From Thermodesulfobacteriaceae bacterium (GTDB taxonomy: Bacteria; Desulfobacterota; Thermodesulfobacteria; Thermodesulfobacteriales; Thermodesulfobacteriaceae), in contig JANXAD010000008.1 of the NCBI GenBank assembly GCA_025062245.1, forward strand, positions 1 through 55,786: 55,786 nt of DNA. The letters run 5' to 3'. The notes below the pieces were generated by a model. The model searched no databases, was not told where the DNA came from, and saw nothing but the letters and a program-made list of their open reading frames with translations. Shown here piece by piece: positions 1 through 55,786 of this stretch (position 1 is its first letter; each line of letters opens with the position of its first letter). The translations under genes were made by a program, and so were the position numbers.

Positions 1-403
1 CTTATACGGAGTTTGCTTTATAGATTAGTTGGAAAAGCTTAGCTTTTAATCTTTTACCACAGGGAAAATCAGCCTATCTTCTTTCTTTTTCTTTTAAATT
101 TTGTTTTAGCATTTAGTTCTATATGAGTTAAGGGATTAAGGTAGATGATTTTAGCATGTCAAGGGAGAAGAAAGGAAGCGCATGAGCGATTATAGGATGT
201 GGTGGGAAGGCTTTTTTGTAGCGTTTGGCAAGAGCTTTAGTAAGTTAGAGTAAATTTTTTTTGGGGGATTATTTTTATTTAGAATTTTAAATGAGGCAAC
301 CATATGTTTTTCCCTTAGATTTTTAATGAGGCAATTCGTTCTATTGACAAGAAAAAAAAAAGTTTTTTAATAAGGAAAAGTTTTTTTCAAAGGTTGGTCC
401 TAT
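1..403. other. Non-coding stretch upstream of corA
   Basis: I see no convincing gene here. Short open stretches occur (for example 182-250) but resemble nothing I recognise and may be decayed coding DNA. A 15-base motif ending ATGAGGCAA occurs twice, at 285-299 and 320-334, spaced 35 bases apart. A TTGACA hexamer at 344-349 could be the -35 of a corA promoter, but the A/T runs after it give no clear -10. Confidence 0.5.
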
Positions 404-1360
404 ATGTTCAAAATATACAAATCTGAAAAAGGAATTTTAGTTCCTGCAGAAACTGTAAGTCCCCACACTTGGGTTTGTCTTTTTAATCCCTCTGAAGAAG
501 AAATATCCTATGTGGAAACCAAGCTTCAAATTTTTCCAGAATTTTTAAGATACCCTTTAGATGAAGAGGAAAGACCCCGTTTAGAAAGGGAAGAACAACA
601 ATTGCTAATTATTATTCGGATTCCCGATCCGATGTCTAAAGGGCTCTATATTCGTTATGAAACTATTCCTATAGGTATTATTCTTACGGAAGAGAATATT
701 ATTACCATCTGTTTAAAAGAACATCCCATTTTTGAAGAATTTATTACTTTTGCTAATAAACATAAAAATTTTGACTTAAAAAATCCTGTTTCCTTTATTT
801 TAAATTTTTTCCTTATAGGAACCACTTCCTACATTAAGTTCTTACGGCAAATTGATAAAATTATTGAAGAATATGAAGAAGCTCTTTTTAAAGCCTTAGC
901 TAATGAAGAATTTTTAAGAATTCTAAATATAGAAAAAACCTTAACCTACTTTAACACCTCCTTACAAGGAAACGATATGGTCCTTACTAAAATTCAAAGT
1001 GGAAGGTATATCAGACTAACTGAAGAGGATTTGGAATTATTAGAAGATGTCCAGATAGAGAACAAACAGGCTATTGAGATGACTAAAATTTTTACTTCCA
1101 TTTTAGCTAATACTATGGATGCCTATGCCTCCATAATTAACAATAATGTTAATGTAATTATGAAATTTTTAGCCAGTATGGCGGTGATTTTATCTATTCC
1201 TACTATTATTTACAGTATGTACGGAATGAACATACCCTTACCTTTTCAAGAACTTGACCCTCTTAAAGGAACTCCCTCAGCCTTCTTTATAGTTAATGTA
1301 ATAATCTTTGGTATTTGTTCTTTTTTATACCTAATTTTTAAAAAGAGAAAATACCTTTAA
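404..1360 (+). CDS. corA: CorA-family divalent metal ion transporter
   Basis: Inner-membrane Mg2+/Co2+ channel of the CorA (MIT) family. The 318-residue length is normal. Residues 1-240 form the acidic, helical cytoplasmic domain. The C-terminus has two membrane helices (about 252-273 and 291-313). The family signature GMN lies at 274-276, at the end of the first helix, preceded by the expected Tyr. Its TAA stop overlaps the ATG of uppP by one base, so the two are co-transcribed. The ribosome binding site is weak. CorA versus a Zn-exporting relative cannot be decided from sequence. Confidence 0.93.
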   Translation: MFKIYKSEKGILVPAETVSPHTWVCLFNPSEEEISYVETKLQIFPEFLRYPLDEEERPRLEREEQQLLIIIRIPDPMSKGLYIRYETIPIGIILTEENIITICLKEHPIFEEFITFANKHKNFDLKNPVSFILNFFLIGTTSYIKFLRQIDKIIEEYEEALFKALANEEFLRILNIEKTLTYFNTSLQGNDMVLTKIQSGRYIRLTEEDLELLEDVQIENKQAIEMTKIFTSILANTMDAYASIINNNVNVIMKFLASMAVILSIPTIIYSMYGMNIPLPFQELDPLKGTPSAFFIVNVIIFGICSFLYLIFKKRKYL

Positions 1361-2109
1361 TGTCAAACTTACTAACCTTTTTTTTGGGACTAATTCAGGG
1401 TTTTACGGAATTTTTACCTATTTCAAGCACCGGACATCTTATCCTCTTTTCCAATTTTTTTAATACTCCCTCCTCCTTAGCTTGGGATGCCTTTTTACAT
1501 CTGGGTTCTTTTTTAGCCATTTTATTATATTTTTGGAAAGACTTTAAAAAAATTTTTCAATATAAGTGGCTTATAGGAGTAGCTATTATTCCGGGAGGAA
1601 TTGCAGGACTAACCTTAGAATCTTTGATTGAAGATTATTTTAGAACTCCTCTATTTGTGGGATTTAATCTTATTTTAATGAGTATTCCTATGGTAATGGG
1701 AGAAAAATTAGGTTCTAAATCCTTAACTATAGGAGAGCTCAATTTAAAGAAAGCCCTTTTTATTGGTTTAGCTCAAGCTTTGGCTCTTTTTCCAGGAACC
1801 TCTCGAAGTGGGATTACTATTTCTGCTGGTCTTTTGGTGGGACTTAAAAGAGAGGAAGCTGCTAAGTTTTCCTTCTTGGCTGGAGCTCCCCTTATTCTGG
1901 GAGCAGGATTATACAAGGCTCTGGAACTTATTAAAAATCCCTCCTTCCCCTTAGGTCTGGCTGGAATAGGATTTTTTTCAGCTCTACTTTCAAGCTTCTT
2001 AGCTATAGCCTTCTTAATTCCCTTTCTAAAAAAGTATTCTCTTTATCCCTTCGTTTTTTATAGAGTAATTTTGGCTATTCTAATTCTCAGTTTTTTAATT
2101 TCTTTATAA
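1360..2109 (+). CDS. uppP: Undecaprenyl-diphosphatase UppP (BacA)
   Basis: Integral membrane phosphatase that recycles undecaprenyl pyrophosphate to the monophosphate carrier used for peptidoglycan and O-antigen synthesis. Both family motifs are intact: GFTEFLPISSTGHL at residues 14-27, with the catalytic Glu and Ser, and FPGTSRSG at 144-151, with the essential Arg. About seven or eight hydrophobic segments span the 249 residues, the usual length. Start and stop overlap with corA (TAATG). A transposon remnant begins 16 bases after the stop. Confidence 0.96.
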   Translation: MSNLLTFFLGLIQGFTEFLPISSTGHLILFSNFFNTPSSLAWDAFLHLGSFLAILLYFWKDFKKIFQYKWLIGVAIIPGGIAGLTLESLIEDYFRTPLFVGFNLILMSIPMVMGEKLGSKSLTIGELNLKKALFIGLAQALALFPGTSRSGITISAGLLVGLKREEAAKFSFLAGAPLILGAGLYKALELIKNPSFPLGLAGIGFFSALLSSFLAIAFLIPFLKKYSLYPFVFYRVILAILILSFLISL

Positions 2110-2124
2110 AAAATTTTTTATAAA

Positions 2125-2500
2125 GAGACCTTTGCAAAATTCAATTGCTTAAAGAAGATTTTAAGATAGAATTACAGAAAAACAAGGAGGTTTCGCAAGT
2201 GTTAGGGCTTGGTGAAAGAAAGGAGGTGCCAGCTCCTTCAACTATAGGTAGATTTCGTAAATCGCTGGCGGAAAGGGAGCAAGGCAAAATAGGTAGGGCT
2301 TATAGTAAATGAGATGCCTTTATTTTGTTTTTGACAAGAGGGCAGTTTTTAGTTATAACCTGTTTATGAGGTATTGGCATATAAGGAGAAGGATTAAGGG
2401 GTTTGAGATGATGGTGTAGGGGTTAAATTGGGGGACAGATAGGATGTAGCCAAGAGAGAGGCTTAGGAAGTTGAATTAGACCTAATTTTTAAAAAAGCTC
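2125..2500 (+). mobile_element. Decayed IS5-like element, copy 1
   Basis: This 376-bp stretch fills the uppP-methyltransferase gap. Its left end reads GAGACCTTTGCAAAATTC; the right end is a worn inverted copy ending GCTC at 2500. The palindrome TTTATAAA directly flanks both sides (2117-2124 and 2501-2508), which looks like a target-site duplication. Inside, near 2228, one frame reads VPAPSTIGRFRKSL, resembling the N-terminal part of IS5-type transposases. A second segment at about 2370-2490 has in-frame stops. Both segments recur at 55.0-55.2 kb, and the second also at 33.3 kb. Not functional. Confidence 0.75.
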
Positions 2501-2527
2501 TTTATAAAATAAATTTGGAGAATTCAC

Positions 2528-3193
2528 ATGGAAGAAAAACTCTTAGAAAATTTAGAATTAGAAGCAGAAGAAATTATTATCAGAGGAAAGGAATTAAAAA
2601 TTTTTAAACCTAAAAGGCTTGAAGATGTTTTTCAAGGAGATCCCTTTTTTGAAGTAGAAAAGTTTCCCTTTTGGTTTAAGATATGGGAAGGAAGTATAAT
2701 TTTAGCTGACTATTTAGCTACCTTAAAGCCTCCTAAAAAGATTTTAGAATTGGGAGCAGGATTGGGAGTTCCAAGTTTGGTGGCCTCAAGTTTTGGGCAT
2801 GAAGTAATAGCTTCTGATTATGAACTTCTTCCTCTAAAGTTAATAGAACTTTCTGCTAAAGCTAATACTCTAAAAGTTAAAACTATGGTTTTGGATTGGA
2901 AACAACCTCAACTTTATGAAAAGTTTGACTTAATAGTAGGAGCTGAAGTAATTTTTAAAACAAGTCTTTTTGAGCCTCTTTTAGAACTTTTTATAAAATT
3001 CCTTAACGAAAAAGGAGAAATTATTTTAGCTCATTCCTCTGAAAGAAAAAGAATTTTAATCCCCTTTTTGTATAAGGCTCAACAATTTTTTGAAGTTTTA
3101 ACCAGTATAAGAAAACTAAAAACTGAAGATGAAGTGATAGAAATAGTATTAAACAAACTTCTCCCCAAGAAGGACTTAATTTTTAAAACTTGA
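2528..3193 (+). CDS. Class I SAM-dependent methyltransferase, METTL21/protein-lysine type
   Basis: A 221-residue Rossmann-fold methyltransferase. SAM-binding motif I (ILELGAGLGVPS) is at residues 72-83, followed by an acidic residue in the next strand (ASDYE). The layout, with a short N-terminal region before motif I, resembles the Methyltransf_16 / METTL21-like family that methylates lysines or small molecules; the substrate is unknown. Its TGA stop overlaps the TTG start of prmC, so it belongs to the prmC-murA-holB operon. Confidence 0.75.
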   Translation: MEEKLLENLELEAEEIIIRGKELKIFKPKRLEDVFQGDPFFEVEKFPFWFKIWEGSIILADYLATLKPPKKILELGAGLGVPSLVASSFGHEVIASDYELLPLKLIELSAKANTLKVKTMVLDWKQPQLYEKFDLIVGAEVIFKTSLFEPLLELFIKFLNEKGEIILAHSSERKRILIPFLYKAQQFFEVLTSIRKLKTEDEVIEIVLNKLLPKKDLIFKT

Positions 3194-4032
3194 AGGTAAG
3201 AGTTCTTTTAGATCTACTTAAAATAGAGCTTTCAAAGATAGAACCTCCTGAATATGCTAATTGGGAAGCCCTTTTGATTATTTCTCATTTTTTAAACCTA
3301 CCTCCTCTTAAAGTTTATCTTTATAAAGAAGAGTTTTTAGAAAGGGATTTAGTTGAAAAAATTTGGTCTGTTTTAGAGGAAAGAAAGACAGGAAAACCTT
3401 TACCTTACCTTTTAGGAATAGTTTATTTTTTTGGCAGACCTTTCTATATAGAGGAAGGAGTTCTTATTCCTCGGGCAGAAACAGAGATTCTTATTTCTTC
3501 GTTTTTAGAATTCAATATTCGAGAAGGACCTATTTTAGAGCTGGGAACTGGTTCAGGAGTAATCGGTATTACTCTTCTTTTAGAAAATCCTCGTTTAAAA
3601 ATTTTGGGTGTGGAAATAAGTTCTAAAGCTATAAAACTAACCCAAAGGAATGCTCAATTTCATAAAGTTGAAAAGCGACTTTTTTTAATAAAAGGAGACT
3701 GGTTTTCTCCTTTAAAAGAAGGTGAGTTATTTTCTGCTATAATCTCTAATCCTCCCTATCTTTCAGAAAAAGAATGGGAGACTTTAGATCTTAGTGTAAA
3801 AAATTTTGAACCCAAAGAGGCTTTAGTTGCAGGAAAGGAAGGGACAGAATATCAAGAGGAATTACTTAGGAAAGCCCCTCTTTTTCTAAAAAAAGATGGT
3901 TTCTTATTTTTTGAAATGGGATATAATCAAGACCAAAGGATTGAGTTTTTACTTAAGAAATACCGTTGGAACTTTAAATTTTATCAAGATTTAAGAGGCT
4001 ACCAGAGGGTGGTTGTGGCATGGAAAACATAA
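3190..4032 (+). CDS. prmC: Release factor glutamine N5-methyltransferase PrmC
   Basis: Methylates the GGQ glutamine of peptide chain release factors RF1/RF2 using S-adenosylmethionine. The 280-residue protein has the helical N-terminal domain, a SAM motif ELGTGSG at 117-123 and the diagnostic NPPY at 187-190, which grips the target glutamine. The start is TTG, overlapping the stop of the previous methyltransferase (TTGA). The 3' end overlaps murA by 13 bases, indicating translational coupling. Confidence 0.95.
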   Translation: MKVRVLLDLLKIELSKIEPPEYANWEALLIISHFLNLPPLKVYLYKEEFLERDLVEKIWSVLEERKTGKPLPYLLGIVYFFGRPFYIEEGVLIPRAETEILISSFLEFNIREGPILELGTGSGVIGITLLLENPRLKILGVEISSKAIKLTQRNAQFHKVEKRLFLIKGDWFSPLKEGELFSAIISNPPYLSEKEWETLDLSVKNFEPKEALVAGKEGTEYQEELLRKAPLFLKKDGFLFFEMGYNQDQRIEFLLKKYRWNFKFYQDLRGYQRVVVAWKT

Positions 4033-5291
4033 AGAGATATTTAATCCGGGGAGGTAAACCTTTAAAGGGTGAAGTAAGAGTTTCAGGAGCTAAAAATGCC
4101 TCTTTACCAGCTATCTCTGCTACCCTTCTTGCTAAAGGCCTTTATAAACTGAAAAATGTTCCAAAAGTTAGAGATGTTTTTGTAATGTTAAATATTTTAG
4201 AATACCTGGGAGCTAAATGGGCTTTTGATAAGGAAACTTTGAAGATAGATACCTCTACTATTTCCAAAACCGAAATCCCCTATGAACTTGCTCATCAAAT
4301 GAGAGCTTCTATTCTATTTTTAGGAGCTTTAGCAGGAGGATTGGGAGAGGGTAGGGTTCCTTTACCTGGAGGATGTGCTATTGGTAAAAGACCTGTGGAT
4401 TTCCATCTTAAAGGACTTTCTTTATTAGGAGCTGAAGTTAGTCTGGATCACGGTGACCTGGTAATTAAGGCTAAAAAACTTAGAGGCACTACTATTATTT
4501 TAGATTTTCCTTCTGTTACTACCACTGAAAATTTACTTATGGCTTCTGTTTTATCAGAGGGAGAAACTATTATAAAAAATGCAGCTAAGGAACCAGAAGT
4601 AGTTTTTTTAGGAGAAATGCTTAAAAAAATGGGAGCAGAAATTAAAGGTTTAGGGGAAGATACCATTTACGTAAAGGGTAAAAAAAAGCTTAAACCTGTT
4701 GAGATGGAAGTTATCCCTGATAGGATAGAAGCTGGAACCTTTATAGTTATTCCAGGACTTTTTGAAGAAGGAGAGATAATCGTAAAAAATATCCCTTTTC
4801 ACTACTTAGAAACTCCTCTTCAAAAGTTAACCGAAATAGGACTTAGGGTAGAAAGGATAGATAAGGAAGTCTTAAAAGTAAAAAAGAAAGGAAGTTTGAA
4901 AAACACTCAAATTTTTACCTCCCCTTTTCCAGGATTTCCTACCGATCTTCAACCTCAATTTGCAGTGCTTTTAACTCAAGCTCAGGGAATTTCGGTTATT
5001 AATGAAACCCTTTTTGAAAACCGTTTTTTATATGTTTTTGAATTAAATAGGATGGGTGCAGAGATTAAGGTAGAAAATCGCACTGCTATTATAAAAGGTC
5101 CGACCCCTCTTGAAGGTTCTCCTGTTAGGGCTACAGATTTAAGAGCAGGGGCTGCTTTAGTTTTAGCAGGACTTTGTGCTAAAAATACCACCACGGTATA
5201 TAATGTAGAGTTAATAGAAAGGGGATATGAAAATTTAATAGAAAAACTTAAAAACTTAGGAGCTGAAATTGTTTTGGAAACAGGAGGATGA
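4020..5291 (+). CDS. murA: UDP-N-acetylglucosamine 1-carboxyvinyltransferase MurA
   Basis: First committed step of peptidoglycan synthesis: transfers enolpyruvate from PEP to UDP-GlcNAc in the cytoplasm. The 423 residues match the family. The Lys-Asn pair that binds substrate is in VSGAKNASLP (Lys25, Asn26). The catalytic loop PGGCAIGKRPVD carries the active-site Cys119, so the enzyme should be of the fosfomycin-sensitive Cys type. It overlaps prmC upstream and holB downstream (ATGA). Confidence 0.97.
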   Translation: MENIKRYLIRGGKPLKGEVRVSGAKNASLPAISATLLAKGLYKLKNVPKVRDVFVMLNILEYLGAKWAFDKETLKIDTSTISKTEIPYELAHQMRASILFLGALAGGLGEGRVPLPGGCAIGKRPVDFHLKGLSLLGAEVSLDHGDLVIKAKKLRGTTIILDFPSVTTTENLLMASVLSEGETIIKNAAKEPEVVFLGEMLKKMGAEIKGLGEDTIYVKGKKKLKPVEMEVIPDRIEAGTFIVIPGLFEEGEIIVKNIPFHYLETPLQKLTEIGLRVERIDKEVLKVKKKGSLKNTQIFTSPFPGFPTDLQPQFAVLLTQAQGISVINETLFENRFLYVFELNRMGAEIKVENRTAIIKGPTPLEGSPVRATDLRAGAALVLAGLCAKNTTTVYNVELIERGYENLIEKLKNLGAEIVLETGG

Positions 5292-6244
5292 AAGTAATAA
5301 ACTTAAGAGAAATATTAAACCAGGAACCTGCTATAAATTTGTTTCATTTAGCTTTAAAAAAGGAGAGACTTTCCCAGGCCTATCTTTTAACAGGACCAGA
5401 AGGAGTAGGAAAGGAAACCACGGCCTGGGCTCTTTTATTTCATCTCTTCTGTGAGAAAAATTTTGAAAATCCCTGTGGAAATTGCAAAGCCTGTAAAAAA
5501 CTTTTAAAAGATTCCCATCCTGATCTTTTGAAGGTGTATCCTGAAAAAAAAGAAATCACTATTGAACAAATAAGAAATATCCAGAATTTTCTGAAATACC
5601 GTCCCTTAGAAGGAAAATATAGGATTGTATTAATTAAACCTGCGGAAAAAATGAATTTACAAGCTGCCAACGCTTTGCTTAAATCCTTAGAAGAACCTCC
5701 TTCTTATATAATCTTCCTTCTTATTACAGAAAATTTTACCCAACTTTTACCTACGATTATTTCCCGTTCTCAAATAGTTCGTTTTAGAACCCTTCCTTCA
5801 GAAGTGATTAAAAATTTTTTAATAAAAAAATTTTCCTATGAAGAAGTCATAGCTGAAACTTTGGCTAAAATTTCTCAAGGAAGTTTAGGAAGAGCTATAG
5901 AAATTATGGAAAAAGGGTTAATAGAAGAATTACATACCTTCGTAAAAGCAGGTTTTTCCTCAAGTTATATTTTAAAATTTAAAGTAGCAGAAAGATTTTC
6001 TAATCTTGAACCTAGAAGCTGGGATTTGTTTTTTTATCTTTTATCCCTTTGGATTTGGAAGTCCTATCTTAAAAAAAGATATGGATTGTCTTATCCTTCT
6101 GCCTTTCCTCAAGAAAATTTCCAGAAAGATCCCTTTTTAGCTTTAAAGATAATTTTTGAGGCTAAAAGTGCCTTAGAACACTATGCCAATCCAGAAATAG
6201 TATTTTATTGGTTATTGACTAAAATCTTCAATCTGGAAGCTTAA
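5288..6244 (+). CDS. holB: DNA polymerase III delta' subunit (HolB-type clamp loader)
   Basis: AAA+ subunit of the clamp-loader complex that opens the sliding clamp. Residues 36-44 (GPEGVGKET) form a P-loop-like motif. Cysteines 55, 63, 66 and 69 have the spacing of the clamp-loader zinc module. The sequence NALLKSLEEPP and a downstream ISRSQ (SRC-like) motif are typical of delta'/gamma subunits. Lack of the long DnaX C-terminal region favours delta'. Start overlaps the murA stop (ATGA). It converges with the glcD-like gene, overlapping by 17 bases. Confidence 0.9.
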   Translation: MKVINLREILNQEPAINLFHLALKKERLSQAYLLTGPEGVGKETTAWALLFHLFCEKNFENPCGNCKACKKLLKDSHPDLLKVYPEKKEITIEQIRNIQNFLKYRPLEGKYRIVLIKPAEKMNLQAANALLKSLEEPPSYIIFLLITENFTQLLPTIISRSQIVRFRTLPSEVIKNFLIKKFSYEEVIAETLAKISQGSLGRAIEIMEKGLIEELHTFVKAGFSSSYILKFKVAERFSNLEPRSWDLFFYLLSLWIWKSYLKKRYGLSYPSAFPQENFQKDPFLALKIIFEAKSALEHYANPEIVFYWLLTKIFNLEA

Positions 6245-7622
6245 CCCAAGGATTTAGGAGATTATCAGGATCAAAGATTTTTTTAATTTTTTTCATAATT
6301 TCTATTTGTAAGGAACTTAATTCCCAATTAATATAGGTTCGCTTGGTATATCCTAGGCCATGTTCTCCTGAAATAGTTCCTGAAAGTTCTAAAACCTTTT
6401 TTAAAATTTTTTCTCTTACTTCCTTAGCTATTTCTTTCTTTTCTTCTTCAAAAAGAAGATTTACATGAAAGTTTCCATCTCCTGCATGGCCAAAGCAAAC
6501 TATAGGAAGCTTGCTTTCTTTTTCTAATTTTCTAATTTCAGTAAGGAAGACTTTCATAAATTTTCTGGGAACTACCACATCGTCAGCTATTTTTAAACTT
6601 CCTAAAACTTTTAAAGCAGGTGCAAGAGTCCTTCTTATTTCCCACAAACTTTCTATTTCTTCCTCTTTTTCAGCCTTTATCACCCGAATTCCCTTTTCAA
6701 AATAAAACCTTTCTATCTTAGGAACTAAGTCTTTAATTTCAAGATGGGTTCCATCAAATTCTACAAAAAATAAGGCTTTAGTAAGAGAATCTAATGGAAG
6801 AAGCTCCTTAACTTTTTGAATTTGAACTAAAGCTTTAAGACTTGTTTTGTCTACAAATTCACTGCTGGCGGGAGTTAATCCCCTCTTTAACATTTGAGAA
6901 AGAAGTTCCAAAGGTTCTTCCTCTAAAGAGTGGAAAGAGAGAAAAAGAACCCTTTTTTCAGGAAGGGGTAAAACTTTTAGAAATATTTCAGTAAAAACTC
7001 CCAGGGTTCCTTCAGAACCAATGAAAATGGGGGTTAAGTTGTAGGGAACCACTCCTTTTAAAGTAGTTGGTCCAGTTTTTAAGATTTCTCCTCCTGGTAA
7101 AACTACTTCTAAAGCTAAAACATAATCTTTGGTGGTTCCATATTTTAAGCCTCTTGGACCTCCTGCACCTGTGGCTACATTACCACCGATGGTTGAAAAG
7201 TTCATACTGGCAGGATCTGGAGGATAAAAAAGTCTAAATTTTTTTAAATAAGACTTAAGTTCTCCATTGATAACCCCTGGCTCAACTCTAACCACCCTTT
7301 CTTCCTCATCAAGTTCTAAAATACGGTTCATTTTAGAAAGGCAAAGGATAATTCCTGCGCTGTGAGCTAAAGCACTTCCCGTAGTAGAAGTCCCACTTCC
7401 CCTCGGAGTAAGAGGAATTTGATGTTTTTTTATCCACTTTAAAACTTCCACCACTTCCTCTTTTTTTTCCGGTAAAATTACAGCTAAAGGCTTCCTTATT
7501 AAAGAAGAAGCATCATAGGAATAGGAAAGAAGTTCTTCCTCCTCTAACAGGACCTTTTCCTTTCCTAAGATTTCTTGAAGTTTTTCAAGAATTTTGAACT
7601 TCCCTTTCTTCAGAAATTTCAT
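6228..7622 (-). CDS. FAD-linked oxidase of the GlcD/D-lactate dehydrogenase family
   Basis: Oxidises a 2-hydroxy acid such as glycolate or D-lactate. The N-terminal PCMH-type FAD domain contains PRGSGTSTTGSAL and the TIGGNVATGAGG loop. The C-terminal FAD-oxidase domain has FGHAGDGNFHVNL and SGEHGLGYTKR, which carry the conserved His and Glu/Arg groups. The 464 residues are normal for GlcD. No GlcE/GlcF or Fe-S partner lies nearby, so the electron acceptor is unknown. Its start overlaps the dnaA 3' end by 38 bases, indicating a shared transcript. Confidence 0.88.
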   Translation of the reverse strand: MKFLKKGKFKILEKLQEILGKEKVLLEEEELLSYSYDASSLIRKPLAVILPEKKEEVVEVLKWIKKHQIPLTPRGSGTSTTGSALAHSAGIILCLSKMNRILELDEEERVVRVEPGVINGELKSYLKKFRLFYPPDPASMNFSTIGGNVATGAGGPRGLKYGTTKDYVLALEVVLPGGEILKTGPTTLKGVVPYNLTPIFIGSEGTLGVFTEIFLKVLPLPEKRVLFLSFHSLEEEPLELLSQMLKRGLTPASSEFVDKTSLKALVQIQKVKELLPLDSLTKALFFVEFDGTHLEIKDLVPKIERFYFEKGIRVIKAEKEEEIESLWEIRRTLAPALKVLGSLKIADDVVVPRKFMKVFLTEIRKLEKESKLPIVCFGHAGDGNFHVNLLFEEEKKEIAKEVREKILKKVLELSGTISGEHGLGYTKRTYINWELSSLQIEIMKKIKKIFDPDNLLNPWVKLPD

Positions 7623-8937
7623 TTTTAATTTCTTTGATCAAAAATTCTAACTTTAATTTAATTTCACTACTTTGAGAAAGCTTTTTTTCTAAAGCCTTTA
7701 GACTGTAAATAATGGTAGAGTGTTCTTTTTTTAAAAGATTTCCTATTTCCTTTACAGACTTTTTGGCTAATTTTTTTAAACAATAGATTATCACCTGTCT
7801 GTAAAGAGTGAGATTCTTTTTTCTGGAAGAAGACAGGAGGTCTTCCCTACTTACTCCCCAAAATCTGCAAGCTGTATCTATGATAATTTCAACCTTTGGA
7901 TCTTCCTCTTTAGAAATTCCCATCTCAGTGACTAATTCTTTAGCTAATTCAAGAGAAATAGGTTCTTTACAAAGAGAAGCTCTGGCGATTAATCCTAAAA
8001 CGGCACTTTCTAATTGTCTTACATCGCCTCTTAAACTGCGAGCTAAAAACTCTACTACTTCATAGGGAAAAGTATAGCCCAGTTTTTTGGCCTTATGTCG
8101 CAAGATTTTCTTTCGGGTTTGAAAATCGGGATTTCCTAATTTAATAATAAGTCCGCAAGAAAGACGGGATTTTAAACTGGAGTCCATCTTAGGAAGTTCT
8201 TGAGGAAGTTTTAAAGAGGTAAAAATTACCGTCTTACCACTATCTATAAAATAATCTAACAAAAGGGCCAATTCATTTTGGGTATATTCCTTACCTGAAA
8301 AAAAGTGAATCCCTTCTAAAAGTAGCACCTCACAATGTTCTCTTATTTTTTCTTTAAAACTCTCTATCATACCAGATCTAAGATATTTTATCATGTAGTT
8401 TAAGAAATCTTGAGCCGTTAGATAATAAACCTTAGAAAAGCCCCTTTCTAATAATTTATTTCCCACAGCTTGAGTTAAGTGAGTTTTTCCTAAACCAAAA
8501 TTTCCGTAAAGATAAATGAGATACCCCTTAGGCACTTCTTCGGCTATCTGATAACACACATTATAAGCTAATTCATTACACTTGCCGGTAACAAATTCCT
8601 CAAAAGTATATTTAGGAGCTAATTTTCTTCCTATAAGAGAAATAGGATTATAGGGTATATAAAGTTGTTCTGCTCTTTTATCAATTTTATCACCTTCTTG
8701 AACTAAGAATTCATAACCGTCTAAGTTGAAACCTTTTAAAGCTATATTTATAACTTCGGAATAATTTTCTTTGATCCAAATTTTAGAAAAATCATTAGGA
8801 ACCTCTAAAATTAGTTTTTTCCCAACTATTTTTCCCTTTAGAGGTTCAAACCAGACCTTAAAAATATTCTCCGAAACCAGTTCCCTTATTTTTCCTTTTA
8901 TTCTTTCCCAATTAAGTTCACCTTTTCCTTTTCTCAT
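7585..8937 (-). CDS. dnaA: Chromosomal replication initiator protein DnaA, with atypical Walker B
   Basis: The 450-residue protein has the DnaA domain order. Domain I is short with a conserved Trp-Phe core. A linker is followed by the AAA+ module with Walker A GNFGLGKT at 135-142. Domain IV ends in an HTH, with RQV and the signature EHSTIIYS replacing the usual RDHSTVIYA. The Walker B segment reads LLLEGIHFF (195-203); DnaA normally has two Asp here, so Glu-Gly is unusual. The ATG at 8937 is chosen because a GGGG-containing ribosome site precedes it; 34 further codons open upstream to 9039 look non-coding. A second canonical DnaA elsewhere is possible. Confidence 0.88.
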   Translation of the reverse strand: MRKGKGELNWERIKGKIRELVSENIFKVWFEPLKGKIVGKKLILEVPNDFSKIWIKENYSEVINIALKGFNLDGYEFLVQEGDKIDKRAEQLYIPYNPISLIGRKLAPKYTFEEFVTGKCNELAYNVCYQIAEEVPKGYLIYLYGNFGLGKTHLTQAVGNKLLERGFSKVYYLTAQDFLNYMIKYLRSGMIESFKEKIREHCEVLLLEGIHFFSGKEYTQNELALLLDYFIDSGKTVIFTSLKLPQELPKMDSSLKSRLSCGLIIKLGNPDFQTRKKILRHKAKKLGYTFPYEVVEFLARSLRGDVRQLESAVLGLIARASLCKEPISLELAKELVTEMGISKEEDPKVEIIIDTACRFWGVSREDLLSSSRKKNLTLYRQVIIYCLKKLAKKSVKEIGNLLKKEHSTIIYSLKALEKKLSQSSEIKLKLEFLIKEIKNEISEEREVQNS

Positions 8938-9232
8938 TAAAATAAAACTTACCCCTAAAAATTTAAAATAGCAAATAAGAAAAAGGAAACTTCTTTCCAG
9001 TTTTAGATTTGGGTTTTCAAATTTTAAAATCCACAACAAATGAAGGACTTAATTTAAAGGGTTTTATTTAAGTTTGAATAGACTTAAGGATTTAAATAAA
9101 GGTTTTTCTAATATTTAAGGTTTATCTTTTTATGGTTTTTTCTTTTTTTAATTTTTTAATCTTTTTCTTTAATTTTCAATTCTTTTTATTTTAATCGTCA
9201 AAAGAAGGACTTAGGATCATTCACCAAAGTCC
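8938..9232. other. AT-rich intergenic region upstream of dnaA, possible origin region
   Basis: These 295 bases before dnaA hold no gene. The stretch at 9050-9115 repeats variants of ACTTAAGG/TTTAAAGG, and 9120-9195 is a T-rich low-complexity run. AT-rich repeats next to dnaA could form an unwinding region or autoregulatory sites, but I found no TTATCCACA-type DnaA boxes. It may also hold the oppF 3' untranslated region. Confidence 0.25.
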
Positions 9233-10210
9233 TTATCTTTTGTAACAGGCTATAAGATGATAGGAAGCTACTTTTTTTAAATCTGGAGAGCCTTTAAGAC
9301 AATCTTTTTCTCTTTCAGGACAGCGGCTAAAAAATTCGCATCCTTGGGGTCTTAAAAAGGGACTGGGTATTTCTTCTTGAGTCTTAACCTTTACTTTTTG
9401 ATTATTCTTTGAAATAAACTCAGGACGAGAATTAAAAAGTAAAAGAGTATAGGGATGGTGAAAAACCTTTTGAAAAAAGTCCTTTTTAAAGACTTCAACC
9501 ACCTTTCCCAAATACATTACTACCATAAGATCTGCCAGGTATAAAGCTATGGAGGTAGAGTGGGTAATAAGAAGATAACTTAAATTGAGGGACTCCTTAA
9601 GATTTTTAAGTAAATTTAAAATTTGAGCTTGAATGGTAACATCTAAAGCAGAGGTAGGTTCATCAAGAACTATAAGAGAGGGAGTTAAAATCAGAGTTCT
9701 TGCAAGAGCTACTCTTTGTCTTTGACCCCCACTTAGGGAATGGGGATATTTTTCTAAGATTTCACTCCCCAAGCCTACCTTCTCTAAAACTTCTTCTACT
9801 TTAGCTAAAGCTTTTTGGTAATCTGAAGAAAAATTCAAAAGATAGGGCTCAATTAAAAGTTCCTTTACCTTGTATCTCGGATTTAAGGAAGAGTAGGGAT
9901 CTTGAAAAACGGCTTGAATCTTGGGCCTTAGATTTTTATATTCCTTAGAATTTAATCTTTTTAAATTTTGTCCAAACCAAAAAACTTCACCCTTATCGGG
10001 TTTTTCTAAATCTAAGATAATTTTTCCCAGGGTAGTTTTACCACATCCACTTTCTCCTAAAAGACAAACTACTTCGCCCTTTTTAATTTTAAGGCTAACC
10101 TTTAAAAGGGCATAAAAAGAGGTTTTTTTAAACCAAACCTTTCTTATAGGATAACTTTTCCAAACTTCCCTAACTTCAACTATGACCTTATCTTTAGACT
10201 CTTCACACAT
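9233..10210 (-). CDS. Peptide ABC transporter ATP-binding protein, OppF/DppF type
   Basis: Cytoplasmic ATPase of a dipeptide/oligopeptide (or nickel) importer. The 325 residues contain Walker A GESGCGKTT, signature LSGGQRQRVALAR and Walker [15 protein letters not shown]-terminal oligopeptide-type extension has several cysteines (GCEFFSRCPEREKDC), as in family members that may carry an Fe-S site. It overlaps the OppD-type gene by 8 bases. No permease or binding protein is adjacent, so the substrate is open. Confidence 0.87.
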   Translation of the reverse strand: MCEESKDKVIVEVREVWKSYPIRKVWFKKTSFYALLKVSLKIKKGEVVCLLGESGCGKTTLGKIILDLEKPDKGEVFWFGQNLKRLNSKEYKNLRPKIQAVFQDPYSSLNPRYKVKELLIEPYLLNFSSDYQKALAKVEEVLEKVGLGSEILEKYPHSLSGGQRQRVALARTLILTPSLIVLDEPTSALDVTIQAQILNLLKNLKESLNLSYLLITHSTSIALYLADLMVVMYLGKVVEVFKKDFFQKVFHHPYTLLLFNSRPEFISKNNQKVKVKTQEEIPSPFLRPQGCEFFSRCPEREKDCLKGSPDLKKVASYHLIACYKR

Positions 10211-11138
10211 ATTTCCAACAACGCACTCTATGAAAAGAATTAATTTGTAAAAGTTCGGGATGTTCTTTATGACCCTCTTTACAATCTAAGAAACACCTTT
10301 CCCCATATCTACATCCCTTAGGTTTATTTAATAAATTTACTGGAAGAGTTTTAAGAGGAACCTCTACTTTTTCGAAAATAGAAATGAGAGTTTGAGTATA
10401 GGGATGAAGGGGATTTTGGAAGAGAACCTCTGTAGGTGCTATTTCTACAATCTCTCCAGCATAAAATACGGCAATTTGATCTGCCAAATATCTAACAAGT
10501 GCTAAGTCATGGGTTATGAAAATTAAAGTAAGTTGCCTTTCTTCTTTTAAAATTTTTAAAAGTTCTAAAATTTGAATTTGAAGCGTAGGATCTAAAGCAG
10601 TAGTGGGTTCATCAGCTATGAGAATTTCAGGATTTCCCGCTAAAGCCATAGCAATCATAGCTCTTTGTCTTAATCCTCCAGAAAGTTCATGGGGATAACT
10701 TCGGGCTCTAATCTTGGGTTCTGCTATTCCTACTTCAGATAAAAGTTGGTAGATTCTTTCTCTCCGTTCCTTTTTAGAAAAATTAAAATGAACTTTGAGA
10801 ACCTCCTCTACTTGTTCTTCAATAGTAAGCACAGGATTTAGGGCCGTTAAGGGATCTTGTAAAATAATTGCTATCCTTTTTCCTCTGATTTTATAAAGTT
10901 CCCTTTCTGGGATTTCAAAAAGAGAAAGTCCGTCTAGAAAAATATTTCCTTGGTAAGGGATAATTCCTGGAGGAAAAAGCCTAAGCAAAGAAAGCCCAGT
11001 TAAAGACTTTCCACAACCACTTTCTCCAACAATTCCTAAGGTTTGACCCTTTTTCAAACTGAAACTAACTTTTTCAACTAAAGGAAGATAAGCACCTTTA
11101 AGACCTAGGGTTAAGTCTTTTACTTCTAAAAAATTCAT
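10203..11138 (-). CDS. Peptide ABC transporter ATP-binding protein, OppD/DppD type
   Basis: Partner ATPase of the OppF-like protein. The 311 residues show Walker A GESGCGKSLTG, signature LSGGLRQRAMIAMAL, Walker B ILIADEPTTALD and the C-terminal region with the Cys cluster (GCRYGERC, DCKEGH). The two ATPases would form a heterodimer under a permease pair encoded elsewhere. The next gene upstream is a peptidyl-prolyl isomerase, not a permease, which makes this an orphan ATPase pair. Confidence 0.87.
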   Translation of the reverse strand: MNFLEVKDLTLGLKGAYLPLVEKVSFSLKKGQTLGIVGESGCGKSLTGLSLLRLFPPGIIPYQGNIFLDGLSLFEIPERELYKIRGKRIAIILQDPLTALNPVLTIEEQVEEVLKVHFNFSKKERRERIYQLLSEVGIAEPKIRARSYPHELSGGLRQRAMIAMALAGNPEILIADEPTTALDPTLQIQILELLKILKEERQLTLIFITHDLALVRYLADQIAVFYAGEIVEIAPTEVLFQNPLHPYTQTLISIFEKVEVPLKTLPVNLLNKPKGCRYGERCFLDCKEGHKEHPELLQINSFHRVRCWKYV

Positions 11139-11196
11139 TAATTTAAGATATAGGCTTTATAGGTCAAATATCCTATTTGACCGAAGTTTAACTTCC

Positions 11197-11682
11197 TCAA
11201 CCTCCGCTACAGTTTCTCATTTCTGCCGAGAAAATTTCAAAGGGAGTTGCTGGACGATGGGAAAGAATTTCTATTTTTAATTTTACTCTTTTTCCTGCTC
11301 CAGGATGGTTAAAATCAACCTTAACCTTATCTCCACTAATTTCTAAGATTTTAAAGCGAAGTTTAGAACCATAGGGATTTAAAACTTCCTCGTGCCACTT
11401 TCCAGGTTTTAAGGTTTCTACTTCTTTGAAAAGGGAAAGCTCCATCTCTTTAACCAAGTAGGGTAGGTGAGGACCAAAGGCACTTTCAGGAGGAAGGACT
11501 ACCTCAACCCTATCCCCTGTTTTTTTTCCCTTAAGAACCCTTTCTACTTCCTCAGGAATAGAATCTCTTCCCAAAATAAATTCTGTTTCATGAACTTTTT
11601 CAAACCAGGGAGGTTCCTCTTCATTCTCTATTTCCATTTCATACCTAATTTTTACTTTGTAGTCAAAATCAATTAAATCCAT
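11197..11682 (-). CDS. SlyD-like FKBP-type peptidyl-prolyl cis-trans isomerase
   Basis: Cytoplasmic folding helper. About 161 residues from the ATG near 11682, preceded by a strong GGAGGAGG ribosome site. The FKBP core is visible (GRDSIPEEVERVLKGKKTGD; LPPESAFGPH), with the insert-in-flap region between. The segment VDFNHPGAGKRVKLKIEI is the SlyD hallmark. No His-rich metal tail follows. An in-frame TTG at 11751 would add 23 residues overlapping argF and lacks a ribosome site, so I reject it. It lies 45 bases after argF. Confidence 0.85.
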   Translation of the reverse strand: MDLIDFDYKVKIRYEMEIENEEEPPWFEKVHETEFILGRDSIPEEVERVLKGKKTGDRVEVVLPPESAFGPHLPYLVKEMELSLFKEVETLKPGKWHEEVLNPYGSKLRFKILEISGDKVKVDFNHPGAGKRVKLKIEILSHRPATPFEIFSAEMRNCSGG

Positions 11683-11725
11683 AGTTTTTCCTCCTCCTAA
11701 AATTTTTATTAGTTTACTTAATAAA

Positions 11726-12637
11726 TTAATTATTGTGAAGCAAAAATTCAAGTAGTGCCATGTGAAGCCACATTTTATTTTCTGACTGATCCCAAACTAC
11801 AGATTGTTCTCCTTCCAAAACTTCCTCTGTAATTTCTTCACCTCTATGAGCAGGAAGACAATGTAAAACTATAGCAGAAGGGGAAGCTAAGGAAAGAATT
11901 TCTCTATTTACTTGAAAATCTTTGAAAACCCTTTTTCTTTCCTCATTTTCTTCTTCAAAACCCATACTGGTCCAAACATCTGTATTAATAACTTCAGAAC
12001 CTTTAATAGCTTCCTTAGGATAATTAAAAATCTCTATCTGAGCTTTATACTCTTCATAAGCCATTTTTAGAAGTTCACTATCTGGTTCATACCCCTTGGG
12101 ACATACTAAGATTAACTTAAATCCTAAAAGGGCACTGGCTTCAACCCAAGATTGAGCTACATTATTTCCATCTCCAATCCAGACTATTTTATCTTTATAA
12201 AGATCTTTTCCTTTCTCAATTACAGTCATAATATCAGAAAGTACTTGACAGGGATGAAATTTATTAGAAAGACCGTTTATCACTGGAATAGTTGAATATT
12301 TAGCAAACTCTTCAATGGTCTCTTGGGCATAGGTTCTTAAAACTACAGCATCTACATATCTTGAAAGTACCTTAGCTGTGTCTTTTATAGGTTCTCCACG
12401 AGCTAATTGTAGGTCCTTAGTTGAAAGAAAAATATTGCTTCCTCCTAATTTTATCATAGCTGCTTCAAAGGAGATTCTGGTTCGAGTAGAGGGTTTCTCA
12501 AAGATTAAAGCTAAAATCTTTCCTTCCAAACTTTTTTCCCATCTTCTACTTTTTTTTATCTGTAAGGCCCTTTCTATTAGAAAAAGAATCTCCTCCTTTC
12601 TTAAATCCCAGATTCTGGTTACATCTCTCTTTTTCAT
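11726..12637 (-). CDS. argF: Ornithine carbamoyltransferase
   Basis: Makes citrulline from ornithine and carbamoyl phosphate in arginine synthesis. The 303 residues carry the carbamoyl-phosphate loop STRTRISFE (near residue 50), the HPCQVLSD motif and the ornithine-binding HCLPAHRGEEI loop near the C-terminus. The GLSNKFHPCQ context fits OTCase rather than aspartate transcarbamylase. It has a strong ribosome site (TAGGAGGAAG). It is transcribed divergently from flaG across a 144-base AT-rich gap. No other arg gene is near. Confidence 0.95.
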   Translation of the reverse strand: MKKRDVTRIWDLRKEEILFLIERALQIKKSRRWEKSLEGKILALIFEKPSTRTRISFEAAMIKLGGSNIFLSTKDLQLARGEPIKDTAKVLSRYVDAVVLRTYAQETIEEFAKYSTIPVINGLSNKFHPCQVLSDIMTVIEKGKDLYKDKIVWIGDGNNVAQSWVEASALLGFKLILVCPKGYEPDSELLKMAYEEYKAQIEIFNYPKEAIKGSEVINTDVWTSMGFEEENEERKRVFKDFQVNREILSLASPSAIVLHCLPAHRGEEITEEVLEGEQSVVWDQSENKMWLHMALLEFLLHNN

Positions 12638-12781
12638 AAAACTTCCTCCTACAAAGTCTTAGGATTTTAATTTTTTTCTATTTTTTAAAATTGTAAAGTC
12701 TATTTAAAAATTTCCAAAAAATTTTTAAAAAATTTTCTTTAGAAATTTTAAAATCATCCGATATTATATAAAAGAGAAATT

Positions 12782-13204
12782 ATGAAAGTAGATAACCCCT
12801 TAGGTTCAAAAATAAATATAGAAGAGTTAATTAAAGGTTATACCAAAGAATCCCAGAATCTTTCTCTAAGAAAGCTTAAATCTTTCACCAAAACTCAAGC
12901 TAAGATTTCCAATCTTTCTAAAAGAAATCCCCTTGAAAAAGATCTTTTCCAAGGGGAGATCTTAGATATAATAAAAGAAATTGACAGAAAGTTAAGCCTA
13001 TTAAATAAGGGATTAAAGATAGAAATAGATGAAGAGTTAAAGATTCCCGTTTTTAAGATTATAGATCTTGAAACTAAGGAAGTTTTAAGACAAATTCCCT
13101 GGGAAGAACTTTTAAAATTGAGAAAAATTTTGAAAAACTTAAGTGAAAAGGAGTTAAAAAATAGGGAATTTTTGAAAGGACTTTTCTTAGAGAAGGAGGT
13201 TTAA
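12782..13204 (+). CDS. flaG: FlaG-family flagellar protein
   Basis: First gene of a flagellar filament-cap operon. The 140-residue protein has a lysine-rich N-terminal half and a C-terminal FlaG domain whose hallmark is visible (PVFKIIDLETKEVLRQIPWEE). FlaG proteins influence filament length; the mechanism is unclear. The N-terminal half is longer than in typical FlaG and I do not recognise it. fliD begins 7 bases after its stop. Confidence 0.82.
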   Translation: MKVDNPLGSKINIEELIKGYTKESQNLSLRKLKSFTKTQAKISNLSKRNPLEKDLFQGEILDIIKEIDRKLSLLNKGLKIEIDEELKIPVFKIIDLETKEVLRQIPWEELLKLRKILKNLSEKELKNREFLKGLFLEKEV

Positions 13205-13211
13205 GTAAAAG

Positions 13212-14510
13212 ATGTCTGAGCTTTATTTTAGTAATATTACAGGCCTTTTAGATGTAGATACAATAGTTAATAGCCTTCTTAAAAGTAAAAAACTTTCTTT
13301 TCAAAAACTTGCTCAGAAAAAGGCTCTTTATCAAGCTAATGCAAGTTCTATAAATAATCTATTAGGAGCCTTAAGGGAAGCCCAAAGTAGTTTAGATTCT
13401 ATAACTCTTAAAAATCTCTCCTTTAGAAAAAGAGCTGAAGTTTCAGACCCCTCTATTCTTAGTGCTTCAGTTTCTGAAAAAACTCCTGAGATAAGCCTAA
13501 AGGTAAAGGTTCTTCAAATTTCTCAAGAGGAAATTAGGATTTCAACCTCGGGAGTTTCTAATTTAGATGAAATTTTAAGTTCAGGAAGTTTTACCCTTAA
13601 ATACTGGACTTCAGATTCTAATTACACAAGCTATAGTTTAGATTTTTCAGGTGGAACTTTAGAAAATTTAGTAGATACTATTAACAAGTCTCAGGACCAA
13701 GTTTTAGCCAGTATATTTTTTGATGGCACCCATTATAAACTAATGCTTACGGAAAAAAAACTATCTTCTTCTAATAAAGAAACTTCAGAAGGTTCTGCAG
13801 TTATAGAAGTAGAGGGCAATTTTCCCTTGGGAACTTTGGAAACCCTTCAAAAAGCTCAAAATGCTAAGATTCAATTAGGTTTTAGTTCCTCTCCCATCTT
13901 TAGTCCTACCAATACTTTTGAAAACATAATTCCTGGTCTAAACTTAACCGTTCATAAAATTGGAGAAACCTCAATAGGTATAAAGGAGGATTATTCTCCT
14001 ATAAATTCTGTCTTAAGTGAAATAGTAAATAAAATAAATGGAGTTATAGAATTGGTTAACTCCCTTTCTGAAAAGGGAAGTCCCTTTCAGGGAAATTCAA
14101 CTATTACTCAAATAAAGGTTCAAATTTTTAATTTATTTCAACCTCTTATTAAATTGGGAATTCTTAATATTTCTGAAAAAGGTAAATATTTCGTAAATAC
14201 GGAAAATCTTAATTCGGTTTTAGAAAGTAACTTAGAACACTTTCAAAACACTATGTTTCAGGTAAAGGAAAACTTTGCCAAAGGTTTAGATAACTTGATT
14301 AAAACCTTTGAAGTTTATAAGAATACCCAAACCCTTAGGATTAGATTTTTAGAAGAAAAAATAAGTAATTTAAATGAAGCTTTAAGTAAAGAAGAAAAAA
14401 AGCTTAGACTAAAATTTTCTCAGATTGAAGCCCTTATGTATGAAAATGAACAATTAAGAGGAAGATTGGAAAGTTTTGCAGTTTCTCTGACAGAAGCTAA
14501 TAAAAAATAA
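13212..14510 (+). CDS. fliD: Flagellar hook-associated protein 2, filament cap FliD
   Basis: Exported cap that folds flagellin at the filament tip. The 432 residues begin with the FliD N-terminal motif (NITGLLDVDTIVNSLL). The middle is low in Cys and rich in Ser/Thr. The C-terminus ends in the coiled-coil FliD_C domain (about 340-425). It starts after a good AGGAGG site. FliS, its usual partner's chaperone, follows 20 bases later. Flagellin itself is not in the window. Confidence 0.92.
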   Translation: MSELYFSNITGLLDVDTIVNSLLKSKKLSFQKLAQKKALYQANASSINNLLGALREAQSSLDSITLKNLSFRKRAEVSDPSILSASVSEKTPEISLKVKVLQISQEEIRISTSGVSNLDEILSSGSFTLKYWTSDSNYTSYSLDFSGGTLENLVDTINKSQDQVLASIFFDGTHYKLMLTEKKLSSSNKETSEGSAVIEVEGNFPLGTLETLQKAQNAKIQLGFSSSPIFSPTNTFENIIPGLNLTVHKIGETSIGIKEDYSPINSVLSEIVNKINGVIELVNSLSEKGSPFQGNSTITQIKVQIFNLFQPLIKLGILNISEKGKYFVNTENLNSVLESNLEHFQNTMFQVKENFAKGLDNLIKTFEVYKNTQTLRIRFLEEKISNLNEALSKEEKKLRLKFSQIEALMYENEQLRGRLESFAVSLTEANKK

Positions 14511-14530
14511 TTTTTAAAGGGGTGGTAAAA

Positions 14531-14911
14531 ATGTATAAGTTTACCCAAAGTTACCTACAAAATCAAGTTAATCAAGCTTCTCCTTTAGATTTAATTTTAA
14601 TGCTTTATAATAAAGCTATAGGATGTCTTAGACTTTCTAAAAAGTCTATAGAAGAGGGTATAGAGAAGCCTGAAAACTTGAAGAAAAAGGTAGAAAACTT
14701 AGATAAAACCTTAGACATACTTATTTACTTAAAAAGTTGTTTAAACTTTGAACAGGGTGGAGAAATTGCTAAGAACTTAAATGAAATCTATACTGTTTTA
14801 ATTGAGGAACTTTTTAAAATTAAAGTGAATAACGATATAGAAGTGTTAGAAAAGAGCATAGAAACCTTAGAAACCTTAAAAAAAGCCTGGGAAGACCTAA
14901 AGAGGAATTAA
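14531..14911 (+). CDS. fliS: Flagellin export chaperone FliS
   Basis: Small helical chaperone that keeps flagellin unpolymerised before export. From the ATG at 14531 it has 126 residues, the usual FliS length, starting YKFTQ..QVNQASPLDLILMLY, the family signature. An in-frame GTG at 14522 lies inside the AAAGGGGTGG ribosome site, so the ATG is preferred. It sits between fliD and a small helical protein. Confidence 0.92.
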   Translation: MYKFTQSYLQNQVNQASPLDLILMLYNKAIGCLRLSKKSIEEGIEKPENLKKKVENLDKTLDILIYLKSCLNFEQGGEIAKNLNEIYTVLIEELFKIKVNNDIEVLEKSIETLETLKKAWEDLKRN

Positions 14912-14917
14912 TTACTC

Positions 14918-15172
14918 TTGAGTTTAAAGGAAAAACTTTGGAAAATTGAAATAGCTATAAAAGAGGAAAATTTTTCTCAAGCTTTAATTTTATATAAAGA
15001 AATAAGTGAAAATTGGAAAATTTATGAAAAATCTTTAAAACAAAATCCAGAAGATTTAGAAAAAATTTTCAAATTAATAACCTATATAGACAAACTTTTA
15101 GAAGAAAAGAAAAAACATTTAAAGGCTCAGGATAATCTTTTAAAGGTGAGAAAGAAATATACTCAATATTAG
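14918..15172 (+). CDS. Small helical protein in flagellar operon, possible FliT-like chaperone
   Basis: An 84-residue, Lys/Glu-rich, probably all-helical protein starting at TTG only 6 bases after fliS. Position after fliD-fliS is where FliT, the FliD export chaperone, is found in many bacteria, and the size fits. Sequence alone does not prove it. Its 3' end overlaps by 4 bases the convergent GGDEF gene. Confidence 0.55.
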   Translation: MSLKEKLWKIEIAIKEENFSQALILYKEISENWKIYEKSLKQNPEDLEKIFKLITYIDKLLEEKKKHLKAQDNLLKVRKKYTQY

Positions 15173-16116
15173 TTTCTTCGGTCTATAAAATAGTTACTTC
15201 CTGGCATTTGTTTAACATAGTTTTTGACTTCAGTAATTCTCACATTAATTTCTCCAATATGGTTAAATTTTCCTTTATAAACTGGAACTATGGCAATGGA
15301 AAGAGAGGGAAAGGGAAACTGTTGAAGATGACCCTTGCGGTTTTTACATAAAAAGTGTCCTCTTTCCCAGTCCTCTGATTCTATAAAATTAGGAAGGGTT
15401 AGATTAAATCTTTTAATAATTTCTTTAGAAATTTTTTCAGCCTTTTCTAAGGGGACGATAAAAACGAAGTCATCTCCACCGATGTGCCCTATAAAGTAGC
15501 TTTCCCTTTTTACTAATTCGTCTATAGTGCTTATTAAAATAAAACTTAAATTTTTGATAATTTCATCTCCTCTTGTAAAACCATAGTAATCGTTAAAGGC
15601 TTTAAAATTATCTAAGTCTACATAGGCTACAGCTAAGGGTTGTAAAGATTCCATAGCTAACTTAATAGCATTTTGAATAGAGGTGTTACCTGGAAGACCT
15701 GTTAAGGGATTATTATCAGAGATTCTTCGAATCCTGGCAAAGGCATATTTAATTCTTAAAAGAAGTTCTTCTGGAGTTTGAGAAATAGTAATAAAGTCAT
15801 CTACAATCTGGGTTTTATCTATTAAAATTTTAGAATTCACCTGGTCTACCACCAAAATTATAGGAAGTTTTACCAAATTAAACCTTACTTTAAGTTCCTT
15901 TAGGAGGAGGTCTAAACTTTTAGGATCCTTAGGATAATAATAAATTACCAGGTCTGGAGGTGTAAAAAGAAGGGATTCAAAAAAAAAGGAAATATTGTAA
16001 AAAACTTTCACTTTAAAAAATTTTTTAAGTTCTATAGTCCAAATTTTAAAAGGAATAGTTTTTCTTTTGAAAAAGGCAAAAATGGTTTTATCTTTTAATT
16101 TTTCATTATGGTACAT
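15169..16116 (-). CDS. GGDEF-domain protein, putative diguanylate cyclase
   Basis: Probable c-di-GMP synthase. Residues 1-130 look like a receiver-like fold without clear phosphorylation residues. The GGDEF domain begins at NPLTGLPGN and has the substrate-binding DLDNFKAFND segment. The active-site loop reads GHIGGDDF, with Asp in place of the usual fourth-position Glu. No RxxD inhibitory site precedes it, so product inhibition is unlikely. It ends in FIDRRN, like the CBS-GGDEF protein at 40.2 kb. It is the last gene of the trpC-hisI-hisG-HDOD unit. Confidence 0.85.
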   Translation of the reverse strand: MYHNEKLKDKTIFAFFKRKTIPFKIWTIELKKFFKVKVFYNISFFFESLLFTPPDLVIYYYPKDPKSLDLLLKELKVRFNLVKLPIILVVDQVNSKILIDKTQIVDDFITISQTPEELLLRIKYAFARIRRISDNNPLTGLPGNTSIQNAIKLAMESLQPLAVAYVDLDNFKAFNDYYGFTRGDEIIKNLSFILISTIDELVKRESYFIGHIGGDDFVFIVPLEKAEKISKEIIKRFNLTLPNFIESEDWERGHFLCKNRKGHLQQFPFPSLSIAIVPVYKGKFNHIGEINVRITEVKNYVKQMPGSNYFIDRRN

Positions 16117-16123
16117 AATTTTT

Positions 16124-16975
16124 TTAAAGTTCTTTTTGTAATTCTTGAGTAAAAAATTTAAGTTCGTATAGTTTAGGCTCTAAAGCTAAAAAAATATCTT
16201 TGAATTCTTCAGGAGAAATTTTTAAGATACTTAGGGATTTTGAATTTAGAGAGGGAACCTTTTGGTAGAGGGTTTCTCCATAGCCTCTGGCATGAATTAA
16301 TACATCTGCCAAGTGAACCACTGTAGCTTCCCTTTTAAATTCCTTAGCCTTTTCTAATTCGTGATGGGCTAAGACAGTTTCTATAAGTCTTTCAGGTAAA
16401 TTCCACTGTCTCAATAAAAAAGCTCCTAAATCAGAATGATTAAGTCCTAAGATTTCTTCTTCAGCTTTTAAGGGATCTACTCCCCTTTTAACTAAGTTTC
16501 TTATTTCTTCATATTCTTCCTTAAAACTTACTTTTTGAATAACTCTTCCAAGGTCATGTAGAAGTCCAGCTGTAGCAATTTCTTGAGGTTCCTTCAAAGA
16601 AATCCTTTCAGCTAAAATTTTAGAACAAGCTGCTACTCCAATAGAATGTTCCCACAGACCTACATCTTCTCGATGAATAATTTCAAAAATGGAAGAGGTC
16701 ATAATAAGAATTCTAATCACGTTTATTCCCAAGAGAAAAATAGCACTTTGAACGGTGCTTATTCTTTTAGGAAAACCGTAAAAGGCTGAATTGGCTATTC
16801 TTAAAAGTTTACTGGTTATAACCTGATCCTTTTCAATAACTTCAGCAATTTGATTTAAAGAAACCTTTTCATCTTCTATCATATGACTTAACTTTTGCAC
16901 AATGGGTGGTAAAGTGGGAAGCCCCTCAAGTTTTTTTAACTTCTTTCTAACTTCCTTTCTTTTTTCAGAAATCAT
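16124..16975 (-). CDS. HDOD-domain signalling protein
   Basis: A 283-residue single HDOD domain, a catalytically degenerate relative of HD phosphohydrolases found in bacterial signal transduction. The opening LEGLPTLPPIVQKL, the segment LRIANSAFYGFP and the HD-like pieces LLHDLGR and LAHHELEKAK are all visible. It is a tandem paralogue of the next gene upstream. HDOD proteins often act with GGDEF or chemosensory proteins, and here the GGDEF gene follows 7 bases later. Confidence 0.88.
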   Translation of the reverse strand: MISEKRKEVRKKLKKLEGLPTLPPIVQKLSHMIEDEKVSLNQIAEVIEKDQVITSKLLRIANSAFYGFPKRISTVQSAIFLLGINVIRILIMTSSIFEIIHREDVGLWEHSIGVAACSKILAERISLKEPQEIATAGLLHDLGRVIQKVSFKEEYEEIRNLVKRGVDPLKAEEEILGLNHSDLGAFLLRQWNLPERLIETVLAHHELEKAKEFKREATVVHLADVLIHARGYGETLYQKVPSLNSKSLSILKISPEEFKDIFLALEPKLYELKFFTQELQKEL

Positions 16976-16997
16976 TTGTTCTCTTAAAAAATTTTTT

Positions 16998-17828
16998 TTA
17001 ATACAACACGGAGTTTAAAAAAGTTCTTATCTCCACCGTAAAAAGGTCCATCTTGCGGAAAATTTCTTTAATTTCTGAAAAATTTAAGGAAAGAAGAGAA
17101 AAAATTTCTGAATCTACCTTATCTCTTTTAAAAAGAAGATCCTCTCCTATACCTTTTGCCCAGACCAAGAGGTCTGCTAAGTATAAAATAGCACTTTCTT
17201 TAAGATATCTTTTAGCTTTTTTAAGGTCGTGATGGGCTAAAATAGGTTCAACCAATTTAGCTGGAAAATTCCAACTTTCCATTAAATAGGCTCCCAGTTC
17301 ACTATGATTAAATTTAAAAAACTCTTCCTCAATTTTTATTAAACTTTTTCCTTCTTTAATTTTTTCTCTTATTTTTTCAAATTCTTCGGGAAAACTTAAT
17401 TTTTCAACTATAAGGCCTATGTCATGAACCAAACCAAGGGTATAAAAGGTGGAAGAATCTTCAAAGTTTAATTTTTTAGCTAAAAGTTGGGAAACCATAC
17501 CTACACCTACTAAGTGTTCCCAAATTAAAAAATCGTCCTTAGAAGACAATTCCAAGAAATTATTAACTATTAAAAGTATTTTTACTATATTTACTCCTAA
17601 GAAATTTAAGGCTGTTTTTACACTGGTTATTCTTTTAGGAAAGCCATAAAAAGGAGAATTGGCTAGCTTTAAAAACTTGGTAGTTAAGGAAGGGTCCTTT
17701 TCTATTAGTTTGGCTATTTCTGATATTCCAGTCTTTTCATCTTCAATTAGAAATTCAATTTTCTGAAGAAGTTCTAAAATAACTGGAAGTTTTTCAGAAA
17801 ATTTAAGTTTTTTAATTTTTTTTTCCAT
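16998..17828 (-). CDS. HDOD-domain signalling protein
   Basis: A 276-residue HDOD paralogue of the adjacent gene, with LKLANSPFYGFPKR, LVHDIGLIVEKL and ILAHHDLKKAK in matching places. The ATG follows the stop codon of the 104-residue gene with no gap (TAAATG), so translation is probably coupled. The two HDOD copies have diverged widely apart from their motifs, suggesting separate partners rather than a recent duplication. Confidence 0.87.
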   Translation of the reverse strand: MEKKIKKLKFSEKLPVILELLQKIEFLIEDEKTGISEIAKLIEKDPSLTTKFLKLANSPFYGFPKRITSVKTALNFLGVNIVKILLIVNNFLELSSKDDFLIWEHLVGVGMVSQLLAKKLNFEDSSTFYTLGLVHDIGLIVEKLSFPEEFEKIREKIKEGKSLIKIEEEFFKFNHSELGAYLMESWNFPAKLVEPILAHHDLKKAKRYLKESAILYLADLLVWAKGIGEDLLFKRDKVDSEIFSLLSLNFSEIKEIFRKMDLFTVEIRTFLNSVLY

Positions 17829-18143
17829 TTAAGGTTCTTGATATTTTTCTTTAAAAAACTCCTCTAAAATTTTTTTAATTTCTAAAAGGGTTGGATCTTT
17901 TATCCCTTCAAATCTTTTATTAAGGGCTTGTAGTTCTTCTTCCAAAGTTTTTTCCCAAGGAAGGTTAACTGGATGACCTTCTACGGTTACAAAATTTACT
18001 CCTAACTCATAAAAGCGTTTGATATGTTCTTCCGTAAGTTCTATTCCTTTACCGCAAAGAACCCTTCCATTGGCATCTACCACTTCCTCAAAGGTTTTCA
18101 TTCCAGGTTTTATATAGGATAGAGGTAGTCTTTGCATCCCCAT
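17829..18143 (-). CDS. Small protein resembling the N-terminal domain of HD-GYP proteins
   Basis: A 104-residue soluble protein. Its first 55 residues (LSYIKPGMKTFEEVVDANGRVL..GIELTEEHIKRFYELGVNFVTVEG) match the small beta-rich module seen before HD-GYP phosphodiesterase domains, here standing alone. The rest is helical. It lies 5 bases after hisG and directly abuts the HDOD gene, so a role as a partner of the HDOD or GGDEF proteins is inferred. Either of two close ATG codons could start it. Confidence 0.6.
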   Translation of the reverse strand: MGMQRLPLSYIKPGMKTFEEVVDANGRVLCGKGIELTEEHIKRFYELGVNFVTVEGHPVNLPWEKTLEEELQALNKRFEGIKDPTLLEIKKILEEFFKEKYQEP

Positions 18144-18148
18144 CCCCC

Positions 18149-19024
18149 CTAAATTACCTTATTTAAATTATATTCTATTATACCTTCAACTCCTAATTCT
18201 AAAAGGATAGGCACGAGATCTCTTACTTCTTTTTCAGAAATTACCACTTCTAAGGCATACCACCCCTTTTGGTAGAGTGTAGAAATGGTAGGAGCGGTTA
18301 TGCTGGGAAGGATTTTCACCACCTCTTCTAAACTTCTTTCAGGAACATTCATCTTTAATCCCACCTTTTTATGAGCATTTAGAGCACCTTTTAGAAGAAT
18401 AGCAATTTGATTAATTTTTCTTCTTTTCCATGGATCTTCCCAAGCATCTTTATTAGCTATAAGCTGGGGATAGGTGGTTAGAAGTTCGTAAATAATTTTT
18501 AAACCATGAGCCTTGATAGTACTTCCTGTTTCCGTTATTTCTACAATAGCATCACAAAGTCCTTGGACTACCTTAGCTTCAGTTGCTCCCCAAGAATAAC
18601 TTACTTCTACAGGGATATTTCTTTCAGCTAAAAATTTTTTGGTATAGTTTACAAGCTCTGTGCTTATTTTTTTATTTCTCAGGTCTTCTAAGGTTTCTAT
18701 TCCTGAGTCCTCTTTAACAGCTACTACCCACTTAGCAGGTCTTTTACTGGCTTTAGAGTAAATAAGGTCAGCAACGATTACTACTTCGGATTCGTTTTCC
18801 AAAATCCAGTCCTTACCAGTTATACCAGCATCTAAAATTCCCCTTTCCACATATTTGCTCATTTCTTGAGGTCTACAAATAACCAAGTTAAGTTCAGGGT
18901 CATCTACTTGAGGAAAGTAGCTTCTGTGGTGAACCTCTATACTCCATCCAGCTTTCTCAAAAAGTTCAATGGTAGCCTTTTCAAGGCTTCCCTTAGGTAG
19001 CCCAAAATTAAGAACCCTTTCCAT
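18149..19024 (-). CDS. hisG: ATP phosphoribosyltransferase, long form
   Basis: First enzyme of histidine synthesis, joining ATP and PRPP. At 291 residues this is the long (HisG_L) form with a C-terminal ACT-like regulatory domain (about 215-291), so it should be histidine-inhibited and should not need HisZ. The motif for PRPP binding lies in the segment DAIVEITETGSTIKAHGL. It has a good ribosome site (GGGGAGG). It overlaps hisI by 17 bases. Confidence 0.95.
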   Translation of the reverse strand: MERVLNFGLPKGSLEKATIELFEKAGWSIEVHHRSYFPQVDDPELNLVICRPQEMSKYVERGILDAGITGKDWILENESEVVIVADLIYSKASKRPAKWVVAVKEDSGIETLEDLRNKKISTELVNYTKKFLAERNIPVEVSYSWGATEAKVVQGLCDAIVEITETGSTIKAHGLKIIYELLTTYPQLIANKDAWEDPWKRRKINQIAILLKGALNAHKKVGLKMNVPERSLEEVVKILPSITAPTISTLYQKGWYALEVVISEKEVRDLVPILLELGVEGIIEYNLNKVI

Positions 19025-19385
19025 AAACCTCCCCAGGCTTAAAAAGTTTTTTTTCTACAATCTCTAATTTTCCATTTTTAAGGGCTCTATAAAAGCAGGT
19101 AAAGTAACCTTCGTGACATACTGGTCCTTTAGGTTCCACTTGAAGAAGTAGAGTATCTTCATCACAGTCCACTAAAATTTCCTTTACTACTAAAAAATGT
19201 TGGGAAGTTTCTCCCTTTAACCAAATCCTTTTTTTTGTTCGGCTATAAAAATGAACTAAACCAGTTTCTAAGGTTTTTTCTAAGGCTTCCTGGTTCATAA
19301 AACCAAGCATCAAAACCTTACCTGTAGACGAATCTTGAATTATAGCTGGAATAAGTCCGTCTCCTTTTTCAAAATTAAGTTTCAT
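19008..19385 (-). CDS. hisI: Phosphoribosyl-AMP cyclohydrolase
   Basis: Third step of histidine synthesis, opening the adenine ring of PR-AMP. The 125-residue protein is the cyclohydrolase alone, without the HisE pyrophosphohydrolase domain. Zinc and catalytic residues are visible in VDCDEDTLLLQVEPKGPVCHEG and a following Cys. The WLKGETSQHF motif is typical. It overlaps trpC by 11 bases and hisG by 17. Confidence 0.95.
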   Translation of the reverse strand: MKLNFEKGDGLIPAIIQDSSTGKVLMLGFMNQEALEKTLETGLVHFYSRTKKRIWLKGETSQHFLVVKEILVDCDEDTLLLQVEPKGPVCHEGYFTCFYRALKNGKLEIVEKKLFKPGEVYGKGS

Positions 19386-20178
19386 TATTTAGTTTTCTTA
19401 CCCAACTTTTAAGAAGTTCTTCAGGATTTCTACTTTTTACCAAATGGGTTCCTATTAAAACTCCCTTAAAACCTCTTTTTTTAATTTCTATTAGTTCTTT
19501 AACAGAACTATATCCACTTTCAGCGATTACAGGTATTTCCTTAGGAATTAAGGGAAAGATCTTAAGACTTTGAGAGGTATTTACTTCTAAGGTAGTTAAG
19601 TTTCGGTTATTAATTCCTATAACTTCAACTTCTAAGGACAAGACTTTTTCTAAGTCCTCCTCAGAGTGTATTTCAACTAAAGTAGCTACTCCTATTTTTT
19701 TACCATAATGAATAAGTTCTTGCAAGTCTTCCTTTTTTAAAATGCTACTTATTAAAAGAACTATGTCTGCTCCGAAAGCCTTAGCTTCTTCTATCTGAAT
19801 GGGGTCTAAAACAAAATCTTTATATAAAAGGGGCAAATTAGTTTGGGTTCTTACCCCGGCTAAGTATTCAATGGAACCCATAAAAAAGTTTTCTTCAGTG
19901 ATAACAGAAATAGCCTTAGCTCCTCCTTTTTCATAAGCTTGAGCTAAAAGCAAGGGGTTAAAATTGGAATTTAATTCTCCTTTAAGGGGACTTGCTCTTT
20001 TTACCTCAGCGATAATAACAAAGTTATTTTGTAAAAGATATTCCTTAAAATTAAAGGATGGGCGATTCCAAAAGGGTTTATAAAAAAGCCCTTTTTGTTT
20101 TCTTTTTAAAACATTATAATATTTCTCAATTAAAATTTTGTCTAAAAGAGGATTAAGTATTTTTTCTGACATAACCAT
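19375..20178 (-). CDS. trpC: Indole-3-glycerol phosphate synthase
   Basis: Tryptophan pathway TIM-barrel enzyme that closes the indole ring. The 267 residues contain the family motifs VIAEVKRASPLKGEL (catalytic Lys), AKAISVITEENFF, LLYKDFV and the phosphate loop ESGYSS..GVLIGTHL. It is the first gene of a seven-gene minus-strand run leading into hisI, hisG and the signalling genes. Other trp genes are absent here. Confidence 0.95.
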   Translation of the reverse strand: MVMSEKILNPLLDKILIEKYYNVLKRKQKGLFYKPFWNRPSFNFKEYLLQNNFVIIAEVKRASPLKGELNSNFNPLLLAQAYEKGGAKAISVITEENFFMGSIEYLAGVRTQTNLPLLYKDFVLDPIQIEEAKAFGADIVLLISSILKKEDLQELIHYGKKIGVATLVEIHSEEDLEKVLSLEVEVIGINNRNLTTLEVNTSQSLKIFPLIPKEIPVIAESGYSSVKELIEIKKRGFKGVLIGTHLVKSRNPEELLKSWVRKLNNET

Positions 20179-20258
20179 ATTTTAAAGTATAGAAAAATTT
20201 TTAAAAGATGGTATTATTAAAAAGCTTGAGAATTTAATGGAGGGGAGGTTTTTCTTAG

Positions 20259-20393
20259 ATGAAAAGGACTTATCAACCCAGCAGAATTAAAAGAAAAAGA
20301 AGACACGGCTTTAGAGCTCGAATGAAAACCCGTTCTGGAAAAAGAATTTTAAAGAATAGAAGACGTAAAGGGCGCTGGCGCTTAAGTGCTTAG
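20259..20393 (+). CDS. rpmH: 50S ribosomal protein L34
   Basis: A 44-residue, extremely basic protein that I translated directly: it starts [18 protein letters not shown] and ends [11 protein letters not shown], unmistakably L34. A strong GGAGGGGAGG ribosome site precedes the ATG by about 10 bases. It heads the conserved rpmH-rnpA-yidD-yidC-jag-mnmE cluster, which usually lies near the replication origin. Here dnaA is about 11 kb away, on the other strand. Confidence 0.98.
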
Positions 20394-20402
20394 TTTTTGG
20401 TA

Positions 20403-20771
20403 ATGAAAAAGGAAGGTCTTTCAAGAAAAGAAAGACTTACTAAAAATAAAGATTTTGAAAAAGTCTTTAAAGAAGGGAAAAAACTTTGGATAAACAATTT
20501 GTTTTTAATTATTTACAAACCTAATCCCTTAAATTATAGTAGAATAGGTATTGTAGTTTCCAAAAAACTTAGAAAAGCCACCCAAAGAAATAAAGTGAAA
20601 AGGTGGATAAGAGAATTTTATAGAAAAAATAAAGATTTATTTCCAACCAGTTGTGATATGATAATTATACCCCATCCCTTAGTGGTAAATTATAAAAATT
20701 ATAAGGAATTTTATTTACACTTAAAAAAGTTTTTTCCTCTTTTTAAAAAGGGAAACCTTTTTTCATGCTGA
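20403..20771 (+). CDS. rnpA: Ribonuclease P protein component
   Basis: Protein subunit of RNase P, which matures tRNA 5' ends together with the RNA subunit. About 122 residues, basic, with the family RNR-type helix [13 protein letters not shown] and the opening [17 protein letters not shown] prefer the ATG at 20403; an in-frame TTG at 20397 lies 3 bases after the rpmH stop. Neither has an obvious ribosome site, so translation is probably coupled to rpmH. It overlaps yidD by 7 bases. Confidence 0.94.
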
Positions 20772-21019
20772 AGGTTTGGATAATTAAACTTATTTCTTTA
20801 TATCAAAAAATAATTTCTCCCTTTTTTAGTGTTTTTATGGGAGTGCACTGTAGGTTTTACCCTTCTTGCAGTGAATACACTAAGATAGCTCTTAAAAGGT
20901 TTGGCCTTCTAAAGGGTTTGTATTTGGGAATAAAGAGAATTTTAAAGTGTCACCCCTTTTCTTCCGGGGGATGGGATCCTGTTCCAGAAGGAAAAGCAAA
21001 AGAGAAATTTAGGAGATAG
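20765..21019 (+). CDS. yidD: Membrane protein insertion efficiency factor YidD
   Basis: An 84-residue basic amphipathic protein that assists YidC-dependent insertion at the inner membrane. The family signature [10 protein letters not shown] is followed by [15 protein letters not shown] and GGWDPVP, with the conserved cysteines. It lies between rnpA (7-base overlap) and yidC (5-base gap), the standard order. Confidence 0.95.
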
Positions 21020-21024
21020 GTATT

Positions 21025-22650
21025 ATGGACACCAGAACCATGTGGGCTATAATCCTTGCGGTAGCGGTAATGATAATCTTTCATTACCTTTATACGGAAT
21101 ACTTTTTCACCTATCCCCCTCCTAATGCTACTCAAACTACCCCAAGCACTCCAGATACCAAGTTATCAAAAGAAAAGGGAGTTCCTTATCAACCATCTTT
21201 AGTTGAAGAAGAAAGGGAAGCTAAGATTTTTAAAAACTGGGTCATAGAAACCGATAAATATAGGGCAGAATTAACCTCTGTAGGAGCAAGATTTAAGAGT
21301 TTTCAACTTAAGAATTATGTTAAAGATAAAAAAGAAAGGGCTTTCGTAGAACTTGTCTCAGTTCCCTCTGAAAGTTTACCTTTAGAAGTATACTTAGCTA
21401 AAAATCCTTCCTTAGCCATTTTAAATTTTGCTGGACCTAAAGAGAGCAACTTCCTTTTAAAAGAGGATTCTCAAGCCCTTACCTTCACTTCAGGTGTCCC
21501 AGAGCTTAAACTTGAAAAAACCTACATCTTTAAGAAAGACTCCTACTTTATAGACTTCATTTTAAAAATTCACAACCCAGCTCCTAACCCTTTAGAGGAT
21601 CAACTTCTCATAAGAGGTGTTTTTTCCCCTTTTTCTGAAGGAAGTAGATATGTTTTTAGAGGCCCCTTTTATTATACCGATCACCTAAATGAAGTAGAAA
21701 TAAAGGATAACCTAAAGGATTATGTAGGTCCTTTAAAATATTTAGGCTATCAAGATGTCTACTTTACTTTAACCCTTATTCCTGAAAAGGTAGAAATGGG
21801 GATAGAAAATGCTACCTACCGAGCAACTTTCCGAAAGATAAAGGAAGACACCCAAGAGTTTATTTTATGGATTCCCCTTAAGCTCCATTCTCAAGAAACC
21901 AAGGAACTTATTTTTAAAATTTATGCCGGTCCTAAAAAAACTGAGGAAATGGAAAAGGAGTATCCCCTTTTAAGTAAAGCTTTATACTTTGGTTTTTTTG
22001 ATATCGTAGCCAAACCTCTTCTTTGGAGTTTAAAATTTTTTAATCAGTTTACCCATAATTATGGTTGGTCCATTCTTATTATAACTATCTTCTTAAGAAT
22101 TCTTTTCTTTCCCCTTAACCATTTAAGCTTCCGAAGTATGAAGAAACTGCAAGAAATTCAGCCTATTATTCAGAAACTTAGAGAAAAATATAAGGGTGAC
22201 CCTCAAACTTTAAATAAAGAACTTATGAATGTTTACAAAACTCACAAAGTAAATCCTTTCTCTGGTTGTCTACCTATTATTATTCAAATTCCTGTATTTT
22301 TTGCTTTTTATAAAGTTCTTCTTATGGCTATAGAGTTGAGACATGCTCCCTTTATTCTTTGGATTGACGACCTTAGTGCTCCAGAAAGACTTTACTTAGG
22401 AAGTTTAGTTATTCCCTATCTGGGAGGTATTCCGGTTCTTACCATTCTTATGGGACTTTCCATGTTTATTCAGCAAAAACTTACTCCTACTACCTTAGAT
22501 CCGATTCAAAACAAAATTCTTCTTCTTATGCCTCTATTTTTTACGGTGCTTTTTGTAAACTTTCCCTCAGGTTTAGTTTTATATTGGTTTGCTAATAACC
22601 TTTTATCTATTGCTCAACAACTAATTACTCTTAAACTTTTTAAAAAATAA
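21025..22650 (+). CDS. yidC: Membrane protein insertase YidC
   Basis: Inserts proteins into the cytoplasmic membrane, alone or with SecYEG. The 541 residues include an N-terminal membrane anchor (about 6-28) and a proline-rich linker. A large periplasmic beta domain (about 70-320), typical of Gram-negative YidC, follows. The C-terminal five-helix insertase core has the groove arginine in TIFLRILFFPL, the KMQ-like SMKKLQEIQP loop and GCLPIIIQIPVFFAFY. Confidence 0.97.
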   Translation: MDTRTMWAIILAVAVMIIFHYLYTEYFFTYPPPNATQTTPSTPDTKLSKEKGVPYQPSLVEEEREAKIFKNWVIETDKYRAELTSVGARFKSFQLKNYVKDKKERAFVELVSVPSESLPLEVYLAKNPSLAILNFAGPKESNFLLKEDSQALTFTSGVPELKLEKTYIFKKDSYFIDFILKIHNPAPNPLEDQLLIRGVFSPFSEGSRYVFRGPFYYTDHLNEVEIKDNLKDYVGPLKYLGYQDVYFTLTLIPEKVEMGIENATYRATFRKIKEDTQEFILWIPLKLHSQETKELIFKIYAGPKKTEEMEKEYPLLSKALYFGFFDIVAKPLLWSLKFFNQFTHNYGWSILIITIFLRILFFPLNHLSFRSMKKLQEIQPIIQKLREKYKGDPQTLNKELMNVYKTHKVNPFSGCLPIIIQIPVFFAFYKVLLMAIELRHAPFILWIDDLSAPERLYLGSLVIPYLGGIPVLTILMGLSMFIQQKLTPTTLDPIQNKILLLMPLFFTVLFVNFPSGLVLYWFANNLLSIAQQLITLKLFKK

Positions 22651-22668
22651 CTTTGAGAGGTGAAAATC

Positions 22669-23313
22669 ATGATGGAAAAGGAGTTAGAAGGAAAGAGTTT
22701 AGACCAAGTGGTGGAAGCAGCTTGCCAAGAATTTGGCTGTCTTCCAGAAGATTTGGAACTTGAAATTTTAGAGTATAGTTCTTCAGGAGGAGGTCTTTTA
22801 GGAATTTCTACTAAAAAAGTAAGAGCTAAGATTAGGGTCAAACCTGATAAGTTACTTACTGAAAGGGCTAATAAAGCTTTAAGTTTTCTAAAGGAACTTT
22901 TTTATTATGCGGAGTTGAAAATTGAAACCAAAACTAATCTGTTAAAAGACCAACTTCAAATTGAAATTTATCTCTTAGGAGAGGATGTGAAATTTCTCAT
23001 CCAAAACGGAGCTGAACCCCTTTCTGCCTTAGAGTTTTTAACCAATAAGGTAGTAGCTAAAGCTTTAGGAGTAGGACCTAAAATTATCCTTAAACCTGAG
23101 GGAGTGAATATAGAAAAGGAAAAGAAGTTAGTTAATGCCGTAAAAAGGGCTTTAGAAAAGGTAAAAACTACTAAGGAACCACAAGTTATTAAGGTGGGAA
23201 GTCAAAGGGAACAGAGATTAGTTTTAAACTTAATTAAAGATGAGGAAAAGATAGGTTATGTAATAGAAGGGGAGGGAAGATCTAAAAAAGTGATTTTAAA
23301 CTTTCAAGAGTAA
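22669..23313 (+). CDS. jag: Jag/KhpB RNA-binding protein
   Basis: SpoIIIJ-associated RNA-binding protein that usually pairs with KhpA. Order: Jag-N domain (about 3-52, with SSGGGLLGI), linker, KH-like domain (about 70-140), R3H-like domain at the C-terminus. The R3H signature RxxxH is degenerate here (QRLVLNLIKD, His missing). The ATG at 22669 follows a GAGAGGTG ribosome site; an upstream GTG at 22660 falls inside that site. mnmE starts directly after its stop. Confidence 0.88.
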   Translation: MMEKELEGKSLDQVVEAACQEFGCLPEDLELEILEYSSSGGGLLGISTKKVRAKIRVKPDKLLTERANKALSFLKELFYYAELKIETKTNLLKDQLQIEIYLLGEDVKFLIQNGAEPLSALEFLTNKVVAKALGVGPKIILKPEGVNIEKEKKLVNAVKRALEKVKTTKEPQVIKVGSQREQRLVLNLIKDEEKIGYVIEGEGRSKKVILNFQE

Positions 23314-24708
23314 ATGGAGTTTTACTTTAAGGACACTATTGCAGCTATTGCTACACCCCTTGGTAGAGGAGCAATTGGTATAATTAAAATAAGCGGGGAT
23401 CTATCCTTAGAAATTTTAAAAACCCTATTTAGACCTAACCAACCTATTTCAGAAATTAGACCCCGTTATCTTTACTATGGACACATTGTAGATCCTAAAA
23501 CTGAGAAAGTGATAGATGAGGTTTTAGTGGCTTATATGAAAAAGCCCTATTCCTATACTCGGGAAGAGGTGGTGGAAATTTATGCTCATAGTGGAGCGGT
23601 GGTTTTGAAAAAAATTTTAGAGTTAGTTCTTCTTTCAGGAGCCCGTCTTGCTGAACCTGGAGAATTTACTCTTAGAGCCTTTCTAAATGGAAGAATCGAC
23701 CTTTCTCAAGCAGAAGCGGTGGAAGAACTTATTTCTGCCAAAAGTGAATTAGCTTTAAACTTAGCTTTAAACAATCTTTTGGGAAAATTTTCCGAAAAGG
23801 TTCAGTTTTTAAGAAGTCAACTCTTAGAGGTTTTAGCTCAAGTTGAATCTGCTATAGACTTTCCAGAAGAAGATATAGAAATTATGAATCCTCCTGAGTT
23901 AATCCAAAAAATAGAAAGAGATATTCTACCCACTATAGAGTTTTTTATAGCTAACTATAAGCAGGGAAAAATTTATCGAGAAGGTATTAACTTGGTTATA
24001 GCAGGAAAACCCAATGTAGGAAAATCTTCTTTGATGAATGCCCTCTTAAGGGAAGAAAGAGCTATTGTAACTCCGATTCCAGGCACTACGAGAGATTTTT
24101 TAGAAGAACCTGCTCTGTTAAATGGTATACCCGTAAAACTTATTGATACTGCAGGTCTTAGAGAAACGGAGGATTTGGTTGAAAAAATAGGAGTTGAGCG
24201 GGCTAAAGAAAAACTTAAAGAGGCAGATTTAGTGCTTCTCTTAGTAGATGTGGGGTTTAAACCTACCTCTGAAGATTTAAAAATTTATGAGGAAGTAAAA
24301 AGTTATCCCCACTTGGTGGTTTTAAATAAAATAGACTTAGAACCCAACTATACTTCAGATTGGCAAGAATTTTTTAGGATAAAGGGAGAGGAATTTCTTG
24401 AAATCTCAGCTTTAAAAGGAACTAACTTAGAAAGGCTAACTCAAAGGATAGTAGAAAAAATTTTAGGAGAAGACGGGGTAGGCCAAGTGCCAGAGGTAGT
24501 TCCTAATCTAAGACAAAAAGTAGCTTTAGAAAAGGCTAAAGAATTTTTAGAAAATGCCATAGAAGAACTTAGAGGAAAGAATCCTTTACCAGAACTTATA
24601 GCCGTAGAATTAAGGGGAGCATTGTCAAGCCTTTCTGAAATTGTGGGAGAAGTAACGACGGAGGAGATTCTTACTCAAATTTTCTCTACCTTTTGTATTG
24701 GAAAGTAA
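23314..24708 (+). CDS. mnmE: tRNA uridine-5-carboxymethylaminomethyl modification GTPase MnmE
   Basis: With MnmG, modifies the wobble uridine of several tRNAs. The 464 residues comprise the N-terminal folate-binding domain (1-120) and a helical domain interrupted by a G domain. The G domain has GKPNVGKSS, the switch TPIPGTTRD, DTAGL and NKIDL. The C-terminus ends FCIGK, the family's cysteine tail (CxGK). The ATG follows the jag stop immediately. Confidence 0.97.
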   Translation: MEFYFKDTIAAIATPLGRGAIGIIKISGDLSLEILKTLFRPNQPISEIRPRYLYYGHIVDPKTEKVIDEVLVAYMKKPYSYTREEVVEIYAHSGAVVLKKILELVLLSGARLAEPGEFTLRAFLNGRIDLSQAEAVEELISAKSELALNLALNNLLGKFSEKVQFLRSQLLEVLAQVESAIDFPEEDIEIMNPPELIQKIERDILPTIEFFIANYKQGKIYREGINLVIAGKPNVGKSSLMNALLREERAIVTPIPGTTRDFLEEPALLNGIPVKLIDTAGLRETEDLVEKIGVERAKEKLKEADLVLLLVDVGFKPTSEDLKIYEEVKSYPHLVVLNKIDLEPNYTSDWQEFFRIKGEEFLEISALKGTNLERLTQRIVEKILGEDGVGQVPEVVPNLRQKVALEKAKEFLENAIEELRGKNPLPELIAVELRGALSSLSEIVGEVTTEEILTQIFSTFCIGK

Positions 24709-24728
24709 GATTCCTTTTTGAGAAAGAA

Positions 24729-25178
24729 TTAGGAGTTTTTGTAAATCACTTCGCAGTGAAGGGATTGATCTCTAAGATCGCACTTAGCTTGGTAAAGATT
24801 TACGCCTTCAAGTTCTCCGAAGACGGTGCAGTTTGAGACATGACCAGTTTCTTCACAGGTAACTGAACCGGTTATGTTAACCGTTAGGTTACCTACGGGA
24901 GTGGTTGCGTTTCTGCAATTAGGAAAGGAGGTAACATTTAGAGTAAGGTTAGAGACATCGGCTGCTCTCTCGCTCATACAGTAAGTAATAGCCTCATTAG
25001 CACAAGCCCTAACCATAGGTAAGGCGTAAGATGCTACCTTAGACTTTTGCTGATAACGGATATAGATAGGAATAGCTAAGGCTGAAAGAATAGAAATGAT
25101 AGCCATAACTAAAATAAGTTCAAGAAGAGTAAAGCCTAAATTTCTTAGGTTTGAAAAAAGGTTTGAAAATCGATTCAT
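24729..25178 (-). CDS. Type IV pilin-like protein, second of tandem pair
   Basis: A 149-residue prepilin. The leader is longer than usual (14 residues ending Gly) before the cleavage motif LG|FTLLELILVMAIISILS, with Glu5 conserved and a hydrophobic N-helix. The mature part has paired cysteines for a C-terminal disulfide. It resembles the upstream pilin gene but has diverged in the globular part. A strong terminator precedes it, so expression is probably lower than that of the first pilin. Confidence 0.87.
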   Translation of the reverse strand: MNRFSNLFSNLRNLGFTLLELILVMAIISILSALAIPIYIRYQQKSKVASYALPMVRACANEAITYCMSERAADVSNLTLNVTSFPNCRNATTPVGNLTVNITGSVTCEETGHVSNCTVFGELEGVNLYQAKCDLRDQSLHCEVIYKNS

Positions 25179-25185
25179 TTAAATT

Positions 25186-25214
25186 AAAAAGGGGTCCCTT
25201 AAAAAAGGGACCCT
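25186..25214 (-). terminator. Intrinsic terminator after the first pilin gene
   Basis: On the minus strand, GGGTCCCTT and AAGGGACCC (25192-25200 and 25205-25213) form a perfect 9-bp stem with a 4-base loop, followed by a run of five T. It lies 19 bases after the stop of the pilin at 25233 and 13 bases before the start of the next pilin gene. Confidence 0.88.
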
Positions 25215-25232
25215 AAAAAGGTAAAACTATGT

Positions 25233-25655
25233 TTATCTTCCTTCTACAGTGCATCTAAGTGATTCATTGGCAAAAAGACATCTTGCTTGATAATCATCAA
25301 CACCGCTAAGATTTCCAGTAGCTATAGTAGGTGAACCTGAAATGCTACCATTAGCTGTACAACTAACCGATTGGGTTGTTATAGTAACTGGACCTCCAGC
25401 AGTATTAATAGTAACAGAAGACCCATTACAATTAGGTGTGTTTGTGGCGTTATAAGTTACACTTGAACCTGGATTTTCCACACACCAAGAAACAACATCC
25501 ATAGCACAAGCTCTTACTGCTGGTAAGGCATAACTACTTACTTTGGACTTTCTCTGATACTTGAGATACTGGGGAATGGCAATGGAAGCTAAAATGGCAA
25601 TAATGGCAATAACAATCATCAACTCAATTAAAGTAAATCCCTTACTTTTACTCAT
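25233..25655 (-). CDS. Type IV pilin (PilA-like), major-pilin candidate
   Basis: A 140-residue prepilin with a short basic leader and the classic cleavage site KG|FTLIELMIVIAIIAILASIAIPQY, so processing by prepilin peptidase is expected and Glu5 is present. The mature C-terminus has four or more cysteines and Gly/Ser/Thr-rich loops. The ATG at 25655 follows an AGGAGGT site; the TTG at 25661 lies within that site. A strong terminator and good ribosome site suggest this is the abundant pilin. No assembly genes (pilB, pilC, pilQ) are present. Confidence 0.9.
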   Translation of the reverse strand: MSKSKGFTLIELMIVIAIIAILASIAIPQYLKYQRKSKVSSYALPAVRACAMDVVSWCVENPGSSVTYNATNTPNCNGSSVTINTAGGPVTITTQSVSCTANGSISGSPTIATGNLSGVDDYQARCLFANESLRCTVEGR

Positions 25656-25805
25656 ACCCAACCTCCTATGTTTTTTATAAAAAAAGCTTACTCTATTATC
25701 GTTGAAATGTCAATATAATTTTTTTATTATAAAAACTTTTAATAAACCTTTTAATATTTTTTATCGACACTTTAACTAAATTTTGAAATTAATTAAAACT
25801 TTGGC

Positions 25806-26489
25806 CTACCACTCAAAGCTTTGAGCAACGATGATGCCCTTTTCCTGAGCTAACTTTAAAGCACTTCTTTTAGCAAAATGGGTAACTATAAGTTTTACCA
25901 CTTCCACTTCTCCCAATTCTTTTTTTACAGCCTCAACTTTCCTTTCAAGCTCCTTAAAGGTTCTTTCAAAGTCCTTCTTATTTTCCTCAAGCCTAAGTGT
26001 GGCCTCTCCTACTATGTAAACTTCCTTTCCGTTTCTCTTTCCACGAGCAAAAAAGTTGATCTCCTCCTCTTGAATCTCTGTTCTTACAAACCTTTCTAAT
26101 ATTTCAATCCCATGTTTTTCTTTTAAAAACCTTGGTAAATTTCTATAAGCTTCATTTTCAAAGGCATAGCTCATACTTCTTGAAAATCCCCCAAAGTCTT
26201 TTCTTAGCTTATCTAAGTCCTCTCTGGTTTTTCTTAAACCCTCTGCAAGCTTTCTTATCTCTTCTTCAGTTTTCGCCTGAGCTTGAGCTAAGGCTTCAAC
26301 CTTTTCAGTAAGAACATTTAGTTTTTCTGTAAGAACCTCTACAGCTCTTTTAAGCTCTAAAAAATCCTCCTTCTTTACTACCTCCCCAAGATTCTTCTCT
26401 ATGGTCTTTAAAATTTTAATGAAAGCCCTTCTTAAATCCGGTTCAAGCTTTTCTAATTCCTCAAAAAGCTCTATGGAAAAGATACCCAT
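25806..26489 (-). CDS. Coiled-coil protein with PD-(D/E)XK nuclease-like domain
   Basis: A 227-residue protein. Residues about 40-100 form a coiled coil (KLNVLTEKVEALAQAQAKTEEE). The C-terminal half resembles the PD-(D/E)XK nuclease-like domain of DUF3782-type proteins common in thermophiles: EINFFARGKRNGKEVYIVGEAT is the expected strand pair, although the catalytic Lys position is Thr, so activity is doubtful. A perfect 18-bp palindrome lies just upstream. Function unknown; such genes often sit near mobile DNA, as here. Confidence 0.6.
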   Translation of the reverse strand: MGIFSIELFEELEKLEPDLRRAFIKILKTIEKNLGEVVKKEDFLELKRAVEVLTEKLNVLTEKVEALAQAQAKTEEEIRKLAEGLRKTREDLDKLRKDFGGFSRSMSYAFENEAYRNLPRFLKEKHGIEILERFVRTEIQEEEINFFARGKRNGKEVYIVGEATLRLEENKKDFERTFKELERKVEAVKKELGEVEVVKLIVTHFAKRSALKLAQEKGIIVAQSFEW

Positions 26490-26500
26490 CTTCTCTCCGC

Positions 26501-26518
26501 TCTCAAGTATACTTGAGA
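26501..26518. promoter_or_regulatory. Perfect 18-bp palindrome upstream of the coiled-coil nuclease-like gene
   Basis: TCTCAAGTATACTTGAGA is a complete inverted repeat ending 12 bases before the start codon at 26489. Its centre contains TATACT, usable as a -10 element on the minus strand, so a regulator bound here would block transcription. It is too short and lacks the T run needed for a terminator. An operator role is inferred. Confidence 0.45.
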
Positions 26519-26554
26519 TCCAAAATAAAATATTTTTTCAAAATTTCAAGCCAA

Positions 26555-27170
26555 TGTATGAGACCATAGGATTTGGGACTGAGTAGAATTTTTGACCTAA
26601 TTTTCGCCATATCATCTTAACGGCAATTTACTACTCAATCCATAAGGCCCCCTCTCCACATTATACCACAACAAATACCTAATCATCTCCCTGTTAAACC
26701 CCCTCTATATCATACCCCAACTCCTCCCCCATATAGGTCTCTCAAATCCGCATCCAACCTCCTATTAAATCGCTCAAACATAACTATTCCCCTTCAGATT
26801 CCTCGGATAATTAAAATAGTGCATATAAGCTTCAAATACCTTATTATTCTCCCTATCCTCAATAAACACACCTTTCCTCATTCCCCTCTTTCCAAAATCT
26901 CTCCACAAAAGGCTTAAGCTTTTCCTTCCCTATTTCTGCTCTCTTCTGCTTTTAAACCTTCCTCTTTGGTGTTTTTGGTCTTAATGTCAACACCTTTAAA
27001 CAGTGCTTTTAGATACTCCATAAGCTTCTTTAGTAGCTTGAGTGCTATAGAGAACTTCCTCTTTGGAAAAAGCTTCTTTAATAGAGTTTGAGTCTTTCAA
27101 GCATTTTTGTATCTTGAATAATATTTGAAGAGATGGTAAGGAATACATGGAGAGGCGCTCCTGGGATTGA
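26555..27170 (-). mobile_element. Decayed DDE (rve-type) transposase, copy 1
   Basis: Read on the minus strand, fragments of an integrase-core transposase are visible across frames. Near 27000-27080 is KLLKKLMEYLKALFKG. Near 26880 is KPFVERFWK. At about 26600-26690 is FNREMIRYLLWYNVERGPYG followed by a KLPLR segment, the familiar C-terminal WYN..RPH..L...P pattern of IS481/IS3-type enzymes. Stops and frameshifts break it repeatedly. A second copy lies at 27.5 kb. Confidence 0.65.
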
Positions 27171-27333
27171 TTTTTTGATTTTTAATTTTACCATTTTCTT
27201 ACATTCCAAATAAGAGGTAGAACTTATGCAGCAATTTAAAGTTACAGAATTTTAAAAAGGTTATCAATTTTAAAATAGATAGAGAGAAAGTATTTTTTTA
27301 AGGGTATCAAGGGTGAAAAAGTTGATCTAAGTG

Positions 27334-27416
27334 TGCGGGAGGCGGGATTTGAACCCGCACGGGGAAATCCCCACCGGATCCTAAGTCCGGAGCGTCTACC
27401 TTTCCGCCACTCCCGC
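27334..27416 (-). tRNA. tRNA-Leu (anticodon UAG)
   Basis: Read on the minus strand, the acceptor arm GCGGGAG pairs with CTCCCGC. The anticodon stem CCGGA/TCCGG encloses the loop CTTAGGA, giving anticodon UAG for CUA codons. A long variable arm (TGGGGATTTCCCCG) is diagnostic of leucine. The T arm contains GGTTCAAATCC. The discriminator base is A and CCA is not encoded. It stands alone, between two decayed transposase copies. Confidence 0.96.
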
Positions 27417-27477
27417 AACGGAAAAAAGCCATTATTTAAAAATTATAAATTTAATTTTCTTTAACTTCAAGAGAAGT

Positions 27478-27775
27478 TATGAGTCCATATGATTGGAGAC
27501 TGCATATCATTTTTTTATATATTCTTTGCCATACCATCTTAAAGGTGGCTTATTATTTAAGTCATGGGGCTCCTTATCTCCATATACCAATATCAAATCA
27601 TCTATCAATTCCCTGTGTTAAAGGCCTTTAAATCTTTTAAAAACCCTTCCTACCTATACTTTATAAACTCCTCCTCCAAGGTCTTTTTTTAGCTTTTTAC
27701 CTAATTTTCCCCTTTAAGATACTTTTTTAATTTAGTGCCATATTTATCTTGAAACTCTATGACCTTAAGCCTAAG
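27478..27775 (-). mobile_element. Decayed DDE (rve-type) transposase, copy 2
   Basis: On the minus strand one frame reads KVIEFQDKYGTKLKKYLKG near 27710-27765, like the helix-turn-helix start of IS481-type transposases. Another reads DLNNKPPLRWYGKEYIKK near 27510-27560, the C-terminal end. The middle is deleted. The 3' ends of the two copies match closely (GAGTCCATATGATTGG here, GAGACCATAGGATTTGG near 26560). Inactive. Confidence 0.62.
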
Positions 27776-27805
27776 GAAAACCTCCAAAAGTAAGGAGGTA
27801 TATCT

Positions 27806-27834
27806 TTGACGGATAACTTAATTTGTATTATATT
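27806..27834 (+). promoter_or_regulatory. Sigma-70-type promoter before cobU
   Basis: TTGACG (27806-27811), a 17-base spacer and TATATT (27829-27834) make a near-consensus promoter. Transcription would start around 27841, only about 7 bases before the ATG at 27848, giving an almost leaderless message. The same bases also form a TTG start codon with an AAGGAGGT site upstream; both readings cannot be the main one. Confidence 0.5.
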
Positions 27835-28378
27835 GGTAACCATCGGTATGGTGATTTTAATTTTAGGCGGTGCTAAAAGCGGGAAAAGCAAATTCGCTCT
27901 TGAATATGCAGAAAACCTTTCTTTTATTAAAAATTTTTATTACCTGGCTACAGCTCAAGCTTTAGATGAAGAGATGAAGGAGAAAATAGAGAAACATCAA
28001 CGAGAAAGAAAGGAATTTTGGAAGTTAATCGAAGAACCTATAGAAATTAAGGAAAAATTAGAACTTTTAAATGAGTCTGGAAATTTAATTTTGATAGATT
28101 GTCTAACTTTGTGGATAACTAATCTTATGGAAAAAAATTTAGAAATAGAAATCAAATTTAGAGAATTTTTAGAGATTTTGGAATTTTTTTCAAAAAAGGA
28201 AGACCGTGGAGTTATTTGTGTAGGAAATGAGGTTGGTCTTGGTTTAGTTCCAGAAAATTTTTTAGGAAGAAAGTTTAGAGACTATGCAGGACTTCTTAAT
28301 CAAAGGGTGGCAAATTTAGCCAAGGAGGTTTACTTTTTAGTAGCAGGTTGTCCTATAAAAATAAAACATGAAGCTTAA
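27806..28378 (+). CDS. cobU: Adenosylcobinamide kinase / adenosylcobinamide-phosphate guanylyltransferase
   Basis: Phosphorylates adenosylcobinamide and then adds GMP in late cobalamin assembly and salvage. The P-loop GGAKSGKS and the motifs YLATAQALDEEM (guanylylated-His region nearby, KHQRER), LIDCLTLWITNL and VGNEVGLGLVPEN are all typical. The start is uncertain: TTG at 27806 has a strong AAGGAGGT site, while ATG at 27848 gives the family-like start MVILILGGAKSGKS. The ATG form has 176 residues. It overlaps the radical SAM gene by 11 bases. No other cob gene is near, and no cobalamin riboswitch was seen. Confidence 0.9.
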   Translation: MTDNLICIILVTIGMVILILGGAKSGKSKFALEYAENLSFIKNFYYLATAQALDEEMKEKIEKHQRERKEFWKLIEEPIEIKEKLELLNESGNLILIDCLTLWITNLMEKNLEIEIKFREFLEILEFFSKKEDRGVICVGNEVGLGLVPENFLGRKFRDYAGLLNQRVANLAKEVYFLVAGCPIKIKHEA

Positions 28379-29369
28379 AATTCCTAAGCCTATTTCAGCA
28401 GGAATTATACTTTCTTATAAATGTTCCTCTCAGTGTAAGCATTGCCTATACTATTCTTCTCCTCTCTGGAAAGGAGACTGGATGGAAGAGGAATTATTAA
28501 CTGAAACCTTGGAAATTCTATCTACCCTGGTAAAAAGGTCTTCTTTCTTGTCTTTTAACTACGGAGTTCACCTTTCAGGGGGTGAACCTTTTTTGAATTT
28601 TGAACTTCTTCTTAAAGCGGTAAAAATAGCTAAAAAGTTGAAAATTTCTCCCATCTTAGTGGAAACTAATGCAGTTTGGTGCTTAAGAGAAGATCTTAGC
28701 TTAGAAAAATTAAGAACTCTTAAAGAAGTAGGACTTGATGGAATTTTAATAAGTGTAAATCCCTTTCTTTTAGAGTATGTTCCCTTTAAAAGGACTAAAC
28801 TTGCCATAGATTGTGCTTCTCGCATATTTTCTGAAGGAGTCTTAATCTATCAAGAAGTTTTTTATCACGAGTTTAAAAGGTTGAATATAGAAGAGACTCT
28901 TCCTCTTAAAAATTACTTAGAAAAGTCTGGTTATGGACTTTACTTTGCGGAACTCTTACCTATGGGAAGGGCATGTTATGAGCTTTCCTTTCTTTTTAAA
29001 AAATATCCTCCAGAGGTTTTTTTTGGAAAAAATTGTAAGGCTGAACTTTTGAGTCCTTACCATGTTCATGTAGATAATTATGGAAATTATCTAACGGGAT
29101 TTTGCGCAGGATTATCCTTAGGACATATAACTGAGTTAAAATCTTTGGTAGAAGAGGGGATAAACTTAAAGAAAAAGCCCCTTTTAGACCTTCTTCTTCA
29201 AGATATCAAACTTTTTTATCAAATGGCTGTTAAGGAATTTGGATATCAACCTCCTGAGGAAGGCTTTATTTCTAAATGTCATCTTTGTTTGGATATAAGA
29301 AGATTTTTAGTCTCTAAGGGTGCTAATTTTCAAGAACTCGTTCCAAAAGAGTATTATCAAGTAAGTTAA
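28368..29369 (+). CDS. Radical SAM protein with C-terminal cysteine region
   Basis: A 333-residue radical SAM enzyme. CSSQCKHC near residue 20 holds the [4Fe-4S] cluster that cleaves S-adenosylmethionine, and LSGGEPFLN is the SAM-binding GGEP motif. Further cysteines at the C-terminus (NCKAE, FCAG and CHLC) resemble a SPASM/twitch-like site for an auxiliary cluster. Substrate unknown. It is coupled to cobU upstream (11-base overlap) and a nucleoside-phosphorylase-like gene downstream (2-base gap), which suggests cofactor or nucleoside chemistry. No peptide precursor gene was found. Confidence 0.8.
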   Translation: MKLKIPKPISAGIILSYKCSSQCKHCLYYSSPLWKGDWMEEELLTETLEILSTLVKRSSFLSFNYGVHLSGGEPFLNFELLLKAVKIAKKLKISPILVETNAVWCLREDLSLEKLRTLKEVGLDGILISVNPFLLEYVPFKRTKLAIDCASRIFSEGVLIYQEVFYHEFKRLNIEETLPLKNYLEKSGYGLYFAELLPMGRACYELSFLFKKYPPEVFFGKNCKAELLSPYHVHVDNYGNYLTGFCAGLSLGHITELKSLVEEGINLKKKPLLDLLLQDIKLFYQMAVKEFGYQPPEEGFISKCHLCLDIRRFLVSKGANFQELVPKEYYQVS

Positions 29370-29371
29370 GA

Positions 29372-30058
29372 ATGTTTTGGTATCTTCCAAAGATTCAAAC
29401 AGGGAAACGGGCAATTTTAGCCTTAGTTTGGTCAGAAGGAAAGTTTCTTCAAAAAAAATTAAACTGGAAAAGGACTTTAAAGTGGTTTAATTTTTACCTT
29501 AGTTATCATGAAAAAGCTTTGCTTTTAACACCTATTTTAGGAGCTCCGGCTTTAGCCTTAGCTTTAGAATTTCTTAAACAATTAGGTGTAGAAGAAGTTT
29601 TAGCTTTGGGGTGGGTTGGAACCATAACTTCAAGCTTAAAGATAGGCGAAATTTTTTTACCTACCAAGGCTTATCCTTTAGAAGGAACCAGTAAAATTTA
29701 TCAAAAAGGTAAAAAATGCTTTTTTCCTGAAAAAGAACTTTTTAAGAGGATAGAAATTTTTTTGAAAGAAAAAAACTTAGAATTTAAAAAGGGTTCTCTT
29801 TTAAGTACAGATGCTCCCTGGTTTTTTGAAAGAAGTTTTCATTTTTTAAAGAAGTGGTTAAATAAAGTAGAAGGTATGGATATGGAAACTTCAGCCTTTT
29901 TTTCAGTTTGTCAAAGCTTAAATTTAAAGGGAGTGGCTATACACTTGGTAAGTGATGAAGTTGGGAAGTTAAGTGAAAAAACTTTTATAAAAATTTTTGA
30001 GGAAAGAAGGGAAAGTTTATTAGGACTATGGGAAAGGTTTATAAATCACGAAATATAA
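29372..30058 (+). CDS. Nucleoside phosphorylase-family protein
   Basis: A 228-residue member of the PNP/UDP phosphorylase fold. Recognisable pieces are LTPILGAPALALALEFL, the LALGWVGTITSSLKIGEIF loop (normally GxaGa), and GMDMETSAFF, whose Met-Glu pair contacts ribose. The early phosphate-binding arginines are not obvious, so a hydrolase role (as in MTA/futalosine hydrolases) is possible. It overlaps the J-domain gene by 31 bases. Confidence 0.7.
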   Translation: MFWYLPKIQTGKRAILALVWSEGKFLQKKLNWKRTLKWFNFYLSYHEKALLLTPILGAPALALALEFLKQLGVEEVLALGWVGTITSSLKIGEIFLPTKAYPLEGTSKIYQKGKKCFFPEKELFKRIEIFLKEKNLEFKKGSLLSTDAPWFFERSFHFLKKWLNKVEGMDMETSAFFSVCQSLNLKGVAIHLVSDEVGKLSEKTFIKIFEERRESLLGLWERFINHEI

Positions 30059-30894
30059 ATCCCTTTGAGGTTTTAGGTTTATCTCCTCAAATAGTTAAAG
30101 ACCTGAGTGAAGAAAACCTTTATAAACTTGTAAAAAGTATTTACAAAACTTTACAAATGATTTATCATCCAGATCGGGGAGGTAATTCAGAGAAAGCTTT
30201 AGAACTCAATTTAGCTTTTGAGGTTCTAAATTTAGAAAAAAATCCTGAAAGTTTTAGAAGACATAGGAAGGCTTATATAGAAAGACTTTCTCGCAAAAGT
30301 TTAAAAAATGAGTTAAAGGAATGGCAAGGCAGATATCGTAAACTTTCTTTTTATAACGAGCTTCTAAAGGAAAGATTTTGGCAATTTTTAGAAAGGGGCT
30401 TTGAAGATTTAAAGAAATCCTTAGAAAATGAAAAGAAGACTTTACGTTTAAAAATTTTTGATTTAGTTTCTCACATCAATTTTTCAGACCTTTTGAGAAT
30501 TAAAAAACAGATGTTTTTTAAAGAAATTATCCTTTCTTCTGAAATTCTCTTAAAAAGAACAGGGTGGGAAAATTTTTATCATCCTGTCAAAGATTATAAA
30601 ATTTTAGGAACAGTTAAGAGAGAGCACTTAGAGCCTTGGACTTTGTTAGTGAGAGACTTAAAAGAAGAAAGGGTCTTTTTAAAAGACTATCTCAAAAAAG
30701 AAACCTTTGTAAGAGAAGTTTTGTTTTACTTGGTCCCTGAACTAAAAACTAATTCTTATTTATTTATCTATTATCCCTTTGAAGCTCAAAAAGTTTACTT
30801 AGAGGGAGTAATTTTAAAAGTAGAAGAAATTTCTTATTTTGAGTTTTCGGAGTTTTTAAAAAACTCTTCCCTTTTGACAAATATTCAAGATTGA
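30028..30894 (+). CDS. J-domain (DnaJ-like) protein
   Basis: A 288-residue protein with one N-terminal J domain (about 10-75): NPFEVLGLS, the DnaK-activating HPD tripeptide in YHPDRGGNSEKA, then LNLAFEVLN. The rest is helical, without zinc-finger or CTD substrate domains, so it is a specialised co-chaperone rather than DnaJ. Its start lies inside the phosphorylase-like gene (31-base overlap), implying coupled translation. The partner DnaK and client are unknown. Confidence 0.8.
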   Translation: MGKVYKSRNINPFEVLGLSPQIVKDLSEENLYKLVKSIYKTLQMIYHPDRGGNSEKALELNLAFEVLNLEKNPESFRRHRKAYIERLSRKSLKNELKEWQGRYRKLSFYNELLKERFWQFLERGFEDLKKSLENEKKTLRLKIFDLVSHINFSDLLRIKKQMFFKEIILSSEILLKRTGWENFYHPVKDYKILGTVKREHLEPWTLLVRDLKEERVFLKDYLKKETFVREVLFYLVPELKTNSYLFIYYPFEAQKVYLEGVILKVEEISYFEFSEFLKNSSLLTNIQD

Positions 30895-30935
30895 TTAAAA
30901 TAGGTTTTCCAGAGCTTTGAAGGAGGTTAGCTTTT

Positions 30936-32105
30936 ATGATTAAAAAGGAGGAAAGAAGCTTTCTTTTAGATCAACAAGACCAAAAAGTAAGAGAACAACT
31001 TTCCAAGATTAGTCATAAAATTATGGTCATGTCTGGAAAGGGAGGGGTGGGGAAAAGCACGGTAGCGGTAAATGTAGCTGTAGGGCTTTCGTTACAAGAT
31101 TTTATGGTTGGACTCTTAGATGTAGATTTACACGGACCTAATGTTCCTAAAATGCTTGGTGCCAGAGACTTAAAACTTTCTCGTAGACCTGATGGAAGAT
31201 TGGGAGCTATAAATTACTCTCCTAATCTTAAGTTTCTTTCTATTGAACCCCTTTTACCCTCTGAGGATTCTGCCATTATCTGGAGAGGACCTATTAAAAT
31301 TTCTGCCATCAGACAGTTCATTGGAGATATAGATTGGGGAAAACTAGACTACCTAATTATAGATGCACCCCCTGGAACAGGAGATGAACCCTTAACTGTA
31401 GCTAAGACCATCCCTGAGGCTTATGCTTTAATCGTAACTACTCCCCAAGAAGTATCCTTGATTGATGTTAAAAAATCTATTCGTTTTTGTCAAAAAGTAA
31501 AATTAAGAATTTTAGGATTAGTTGAAAATATGAGCGGTTTCATCTGTCCTCACTGTGGTAAAGGAATAGACCTTTTTAAAAAGGGGGGAGGACAAAAGTT
31601 AGCAGAAGAGATGGGAGTAAGATTTTTAGGAAGAATTCCTGTGGATCCAAGAATAGTAGATACTGGAGATATAGGAAAACCCATAATTGCAGCCTATCCA
31701 GAAAGTATTACTGCTAAAGCTTTTGAAGAATTAGTGAGAAATATCGTTTCTGCCACAGAAGAAATGTATAGAGATGTTTTAGAAGAACGTTTTATGAGAA
31801 TTGCTATCCCTGTAAGTAGTCCCGTAAAATTTGAATCAGATTTAAGTAAGGTTTCTCTTTTTGCAATTTATGATATAGAAAATAATAAAATTTTGATAAA
31901 GGATGTGGTAAAAAAACCGGAGAACACAGACTTAATTACCTTTTTAAAAGATCAAGTGGTTACCCATGTAATTCTATTTAATCCTTCTAAGGAATGGGCC
32001 GATACCTTAGTGCAAAATCAAATTAGAGTCTTAATTACAGATTCCTTTGAAGAACATCCTGACCGTTTGATAGAAGAATATTTAAGAGAAAAACAGAAGC
32101 ACTAA
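30936..32105 (+). CDS. mrp: Mrp/ApbC Fe-S cluster carrier ATPase with NifX-like C-terminal domain
   Basis: P-loop NTPase that carries and delivers Fe-S clusters. The deviant Walker [11 protein letters not shown] and [15 protein letters not shown] define the Mrp family, and the CPHCG pair bridges a cluster between subunits. Residues about 290-389 form a second domain ([19 protein letters not shown]) like NifX/NifB dinitrogenase-cofactor domains, as in Mrp proteins of sulfate reducers. It has a strong GGAGG site and lies 41 bases after the J-domain gene. Confidence 0.92.
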
Positions 32106-32743
32106 GGTTTAAAAAATTTTTTTAAAAGTTTGTTTTTCCAATCAGTTTTTAAAAGTATATATATAAAAACCAGTAAAATGGCTAATAGAACTATAGTGTA
32201 AGATCCTCGTTGGAGATATTCCTTAAGCAAGACCTCATTTTTTCCAAAGAAGTAACCACAAAGAGCTAAAAAGGTAACCCATATAAAGGCTCCCAGAGTA
32301 GTATATAAGCAAAAAAGAAAAAGTCCCATTCTTGCAAATCCTGCTGGGATAGAGATAATTTGTCTTATTCCAGGAAGAAGTCTTCCTATGAAGGTGCTAA
32401 AGGTTCCGTGATGATTCCAAAAAAGGTCTACCCTTTGAAGGGAATATTCAGTAAGTAAAATATATTTTCCATATTTTTTTATTAGATGTTGAAAAGCTGG
32501 TCTTCCGAGTTTTAAAGCTAAGTAGTAGTTAAAAAGGGCTCCCATCAAACTTCCTAAGGTGCCAGATAAAATGACTCCAGAGAGAGAAAGCTTTCCCTTA
32601 TAGGCTAAGTAAGCTGCTGGAGGAATTACTACCTCACTGGGGAAAGGTATAAAAGAGGATTCAATTACCATTAGAAAAAAAACTCCAAAGTATCCAGTCT
32701 TTTCAAAAAATTTTAAAAAATAATAAATACTCTCTTCAAGCAT
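32102..32743 (-). CDS. DedA-family membrane protein
   Basis: Integral membrane protein of the DedA/SNARE-associated (VTT) family, proposed to act as a lipid carrier flippase and in proton-driven homeostasis. Motifs include [17 protein letters not shown], the [14 protein letters not shown] segment and [18 protein letters not shown], with the conserved Arg and Pro. Several hydrophobic segments follow. The ATG at 32743 is preferred; a TTG three codons upstream is possible. It overlaps mrp by 4 bases at the 3' ends. Confidence 0.9.
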
Positions 32744-32814
32744 TAAAAACAAATTATAACATAAAATAAAATTTTAACGATTTTTAAGGTAGTATAATGA
32801 AAATTGTGTATGCT

Positions 32815-33275
32815 TGGGAAGTTGAGGTGAAAACGGAAGACCAAGAGTCAAGCTAAGAGGGTAGTCCCAGAAAAGCAGTTACGAAGAAAATGTTTGAGAC
32901 CTTAATCATTGAAGAAATCTTAAAAGGTGTAAAAAACCTTTTAGAGAAGCTCTTCATAGAAGAGAGAAGTGCCTTTGGTTATGAAAATTAAGAGGTAGGG
33001 AATGGATTTTACTAAAGAAGGCTAAGGATGCTCCTCGGAGAGATTAATAATCTAAGAATCCCACGCACAGGATTAAAAATTTTAAGCCTCTTTGAAGGCC
33101 CAGAAAGTTAGTAAATTTTTGGATATCAGGAAGTTCGTAAGTATGCAGAGAGTAAGATAAGGAATTCTGAGGAGATAATAGGGAGAACTCAAGGGATATC
33201 GAGGAGAGAAATAGGGTGATAATGGAATTAGAAAAGCTACGACATAAGAAAAATTCTATACGTTAAAAATTTGAC
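32815..33275 (+). mobile_element. Decayed IS256-family (Mutator-type) transposase
   Basis: From the ATG at 32890 one frame reads IEEILKGVKNLLEKLFIEE, then after a stop GNGFY, a second stop, and RRLRMLLGEINNLRIPRTG, then SLFEGPES. This is the N-terminal pattern of IS256 transposases (NGYY.R...T..G.I.DL.VPR, then F.P..F). It keeps one frame with in-frame stops. The DDE core is missing or unreadable. The downstream part to 33275 is probably more of the same decay. Confidence 0.65.
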
Positions 33276-33284
33276 ATTATAATT

Positions 33285-33537
33285 GAGACCTTTACAAAAT
33301 TCAATGGTTTAAAACAATTAGGTAATTTTGCAAATCACTGAAAACGGTTAAATTGGGGGCAGATAGGAGATAGCAAAGAGAAGGGCTTAGGAAGTAAAAG
33401 AGGATATCGAGTTAGTAAAGAGTTAAGAGAGGAGTTAAAAGAATTTTAATTTTAAGAGTTTTGATTAATATTTAAGGGTTTTTTAATGAAATTTAGAAAC
33501 AAAAAAGAATTTTTAGACCGAATTTTTCAAAGGTCTC
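33285..33537 (+). mobile_element. 253-bp non-autonomous IS5-like element, copy 2
   Basis: Inverted ends GAGACCTTTACAAAATTC (33285-33302) and GAATTTTTCAAAGGTCTC (33520-33537) match at 16 of 18 positions. The seven bases TATAATT directly flank both ends (33278-33284 and 33538-33544), a clean target duplication. The interior shares the AAATTGGGGGCAGATAGGA and GGCTTAGGAAG blocks with copy 1 at 2.1 kb. It cannot encode a transposase. Confidence 0.82.
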
Positions 33538-33558
33538 TATAATTTTTAATTTTAGGGA

Positions 33559-33586
33559 TTGTTTCTTTTAAATTTTATTATATATT
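33559..33586 (+). promoter_or_regulatory. Candidate promoter of the formate dehydrogenase operon
   Basis: TTGTTT (33559-33564), a 16-base spacer and TATATT (33581-33586) lie 38 bases before the fdhA start, which has a strong AAAGGGGGAG ribosome site. The -35 is only a partial match. Confidence 0.35.
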
Positions 33587-33623
33587 GTTTTAAACAAAAT
33601 GTAGCTTTTAAAGGGGGAGTTCT

Positions 33624-36600
33624 ATGGAAAAAGTTTTACAGGAATTTAAAGAAAGTTTGAAGGAAACAAGGATAAAGGATGCCAAGGTAACTACTACTAT
33701 TTGTCCTTACTGTTCGGTAGGATGTAGCATTTTGGTTTATGTGAAAGATGGTAAGGTAATAAACATAGAGGGGGATCCGGAGTCTCCTATTAATCAAGGA
33801 ACTCTTTGTCCTAAAGGTGCTTCTCTTTATCAGATGGCAAACAACCCCTACAGAGCTACTCAACCTCTTTATCGTGCTCCTTTCAGTAAGGAATGGCAAA
33901 CTGTTACTTGGGACTGGGCTTTAGATAGAATTGCCCGTTTAGTAAAAGAGACCAGAGATGCAACCTTTGTTCAAAAAAATGAAAAAGGACAGGTGGTTAA
34001 TCGTTGTGAGGGAATAGCCCATGTGGGTTCTGCAGCTTTGGATAATGAAGAGTGTTATATTCTTCAGAAACTTATGCGAGCCTTAGGTTTAGTTTGGATT
34101 GAACATCAGGCGCGTATATGACACTCTCCCACAGTTGCGGCTCTGGGAGAGTCGTTAGGAAGAGGAGCTATGACCAATCATTACATTGATTTCAAAAATG
34201 CAGATGTTATTTTAGTTATGGGAGCAAATCCTGCCGAAAATCATCCTGTTTCTATGAAATGGATTTTAAAAGCTAAGGAAGAAAGAGGGGCTAAACTTAT
34301 AGTAATTGACCCAAGATTTACTAAAACTGCCTCTAAAGCCGATCTTTATTTTCCTATTCGTTCAGGAACAGATATAGCCTTCTTAGGAGGTTTTATAAAA
34401 TATATCATAGATAATGAACTTTACTTTAAGGATTATGTAATTCACTATACCGATGCAAGTTTTCTCGTAGATCCTGAATTTAAGCTTCCTGATGATTTAG
34501 ATGGAGTTTTTTCTGGTTTTAATGAAATAACCCGAACCTATGATAAAGCTACCTGGAAGTTTCAATTAGATGAAAACGGAGTTCCTAAGAAGGATCCAAC
34601 CTTACAGGACCCCCACTGTGTGTTTCAGCTTTTAAAGAGACATTTTGCAAGGTATACCATAGATATGGTATCAGAAATTACAGGAGCGGATAAGGAAAAA
34701 ATAGAGGCAGCTTACAAAATTATGGGGGAGACTGGAAAACCTAACAAGGTTTTAACGGTGCTTTATGCTATGGGATGGACTCAACACACTATTGGGGCTC
34801 AAATTGTAAGAGCCGTATCTATTGTTCAGTTACTTTTGGGAAATGTGGGGATGGCAGGGGGTGGAATTAATGCTTTAAGAGGTGAATCTAATGTGCAAGG
34901 AGCCTGTGATAATGGTCTTCTTTTTCACATTTTAACGGGTTATAATCCTGCTCCTTCAGCCAGTGATGTGGATTTGAAAACCTATATTGAGAAATATACT
35001 CCCCAGACTAACGAACCTAAAAGTACCAATTGGCTTTCTAACAGACCCAAATACATTATAAGCTATTTAAAGGCTTTATATGGAGATCATGCTACTTCTG
35101 AAAATGATTACTGTTATGAATATTTACCTAAAAGAGAGGATGGAGAAAGTCTTACTTGGCTTGAGCTTTTTGACAAAATGTATGAAGGAAAATTTAAAGG
35201 ATTTTTTGCCTGGGGACAAAATCCTGCCTGTTCTACCTCTAATGCTAATAAGGTAAGAAAGGCTTTAGCTAAGCTTGACTGGATGGTGGCCGTTAATCTT
35301 TGGGACAATGAAACTGCCTCCTTTTGGAGAGGACCTGAAATGAATCCTGAAGAAATAAAAACAGAAGTTTTCTTTCTTCCCTGTGCCTCTTCAGTTGAAA
35401 AGGAGGGAAGTATTACCAATTCTGGAAGATGGCTCCAATGGAGATATGAAGCAGTAAAGCCCCCTGGAGAATGTTTGCCTGATGCAGACATCATAAATGA
35501 ACTATATTTTAGGATTAAAAAACTTTATGAGACTGAAGGAGGAGTTTTCCCTGAACCTATAATTCACTTAACTTGGGAATACGGAAAAAAGAACCAAGAA
35601 GGTAAAATTGAACATATGAATCCCCACCTTATAGCGAAAGAGATGAACGGATATTTTGTAACAGATATTTTAGAGCACCCTTTAGATGGAAAAAGTTACC
35701 AGAAGGGTCAGCAGATTCCTAACTTTTTATACTTAATGGATGATGGAAGCACCGCTTGTGGTAACTGGTTATACTGCGGAAGTTATACTGAGGAAGGAAA
35801 TATGATGGCTAGGAGAGGACAAGAAGATCCAACTGGACTTGGGATGTATCCTAATTGGGCTTGGTGTTGGCCTTTAAATAGAAGGATTCTTTACAACAGA
35901 GCCAGTGTAGATCCTGAGGGAAAACCTTGGGATCCAAAAAGAGCAGTTATTAAGTGGGATGAAGCTCAGAGTAAGTGGATAGGAGACGTGCCAGATGGTT
36001 CAGCTCCTCCCCTTGCAAAGGAAGGAGGAAAGTTACCCTTTATTTTAAAGCCCTTAGGTGTAGGAGCTATTTTCGGACCTGGAATGGTAGATGGACCCTT
36101 TCCAACCCATTATGAACCACCTGAGTCCCCTCTTACTAAACACCCCTTTTATAGTAAAGTTTTTTATAATCCAGTTATTAAGATCTTTTGCACACCTGAA
36201 GATTTATTAGCAGCTTGTGGTGATGAGAAGTATCCCTATATAGGTTCAACTTATAGAGTAACTGAACATTGGCAAACAGGTCTTATGACGAGAACTACTG
36301 ACTGGTTAAGGGAACTTGAACCTCAAAATTTTGTAGAACTAAGTGTAGAATTAGCGGAGGAATTAGGGATTAAAAGTGGAGACAAGGTAATAGTATCTTC
36401 CTGTAGAGGTAAAATTTGGGCTATAGCTATAGTTACACCTCGTATAAAGCCTTTAAAGGTTATGGGGAAAACAGTTCACTTTGTAGGACTTCCATGGCAC
36501 TATGGATGGAGATGGCCTGAGGATGGAAGGGGAGGGGATAATGCCAACCTTCTTACTCCTTCGGTAGGAGATGCCAACACCCTTTGTCCTTCAACTAAAG

Positions 36601-36629
36601 TTTTTATGGTAAACATAGAGAAAATTTAA
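33624..36629 (+). CDS. fdhA: Selenocysteine-containing formate dehydrogenase, catalytic subunit
   Basis: Oxidises formate (or reduces CO2) at a Mo/W-bis-pterin centre. The reading frame runs for 1001 residues through an internal TGA at 34119-34121, read as selenocysteine 166 in ARI-U-HSPTVAAL, where homologues have Sec or Cys. A hairpin directly after the TGA and exact frame continuity across it exclude a pseudogene. The N-terminal CPYCSVGC..CPKG motif binds a [4Fe-4S] cluster; the C-terminal molybdopterin dinucleotide-binding domain ends the protein. No Tat signal (the start is MEKVLQEFKESLKE), so it should be cytoplasmic. fdhB follows 15 bases later. Confidence 0.95.
34123..34152 (+). promoter_or_regulatory. 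Bacterial SECIS hairpin for Sec insertion in fdhA
   Basis: ACTCTCCCA and TGGGAGAGT form a perfect 9-bp stem starting two bases after the TGA, closing a 12-base loop CAGTTGCGGCTC. The position and the G-T-rich loop match SelB-binding elements of formate dehydrogenase genes. selA, selB and selC must lie elsewhere. Confidence 0.88.
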
Positions 36630-36644
36630 ACCGGGAGGAATTCT

Positions 36645-37253
36645 ATGAGCAGAAAGGCTCTTTTAATAATACCAGAGTTGTGTATCGGATGTCGTGCGTG
36701 TCAAGTGGCCTGTAAGTCTTGGAATCAACTTCCAGCCGAAGAAACTATTAACGAAGGGACCCACGAAAATCCTACCGATTTAACAGCCTATACTTATAAT
36801 CGGATAAAATTTATTGAAAAACCTTTAAACGAAAAGGGAATAAAATATCTGTTTGTTAGTCAAAGATGTATGCATTGTGGAGAACCTCTCTGTGCAGAGG
36901 TATGTCCTACAGAAACTCTTTTTGTGTCTGAAGAAGGGGCTGTGCTTTACTTAAAAGAAAGATGTATTGGATGTGGACTTTGTAGAAAAGCTTGCCCTTA
37001 TGATGTGCCAAGGTATGATGAAAATGGAGAAATTTCTAAATGTCATCTGTGTATAGATAGAATCTGGGAAGGGCTTGAACCTGCCTGTGCCAAAACTTGC
37101 CCTACTTCATCTATAAAATTTGGAGAAAGAGAGGAACTTATTAATGAAGCCAAAAAAAAGGGTTATAAAATAATTTATGGAGAGAAGGATTTCGGAGGAC
37201 TGGGAGTTATCTTTGCTTTAAATGAACCTCCTGAAGTTTACGAACTTCCTTAA
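36645..37253 (+). CDS. fdhB: Formate dehydrogenase iron-sulfur subunit
   Basis: A 202-residue ferredoxin-like electron-transfer subunit with cysteine motifs for four [4Fe-4S] clusters: CIGCRACQVAC, CMHCGEPLCAEVC, CIGCGLCRKAC and CHLC..CAKTC. No membrane anchor or Tat signal, consistent with a soluble FdhAB unit. A gamma (cytochrome) subunit is absent, so the electron partner is unknown. It has a good GGGAGGAA ribosome site. Confidence 0.95.
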   Translation: MSRKALLIIPELCIGCRACQVACKSWNQLPAEETINEGTHENPTDLTAYTYNRIKFIEKPLNEKGIKYLFVSQRCMHCGEPLCAEVCPTETLFVSEEGAVLYLKERCIGCGLCRKACPYDVPRYDENGEISKCHLCIDRIWEGLEPACAKTCPTSSIKFGEREELINEAKKKGYKIIYGEKDFGGLGVIFALNEPPEVYELP

Positions 37254-37266
37254 AAACTGGTAAAGG

Positions 37267-39195
37267 GTGCCTAAAAAGGTCTTTCATGATTTAGTTAGTT
37301 TAAAAGACGCTTTACATCTTATAGAAAAGATTTTCCAAGAAAGAAGGTTTTTTTCTGAATTTTTTGAAAATATCCCTGTAAGAGAATCTTTAAATCGAAT
37401 TACTGCTGAACCTGTTTTTGCTAAGTGGTCCTCTCCTTACTTTCATTCCTCAGCTATGGATGGATATGCGGTTAAGGCTGAAGATACTTTCTTAGCTACA
37501 GAAAAATATCCTGTTAAGTTAAAACTTGGAGAACAAGCCCTCTGGATAGAAACAGGCGACCCCCTTCCTAATGGGTTCAATGCAGTAATTCCTGTAGAAG
37601 AAGTAAATATAAGAGAAAATTATATAGAAATCTATAAAGCTGTTCCTCCCTATCATCATGTTAGGGTGATAGGAGAAGATATTGTGACTACCGAACTTAT
37701 TATTCCTGAGGGACATGTTATAAGACCAGCAGATATTGGGGCTATGCTTGCCAGTGGAATTACAGAAGTTAAGGTTTTTAAAAAACCAATCCTTGGAGTT
37801 ATTCCTACAGGTTCAGAACTTGTTCCAGTAGAAACCTTAAAAGAGCGGGCTCTTAAACCCCCTGAACTTATAGAGTATAATTCGGCAGTCCTTAAAGGAC
37901 TAATTCAAGAAAATTTTTCCGAACCCAGGATTTACCCCATTTGTGAGGATAAGGAAGAAGCTTTAAAGGAAAGTTTAGTAAGAGCTTTAAAAGAATGTGA
38001 CATAGTTCTTATAAATGCAGGAGCAGGATATGGAAAGGAAGATCTAACTTATAAAGTTATTAGTGAATTAGGTGAGGTTTACATAAATGGAGTTGCTATA
38101 AAGCCAGCCAAACCCTTTATTTTCGGAGTAGTTGAAAATAAACCAGTCTTAGGAATTCCAGGCTATCCAGTTTCTACTTATTTTGCCTTTGAAGTTTTAG
38201 TAAAACCTCTCATCAATCTTTATTTAAGAAGAACTGAAGAAAAGAAAGTTCTTAAAGGCCTTCTTGCAAGACAACTTCCAAGCACTTTAGGAGTGGATGA
38301 ATTTGTAAGAGTAAAAGTTGGAAAGGTAAAAGATAGATATATTGTTTCTCCTGCAGGAAGAGGAGCAGGTCTTTTAATGTCAGTGGTAAGAGCAGATGGT
38401 TACCTTATAATTCCTGCAAATTCTGAAGGATATTCCCAAGGGAAGGAAGTAGAGGTTTTTCTTTGGAGAGACAAAAAAGAAATAGATAATACTATAGTTT
38501 GTATAGGAAGTCATGATAATACTTTGGACCTTATTTATAACTTTCTAAGAAAAAAATATCCTAATTATAGTTTTTCTTCTACCCATGTAGGTTCGATGGG
38601 TGGATTGGTAGCAGTAAAAAAGGGAGAAGCCCATTTAGCAGGAACTCATCTTTTAGATGAAAACACCGGAGAGTATAATGTTTCTTTTATTCAAAAAATT
38701 TTACCTGAAAAGAAGGTAGTTTTGATAAATTTAGTTTATCGCATTCAGGGACTTATAGTGAAAAAGGGAAATCCTAAAAAAATAAAGGGCTTTGAAGATT
38801 TAATAAGAGAAGATGTCACCTTTATTAATAGGCAAGCTGGTTCAGGAACAAGACTCCTTTTAGACAAACACTTAAAGGAACTAGGAATAGATCCTTCTCA
38901 AATTAAAGGATATGAAAAAGATGAATATACCCATATGGGAGTTGCCCAAGCTGTAGCCAGTGGAAGAGCAGAGGTGGGCCTTGGTATATACGCAGCTGCT
39001 AAGGCTTTAGACTTAGACTTTATTCCTGTAACTGAAGAAAGATACGACCTTCTTATACCTCAAGAATTTCTTGAGTTAGAAATGATTTTAGCTCTTTTGG
39101 AGGTGATTAAAAATTCTTCAGAGTTTAGAGAGGCTGTTTTGAAATTAGGTGGTTACGATATAAGAGATATGGGAAAAGTTATGTATGAAAATTAA
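37267..39195 (+). CDS. moeA: MoeA molybdopterin molybdotransferase fused to a binding-protein-like domain
   Basis: Inserts molybdate (or tungstate) into adenylated molybdopterin. The first ~400 residues are MoeA, with SSAMDGYAV near the N-terminus and the MoCF-domain loops PTGSELV, INAGAGYGKEDLTY and GIPGYPVS. Residues ~405-640 form a periplasmic-binding-protein-like domain (IGSHDNTLDLI.., NRQAGSGTRLLLD, SGRAEVGLGIYAAA) that probably binds oxyanion; it has no signal peptide and acts inside the cell. The start is GTG. It lies 13 bases after fdhB, so cofactor insertion is co-expressed with its client. Confidence 0.92.
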   Translation: MPKKVFHDLVSLKDALHLIEKIFQERRFFSEFFENIPVRESLNRITAEPVFAKWSSPYFHSSAMDGYAVKAEDTFLATEKYPVKLKLGEQALWIETGDPLPNGFNAVIPVEEVNIRENYIEIYKAVPPYHHVRVIGEDIVTTELIIPEGHVIRPADIGAMLASGITEVKVFKKPILGVIPTGSELVPVETLKERALKPPELIEYNSAVLKGLIQENFSEPRIYPICEDKEEALKESLVRALKECDIVLINAGAGYGKEDLTYKVISELGEVYINGVAIKPAKPFIFGVVENKPVLGIPGYPVSTYFAFEVLVKPLINLYLRRTEEKKVLKGLLARQLPSTLGVDEFVRVKVGKVKDRYIVSPAGRGAGLLMSVVRADGYLIIPANSEGYSQGKEVEVFLWRDKKEIDNTIVCIGSHDNTLDLIYNFLRKKYPNYSFSSTHVGSMGGLVAVKKGEAHLAGTHLLDENTGEYNVSFIQKILPEKKVVLINLVYRIQGLIVKKGNPKKIKGFEDLIREDVTFINRQAGSGTRLLLDKHLKELGIDPSQIKGYEKDEYTHMGVAQAVASGRAEVGLGIYAAAKALDLDFIPVTEERYDLLIPQEFLELEMILALLEVIKNSSEFREAVLKLGGYDIRDMGKVMYEN

Positions 39196-39623
39196 GAAGA
39201 ACCTCTAAAAAGTAAAAAGAGACCCAAAATTACCAGAATGGTTCCTAAAATTTTATAAAGAGTGAGAGGTTCTTTTAGTAAGACAACAGCAAGTAAGGTG
39301 CTGACTAAAGGATAAGAGGCTGTAAGGGGAACCACTAAAGAAGCTTCCTTAGCCTTTAGAAGAGAAAAATAACCTAACATTCCTAAGAACCCCCCTAAAA
39401 GGCCACTTCCACAAAGAATAAGAACTTCTCTAAGCTGAAGAGTTAGAATTTTTTCTCTTTCTAAGAGAAAAACCGTTATAGAAAGCCCAACTAAGGAAAA
39501 AAAGGTTCTAATGAAAAGTCCCATCAGAGGTGAAACAGTTTTTAATCCCACCTTTTCCATAATAGAACTTATTCCCCAGAAAGTTACAGTCATAAACCAG
39601 ATTAGGAAAACTTTTAAGTCCAT
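39192..39623 (-). CDS. Small EamA/DMT-type membrane protein
   Basis: A 143-residue protein of four or five hydrophobic helices, like a single EamA half (10-helix DMT carriers have two). The segment LTASYPLVSTLLAVVLLKEPLTLYKILGTILVILGL is typical of the EamA C-terminal motif. Such small proteins are thought to work as dimers. It overlaps moeA by 4 bases at the 3' ends and follows the HAD gene by one base. Substrate unknown. Confidence 0.78.
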   Translation of the reverse strand: MDLKVFLIWFMTVTFWGISSIMEKVGLKTVSPLMGLFIRTFFSLVGLSITVFLLEREKILTLQLREVLILCGSGLLGGFLGMLGYFSLLKAKEASLVVPLTASYPLVSTLLAVVLLKEPLTLYKILGTILVILGLFLLFRGSS

Positions 39624-39624
39624 T

Positions 39625-40095
39625 TTAGGCTCTCAAATCTGCAATAAGTCTTTTAGGGTTAAGTAAAAGGTCTATGGCATCAATGGGGGACTTTACCACG
39701 ATATCTGCATTTAGAAGGGTTTCCACAGCGCAACCCTCTTCTAATAAGACAGCTATTCCAATTTTAGCAACCTTAAGAAGCCTTCGGTCATTTCTTCCAT
39801 TTCCAAAGGCTACTACCTTTTCTGCTCCCAGTTTTTTAACAAATTCTTCCTTTTGAACATCTTCATTTCCGGGAGATAAAATAATCACTTCTGCCTTTAC
39901 TCCTTCTAAGGCAGTTTTAGCTTTTCCAAAGGTATCGGCTGTAAGAATATAAATTTTTAACTTTTCAGCTAACTCATTTAGTTTTTCCTTAACTCCAGGA
40001 ATAAGATTTCCATCTACCGATAGAGTTCCAGTAAAGTCTGAAACTAAATAATTTAGTATTATTTTTTCCTTTCCAGGAATTTCTACCTCTATCAT
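39625..40095 (-). CDS. HAD-family phosphatase-like protein (P-type ATPase-like motif)
   Basis: A 156-residue soluble HAD protein. Motif I is DFTGTLS, of the P-type ATPase kind (DKTGTL) rather than DxDGT. Motif II/III residues follow, and GNGRNDRRLL is the metal-binding motif IV. It resembles small soluble P-type-ATPase-like phosphatases; the substrate is unknown. The ATG at 40095 follows a GGGAGGT site; the TTG at 40107 lies within that site. Confidence 0.8.
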   Translation of the reverse strand: MIEVEIPGKEKIILNYLVSDFTGTLSVDGNLIPGVKEKLNELAEKLKIYILTADTFGKAKTALEGVKAEVIILSPGNEDVQKEEFVKKLGAEKVVAFGNGRNDRRLLKVAKIGIAVLLEEGCAVETLLNADIVVKSPIDAIDLLLNPKRLIADLRA

Positions 40096-40173
40096 TTTAC
40101 CTCCCAAGAGTGAATTAGGATTTGTCTTTTTAAATTGTAAAATTATAAAATATAAAAATCAAAAGACAAGTAT

Positions 40174-41196
40174 TTAGGCTCTTCTTCTATCTCTAAAATA
40201 GAAGGACTGACCTGATTCTTTGGAAACCTTTTTAGTATAAGCTTTGACTTCGGAGGCTTTGGAAGAGAGTTCTCCGAAGGAAGAAAAATTACAAGAAGAT
40301 AGGATAGCACAACTTATAGAAAGAAGGGGAATTTGCTTTTTTATGCCTCTCCTATCTAAACTTTCATAATACCCTCTTTTTAAATCTTCTGAATGATAAA
40401 AAAGAGGAAGTTTTTCTTTGAATTTTTCAATAAGAAACTCACAAAAACCCTCTGCCTGCCTATGCTCTATCACAACTACGAAATCATCTCCCCCTATATG
40501 GCCTATAAATACCTTAGAAAAATTTTTAGATACCTCTTTAAGCAACTCTCCTAAGGTTGTAATCACCAGATCTCCCATAGCAAAGCCATAAGTATCATTA
40601 TAGGGTTTAAAATCATTTAAATCGATATAAATAACATCAAAGGTTTCCCTATTGTTAAGTCTCCTCTCTATCTCCCTTCTTAGGGCCCAATTTCCTGGAA
40701 GACCTGTCAGAGGATTTGAATTTTGAGCTAAATAAAGAGTTTTTTGACTAAGAAAATAAAGTAAATTTTTTACTGAAACAAGTCCCTTATATTCCTCTTT
40801 TTCCACTACCACAATTTCTTGTTCTATGTATTTATCATCTCTTAAAGATAATCTTTTACCTGCTTCTTCCAAAGAGAGAGAACTTTCTAAAACTAAAATA
40901 TCCCTATTCATTAAATCCTTAGCTTTTTTTCTATAATTTAAAGATATTCCGTATCCAAATCTTCCTAAAACAATTTTTTCAAAAAACTCCTGTCTCGGAA
41001 TTAAACCTATAGGTCGAAAGTATTCGTCTACTATAGGTAAGCTACGAACATCTTCCTTTTTCATAAAATAATAAAATATTTCCATTAAAGACACCTCAGG
41101 ACTTAAAGGTTCTACAAAGGTAGTTATTTTTCCTATTTCTCCTTCTAAACAAATTTCTTCAGAACAGAAAACATTTAAAAGTTGAGAGGCATTCAT
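40174..41196 (-). CDS. CBS-GGDEF protein, putative diguanylate cyclase
   Basis: A 340-residue protein with an N-terminal CBS pair (about 1-150; SLPIVDEYFRPIGLI is a CBS piece) joined to a GGDEF domain (from NPLTGLPGN). The active loop is GHIGGDDF, as in the GGDEF protein at 15.2 kb, and no RxxD inhibitory site precedes it. CBS pairs sense adenine nucleotides, so activity may follow energy state. It is the last gene of the pst-signalling unit and lies 13 bases after cheR. Confidence 0.87.
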   Translation of the reverse strand: MNASQLLNVFCSEEICLEGEIGKITTFVEPLSPEVSLMEIFYYFMKKEDVRSLPIVDEYFRPIGLIPRQEFFEKIVLGRFGYGISLNYRKKAKDLMNRDILVLESSLSLEEAGKRLSLRDDKYIEQEIVVVEKEEYKGLVSVKNLLYFLSQKTLYLAQNSNPLTGLPGNWALRREIERRLNNRETFDVIYIDLNDFKPYNDTYGFAMGDLVITTLGELLKEVSKNFSKVFIGHIGGDDFVVVIEHRQAEGFCEFLIEKFKEKLPLFYHSEDLKRGYYESLDRRGIKKQIPLLSISCAILSSCNFSSFGELSSKASEVKAYTKKVSKESGQSFYFRDRRRA

Positions 41197-41209
41197 AGGT
41201 ATACCTCCC

Positions 41210-42055
41210 TTACTTCTTAAAAAATAAAGTAACTTTATCTATAATCTTTTTTTCCATATCAGGAAAACTCTTAGGTGCCAACTCAGTTGCGCCTAAAATT
41301 AAACATCCTCCTGAGTTAAGAGAATTCCAAAGTGTTTCCCAAATTTTCTCCTTAATAGAGTCTGAAAAATAAATCAGAACATATCTACAAAAAATTAGAT
41401 CAAATTTTTCAAAAACTTTCTTTTCAGCCTCTATCAAATTTAAAAAATCAAATTTTACTAAAGCCTTAACTTCTTCTCTTATTTCCCACTCAGAATTTTT
41501 ACTTTTAAAATATTTAAACAGAAAGTGAACAGGAACACCTCTTCCTATTTCACTGTTACTGTAAAGTCCTTTTTTAGCCTTCTCTAAATTGCTAAAAGAG
41601 ATATCTGTAGCCCAAATTTTAAGATCATAGTTAAATAACTGAAAACTAAAATATTCCAGTAAAATCATAGCTATACTGTAGGGTTCCTGTCCTGTAGAAC
41701 AACCAGCAGACCATATAGAAATCTTTCTGTCTTTTCTTTTTTCCCAAAAAAGTTTAGGCAATAAATACTTTCTTAAAACCTCAAAAGGATGGAAATCTCT
41801 AAAAAACTGAGTTTCATTAATAACCAGTCTATCTACAATTTCCCTTAAAAGGTGGGAATTAACTTTTCCAGTTTCAAAATCATCTCTAATTTTTAGATAA
41901 AACTTTTCTAAACTTTCATAACCAAAGGATTGGGCAATTTTATAAAGTTCCCCTTTTATGAGATAAATCTTTTCTAAACTATAAGAAATACCACAGATCT
42001 TTTCAATTAAAGTAGCAAAAAAAGTAAAAATTTTTTCATTTAAAGTTAATTGCAT
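41210..42055 (-). CDS. cheR: CheR chemoreceptor glutamate methyltransferase
   Basis: Methylates glutamates of chemoreceptors from S-adenosylmethionine to set adaptation. The 281 residues contain the N-terminal helical domain, INETQFFRD and the SAM motif WSAGCSTGQEPYSIAM, then FCRYVLIYFS. It follows the chemoreceptor gene by 18 bases. No CheA, CheW, CheB or CheY is in the window. Confidence 0.95.
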   Translation of the reverse strand: MQLTLNEKIFTFFATLIEKICGISYSLEKIYLIKGELYKIAQSFGYESLEKFYLKIRDDFETGKVNSHLLREIVDRLVINETQFFRDFHPFEVLRKYLLPKLFWEKRKDRKISIWSAGCSTGQEPYSIAMILLEYFSFQLFNYDLKIWATDISFSNLEKAKKGLYSNSEIGRGVPVHFLFKYFKSKNSEWEIREEVKALVKFDFLNLIEAEKKVFEKFDLIFCRYVLIYFSDSIKEKIWETLWNSLNSGGCLILGATELAPKSFPDMEKKIIDKVTLFFKK

Positions 42056-42073
42056 TTAAAATTAAATTCAAAG

Positions 42074-43564
42074 TTAAAGCCTTTTAACTATATCTTTAAG
42101 TTCCTTCCCAACTTTAGACTCCTCTTCAACTACTAAAACTATTTTATTTATACCTTCTTCAAAGTCCGAAATAGAGTTAGCAACTTCTAATATCTCTTTA
42201 GTAACAGAATCTACTGCTACATTCATCTCCTCTACCGAAGTGGTTATACTATTAACCATATCTTGCAAATTTTCTACGCGTTTAATAATATGCTCAAAAT
42301 TCCTTATGGTTCCTTCAGTATGCTTGATATTGTTTTCTATTTTATAATAATTGTCCTTTACTTCTTCTTTAACCATTTCTACGGCTTTTTTAATTTCATT
42401 TACTATGGCTCCTATTTCTTCTACAGAAATACCTGCCTTTTCAGCTAATCTTCTTATTTCACCAGCTACTACTGTGAAAGACTTCCCCTGTTCTCCAGCC
42501 CTTGCAGCCTCAATAGTAGCATTAATAGCTAGAAGATTAGTGTTTTCAGCTATGCCTTTTATAAGTTCAGTAATTCTTTCTATAGTCTTGGTCTTTTCTT
42601 CTAATTTTATAGTCTCTTCCTCTAACTTCTTAAAGGAACTGTTTATACTCTCTATCTCTCTTAAAATGATACCTATGCTTTCTTCTCCACTTTTAGCAAC
42701 TTTTACTAAATTTTTATTCTCTTCAAAAATACTAAATATGTTTTTAGAAACATCACTTGCTACTGTTGCCATCTCCTTTGCTGCACTGGCAATCTGATTA
42801 GTCCTTTCAATTTGAGCCTGAAGAAGGGACTTAAAACGATTAACCAAGATAGATAAATTATCACTATAATTAATTAAAGACTCAGAAATTTGTAAGGTAT
42901 TTTTAGTAAGATTTTTTGAAGAAAGGAAAACTAAAAAAACTATCCCTACCCCAAAGATAAAAAGTATTAATCCTAAGACTATCAATGTAATAAAAATTTT
43001 ACCTATTATATTAAAAGCTTCGTGCGCCCTCTTATCTACTGCTTCTATATAGAAGTTGACTAATTCGTCTAAGGTCTTTAACATGGTAGCCAGTTTAGGA
43101 GAAATTTCGTTTTCATAAACAAAAATTCCTTCCCTATCCTTTCCTTCTAAAAGAAATTGAAGGGCTTTGTTGTTGCTTTCTCTTAAGGAGGAAATAGTGT
43201 TTACAGTTGCTTCAAGTTTGGCTTTTCCTTCCACACTTAAAGTGGTTTCTTTCAAAAACTCAAGAGCCTTTCCATAAACTTCCCGGGCTTTTAAAATTTC
43301 TTCATAAAGCTTTTTTCTCTCCTCTAAGTTATTATGTAAAAACATTCTCAAAATGTTTAATTGAATATATCCCAAGATAGTCTTTTTTACCGTAGCTCCC
43401 TTTTCTATTTGTTCAACCTTTTCGTGTAAATCTTTGACAATTTTATTTATCTGGTAAAGGGATATAAAAGCATAAAAAACGATTAACATTATAAATAAAG
43501 TAAGTATAGTAAAAGAAAAATAAATTTTTTTAGTAAGTTTCCAATTTTTAAATCTATTAAACAT
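42074..43564 (-). CDS. Methyl-accepting chemotaxis protein with four-helix-bundle sensor
   Basis: A 496-residue transmembrane chemoreceptor. Membrane helix 1 is at about 12-35. A periplasmic helical domain of the 4HB_MCP type (about 40-185, many Leu/Glu/Lys) follows. Membrane helix 2 is at about 188-214. The cytoplasmic signalling hairpin has the conserved tip IAENTNLLAINATIEAARAG. There is no C-terminal CheR-docking pentapeptide. Its place between an EAL gene and cheR, behind pstB, suggests it reports on phosphate or a related nutrient; this is inference. Confidence 0.93.
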   Translation of the reverse strand: MFNRFKNWKLTKKIYFSFTILTLFIMLIVFYAFISLYQINKIVKDLHEKVEQIEKGATVKKTILGYIQLNILRMFLHNNLEERKKLYEEILKAREVYGKALEFLKETTLSVEGKAKLEATVNTISSLRESNNKALQFLLEGKDREGIFVYENEISPKLATMLKTLDELVNFYIEAVDKRAHEAFNIIGKIFITLIVLGLILFIFGVGIVFLVFLSSKNLTKNTLQISESLINYSDNLSILVNRFKSLLQAQIERTNQIASAAKEMATVASDVSKNIFSIFEENKNLVKVAKSGEESIGIILREIESINSSFKKLEEETIKLEEKTKTIERITELIKGIAENTNLLAINATIEAARAGEQGKSFTVVAGEIRRLAEKAGISVEEIGAIVNEIKKAVEMVKEEVKDNYYKIENNIKHTEGTIRNFEHIIKRVENLQDMVNSITTSVEEMNVAVDSVTKEILEVANSISDFEEGINKIVLVVEEESKVGKELKDIVKRL

Positions 43565-43579
43565 ATGGCTTCCGTATTT

Positions 43580-44383
43580 TTAAACAAAAGAGGGTTTAGG
43601 TTTACCCAAATAATATCCTTGTAAGTAATCCACTTTTAGATTTTTTAAAGAAAGAAGTTGTTTTTTATTTTCTATTCCTTCTGCAATTACTTTAACTTCT
43701 AAGTCTTTACAAAGTTCCAAGGTTTGAGTGATAAACTTTATTGAAAAGTTATCTTCAGGGAGCCTTTGAACGAAAAATTTATCAATCTTTAAGAAATTGG
43801 GACTAATTTCCAAAAGAAAGCGAGAGGAAATACAACCTGATCCGTAATCATCTATACTAATTTTATAACCCTGCTCTTTAAAGTGAAATACCGTTTTAAT
43901 ATAACCTTCTATATTCATAGGTTGCTCAAATTCTGTAATCTCAAAAACTATATTTTCAGAAGAGAGACCTAAAAGAGATAGAAATTGAAAGGTTAATCCC
44001 TTAGGATAGTTCTTTCTCTCTAAAACCTTAGGATGGATGTTTAAAAATAATAGAGTGTCCTTAGGAAACCCTACTTTATAAGCTTTATATATAGCCATTA
44101 ATCTGCAATAGAGATCAAATTCTGAAATAAATCCCCTGTCAACACTTTCTTTGATTAATTGCAATATGCTCTTATTAGTTCTTGGCTTGCTAAAGGCTTC
44201 ATAACCTAATACCTTAAAGGTTTTAGAACAAAAAATAGGTTGAAAATAGGTATCTATTTCTAAAAATTCTTTTTTAAGTTTATAGGAAAATTTTTTAATA
44301 AAGTTTTCTATAAAAATTTCTGTTTTTGGTTCTATTACTAAGCCTAACTTTTCCATTTTTGCTTCTAAACAGAATATTTTCAA
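43580..44383 (-). CDS. EAL-domain cyclic-di-GMP phosphodiesterase
   Basis: A single EAL domain of 267 residues. The nominal EAL triplet is EAF (GYEAFSK), which keeps the metal-binding Glu. The other catalytic pieces are intact: LNIHPKVL (Asn), EITE, DDYGSG, LKIDK, AEGIEN and QGYYLGKP, so activity is likely. The start is TTG, 8 bases after the pstB stop; an ATG nine codons in (44356) is an alternative. No sensor domain is fused, so its input must come from partners. Confidence 0.87.
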   Translation of the reverse strand: MKIFCLEAKMEKLGLVIEPKTEIFIENFIKKFSYKLKKEFLEIDTYFQPIFCSKTFKVLGYEAFSKPRTNKSILQLIKESVDRGFISEFDLYCRLMAIYKAYKVGFPKDTLLFLNIHPKVLERKNYPKGLTFQFLSLLGLSSENIVFEITEFEQPMNIEGYIKTVFHFKEQGYKISIDDYGSGCISSRFLLEISPNFLKIDKFFVQRLPEDNFSIKFITQTLELCKDLEVKVIAEGIENKKQLLSLKNLKVDYLQGYYLGKPKPSFV

Positions 44384-44391
44384 TAAGCAAC

Positions 44392-45159
44392 CTATCCAAA
44401 TTTTCCGCTGATATAATCTTCGGTTAGTTTATTTTCAGGATAAGTAAAAATTTTTTCAGTAGAACCAAACTCAATTAGTTCACCTAAATACATAAAGGCT
44501 GTGTAATCTGATATTCGAGCAGCTTGTTGCATGTTATGAGTTACAATGACTATAGTCATTTTTTCTTTAAGTTTTACGATGAGATCTTCAATCTTAGCGG
44601 TAGAAATAGGATCAAGAGCTGAAGTAGGTTCGTCAAAAAGTAAAACCTCTGGTTCTACGGCAATAGCCCGAGCTATACAAAGCCTTTGTTGTTGCCCTCC
44701 TGAAAGAGAATAAGCATTTTCTTTAAGGCGATCTTTAACTTCATCCCATAAAGCTGCATCCCTTAAAGCCTTTTCTACTCGTTCTTCTAAAACCTTTTTA
44801 TTAGTAATTCCTTTTATTTTTAAACCGTAAGCCACATTTTCAAAAACAGATTTAGGAAAGGGATTAGGCTTTTGAAAAACCATTCCGATGCGCATCCGAA
44901 TATAAAGGGGCTCAGCTCCGTTAGTTGCTATGTTTAATTCCTCCGGATAAAGAAGGATTCTTCCTTCGTAGCGGTTTCCCGGATAAAGATCATGCATGCG
45001 GTTAAAACAACGCAAAAGGGTACTTTTTCCACATCCAGAAGGACCTATAATAGCTGTAACTTTATTCTTAAATATAGGAAAGCTTATTTCCTTTAGAGCT
45101 TTAAAATTTCCGTAATAAAAATTAAGTTTTTCTACTTTAATTTTTATTTCACTTTTCAT
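44392..45159 (-). CDS. pstB: Phosphate ABC transporter ATP-binding protein PstB
   Basis: ATPase of the high-affinity phosphate importer. The 255-residue length is standard. Walker [10 protein letters not shown], signature [14 protein letters not shown], Walker [13 protein letters not shown] and the H-loop [13 protein letters not shown] are intact. It is followed by the EAL gene after 8 bases where many genomes have phoU; no phoU is in the window. Confidence 0.97.
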
Positions 45160-45166
45160 TTAAATT

Positions 45167-46048
45167 TTACCACTGATACTTTTTTCTCATTTTATATCTG
45201 AGGTAATAGCTAACGGAGTTTAAGATTAAACAAAGGACTAAGAGGACAAAACCTGCGGCAGCTGCATTTTTATGAAAGGCTTCTTGAGGCCTTGAAACCC
45301 AGTTAAAAATTTGAATAGGAAGAAAGGTAAAGGGACTTTTAAGCATCCCAATAAAGTCTTCCCAAGGAGGAGGAGGTAAAAAGGCAATAAAGGTTAAAGC
45401 TCCAATAGTAAGAAGAGGTGCCGTTTCTCCAATAGCCCTAGAGGTAGCAATAATTACTCCCGTAAGAATACCACCTATAGAGTAGGGGAGTAAATGATGA
45501 AAAACTAACTCGTAATTAGTGGCTCCCAGAGCATAAGCGCCCTCTCTAATAGCTCTGGGAATTCTTCTTAGGGATTCCCGAGTGGTTACTACTATTACAG
45601 GAAGCATAAGAAGTCCCAAGGTTAAACCCGCAGTAAGGATACTTTCTCCAAATTTAAAACGATAAACAAAAATTCCAAGGGCTAAGAGCCCATAAACGAT
45701 AGAAGGAACTGCAGAAAGATTAGTAATGTTAGCCTCTATAATTCGAGCTAATCTTCCCTTACCACCAAATTCTTCTAAATAAATTCCAGCAGGAACTCCT
45801 AAGAAAATAGACCAAAAAATGGCCCCAATCATTACATAGATAGTATCAACCCAAGCTGAAAGAATCCCTGCTTCCTGAGGAAACCTTGAAGGATAGGAGG
45901 TGTAAAACTTAAGATCAAAAATTCTATGTAATCCATCTAAGAATAATTTAAGAATAATAGAAAAGAGAAAGGTGAGGACAAAAAGAAGACACAAAACTCC
46001 TACAATCTCAAAAAGTTTCTCTTTAAATCTTACCTTATTTTCTTTCAT
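45167..46048 (-). CDS. pstA: Phosphate ABC transporter permease PstA
   Basis: Six-helix membrane subunit forming the phosphate channel with PstC. The 293 residues contain the ABC-permease loop EGAYALGATNYELVFHHLLPYSIGG and the ATSRAIGETAPLLTIG segment. The N-terminal helix is at about 14-36. It lies 2 bases after pstC and 7 before pstB. Confidence 0.95.
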   Translation of the reverse strand: MKENKVRFKEKLFEIVGVLCLLFVLTFLFSIILKLFLDGLHRIFDLKFYTSYPSRFPQEAGILSAWVDTIYVMIGAIFWSIFLGVPAGIYLEEFGGKGRLARIIEANITNLSAVPSIVYGLLALGIFVYRFKFGESILTAGLTLGLLMLPVIVVTTRESLRRIPRAIREGAYALGATNYELVFHHLLPYSIGGILTGVIIATSRAIGETAPLLTIGALTFIAFLPPPPWEDFIGMLKSPFTFLPIQIFNWVSRPQEAFHKNAAAAGFVLLVLCLILNSVSYYLRYKMRKKYQW

Positions 46049-46050
46049 TT

Positions 46051-46968
46051 TTAGTATCTCTCAACCTTAGATTTTACGTAAATAGCCATAAGATTAAAAA
46101 AGAGGGATAATAAAAAAAGTAAAAATCCTGCCGCAAAAATAGAAAGATACTCAAAGGAGAGAAAGGGTAGATCTCCCAAAGCTACTTGAACTATATAACC
46201 TGTAATGGTTTGAACAGGTTCAAGAGGATTAAGAGTAAGATTGGGATACATTCCAGCAGCTACAGCAACTACCATAGTTTCACCTACAGCTCTTGAGGCT
46301 CCAAGTAAATAGGCTGCAATAATTCCAGATTTAGCAGCAGGTATTACTACTCCAAAGGCTGTTTTAAGCTTGGAAGCTCCAAGACTATAAGAAGCCTCTC
46401 TTAAGTAATGTGGAACCCCTCTCAAAGAATCTTCAACTAAGGAAGCAGTAAAGGGAAGAATCATAACTCCTAATACAATACCAGGAGAGAGGGCATTCAT
46501 ACCCTGAACTTCAATATCAAATTTTCTAAAAAACCACTGCAAAAGAGGAGTTACTCCTAAGAGAGCAAAATAGCCATAAACCACAGTGGGAATAGCCTCT
46601 AAGAAGTCTAACCAGGGTTTAACCGCTTCTTTAACTCGATGGGAAGCAAACTCACTAAGATAAACTGCAATAAGGAGTCCTAAGGGAACTGAAATACACA
46701 TAGCAATACCTGCAATAAGAAAGGTTCCACAAAGAAGGGGTAAAATACCAATTTTTTTAGTTACAAAGGTGGGAGTCCACTCTTTTTCGGTAAAAAATCT
46801 AATAAGGGAGGAGGGGAAACCTCCACCCTCAGGATGATTAAAAAATCTTATGGTATCTTCTAATAGAGCTATTACTATTCCAATGGTAACTAAAATTGAA
46901 GTAAAGGCAGTAAGAACTAAAAAACCTTTGAAAATTAAATCTAATTTTTTCTTAGTTTCAATTCTCAT
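46051..46968 (-). CDS. pstC: Phosphate ABC transporter permease PstC
   Basis: Membrane partner of PstA, 305 residues, with an N-terminal helix at about 13-34, a large loop and then five helices. The coupling motif REASYSLGASKLKTAFGVVIPAAKSG and the family segment GASRAVGETMVVAVAAG are visible. It lies 6 bases after pstS. Confidence 0.95.
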   Translation of the reverse strand: MRIETKKKLDLIFKGFLVLTAFTSILVTIGIVIALLEDTIRFFNHPEGGGFPSSLIRFFTEKEWTPTFVTKKIGILPLLCGTFLIAGIAMCISVPLGLLIAVYLSEFASHRVKEAVKPWLDFLEAIPTVVYGYFALLGVTPLLQWFFRKFDIEVQGMNALSPGIVLGVMILPFTASLVEDSLRGVPHYLREASYSLGASKLKTAFGVVIPAAKSGIIAAYLLGASRAVGETMVVAVAAGMYPNLTLNPLEPVQTITGYIVQVALGDLPFLSFEYLSIFAAGFLLFLLSLFFNLMAIYVKSKVERY

Positions 46969-46974
46969 TCTATA

Positions 46975-47985
46975 TTATTCTTTAGCCTCCTTTTTAAGAA
47001 GTTCTTCTATAGTTAAACCTACCTCAGGTTCTCCGCCAAAGACTGTTCCGATTACCCTTTTTTCAAAACGTTTTTTTACTATGTCATAAGCCTTATCAGG
47101 AAGAGGTATGTAACCTACTTGTTTAGAAATTTTTCCTGCGTTTTTAATATAAAATTCTACGAATTCTTTAACCTCTGGTTTTTCAAGAGATTTTACATTG
47201 ATATAAATAAAAAGAGGTCTTGAAAGGGGTTGATATTCTCCAGATTTTACAGTTTCCAAAGAGGGAGTTACACATTTTCCAGTTTTGGGATTTTTAATTT
47301 CTGCAGCTTTTATTTTTCCTTTATTTTCTTCCACATAAGCCAATCCAAAGTAGCAAAGAGCTCCCTTTTCTCTTTGAGCAAATTGAACAAGCACATTATC
47401 ATCTTCAGAAGCTAAGTAATCTCCTCTTTGAGATTTAGCCTTACCCATAATTGCCTCGGTAAAATAATCAAAGGTTCCAGAATCAGAACCAGGTCCACAA
47501 AGTCTTACTTCTTCCTTAGGCCATTTAGGATCCAGATCGGCCCAAGTAAACTTTTTTCCCTGAGATTCGGGTTTCCAAACCTCTTTCAATTGCTCTACCG
47601 TCATGCACTTAGCCCATGTATTTTTAGGATTTATAACCACAGCAAGCCCATCATAGGCTATAGGAAGTTCTAAGTATCTAATATTATTTTGTTTACAATC
47701 TTCCATCTCTTTTTTAAGGATAGGCCTTGAAGCATCATTAATATCCGTTTCTCCTCTGCAAAACTTTTTAAAACCTCCACCAGTTCCTGAAATACCCACG
47801 GTAACCTTAACTTCTCCCTTTTTAGCTTTTTGAAACTCCTCAGCCACACCTTCCGAAATAGGATAAACCGTTGAAGAACCATCAATTTTAATAATTTTTG
47901 AGGCCTCACCCTTAGCAACTAATCCTAAAATACTAAAACCTACTAAAAAACTACCTAAAAACTTTTGGATTCCCTTTTTCTTCAT
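46975..47985 (-). CDS. pstS: Phosphate-binding periplasmic protein PstS
   Basis: Periplasmic phosphate receptor. The 336 residues begin with a signal peptide (KKK, hydrophobic 9-25, cleavage near residue 28 before [17 protein letters not shown]). Phosphate-binding loops GISGTGGGF and [10 protein letters not shown] are intact. No lipobox Cys, so it is soluble. A good GGAGGT site precedes it, and four tandem 11-bp repeats lie 44 bases upstream, so phosphate starvation control is likely. Confidence 0.96.
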
Positions 47986-48029
47986 ACTATACCTCCGCTA
48001 TGATTGGTTTTGATTTAAATAATAAGAGA

Positions 48030-48073
48030 GGAATCTTAAAAGGAGTTTAAAGAAAGTTTAAATTTATGTTAAA
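48030..48073 (-). promoter_or_regulatory. Four tandem 11-bp repeats upstream of pstS, Pho-box-like
   Basis: On the minus strand four contiguous 11-mers read TTTAACATAAA, TTTAAACTTTC, TTTAAACTCCT and TTTAAGATTCC, each starting TTTAA. PhoB/PhoP binding sites are direct repeats with 11-bp period, and TTAACA is the Gram-positive PhoP box core. AT-rich TTATTA, usable as a -10, follows about 5 bases downstream (48021-48026 on the plus strand). The regulator itself is not in the window. Confidence 0.7.
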
Positions 48074-48092
48074 ACTTTCTGAGTGTTTTTCT

Positions 48093-48503
48093 CTAAGTTC
48101 TAAGGAGTTCTTTCAATTTTTCTAAAATTTTTTCAGCTTTATGAAGGGCCCTTTGAGCATCTTCTTCATCGTAGACCTCTGAGGGAATAGCATCATCAGG
48201 AAGCACATCAGGATATCTGGTGGGAATATAATACTTATCAAGGGATTTAGCAAGGGGTAAAAGTTCCTTTAATTGGAGATAAAAGTTTGAGGCGATCTGT
48301 AAAAGGGAACCAACAGAGTGGCCCCATACTTCTTCACATCCACAGGCAAATAGTATAGCTTTAACAGCTTTTTCAGCGGCTTGTTGAGCTAAAAAACAAC
48401 AAAGATTAAAACTACCCCATTGAAAAGCCTTCCTAGCATCCTCCAGATCATATTCTGCTTGCTTAAGCCATTTATTAGCTATTTCTTGAAGGTTTCCTTT
48501 CAT
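48093..48503 (-). CDS. HEPN-domain protein
   Basis: A 136-residue all-helical protein. WLKQAEYDLEDARKAFQWGSFNLCCFLAQQAAEKAVKAIL is split over two helices typical of the PF05168 HEPN fold, and GHSVGSLLQIA follows. The RNase motif RX4-6H of HepT-type toxins is not evident. It overlaps the nucleotidyltransferase gene by 29 bases. Together they form an MNT/HEPN pair, often a toxin-antitoxin or abortive-infection module. The 3' end lies 20 bases from the pst repeats. Confidence 0.85.
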   Translation of the reverse strand: MKGNLQEIANKWLKQAEYDLEDARKAFQWGSFNLCCFLAQQAAEKAVKAILFACGCEEVWGHSVGSLLQIASNFYLQLKELLPLAKSLDKYYIPTRYPDVLPDDAIPSEVYDEEDAQRALHKAEKILEKLKELLRT

Positions 48504-48873
48504 AAATAATTATTCCTTCTTGAAGAGCCCTTTTGATAAAGGGATTAGAAATTTTCATTTTTTCTATTTCTTCCGGGGTGTAAACCAGAATATCAACAGG
48601 GATATCGGGATCTAAAATACTGTAAGCCATCTCTAAGCGATCTAAAAAATGAGAAGGTATTTCCTCTTTAATAATTATTAGGTCAAGATCACTTCCTTTA
48701 TGTAATTCCTCTCTCACTAAAGAACCAAAAAGAATAACTTTTAAGGGATCATAAAGGGGAAATTTTTTTTGGAGCTTTTTAAGCCCCTCAATCAAATATT
48801 CCCTTCTCTTTTTAGAAAGACCAAACCTTACCTTCATAGAAGGTAATTTTACCCAAATCTTAGGAAAGTTCAA
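48475..48873 (-). CDS. MNT-type nucleotidyltransferase
   Basis: A minimal nucleotidyltransferase of about 120-132 residues, with the catalytic GS..SDLDLIII motif (LFGSLVREELHKGSDLDL). It partners the overlapping HEPN protein; in characterised pairs the MNT protein adds nucleotides to the HEPN partner and neutralises it. The start is ambiguous: TTG at 48873 or ATG at 48837, neither with a clear ribosome site. Confidence 0.85.
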   Translation of the reverse strand: MNFPKIWVKLPSMKVRFGLSKKRREYLIEGLKKLQKKFPLYDPLKVILFGSLVREELHKGSDLDLIIIKEEIPSHFLDRLEMAYSILDPDIPVDILVYTPEEIEKMKISNPFIKRALQEGIIIYERKPSRNS

Positions 48874-48909
48874 GTTTAATTTTACATAATATATCTTATC
48901 GGAAGTAAT

Positions 48910-50106
48910 TTAAATTTCTCTCAAAATAACCTCCTTAAAAAGACTTCGGAGCATATTTAAAGTTTCAGCCTGAAGATTACAGGTTCTATTTACCACACAA
49001 GATATGCTTTTATACCTTCTCTTTCTATATAGGTCTCCGTCGTTTCCTACCTGAATACAAAATCTCTCTACTTCTTCATCAGAAGCTTTTATAATTTCCA
49101 CGGAATTAAAATCAAAGGGATGCCAAAATTTGAAGTAGTTTACATACCATACTCCCTTTTTAACTAAGTCCCTTTCTACCATCTCTTGATCAAGAACTGC
49201 CACAACTTCTTTAGGCCACTCTATGTATTCTCTACTCTGAAAACACTGCCTGCAACCATAAAAGGTTATAATTTCTCTACTTTCTGGAATTTTAATTTTA
49301 TGTCTCCCAAAGTAAACTATACACTTAGGACACACTAATTTTTCAAAGTTTTGACTAAAACTTTTGGTAGTTTCGTAACTGATATTTTTTAAAAGATGTA
49401 ATAATATTGACTTTAAGTGAGGATTAAATAATTCTTTCTTTAAATGTTTAACCGTTTCTCCTCCCAGGTTTAATAGGGTTTGACAGGCTATAAACCGTTT
49501 TTTCCAATCCTCACTTTCTAAATAGGAAAGAAGTTTTTCAACTGAGGAAAACCCTTTTTGGATTTCTTCAAGGGAAGTCAAAATTTCTTTAACCTCTCTG
49601 TTAGCGAAGTAAGAAAGTGCCTTTTTAACTTCTGACAGAGGAGGGCGACTCTTCCACCAAAAAAATAAGTATCTTTTCTCAAAGATGTATTCTTTTCCTT
49701 GATCTATGTTATAAAAAGCTGTTATTATGGCAAAAAGACCTCCTACAAACATGAAGGTTAACCAGACTATAAGGCCTACAACTGTTCCCATTCCTAAACC
49801 AATAAAAACTGGAGTTGGAGAGTTAATGGCTAATCCTATCATCAAGCCTCCAAAAAATCCTAAAAGTAATCCTCCCACTCCAAAAGTTAATCCCAGAAAA
49901 AACCCTGGAGATAGTCCTAAGGATAGGCTACCTAAAAACCGTTTTTGCTCTTTATGGGAAACAAAAAGGGTTAAGAAGGAAATCAAATTTTTCCACTGCC
50001 AAGTTTTAAAGTTTATTAACCAAAAAAGAAAACCACTTAAAGCTCCTATAAGCATACCCTTTTCTATAAAAGGAACTAAGGCTTCCCAGACTATATAGGA
50101 AATCAC
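48910..50106 (-). CDS. Membrane protein with helical-repeat region and cysteine motif, function unknown
   Basis: Unrecognised protein, 398 residues from a GTG at 50106. Three or four Gly-rich membrane helices (about 15-32, 60-95, 97-130) are followed by a helical stretch (160-240, HEAT-like). Then comes CPKC..CRQC (zinc-ribbon spacing) and a C-terminal domain with VERFCIQVGNDGDLYRKRRY. The GTG has no ribosome site and the same frame stays open 74 codons further upstream, so this is probably the truncated reading of a longer, frameshifted gene. Confidence 0.6.
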   Translation of the reverse strand: MISYIVWEALVPFIEKGMLIGALSGFLFWLINFKTWQWKNLISFLTLFVSHKEQKRFLGSLSLGLSPGFFLGLTFGVGGLLLGFFGGLMIGLAINSPTPVFIGLGMGTVVGLIVWLTFMFVGGLFAIITAFYNIDQGKEYIFEKRYLFFWWKSRPPLSEVKKALSYFANREVKEILTSLEEIQKGFSSVEKLLSYLESEDWKKRFIACQTLLNLGGETVKHLKKELFNPHLKSILLHLLKNISYETTKSFSQNFEKLVCPKCIVYFGRHKIKIPESREIITFYGCRQCFQSREYIEWPKEVVAVLDQEMVERDLVKKGVWYVNYFKFWHPFDFNSVEIIKASDEEVERFCIQVGNDGDLYRKRRYKSISCVVNRTCNLQAETLNMLRSLFKEVILREI

Positions 50107-50327
50107 CTCATCTCCTAACTCTAAATTAGTAAAAATAAGACCTACTAATGTTCCACCTATGATACCAAAATAAGAGACACTGATAAATAAAAAAATTAAT
50201 AAAGCTGGAAGTTTAGCAGAACGGTTAGCAAGTAATTCAAATAAAAACTCAGCATATTCTTTATCTTCACAATTTTTCCACTCTCGCCAAAGAACCTTTC
50301 TTGCTCTCCTTAAAGTAAATCTCTCAT
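50107..50327 (-). pseudogene. Out-of-frame 5' end of the membrane protein gene
   Basis: An ATG at 50325-50327 with a perfect AAGGAGGTG ribosome site starts a frame that stops after five codons (TAA at 50310-50312). In the neighbouring frame, continuous with the gene below, codons from about 50325 read RRARKVLWREWKNCEDK, then a membrane helix LPALLIFLFISVSYFGIIGG. The gene therefore appears to begin at 50327, with one frameshift within the first ~15 bases. It could be a mutation, a sequence error or programmed slippage. Confidence 0.6.
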
Positions 50328-50452
50328 GGGCTTTGCACCTCCTTAATCTTTAAGACCTTAAAACCATAATCTTCAGCTGAGTGGATAGTTATTATTTTAA
50401 GATAAATTACAACTTAAGTCAATTTAGTCAAATCCCTCGATATTATAAAATT

Positions 50453-51277
50453 TTAAAAATTTTCTGGTCCCAAAAGTTCTTCTAACCTTTTAGCCAGCTC
50501 CTTTGCCATTTTAAAGTATTTCAAGAAAGCCTCTTCAGCCTCTTTATAATTGTTTTGGTTAAAAGTTTGGGTTAATAATTTGCAATTTTGATAAAATATT
50601 CTTCTCATTTTCTTACCCAAAGGGTTATCTAATTGAATTTTAGCATATAGTTTCTCATCTTGATAAGCAAATCTTTTTAAAATATGAAGTTGTCTTTCAA
50701 AACTGGGAGGAGAAAGATTAATTATGTCCTCTAAAGGATAGGATAGGTCTTTTATTATTTTAGCTAAAATTATGAGCCAAAAATGATTAAGAACTTGAGA
50801 AAGAGCAATAATTTGGTCGTGTTTTTGAGGACTAACTTCAACTAATTTTACTCCCTCTGGTAAAAAAGTTTCCTTAAACCAAGAATAACAATTCTTCCCT
50901 CTTACCCGATAAAGGACGATAATTTTATTTCTTAAACTTTTTTCGTAAGGACCAAAAAGCGGATGGGTAGCTAAAATTTCTCCCCTTTTTAAAAACTTTT
51001 TCATTACTCTTACTGGTTCAACTTTTAAAGAACAGATATCCAAAATCCAGTGGTGTGGCTTTACATAATTCCCAATTTCCTCTACTACTTGAGGAAAGGT
51101 TTCCATAGGGACAGAAAGGAGGATAACCTTACTCTGTTTTAAGAGTTCAACCTTACTTAAACCTTCGTTGAGATCAGAAATCAAAACTTTATAGCCCTTT
51201 TTTTCAAAAAAGGCTTTAAAAAAATTGCCCATCTTTCCAGCACCGCCAATAATACCAATAGTAAAATTTTCCTCCAT
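50453..51277 (-). CDS. tyrA: Prephenate dehydrogenase
   Basis: NAD(P)-dependent enzyme converting prephenate to 4-hydroxyphenylpyruvate for tyrosine. The 274 residues have the Rossmann motif GIIGGAGKMGNFF, the segment SVPMETFPQVV and the catalytic ATHPLFGP histidine, then a helical dimerisation domain. No chorismate mutase or ACT domain is fused. It lies 22 bases after recG. No other aromatic pathway genes adjoin, though trpC is in the window. Confidence 0.88.
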   Translation of the reverse strand: MEENFTIGIIGGAGKMGNFFKAFFEKKGYKVLISDLNEGLSKVELLKQSKVILLSVPMETFPQVVEEIGNYVKPHHWILDICSLKVEPVRVMKKFLKRGEILATHPLFGPYEKSLRNKIIVLYRVRGKNCYSWFKETFLPEGVKLVEVSPQKHDQIIALSQVLNHFWLIILAKIIKDLSYPLEDIINLSPPSFERQLHILKRFAYQDEKLYAKIQLDNPLGKKMRRIFYQNCKLLTQTFNQNNYKEAEEAFLKYFKMAKELAKRLEELLGPENF

Positions 51278-51299
51278 AGGTCTCTTCTCCCTTTCGTTT

Positions 51300-53711
51300 T
51301 TAGGCTATCTCCGAAAGCTTAAGCCTTTCTTTCCATCTTTTCAAAAGTTCTTCTTTAAGTAAGGGATAGTTTTTAAGTTCAGGATCCCTTTCTAAAAGTT
51401 TAAAAGCAGCCTCTCTGGCTAAAAGGAGTATCTCATAATCCCTTATTAAATCAGCCTTTCTAAATTCTAAATAGCCCGATTGTTTAGTTCCAAGGAATTC
51501 GCCAGGACCTCTTAATTTTAAATCCTCTTCAGCAATTCTAAATCCGTCGTTGGTTTCGCATAGAATTTGAAGTCTTTTAAAGGCTTCAGAATTCATACTC
51601 ACTTTATGAGCGATAAGAAAACAATAGGACTGTGCCGAACCTCTTCCTACCCTTCCTCTTAATTGATGAAGTTGAGAAAGTCCAAATCTTTCTGCATGTT
51701 CAATAACCATAACTGTAGCTTCAGGAACATCAACTCCTACTTCAACTACTGTGGTAGAAACTAAAATTTGAAATTCCCTTCTCTTAAAAGCATGCATAAT
51801 TTTTTCCTTTTCTAAGGAGCTTAATCTTCCGTGTAAAATTTCTATTTTAAATTCGGGAAAAACGCTCTTTTTCAAATACTCTCCGTAAGTAAGCACTGCT
51901 TGTAATTCTAATTTTTCTGATTCTTCAATAAGAGGAAGAATAAAATAGGCCTGATATCCCTTTTTTAATTCTCTACGAACCTCTTCATAGGCTTTAGGCC
52001 GGTTATATTCTAAAAACAATTTAGTAATGATAGGTTTTCTTCCTTCAGGCATTTCATTAATTATAGATAGATCAAGATCTCCATAGATGGTAAGAGCTAA
52101 GGTCCGAGGAATGGGAGTTGCAGTCATTACTAAGGTATCAGGAGTAACTCCCTTAGCTTTTTCTCTTAAGGCTGCCCTTTGAAGTACTCCAAAACGGTGT
52201 TGTTCATCTATAATGACTAATCCCAGTTTTTTAAAATCTACTTTTTCTTGAAAAAGAGCATGTGTCCCTATAACAAAATTTACATAACCAAGAGAAATTC
52301 CATAGTAAATTTCTTTTTTGCGAGAAGGAGGAACACCTCCGGTTAAAAGAGCCACATTAATTCCCATTAGTTGAGCATACTGTCTAAAGTTTTGATAATG
52401 CTGTTCAGCTAATATTTCTGTTGGAGCCATAAGAGCCACTTGATAACCATTTTCTATTGCTATAAGGGCTGCTACAAAAGCTACTACAGTTTTGCCACAT
52501 CCCACATCCCCTTGAAGAAGCCTATTCATAGGAACCGGCTTTTTCATATCTCCCTTTATCTCTTCTATAACCCTCTTTTGAGCAGAAGTAAGTTTGAAGG
52601 GTATTTTCTTAATAAATTTTTCTACTAACCTACTTTCGGTCTTAAAAGCTATTCCCTTTTCTTTTTTTATTTTTCCCTTTCTTAAAGCTAAAGCTAACTC
52701 TAAAAAGAAAAACTCATCAAAAACTAAACTTTTGTAATAAGGATTTGGTTGAGTCTTTAAAGTTAAAAGATCCTCCCTTTTATCAGGAAAGTGAAGATTT
52801 TTAATAGCTTCTTTTAGGGGTAAAAGCTTGTACTTTTTTAAAATTTCTTCTGGAATGGGGCTATCTAAATATTTTACATAGGTTTCAACCACTTGAAACA
52901 TAAGTTTTCTAAAATATTTATCTGAAACTCCTTCTACTGAAGAATATATAGGAACTACTCTTCCAAATTCTAAATTCAACTTTTCCTTATCTTTCTCTTC
53001 AATAAGTTCAGGATGAACTATTTCCCACGATCTTCCAAAGCGAGAAACCTCTCCAATCACATAAAATTTTTTACCTGGCACTAATAAACTTTTTAAAAAT
53101 TTTTCATTAAAGTTAAACCATTTTAAAGTTAAAAAGCCTGTTCCGTCAGTAAGAATAGCTAAAAAGACCCTTCTTGTAGAAAGATAGGAAACTCCACTTT
53201 TTAAAATTTCTCCCAGAATAACTGTAGTTTCTCCCTCCTTTAAATTACTTATAAGTTTTACCTCCCTTCTATCTTCGTAATCCCGAGGAATAAAAAATAA
53301 CAAATCTTCTATGGTTTTTATTTCCTTTTTTTCTAAACTTTTAGCTATTTTAGGTCCGATTCCCTTTATAATGGTAAGGGGCTGTTTTAAAATTTTCTGG
53401 TGAGCTTGATACTCTTCATAGCTAATCGGTTCTTGAGGTTTTTCTTGATTTTTTAAAATTTCTATAATTCTTAAAATCCTTCTTTTTTTTTCTTCTAAGT
53501 CTGAACTTTCTAGCCCAGAAGCTAATTTCAATAATTCATTTTTTTGTGTTAAAAAAATCTCAGAGGGGGCATTATTTATAAGAGAAATTAAAACTTTTTC
53601 TAAACCTTTAGCTTTAGGTAAATTGGCAAAATTATTTTTAGAGACATAAATTAAAGGTCTTAAAACTTTTTCTAACCAAGAATCAAAATTCATGTTTGTA
53701 GCCCTATTCAT
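51300..53711 (-). CDS. recG: ATP-dependent DNA helicase RecG
   Basis: Branch-migrating helicase that remodels stalled forks and Holliday junctions. The 803 residues start with an N-terminal extension before the wedge (OB) domain, as in several thermophiles. Helicase motifs LLQGDVGCGKTVVA, DEQHRFGV, TATPIPRTLALTI and GRVGRG are intact, followed by the TRG motif region and the helical C-terminus (ELLKRWKERLKLSEIA). A shorter start at residue 7 (53693) is possible. Confidence 0.96.
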   Translation of the reverse strand: MNRATNMNFDSWLEKVLRPLIYVSKNNFANLPKAKGLEKVLISLINNAPSEIFLTQKNELLKLASGLESSDLEEKKRRILRIIEILKNQEKPQEPISYEEYQAHQKILKQPLTIIKGIGPKIAKSLEKKEIKTIEDLLFFIPRDYEDRREVKLISNLKEGETTVILGEILKSGVSYLSTRRVFLAILTDGTGFLTLKWFNFNEKFLKSLLVPGKKFYVIGEVSRFGRSWEIVHPELIEEKDKEKLNLEFGRVVPIYSSVEGVSDKYFRKLMFQVVETYVKYLDSPIPEEILKKYKLLPLKEAIKNLHFPDKREDLLTLKTQPNPYYKSLVFDEFFFLELALALRKGKIKKEKGIAFKTESRLVEKFIKKIPFKLTSAQKRVIEEIKGDMKKPVPMNRLLQGDVGCGKTVVAFVAALIAIENGYQVALMAPTEILAEQHYQNFRQYAQLMGINVALLTGGVPPSRKKEIYYGISLGYVNFVIGTHALFQEKVDFKKLGLVIIDEQHRFGVLQRAALREKAKGVTPDTLVMTATPIPRTLALTIYGDLDLSIINEMPEGRKPIITKLFLEYNRPKAYEEVRRELKKGYQAYFILPLIEESEKLELQAVLTYGEYLKKSVFPEFKIEILHGRLSSLEKEKIMHAFKRREFQILVSTTVVEVGVDVPEATVMVIEHAERFGLSQLHQLRGRVGRGSAQSYCFLIAHKVSMNSEAFKRLQILCETNDGFRIAEEDLKLRGPGEFLGTKQSGYLEFRKADLIRDYEILLLAREAAFKLLERDPELKNYPLLKEELLKRWKERLKLSEIA

Positions 53712-53720
53712 AGGTCAATC

Positions 53721-54602
53721 CTAAATTTTGGGAAAACTTAAGTAGTAAGTGAGTATAGAGTTAGCAAAGTTCTCTTCCATAAGTTTTCTCAATTTGTACG
53801 CCTTTTCAAGATTTCCATACTTTAAAGCTCCTTTATAGAATATGTTATACTTTTTTACCAGCTCTTTCCAGAGCAAAAATTTTTGTTCTAAGTTTAGCTC
53901 TTTTTGATAATTCTTAAAGAGTTTGATTAAAGCTAAAAAGCGATAATAATCTAAACCTTTGGTAGAAGAAAGTTGGTCTTCCCTTCCACCGCTTTTAACT
54001 ACTAAAGGTTCCTTTATAAGTCCTACTGGCATTTTTAATGAAACCCTCAACCAAAATTCATAGTCTTCACATACCCAAAATTCTTCGTCAAAATATCCAA
54101 CCTCTTCAAAAACCTCTCTTTTAATCATCACTGTGGACATAGAAACCACACAAAGTTTAAGAGCTCTATCAAAAAACCAACCTTGAGCTTTGCGATGTAT
54201 CCTTTTAGGATAGATTCTTTTTTCTCCTTTGAACCAAATTTCCTCTGTTTGAACTAATTTATATTCAGGATATTTTTCTAAAAATTCAATTTGCTTTTCA
54301 AGTTTCTGAGGCAGAAAATAGTCGTCACTGTCTAAAAAACAAATCAAAGGTCCCTTAGCCTTTTTTAAACCTGTATTTCTGGCGTGAGAAACGCCCTTTC
54401 TATGTTTTTTAACATAAATTAGAGGATATTTAGATACTAAGTAGGAAGTTTTATCGGTAGAACCATCATCCACAACAATAAGTTCCCAGTCTTTAAAAGT
54501 TTGGGAAAGAACACTTTCTATACTTTTAAAAAGAAGATAGGCTCTGTTATAGGTAGGAATAATAACACTAACTAAAGGAGTAATTTTTCTACAAGACCTC
54601 AT
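53721..54602 (-). CDS. Family 2 glycosyltransferase
   Basis: Transfers a sugar from an activated donor in surface polysaccharide or glycoprotein synthesis. The 293 residues begin VSVIIPTYNR and include ELIVVDDGSTD and the DxD-type LDSDDYF, with the VCEDYEFWLRV segment giving the catalytic Glu-Asp. There is no membrane segment. It is isolated from other glycan genes, so its product is unknown. Confidence 0.88.
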   Translation of the reverse strand: MRSCRKITPLVSVIIPTYNRAYLLFKSIESVLSQTFKDWELIVVDDGSTDKTSYLVSKYPLIYVKKHRKGVSHARNTGLKKAKGPLICFLDSDDYFLPQKLEKQIEFLEKYPEYKLVQTEEIWFKGEKRIYPKRIHRKAQGWFFDRALKLCVVSMSTVMIKREVFEEVGYFDEEFWVCEDYEFWLRVSLKMPVGLIKEPLVVKSGGREDQLSSTKGLDYYRFLALIKLFKNYQKELNLEQKFLLWKELVKKYNIFYKGALKYGNLEKAYKLRKLMEENFANSILTYYLSFPKI

Positions 54603-54624
54603 CTTACTTTTTTTTCACTTTAGC

Positions 54625-54652
54625 TTGAAAATTTTTTAAAATTATATAATAT
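54625..54652 (+). promoter_or_regulatory. Candidate promoter for the GYD-domain gene
   Basis: TTGAAA (54625-54630), 16 bases, then TAATAT (54647-54652) precedes the ATG at 54684, which has a strong AGGAGGTGG ribosome site. The region is divergent from the glycosyltransferase. Confidence 0.4.
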
Positions 54653-54683
54653 AAAAATAAATCTAAATATTAGGAGGTGGATT

Positions 54684-54971
54684 ATGCCTATTTATGTAAT
54701 TTTAAGTAAACTTACAGATGATGGAAGGGAAACTATAAAGGATAATCCTTTTAGAATCTTTGAAGTTAACAAGGAAATTGAAGAAATGGGAGTGAAGGTG
54801 CTTCAACAATATGCTGTTCTTGGGCCCTATGATTTTGTAAATATTGTAGAAGCTCCTAATAATGAAGCGATCGTAAAAATGTCTATTGAATTAGGTTCAA
54901 GGGGTACAGTAGAATTAATGAGTCTTCCTGCTATTCCTGTGGAAGAACTTTTAAAAATAATTAAGAAATAA
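54684..54971 (+). CDS. GYD-domain protein
   Basis: A 95-residue ferredoxin-like-fold protein of the GYD family, named for a motif seen here as VLGPYDFVNIVEAPN; the pattern YVILSKLTDDGRETIK at the N-terminus is typical. Function unknown. It has its own promoter, strong ribosome site and strong terminator, suggesting a well-expressed single-gene unit. Confidence 0.88.
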   Translation: MPIYVILSKLTDDGRETIKDNPFRIFEVNKEIEEMGVKVLQQYAVLGPYDFVNIVEAPNNEAIVKMSIELGSRGTVELMSLPAIPVEELLKIIKK

Positions 54972-54979
54972 AAAACTAA

Positions 54980-55010
54980 GATGAAGGGGCTTAAAGCCCC
55001 TTCATCTTAT
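54980..55010 (+). terminator. Intrinsic terminator after the GYD-domain gene
   Basis: GATGAAGGGGCTT (54980-54992) pairs with AAGCCCCTTCATC, giving a 12-bp stem with a very small loop, ending about 55006. T residues follow. It is GC-rich in an AT-rich setting. Confidence 0.85.
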
Positions 55011-55012
55011 AA

Positions 55013-55230
55013 AAGACCTTTGAAAAATTCGGCTTAAATCCTACTATCTAAGCTTTTTTCTTTGTTATATTCTATTTACCACCCAATTTAATTCCTAAAC
55101 CATAATCTCACATCTCTTAAATCCTTCTACCTATATGTCAATACCTCCTGAACAGATTTTAACTAAAGCCCTACTTATCTTACCTTACTCCCTTATCGCT
55201 CCTTCCCCAAGCCCTAAACCTTGAAATACC
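55013..55230 (-). mobile_element. Decayed IS5-like element, copy 3 (inverted, truncated)
   Basis: AAGACCTTTGAAAAATTC at 55013-55030 is the same terminal repeat as in copies 1 and 2. The reverse complement of 55085-55210 reproduces copy 1 blocks: TAGGGCTT(T)AGTTA, ACCTGTT/ATCTGTT, GAGGTATTG, CATATA, AGAAGGATT and TTAAATTGGG. The far end is missing, replaced by the Rpn gene region. Confidence 0.72.
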
Positions 55231-55307
55231 CCCTGGTGAGAAAACTCGCCCTGATGAATAAAACCCTCCTCTTGCTTACTTAGTAAATCTCTTTTATACT
55301 TCTCTTT

Positions 55308-55786
55308 ATGTCTGAACCAAAGCCCTATGACCTTTATGCTAAGGCTATACTTAAGGACCCTGAAAACCTTAAAGCCTTCCTTAAAGAGTTCTTACCCAAG
55401 GAGATTCTCTCTCACTTAGACCTCTCCCAACTCGTTCTTCTCCCTGAAGAACAGGTTTCTCTCTCTAAAGAAAAACGCCTTCTTCCAGATATTATCGTCC
55501 AAGTTCCCCTCCTTGGAAAACCTCTTCACCTCTACATTCTTCTTGAACACAAGTCCTATCAAGATGTCTCAGTTTATGCTCAAATCCTAAACTACATTTC
55601 TTCTCTTTTTGAGAAAGCCCTCAAAGAAGGCTCAAAACCTATCCCAGTGCTTCCCTTTATTTTTTATCACGGAGAAAGGCCTTGGCTCTATCCTGTTGAG
55701 TTTGTGGACCTTTTTGAGATACCTTCTGAGATTAGGTCTTACTTTTTAAACTATAGAGTGTTACTTCTTGACTTGGTGAGACTTAA
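55308..55786 (+). CDS. Rpn-family recombination-promoting nuclease (partial, 3' end outside window)
   Basis: Open from the ATG at 55308 to the window edge; at least 159 residues. Begins SEPKPYDLYAKAILKDPEN; the PD-(D/E)XK nuclease pattern is seen in LLPDIIVQV and ILLEHKSY. This is the Rpn/PDDEXK (transposase_31-type) family, DNA endonucleases often near mobile DNA. Codon use (many CTC and CCC codons) differs from neighbours, suggesting transfer. No clear ribosome site. Confidence 0.85.
   Translation, partial: MSEPKPYDLYAKAILKDPENLKAFLKEFLPKEILSHLDLSQLVLLPEEQVSLSKEKRLLPDIIVQVPLLGKPLHLYILLEHKSYQDVSVYAQILNYISSLFEKALKEGSKPIPVLPFIFYHGERPWLYPVEFVDLFEIPSEIRSYFLNYRVLLLDLVRL

Follow-up and report, generated by a model that had tools for sequence, protein, structure and literature searches.

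In a few proteobacteria, experiments have shown that phosphate starvation controls c-di-GMP. We take acgAB of Vibrio cholerae to be a two-gene EAL/GGDEF pair that, unlike the locus described here, presumably lies outside a pst operon and has no chemoreceptor beside it. A review places these c-di-GMP metabolic genes under PhoB, in which they resemble our locus with its putative Pho control. According to the available text of its description (PMC12900916), PA3258 of P. aeruginosa is an EAL-CBS-GGDEF protein with phosphodiesterase and residual cyclase activity; RapA of Pseudomonas fluorescens Pf0-1, its homologue, is presented, likewise in partial text, as a phosphodiesterase under the Pho regulon. 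In the sulfate reducer Desulfovibrio vulgaris, the targets bound by PhoB include HD/EAL genes, and the excerpt at hand gives a Pho box of (c/t)GT(n)AC repeats, which differs from the TTTAA array reported below, and mentions no pst-EAL-mcp-cheR operon in the PhoB regulon. On the side of chemotaxis, the accessible portions of the P. aeruginosa literature describe the phosphate receptors CtpH (4-helix) and CtpL (via PstS), as well as an action of c-di-GMP on CheR1, also for CtpH, through MapZ.

Here, we describe a locus in a contig of 55,786 nucleotides from a Thermodesulfobacteriaceae bacterium (assembly GCA_025062245.1, contig JANXAD010000008.1), hereafter the window. Pho control of c-di-GMP is already known, and the window appears to hold a variant of it with mcp and cheR added. 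The best explanation, in which we have somewhat better than even confidence, is that PhoB controls a pst operon extended by signalling genes, a receptor branch among them.

Organization of the putative window operon

The minus strand carries pstS-pstC-pstA-pstB-EAL-MCP-cheR-CBS/GGDEF as eight intact ORFs (Table 1), of which the first four, in order and with a phosphate-type PstS, make up a Pst importer. The intergenic gaps are 6, 2, 7, 8, 15, 18, and 13 bases, and the 8-base gap between pstB and the EAL gene depends on an assumed TTG start of the latter. ORF coordinates and Pfam matches bear out the order, strand, and spacing given by an earlier, sequence-only reading of this DNA.

Table 1. 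Features of the pst locus in the window
Feature	Position	Strand	Pfam match	Remarks
Pho-box-like array, ~4 TTTAA-like units, 11-bp period	48034..48074	-		5' edge 89 bp before pstS start
pstS, periplasmic phosphate-binding protein	46975..47985	-	PBP_like_2	best solved relative 4jwo (phosphate-binding protein), E 3e-86; 84% identity in G018
pstC, permease	46051..46968	-	BPD_transp_1	identity 79-92% in 8 relatives compared
pstA, permease	45167..46048	-	BPD_transp_1	identity 86-89% in 8 relatives compared
pstB, ATPase	44392..45159	-	ABC_tran	identity 76-85% in 8 relatives compared, 1 partial
EAL protein, probable c-di-GMP phosphodiesterase	43580..44383	-	EAL	resembles N-terminal half of EAL-CBS-GGDEF proteins
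Chemoreceptor (4HB sensor, MCP signalling domain) without HAMP	42074..43564	-	4HB_MCP_1, MCPsignal	alignment to two relatives
Second cheR, chemoreceptor methyltransferase	41210..42055	-	CheR	likeness to the genome's own C66 cheR
CBS-GGDEF protein	40174..41196	-	CBS (two stretches), GGDEF	resembles C-terminal half of EAL-CBS-GGDEF proteins

Close spacing is weak evidence for an operon here: in five loci of the source genome, 64 of 91 same-strand neighbours lie no more than 20 bp apart, and small gaps were accordingly rejected as proof. Transcription might end or reset after pstB, leaving EAL-mcp-cheR-GGDEF as a separate, constitutive signalling cluster that lies downstream by chance; the ordinary gaps would allow this, as would the sigma-70-like matches found inside genes (33, with 26.1 expected). 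Terminator-like sites, however, are no commoner along the run than in shuffled sequence (8 versus 7.7), so the earlier remark that no terminator was seen holds. The pst linkage of the EAL/CBS-GGDEF pair in four other genomes and the Pho-box-like array that precedes pairs lying away from pst, both described below, also count against a chance neighbourhood, which we regard as very unlikely.

The canonical Pst-PhoU form, with phoU after pstB, is seen in relatives L033-L036, L056, and L057 (by Pfam in L035) and not in the window, where the EAL gene takes that place. The gene that had been noted as missing has moved rather than been lost: phoU sits on contig C28 of the same genome, and its loss was rejected. 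Base composition does not support horizontal transfer of the tail, since the G+C content of EAL and cheR (28%), mcp (30%), and GGDEF (32%) stands beside 30% in the genome's own C66 cheR and phoBR. A repeat scan of 39,000-49,000 found no direct or inverted repeats longer than 34 nt in that interval, and none at the mcp or cheR junctions that would hint at an assembly join, local repeats being the sole check for a chimera.

A split EAL-CBS-GGDEF pair

The window EAL protein aligns to residues 32-255, and the CBS-GGDEF protein to residues 282-604, of a fused protein in L179; the same order is kept in alignments to fused proteins in L180, L100, L130, and L138. By these alignments, the pair matches the two halves of the EAL-CBS-GGDEF architecture found in PA3258. 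EAL, CBS, and GGDEF are collinear with the fused members, as in the RapA type, and the likeness extends to Pseudomonas homologues such as L130 as a likeness of sequence that does not imply orthology with PA3258. The difference is that the window version is not a single polypeptide: it is split into two genes of a pst operon that flank mcp and cheR.

In alignment, the window EAL keeps E62, N115, E148, D178, D179, K199, E235, E238, and Q255, which we take to be the metal and catalytic positions. Its signature is EAFSK, with lysine in place of the arginine of ExLxR; the earlier statement that the catalytic residues are intact is thus right for the listed positions and wrong for that arginine. The GGDEF motif reads GGDDF. 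Furthermore, the catalytic-base glutamate is absent from three of four pst-linked EALs (G002, G003, and G004), so an active phosphodiesterase is not a constant feature of the pair. Such losses, along with the EAFSK and GGDDF deviations, would suit EAL and CBS-GGDEF proteins that have no catalytic role but sense c-di-GMP or nucleotides and control a partner protein. We consider this unlikely for the window pair. Its EAL keeps the listed positions other than arginine, GGDDF is invariant in the nine family members aligned, and PA3258, of the same architecture, is a phosphodiesterase with residual cyclase activity in the accessible text (PMC12900916). We read the window EAL, with its largely conserved residues, as a probable c-di-GMP phosphodiesterase.

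Linkage to pst and the Pho-box-like array

In another genus of the family, four genomes (G001-G004) carry pstSCAB-phoU-EAL-CBS/GGDEF-phoB-phoR, and the window CBS-GGDEF groups in the tree with these four pst-linked genes (support 100/99); in G019 and G006, no EAL gene adjoins pst. The EAL and CBS-GGDEF genes, which overlap or adjoin in family relatives, lie 2.4 kb apart in the window. The neighbourhood search proposed earlier for pstB-EAL-MCP-cheR-GGDEF recovered pst-EAL-CBS/GGDEF in four family genomes and the mcp-cheR insertion in none, and the exact window order was seen in no other of the 30 family genomes searched (the window's included). The sequence-only reading knew of no described system with this arrangement. 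For the exact order among these 30 genomes that stands; as a concept it was too strong, given the precedents of RapA and D. vulgaris PhoB in the accessible text of those reports. A pst-EAL-mcp operon was not found in the open-access literature, subscription papers lying mostly outside the scope of the search.

Upstream of the operon lie Pho-box-type direct repeats with the 11-bp period of the Pho regulon, containing an exact three-unit pattern (G000:C88:48047-48073). The repeat statistic of this array exceeds that of all 300 shuffles, and the site scores 24.2 bits with a leave-one-out matrix. A Pho-box-like array stands 5' of pstS in the eight family genomes whose pstS upstream region was examined, with the window site and those of the seven other genomes aligned by eye. 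The repeat statistic is not significant before pstS of G002, G018, and G019 (p 0.13-0.16), and the source genome's own phoB is without such an array (p 0.87).

In family DNA totalling 1.02 Mb with both strands counted, the best match outside pstS regions to the matrix from the eight pstS sites lies upstream of the unlinked G006 EAL gene, at a distance of 42 bp. Under a loose pattern, a similar array precedes the EAL/CBS-GGDEF pair in four of five testable genomes in which the pair lies away from pst; the triple TTTAA array occurs in 9 of 478 genes, namely five pstS and four operons with the pair and no others, the 478 coming from family loci selected by their pst, che, and GGDEF genes. In the cultured relative Thermodesulfobacterium thermophilum DSM 1276, the pair lies away from pst, in a putative operon of a 188-aa gene, CBS-GGDEF, and EAL that follows a Pho-box-like array. 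We wrote the loose triple pattern once the matrix scan had revealed TTTAA repeats upstream of the pair in Thermodesulfobacterium; among the four c-di-GMP matches, the one in G006 is therefore the only test by a model built without it. A stricter pattern returned 26 matches at 17 separate places in 30 whole genomes, versus 4 for a reversed control, and these include pstS (5), the EAL gene of G006 and, in three genomes, a site that separates phoBR from a PstS-like gene. The whole-genome scan with this pattern gave no match in G009, G012, G015, or G021, same-genus genomes with the pair and with no pstS of this type. Matrix scores before their pair are 12-16 bits, below a 19.0-bit match without a phosphate link, and G009 and G021 are identical over the 150 bp compared and not independent. 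Taken with the four-genome linkage, the arrays before pstS and before the unlinked pairs make co-expression of phosphate uptake with c-di-GMP turnover, as the sequence-only reading proposed, well supported at the level of comparative genomics.

EAL-CBS-GGDEF genes outside the family

In 7 of 46 genomes, pstB has a relative of the fused type no more than 10 kb away, against 0.34 expected under random placement and counted by genome rather than by lineage; the seven positives fall in 6 of 20 families. These 46 are genomes outside the family with a CBS-containing match among the matches listed (at least 159 of 395 genomes matched), with open frames of 462-1170 aa, in which the EAL part was checked only where DNA was examined.

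A second set of 94 loci combines 78 of the best 80 of at least 572 relatives (own-family L099 and L106 were dropped) with 16 from the CBS-containing matches listed. EAL lies in the same ORF in 88 of them, the exceptions being L134, L139, L145, L166, L193, and L194, and L102 and L185 represent one stretch of DNA. Three loci were dropped for having less than 200 bp upstream. Of the remaining EAL-CBS-GGDEF loci, 23 of 91 have an E. coli-type PhoB box, versus 9 of 578 neighbours; the figures are 17 of 61 versus 9 of 578 when the focal genes, too, must have 80 bp or more of intergenic space. All box positives have EAL in the ORF (23/86). They include 9 Pseudomonas and 3 Pseudoalteromonas among 13 taxon labels in total, and 22 of the 23 are Proteobacteria, so the test says little on other phyla.

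The architecture adjoins pst repeatedly in Thermodesulfobacteriota, some Bacillota, and some Proteobacteria, and lies behind PhoB-box-like sites mostly in Proteobacteria, the Thermodesulfobacteriaceae having a box of their own. This recurrence suggests that the link between phosphate and EAL-CBS-GGDEF proteins is old and widespread, and many uncharacterised members would gain a testable function.

A model for the window operon

Gene order, the Pho-box-like array, the pst/Pho linkage of the pair, and its relation to EAL-CBS-GGDEF proteins are supported by comparison, and from them we infer the following course of events. At low phosphate, PhoR/PhoB, whose phoBR-like genes lie on contig C41 of the source genome, would become active; PhoB would bind the TTTAA-repeat array before pstS, and the whole run would be transcribed as a single message. 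The Pst importer would then be made together with the split RapA-type pair. The EAL part is predicted to lower c-di-GMP and thereby to favour swimming and detachment, while the CBS-GGDEF part, possibly responsive to adenine nucleotides, would tune or oppose the EAL part. The inserted 4HB receptor and the CheR beside it would feed the single CheA/CheW pathway found in the genome. The receptor would probably sense phosphate directly or through phosphate-loaded PstS, and starved cells would swim towards phosphate.

The inserted chemoreceptor and methyltransferase

What is new in the window is the presence of mcp and cheR between the EAL and CBS-GGDEF halves. The receptor departs from the standard transmembrane layout, in which HAMP follows the membrane part and precedes the signalling domain: Pfam gives no HAMP match, and the two relatives aligned have their HAMP in a stretch of 45 residues that is missing here. 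Its signalling may for this reason be atypical. As far as the available excerpts on P. aeruginosa go, its 4HB domain recalls the 4-helix sensor of CtpH, and the suggested coupling to PstS recalls CtpL; it differs from both in the absence of HAMP and in its place in a pst operon with its own cheR. It is one of three MCPs over the cut-off in this 93%-complete genome, and a CheW-domain search of the genome found a single cluster, C66.

Both genes stand apart from those of relatives. Searches of the other 29 family genomes turned up no close copy of either (at best 44% identity for mcp and 58% for cheR, with best cheR matches spanning 46-58%), and the nearest cheR is the genome's own copy in the C66 chemotaxis cluster, at 60% identity. 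In the trees, the window copies are not firmly placed and sit on long branches (mcp, 1.52 versus a median of 0.17; cheR, 0.89 versus 0.14). Long branches and the lack of close copies mean that their role could be drifting or unrelated, and the chemotactic adaptation that the sequence-only reading added to joint production is thus the part of that claim we hold more loosely. The c-di-GMP pair could be truly Pho-controlled, with mcp-cheR a recent, unrelated arrival, a core-chemotaxis-related copy that landed between the halves and rides on the operon. We find this doubtful, as both ORFs are intact, the hairpin tip of the receptor and the SAM-binding stretch of CheR (SAGCSTGQEPYSIA) are conserved, and in other phyla, too, EAL-CBS-GGDEF genes near pst repeatedly have a receptor beside them. 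An MCP is a direct neighbour in 8 of the 94 loci, while MCPs make up 23 of 1264 surrounding genes, a modest excess.

A phosphate-taxis branch of the PhoB-controlled operon is plausible from these sequences. We also put forward, tentatively, that the locus might be a self-contained phosphate-foraging operon, comprising an importer, a PstS-coupled receptor, a methyltransferase reserved for that receptor, and a split RapA-type c-di-GMP enzyme through whose product the methyltransferase is tuned. If so, one phosphate-controlled message would set uptake, direction, and swim-or-stick state, and the cases in Heliobacterium and in a gammaproteobacterium MAG would be instances of a general foraging module that came together independently on several occasions. 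With chemoreceptor and methyltransferase built in, the operon makes phosphate taxis in a thermophile directly testable.

Outside the family, an MCP and an EAL-CBS-GGDEF gene are adjacent near pst in L138 and L172, and adjacent in L181 with pstB about 13 kb away. A receptor, an EAL-CBS-GGDEF gene, and pst occur together in Heliobacterium and in a gammaproteobacterium MAG.

An eight-gene run best read as a Pho operon

The best reading of the run pstS-pstC-pstA-pstB-EAL-mcp-cheR-CBS/GGDEF is a Pho operon that would tie phosphate uptake to reduced c-di-GMP and to chemotaxis. Its arrangement had been described correctly from the window alone: all eight ORFs are intact, the gaps are the same, and Pfam supports every gene. 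No terminator had been seen in the run, and terminator-like sites are indeed not in excess there. The closest solved structure to the window PstS is a phosphate-binding protein. Short gaps alone are no argument for an operon because the source genome (1.63 Mb in 89 contigs, of which the window is C88; 93% complete) is compact: 64 of 91 same-strand gene pairs, taken from five of its loci, are at most 20 bp apart (median 7); the gap before the EAL gene hinges on a TTG start.

Other window features lie around the operon. The HEPN/nucleotidyltransferase pair was not found at the matching junction (L055) of G018, the closest genome by PstS. The neighbouring 398-aa protein matches no Pfam family and is 69% identical to the protein encoded upstream of the G018 pstS. 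GGDEF-only partial matches resembling the second GGDEF-domain gene are listed in nearly all 30 family genomes.

Coordinates of the operon and of features observed alongside it
Feature	Location	Coordinates	Strand	Remarks
pstS to CBS-GGDEF, eight ORFs	Window	47985 to 40174	minus	Gaps 6, 2, 7, 8, 15, 18, 13
HEPN + nucleotidyltransferase (MNT) gene pair	Window	48093-48873		Between 398-aa protein gene and pstS
398-aa protein	Window	48910-50106		
MoeA fused with PBP-like substrate-binding domain	Window	37267-39195		
Second GGDEF-domain gene	Window	15172-15732		
Small-protein cluster	L212, L206, L207 (G000, G003, G004)	1-1772, 1-1739, 1244-3027		Pho-box-like array in upstream part
187-188-aa protein gene	L038, L039, L041 (Thermodesulfobacterium)	13140-13706, 13292-13858, 13118-13681		First in CBS-GGDEF/EAL operon, behind Pho-box-like array
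Fused EAL-CBS-GGDEF and phnC/D/E-like genes	L180	8473-13122		
Ser/Thr kinase, PstS-like and OmpA domain protein	L181	10780-12984		27 bp after EAL-CBS-GGDEF gene

A rearranged pst locus

The window type of pstS occurs in 9 of 30 family genomes; homologues of the window's CBS-GGDEF protein that themselves carry CBS are present in 11, with none found in G018. G001-G004, four genomes from a different genus of the family, share the order pstS-C-A-B-phoU-EAL-CBS/GGDEF-phoB-phoR, with overlapping EAL and CBS-GGDEF genes and, in G001, one additional small ORF; Pfam supports the phoU, phoB and phoR identities in locus L035. G019 and G006 feature pstSCAB-phoU-phoBR without the EAL and CBS-GGDEF pair, which G006 carries away from pst, and the contigs of G018 and G005 stop within or shortly after pstB. 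Within the window's own genus, G009, G012, G015 and G021 have the pair ordered CBS-GGDEF then EAL and no pstS of the window type. In G029, the pair lies on a 4.7-kb contig without pst.

Because of the linked order in G001-G004, and because the window CBS-GGDEF clusters with those four pst-linked copies in the tree (support 100/99), the window is best read, on comparative grounds, as a rearranged pst-EAL-CBS/GGDEF locus, with phoU and phoBR elsewhere and mcp and cheR between the c-di-GMP genes. The sequence-only reading held that phoU is missing after pstB; none is there and EAL takes its place, but the genome keeps phoU on contig C28 (phoBR is on C41). We see no orthologue of the window mcp or cheR in the sequence available for the other 29 family genomes, although incomplete assemblies can miss genes: the best matches reach 44% (mcp, over part of its length) and 58% identity (cheR), and at the cut-offs used 15 of the 30 genomes gave no match for mcp and 4 gave none for cheR. 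In G004, G003 and G002 (L033, L035, L036), K replaces the catalytic-base glutamate of the EAL protein, so a number of pst-linked EALs have probably lost enzyme activity.

A putative Pho box

Upstream of pstS, TTTAA-like units recur with an 11-bp period in a shared 41-bp array (aligned by eye; 8 of the 9 genomes with this pstS). Against shuffles, a repeat statistic gave p of at most 0.003 in the window, G004, G003 and G006, a weaker 0.017 in G001, and no significance in G002, G018 and G019 (0.13-0.16); by the same statistic, no array precedes the source genome's own phoB (0.87). A matrix from pstS sites only (leave-one-out scores 24.2-39.2) was run over 1.02 Mb of family loci, a figure that counts both strands. 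Its top match outside pstS regions (23.8 bits) is in G006, whose pair is unlinked to pst, 42 bp ahead of the EAL gene. The next scores 19.0 bits and is without phosphate link; sites ahead of the operon with the pair score 12-16 in G009, G021, G012 and G015.

A loose triple TTTAA array pattern, drawn up after the matrix scan, stands upstream of 9 of 478 genes: five pstS and four operons with an unlinked pair (G006, G009, G015, G021). G012 is one base short of it, and the exact triple is missing upstream of pstS in G002, G018 and G019. Across the 30 whole genomes, a stricter pattern gave 26 matches in nine genomes (reversed pattern, 4) and none in G009, G012, G015 or G021. These represent 17 separate places: pstS (five), the G006 EAL gene (one), between phoBR and a PstS-like gene (three; G010, G016, G020), in front of the gene for a 484-aa protein whose porin match stays under the cut-off (one; the source genome, G000), a cluster of small unknown proteins (four; G000, G003, G004), and places with no evident phosphate link (three; G013 twice, G020). 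Together, the alignment, repeat statistic, and matrix and pattern scans support a putative Pho box before the window operon, where PhoB would bind, and make the pair a likely member of the Pho regulon, best shown in G006 and weaker in G009, G012, G015 and G021.

The small-protein cluster is possibly an undescribed Pho-regulated cluster; its two scanned proteins have no Pfam match. Neither has the L039 copy of a 187-188-aa protein from Thermodesulfobacterium.

Pho linkage of the EAL-CBS-GGDEF family

The window EAL and CBS-GGDEF align collinearly, each with one half, to fused EAL-CBS-GGDEF proteins that occur phylum-wide and beyond. The available text of PMC12900916 gives this architecture for P. 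aeruginosa PA3258 and, with that of PMC3032545, describes c-di-GMP depletion upon phosphate starvation for its P. fluorescens homologue RapA; the window differs in having a split pair within a pst operon. Among the matches listed for 46 phylum genomes outside the family, such a gene lies within 10 kb of pstB in 7 (0.34 expected) and within 15 kb in 11 (0.50 expected).

We further studied 94 loci (78 of the best 80 of 572 relatives plus 16 chosen), with EAL in the same ORF in 88; by our own rule, 10 contain a pst operon. An E. coli-type PhoB box (threshold 11 of 14 positions) precedes 23 of 91 focal genes vs 14 of 1206 neighbouring genes in these loci, mostly from the best 80 of 572 relatives. 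When both groups are limited to genes with 80 bp or more of intergenic space, the counts are 17 of 61 and 9 of 578 (three of the nine being pstS); shuffled focal regions give 0.4%. All but one of the 23 positives are from Proteobacteria. Judged by pstB proximity, pst operons and PhoB-box counts, the Pho linkage of the family reaches far past Pseudomonas: PhoB boxes show it in Proteobacteria, and gene order shows it in Thermodesulfobacteriota and Bacillota as well. PhoB of D. vulgaris, too, binds HD/EAL genes (available text of PMC3333781). Pho control of c-di-GMP is thus already known, and the window adds another variant; the surprise is the recurrent linkage of this family, here as a split pair within a pst operon into which a receptor-methyltransferase pair is inserted.

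In locus L180, a fused gene ~110 bp before phnC/D/E-like transporter genes (named by eye; weak pstB similarity) suggests phosphonate linkage besides phosphate linkage.

Chemoreceptor and CheR

By Pfam, the window receptor joins a 4HB sensor to an MCP signalling domain. It is at best 43% identical, over 493 columns, to the cheA-cheW-adjacent receptors of the genus and is without the 45 residues that carry HAMP in them; its hairpin tip, which touches CheA and CheW in known receptors, is conserved. The source genome has three receptors above cut-off, this one included, and one CheA/CheW cluster, on contig C66 (CheW-domain search). The window cheR and its C66 counterpart share 60% identity, and the window copy keeps an intact SAM-binding stretch; the window mcp and cheR both sit on long tree branches.

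P. aeruginosa has a 4-helix receptor, CtpH, that binds phosphate, and another, CtpL, that responds to phosphate-loaded PstS (available text of PMC4926252); there c-di-GMP acts via MapZ on CheR1, an effect that extends to CtpH (available text of PMC6370697); counterparts of several of these parts lie in a single run in the window. That phosphate uptake, c-di-GMP turnover and chemotaxis are made together, as first proposed, is partly supported by the array, gene order, pst/Pho linkage and family of the pair, all established by comparison, but we infer the single transcript, PhoB binding, enzyme activities, receptor ligand and behaviour.

Despite the long-branch window copies, other genomes repeatedly place a receptor next to an EAL-CBS-GGDEF gene in the vicinity of pst. 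For example, Heliobacterium mobile (L138) has a receptor, a 7-base gap, EAL-CBS-GGDEF and pstSCAB-phoU, and a receptor adjoins the EAL-CBS-GGDEF gene near pst in a gammaproteobacterium MAG (L172); in L121, the receptor lies within the locus near pst, non-adjacent to that gene. Overall, the excess is modest: receptors are direct neighbours in 8 of 94 loci (mostly from the best 80 of 572 relatives) vs 23 of 1264 surrounding genes, the 8 counted within, and the L192 case among them is an overlapping, perhaps misread, ORF. Finally, in L181, where pstB is ~13 kb off, a chemoreceptor directly precedes the EAL-CBS-GGDEF gene, and the gene that follows encodes a kinase, PstS-like and OmpA domain protein.
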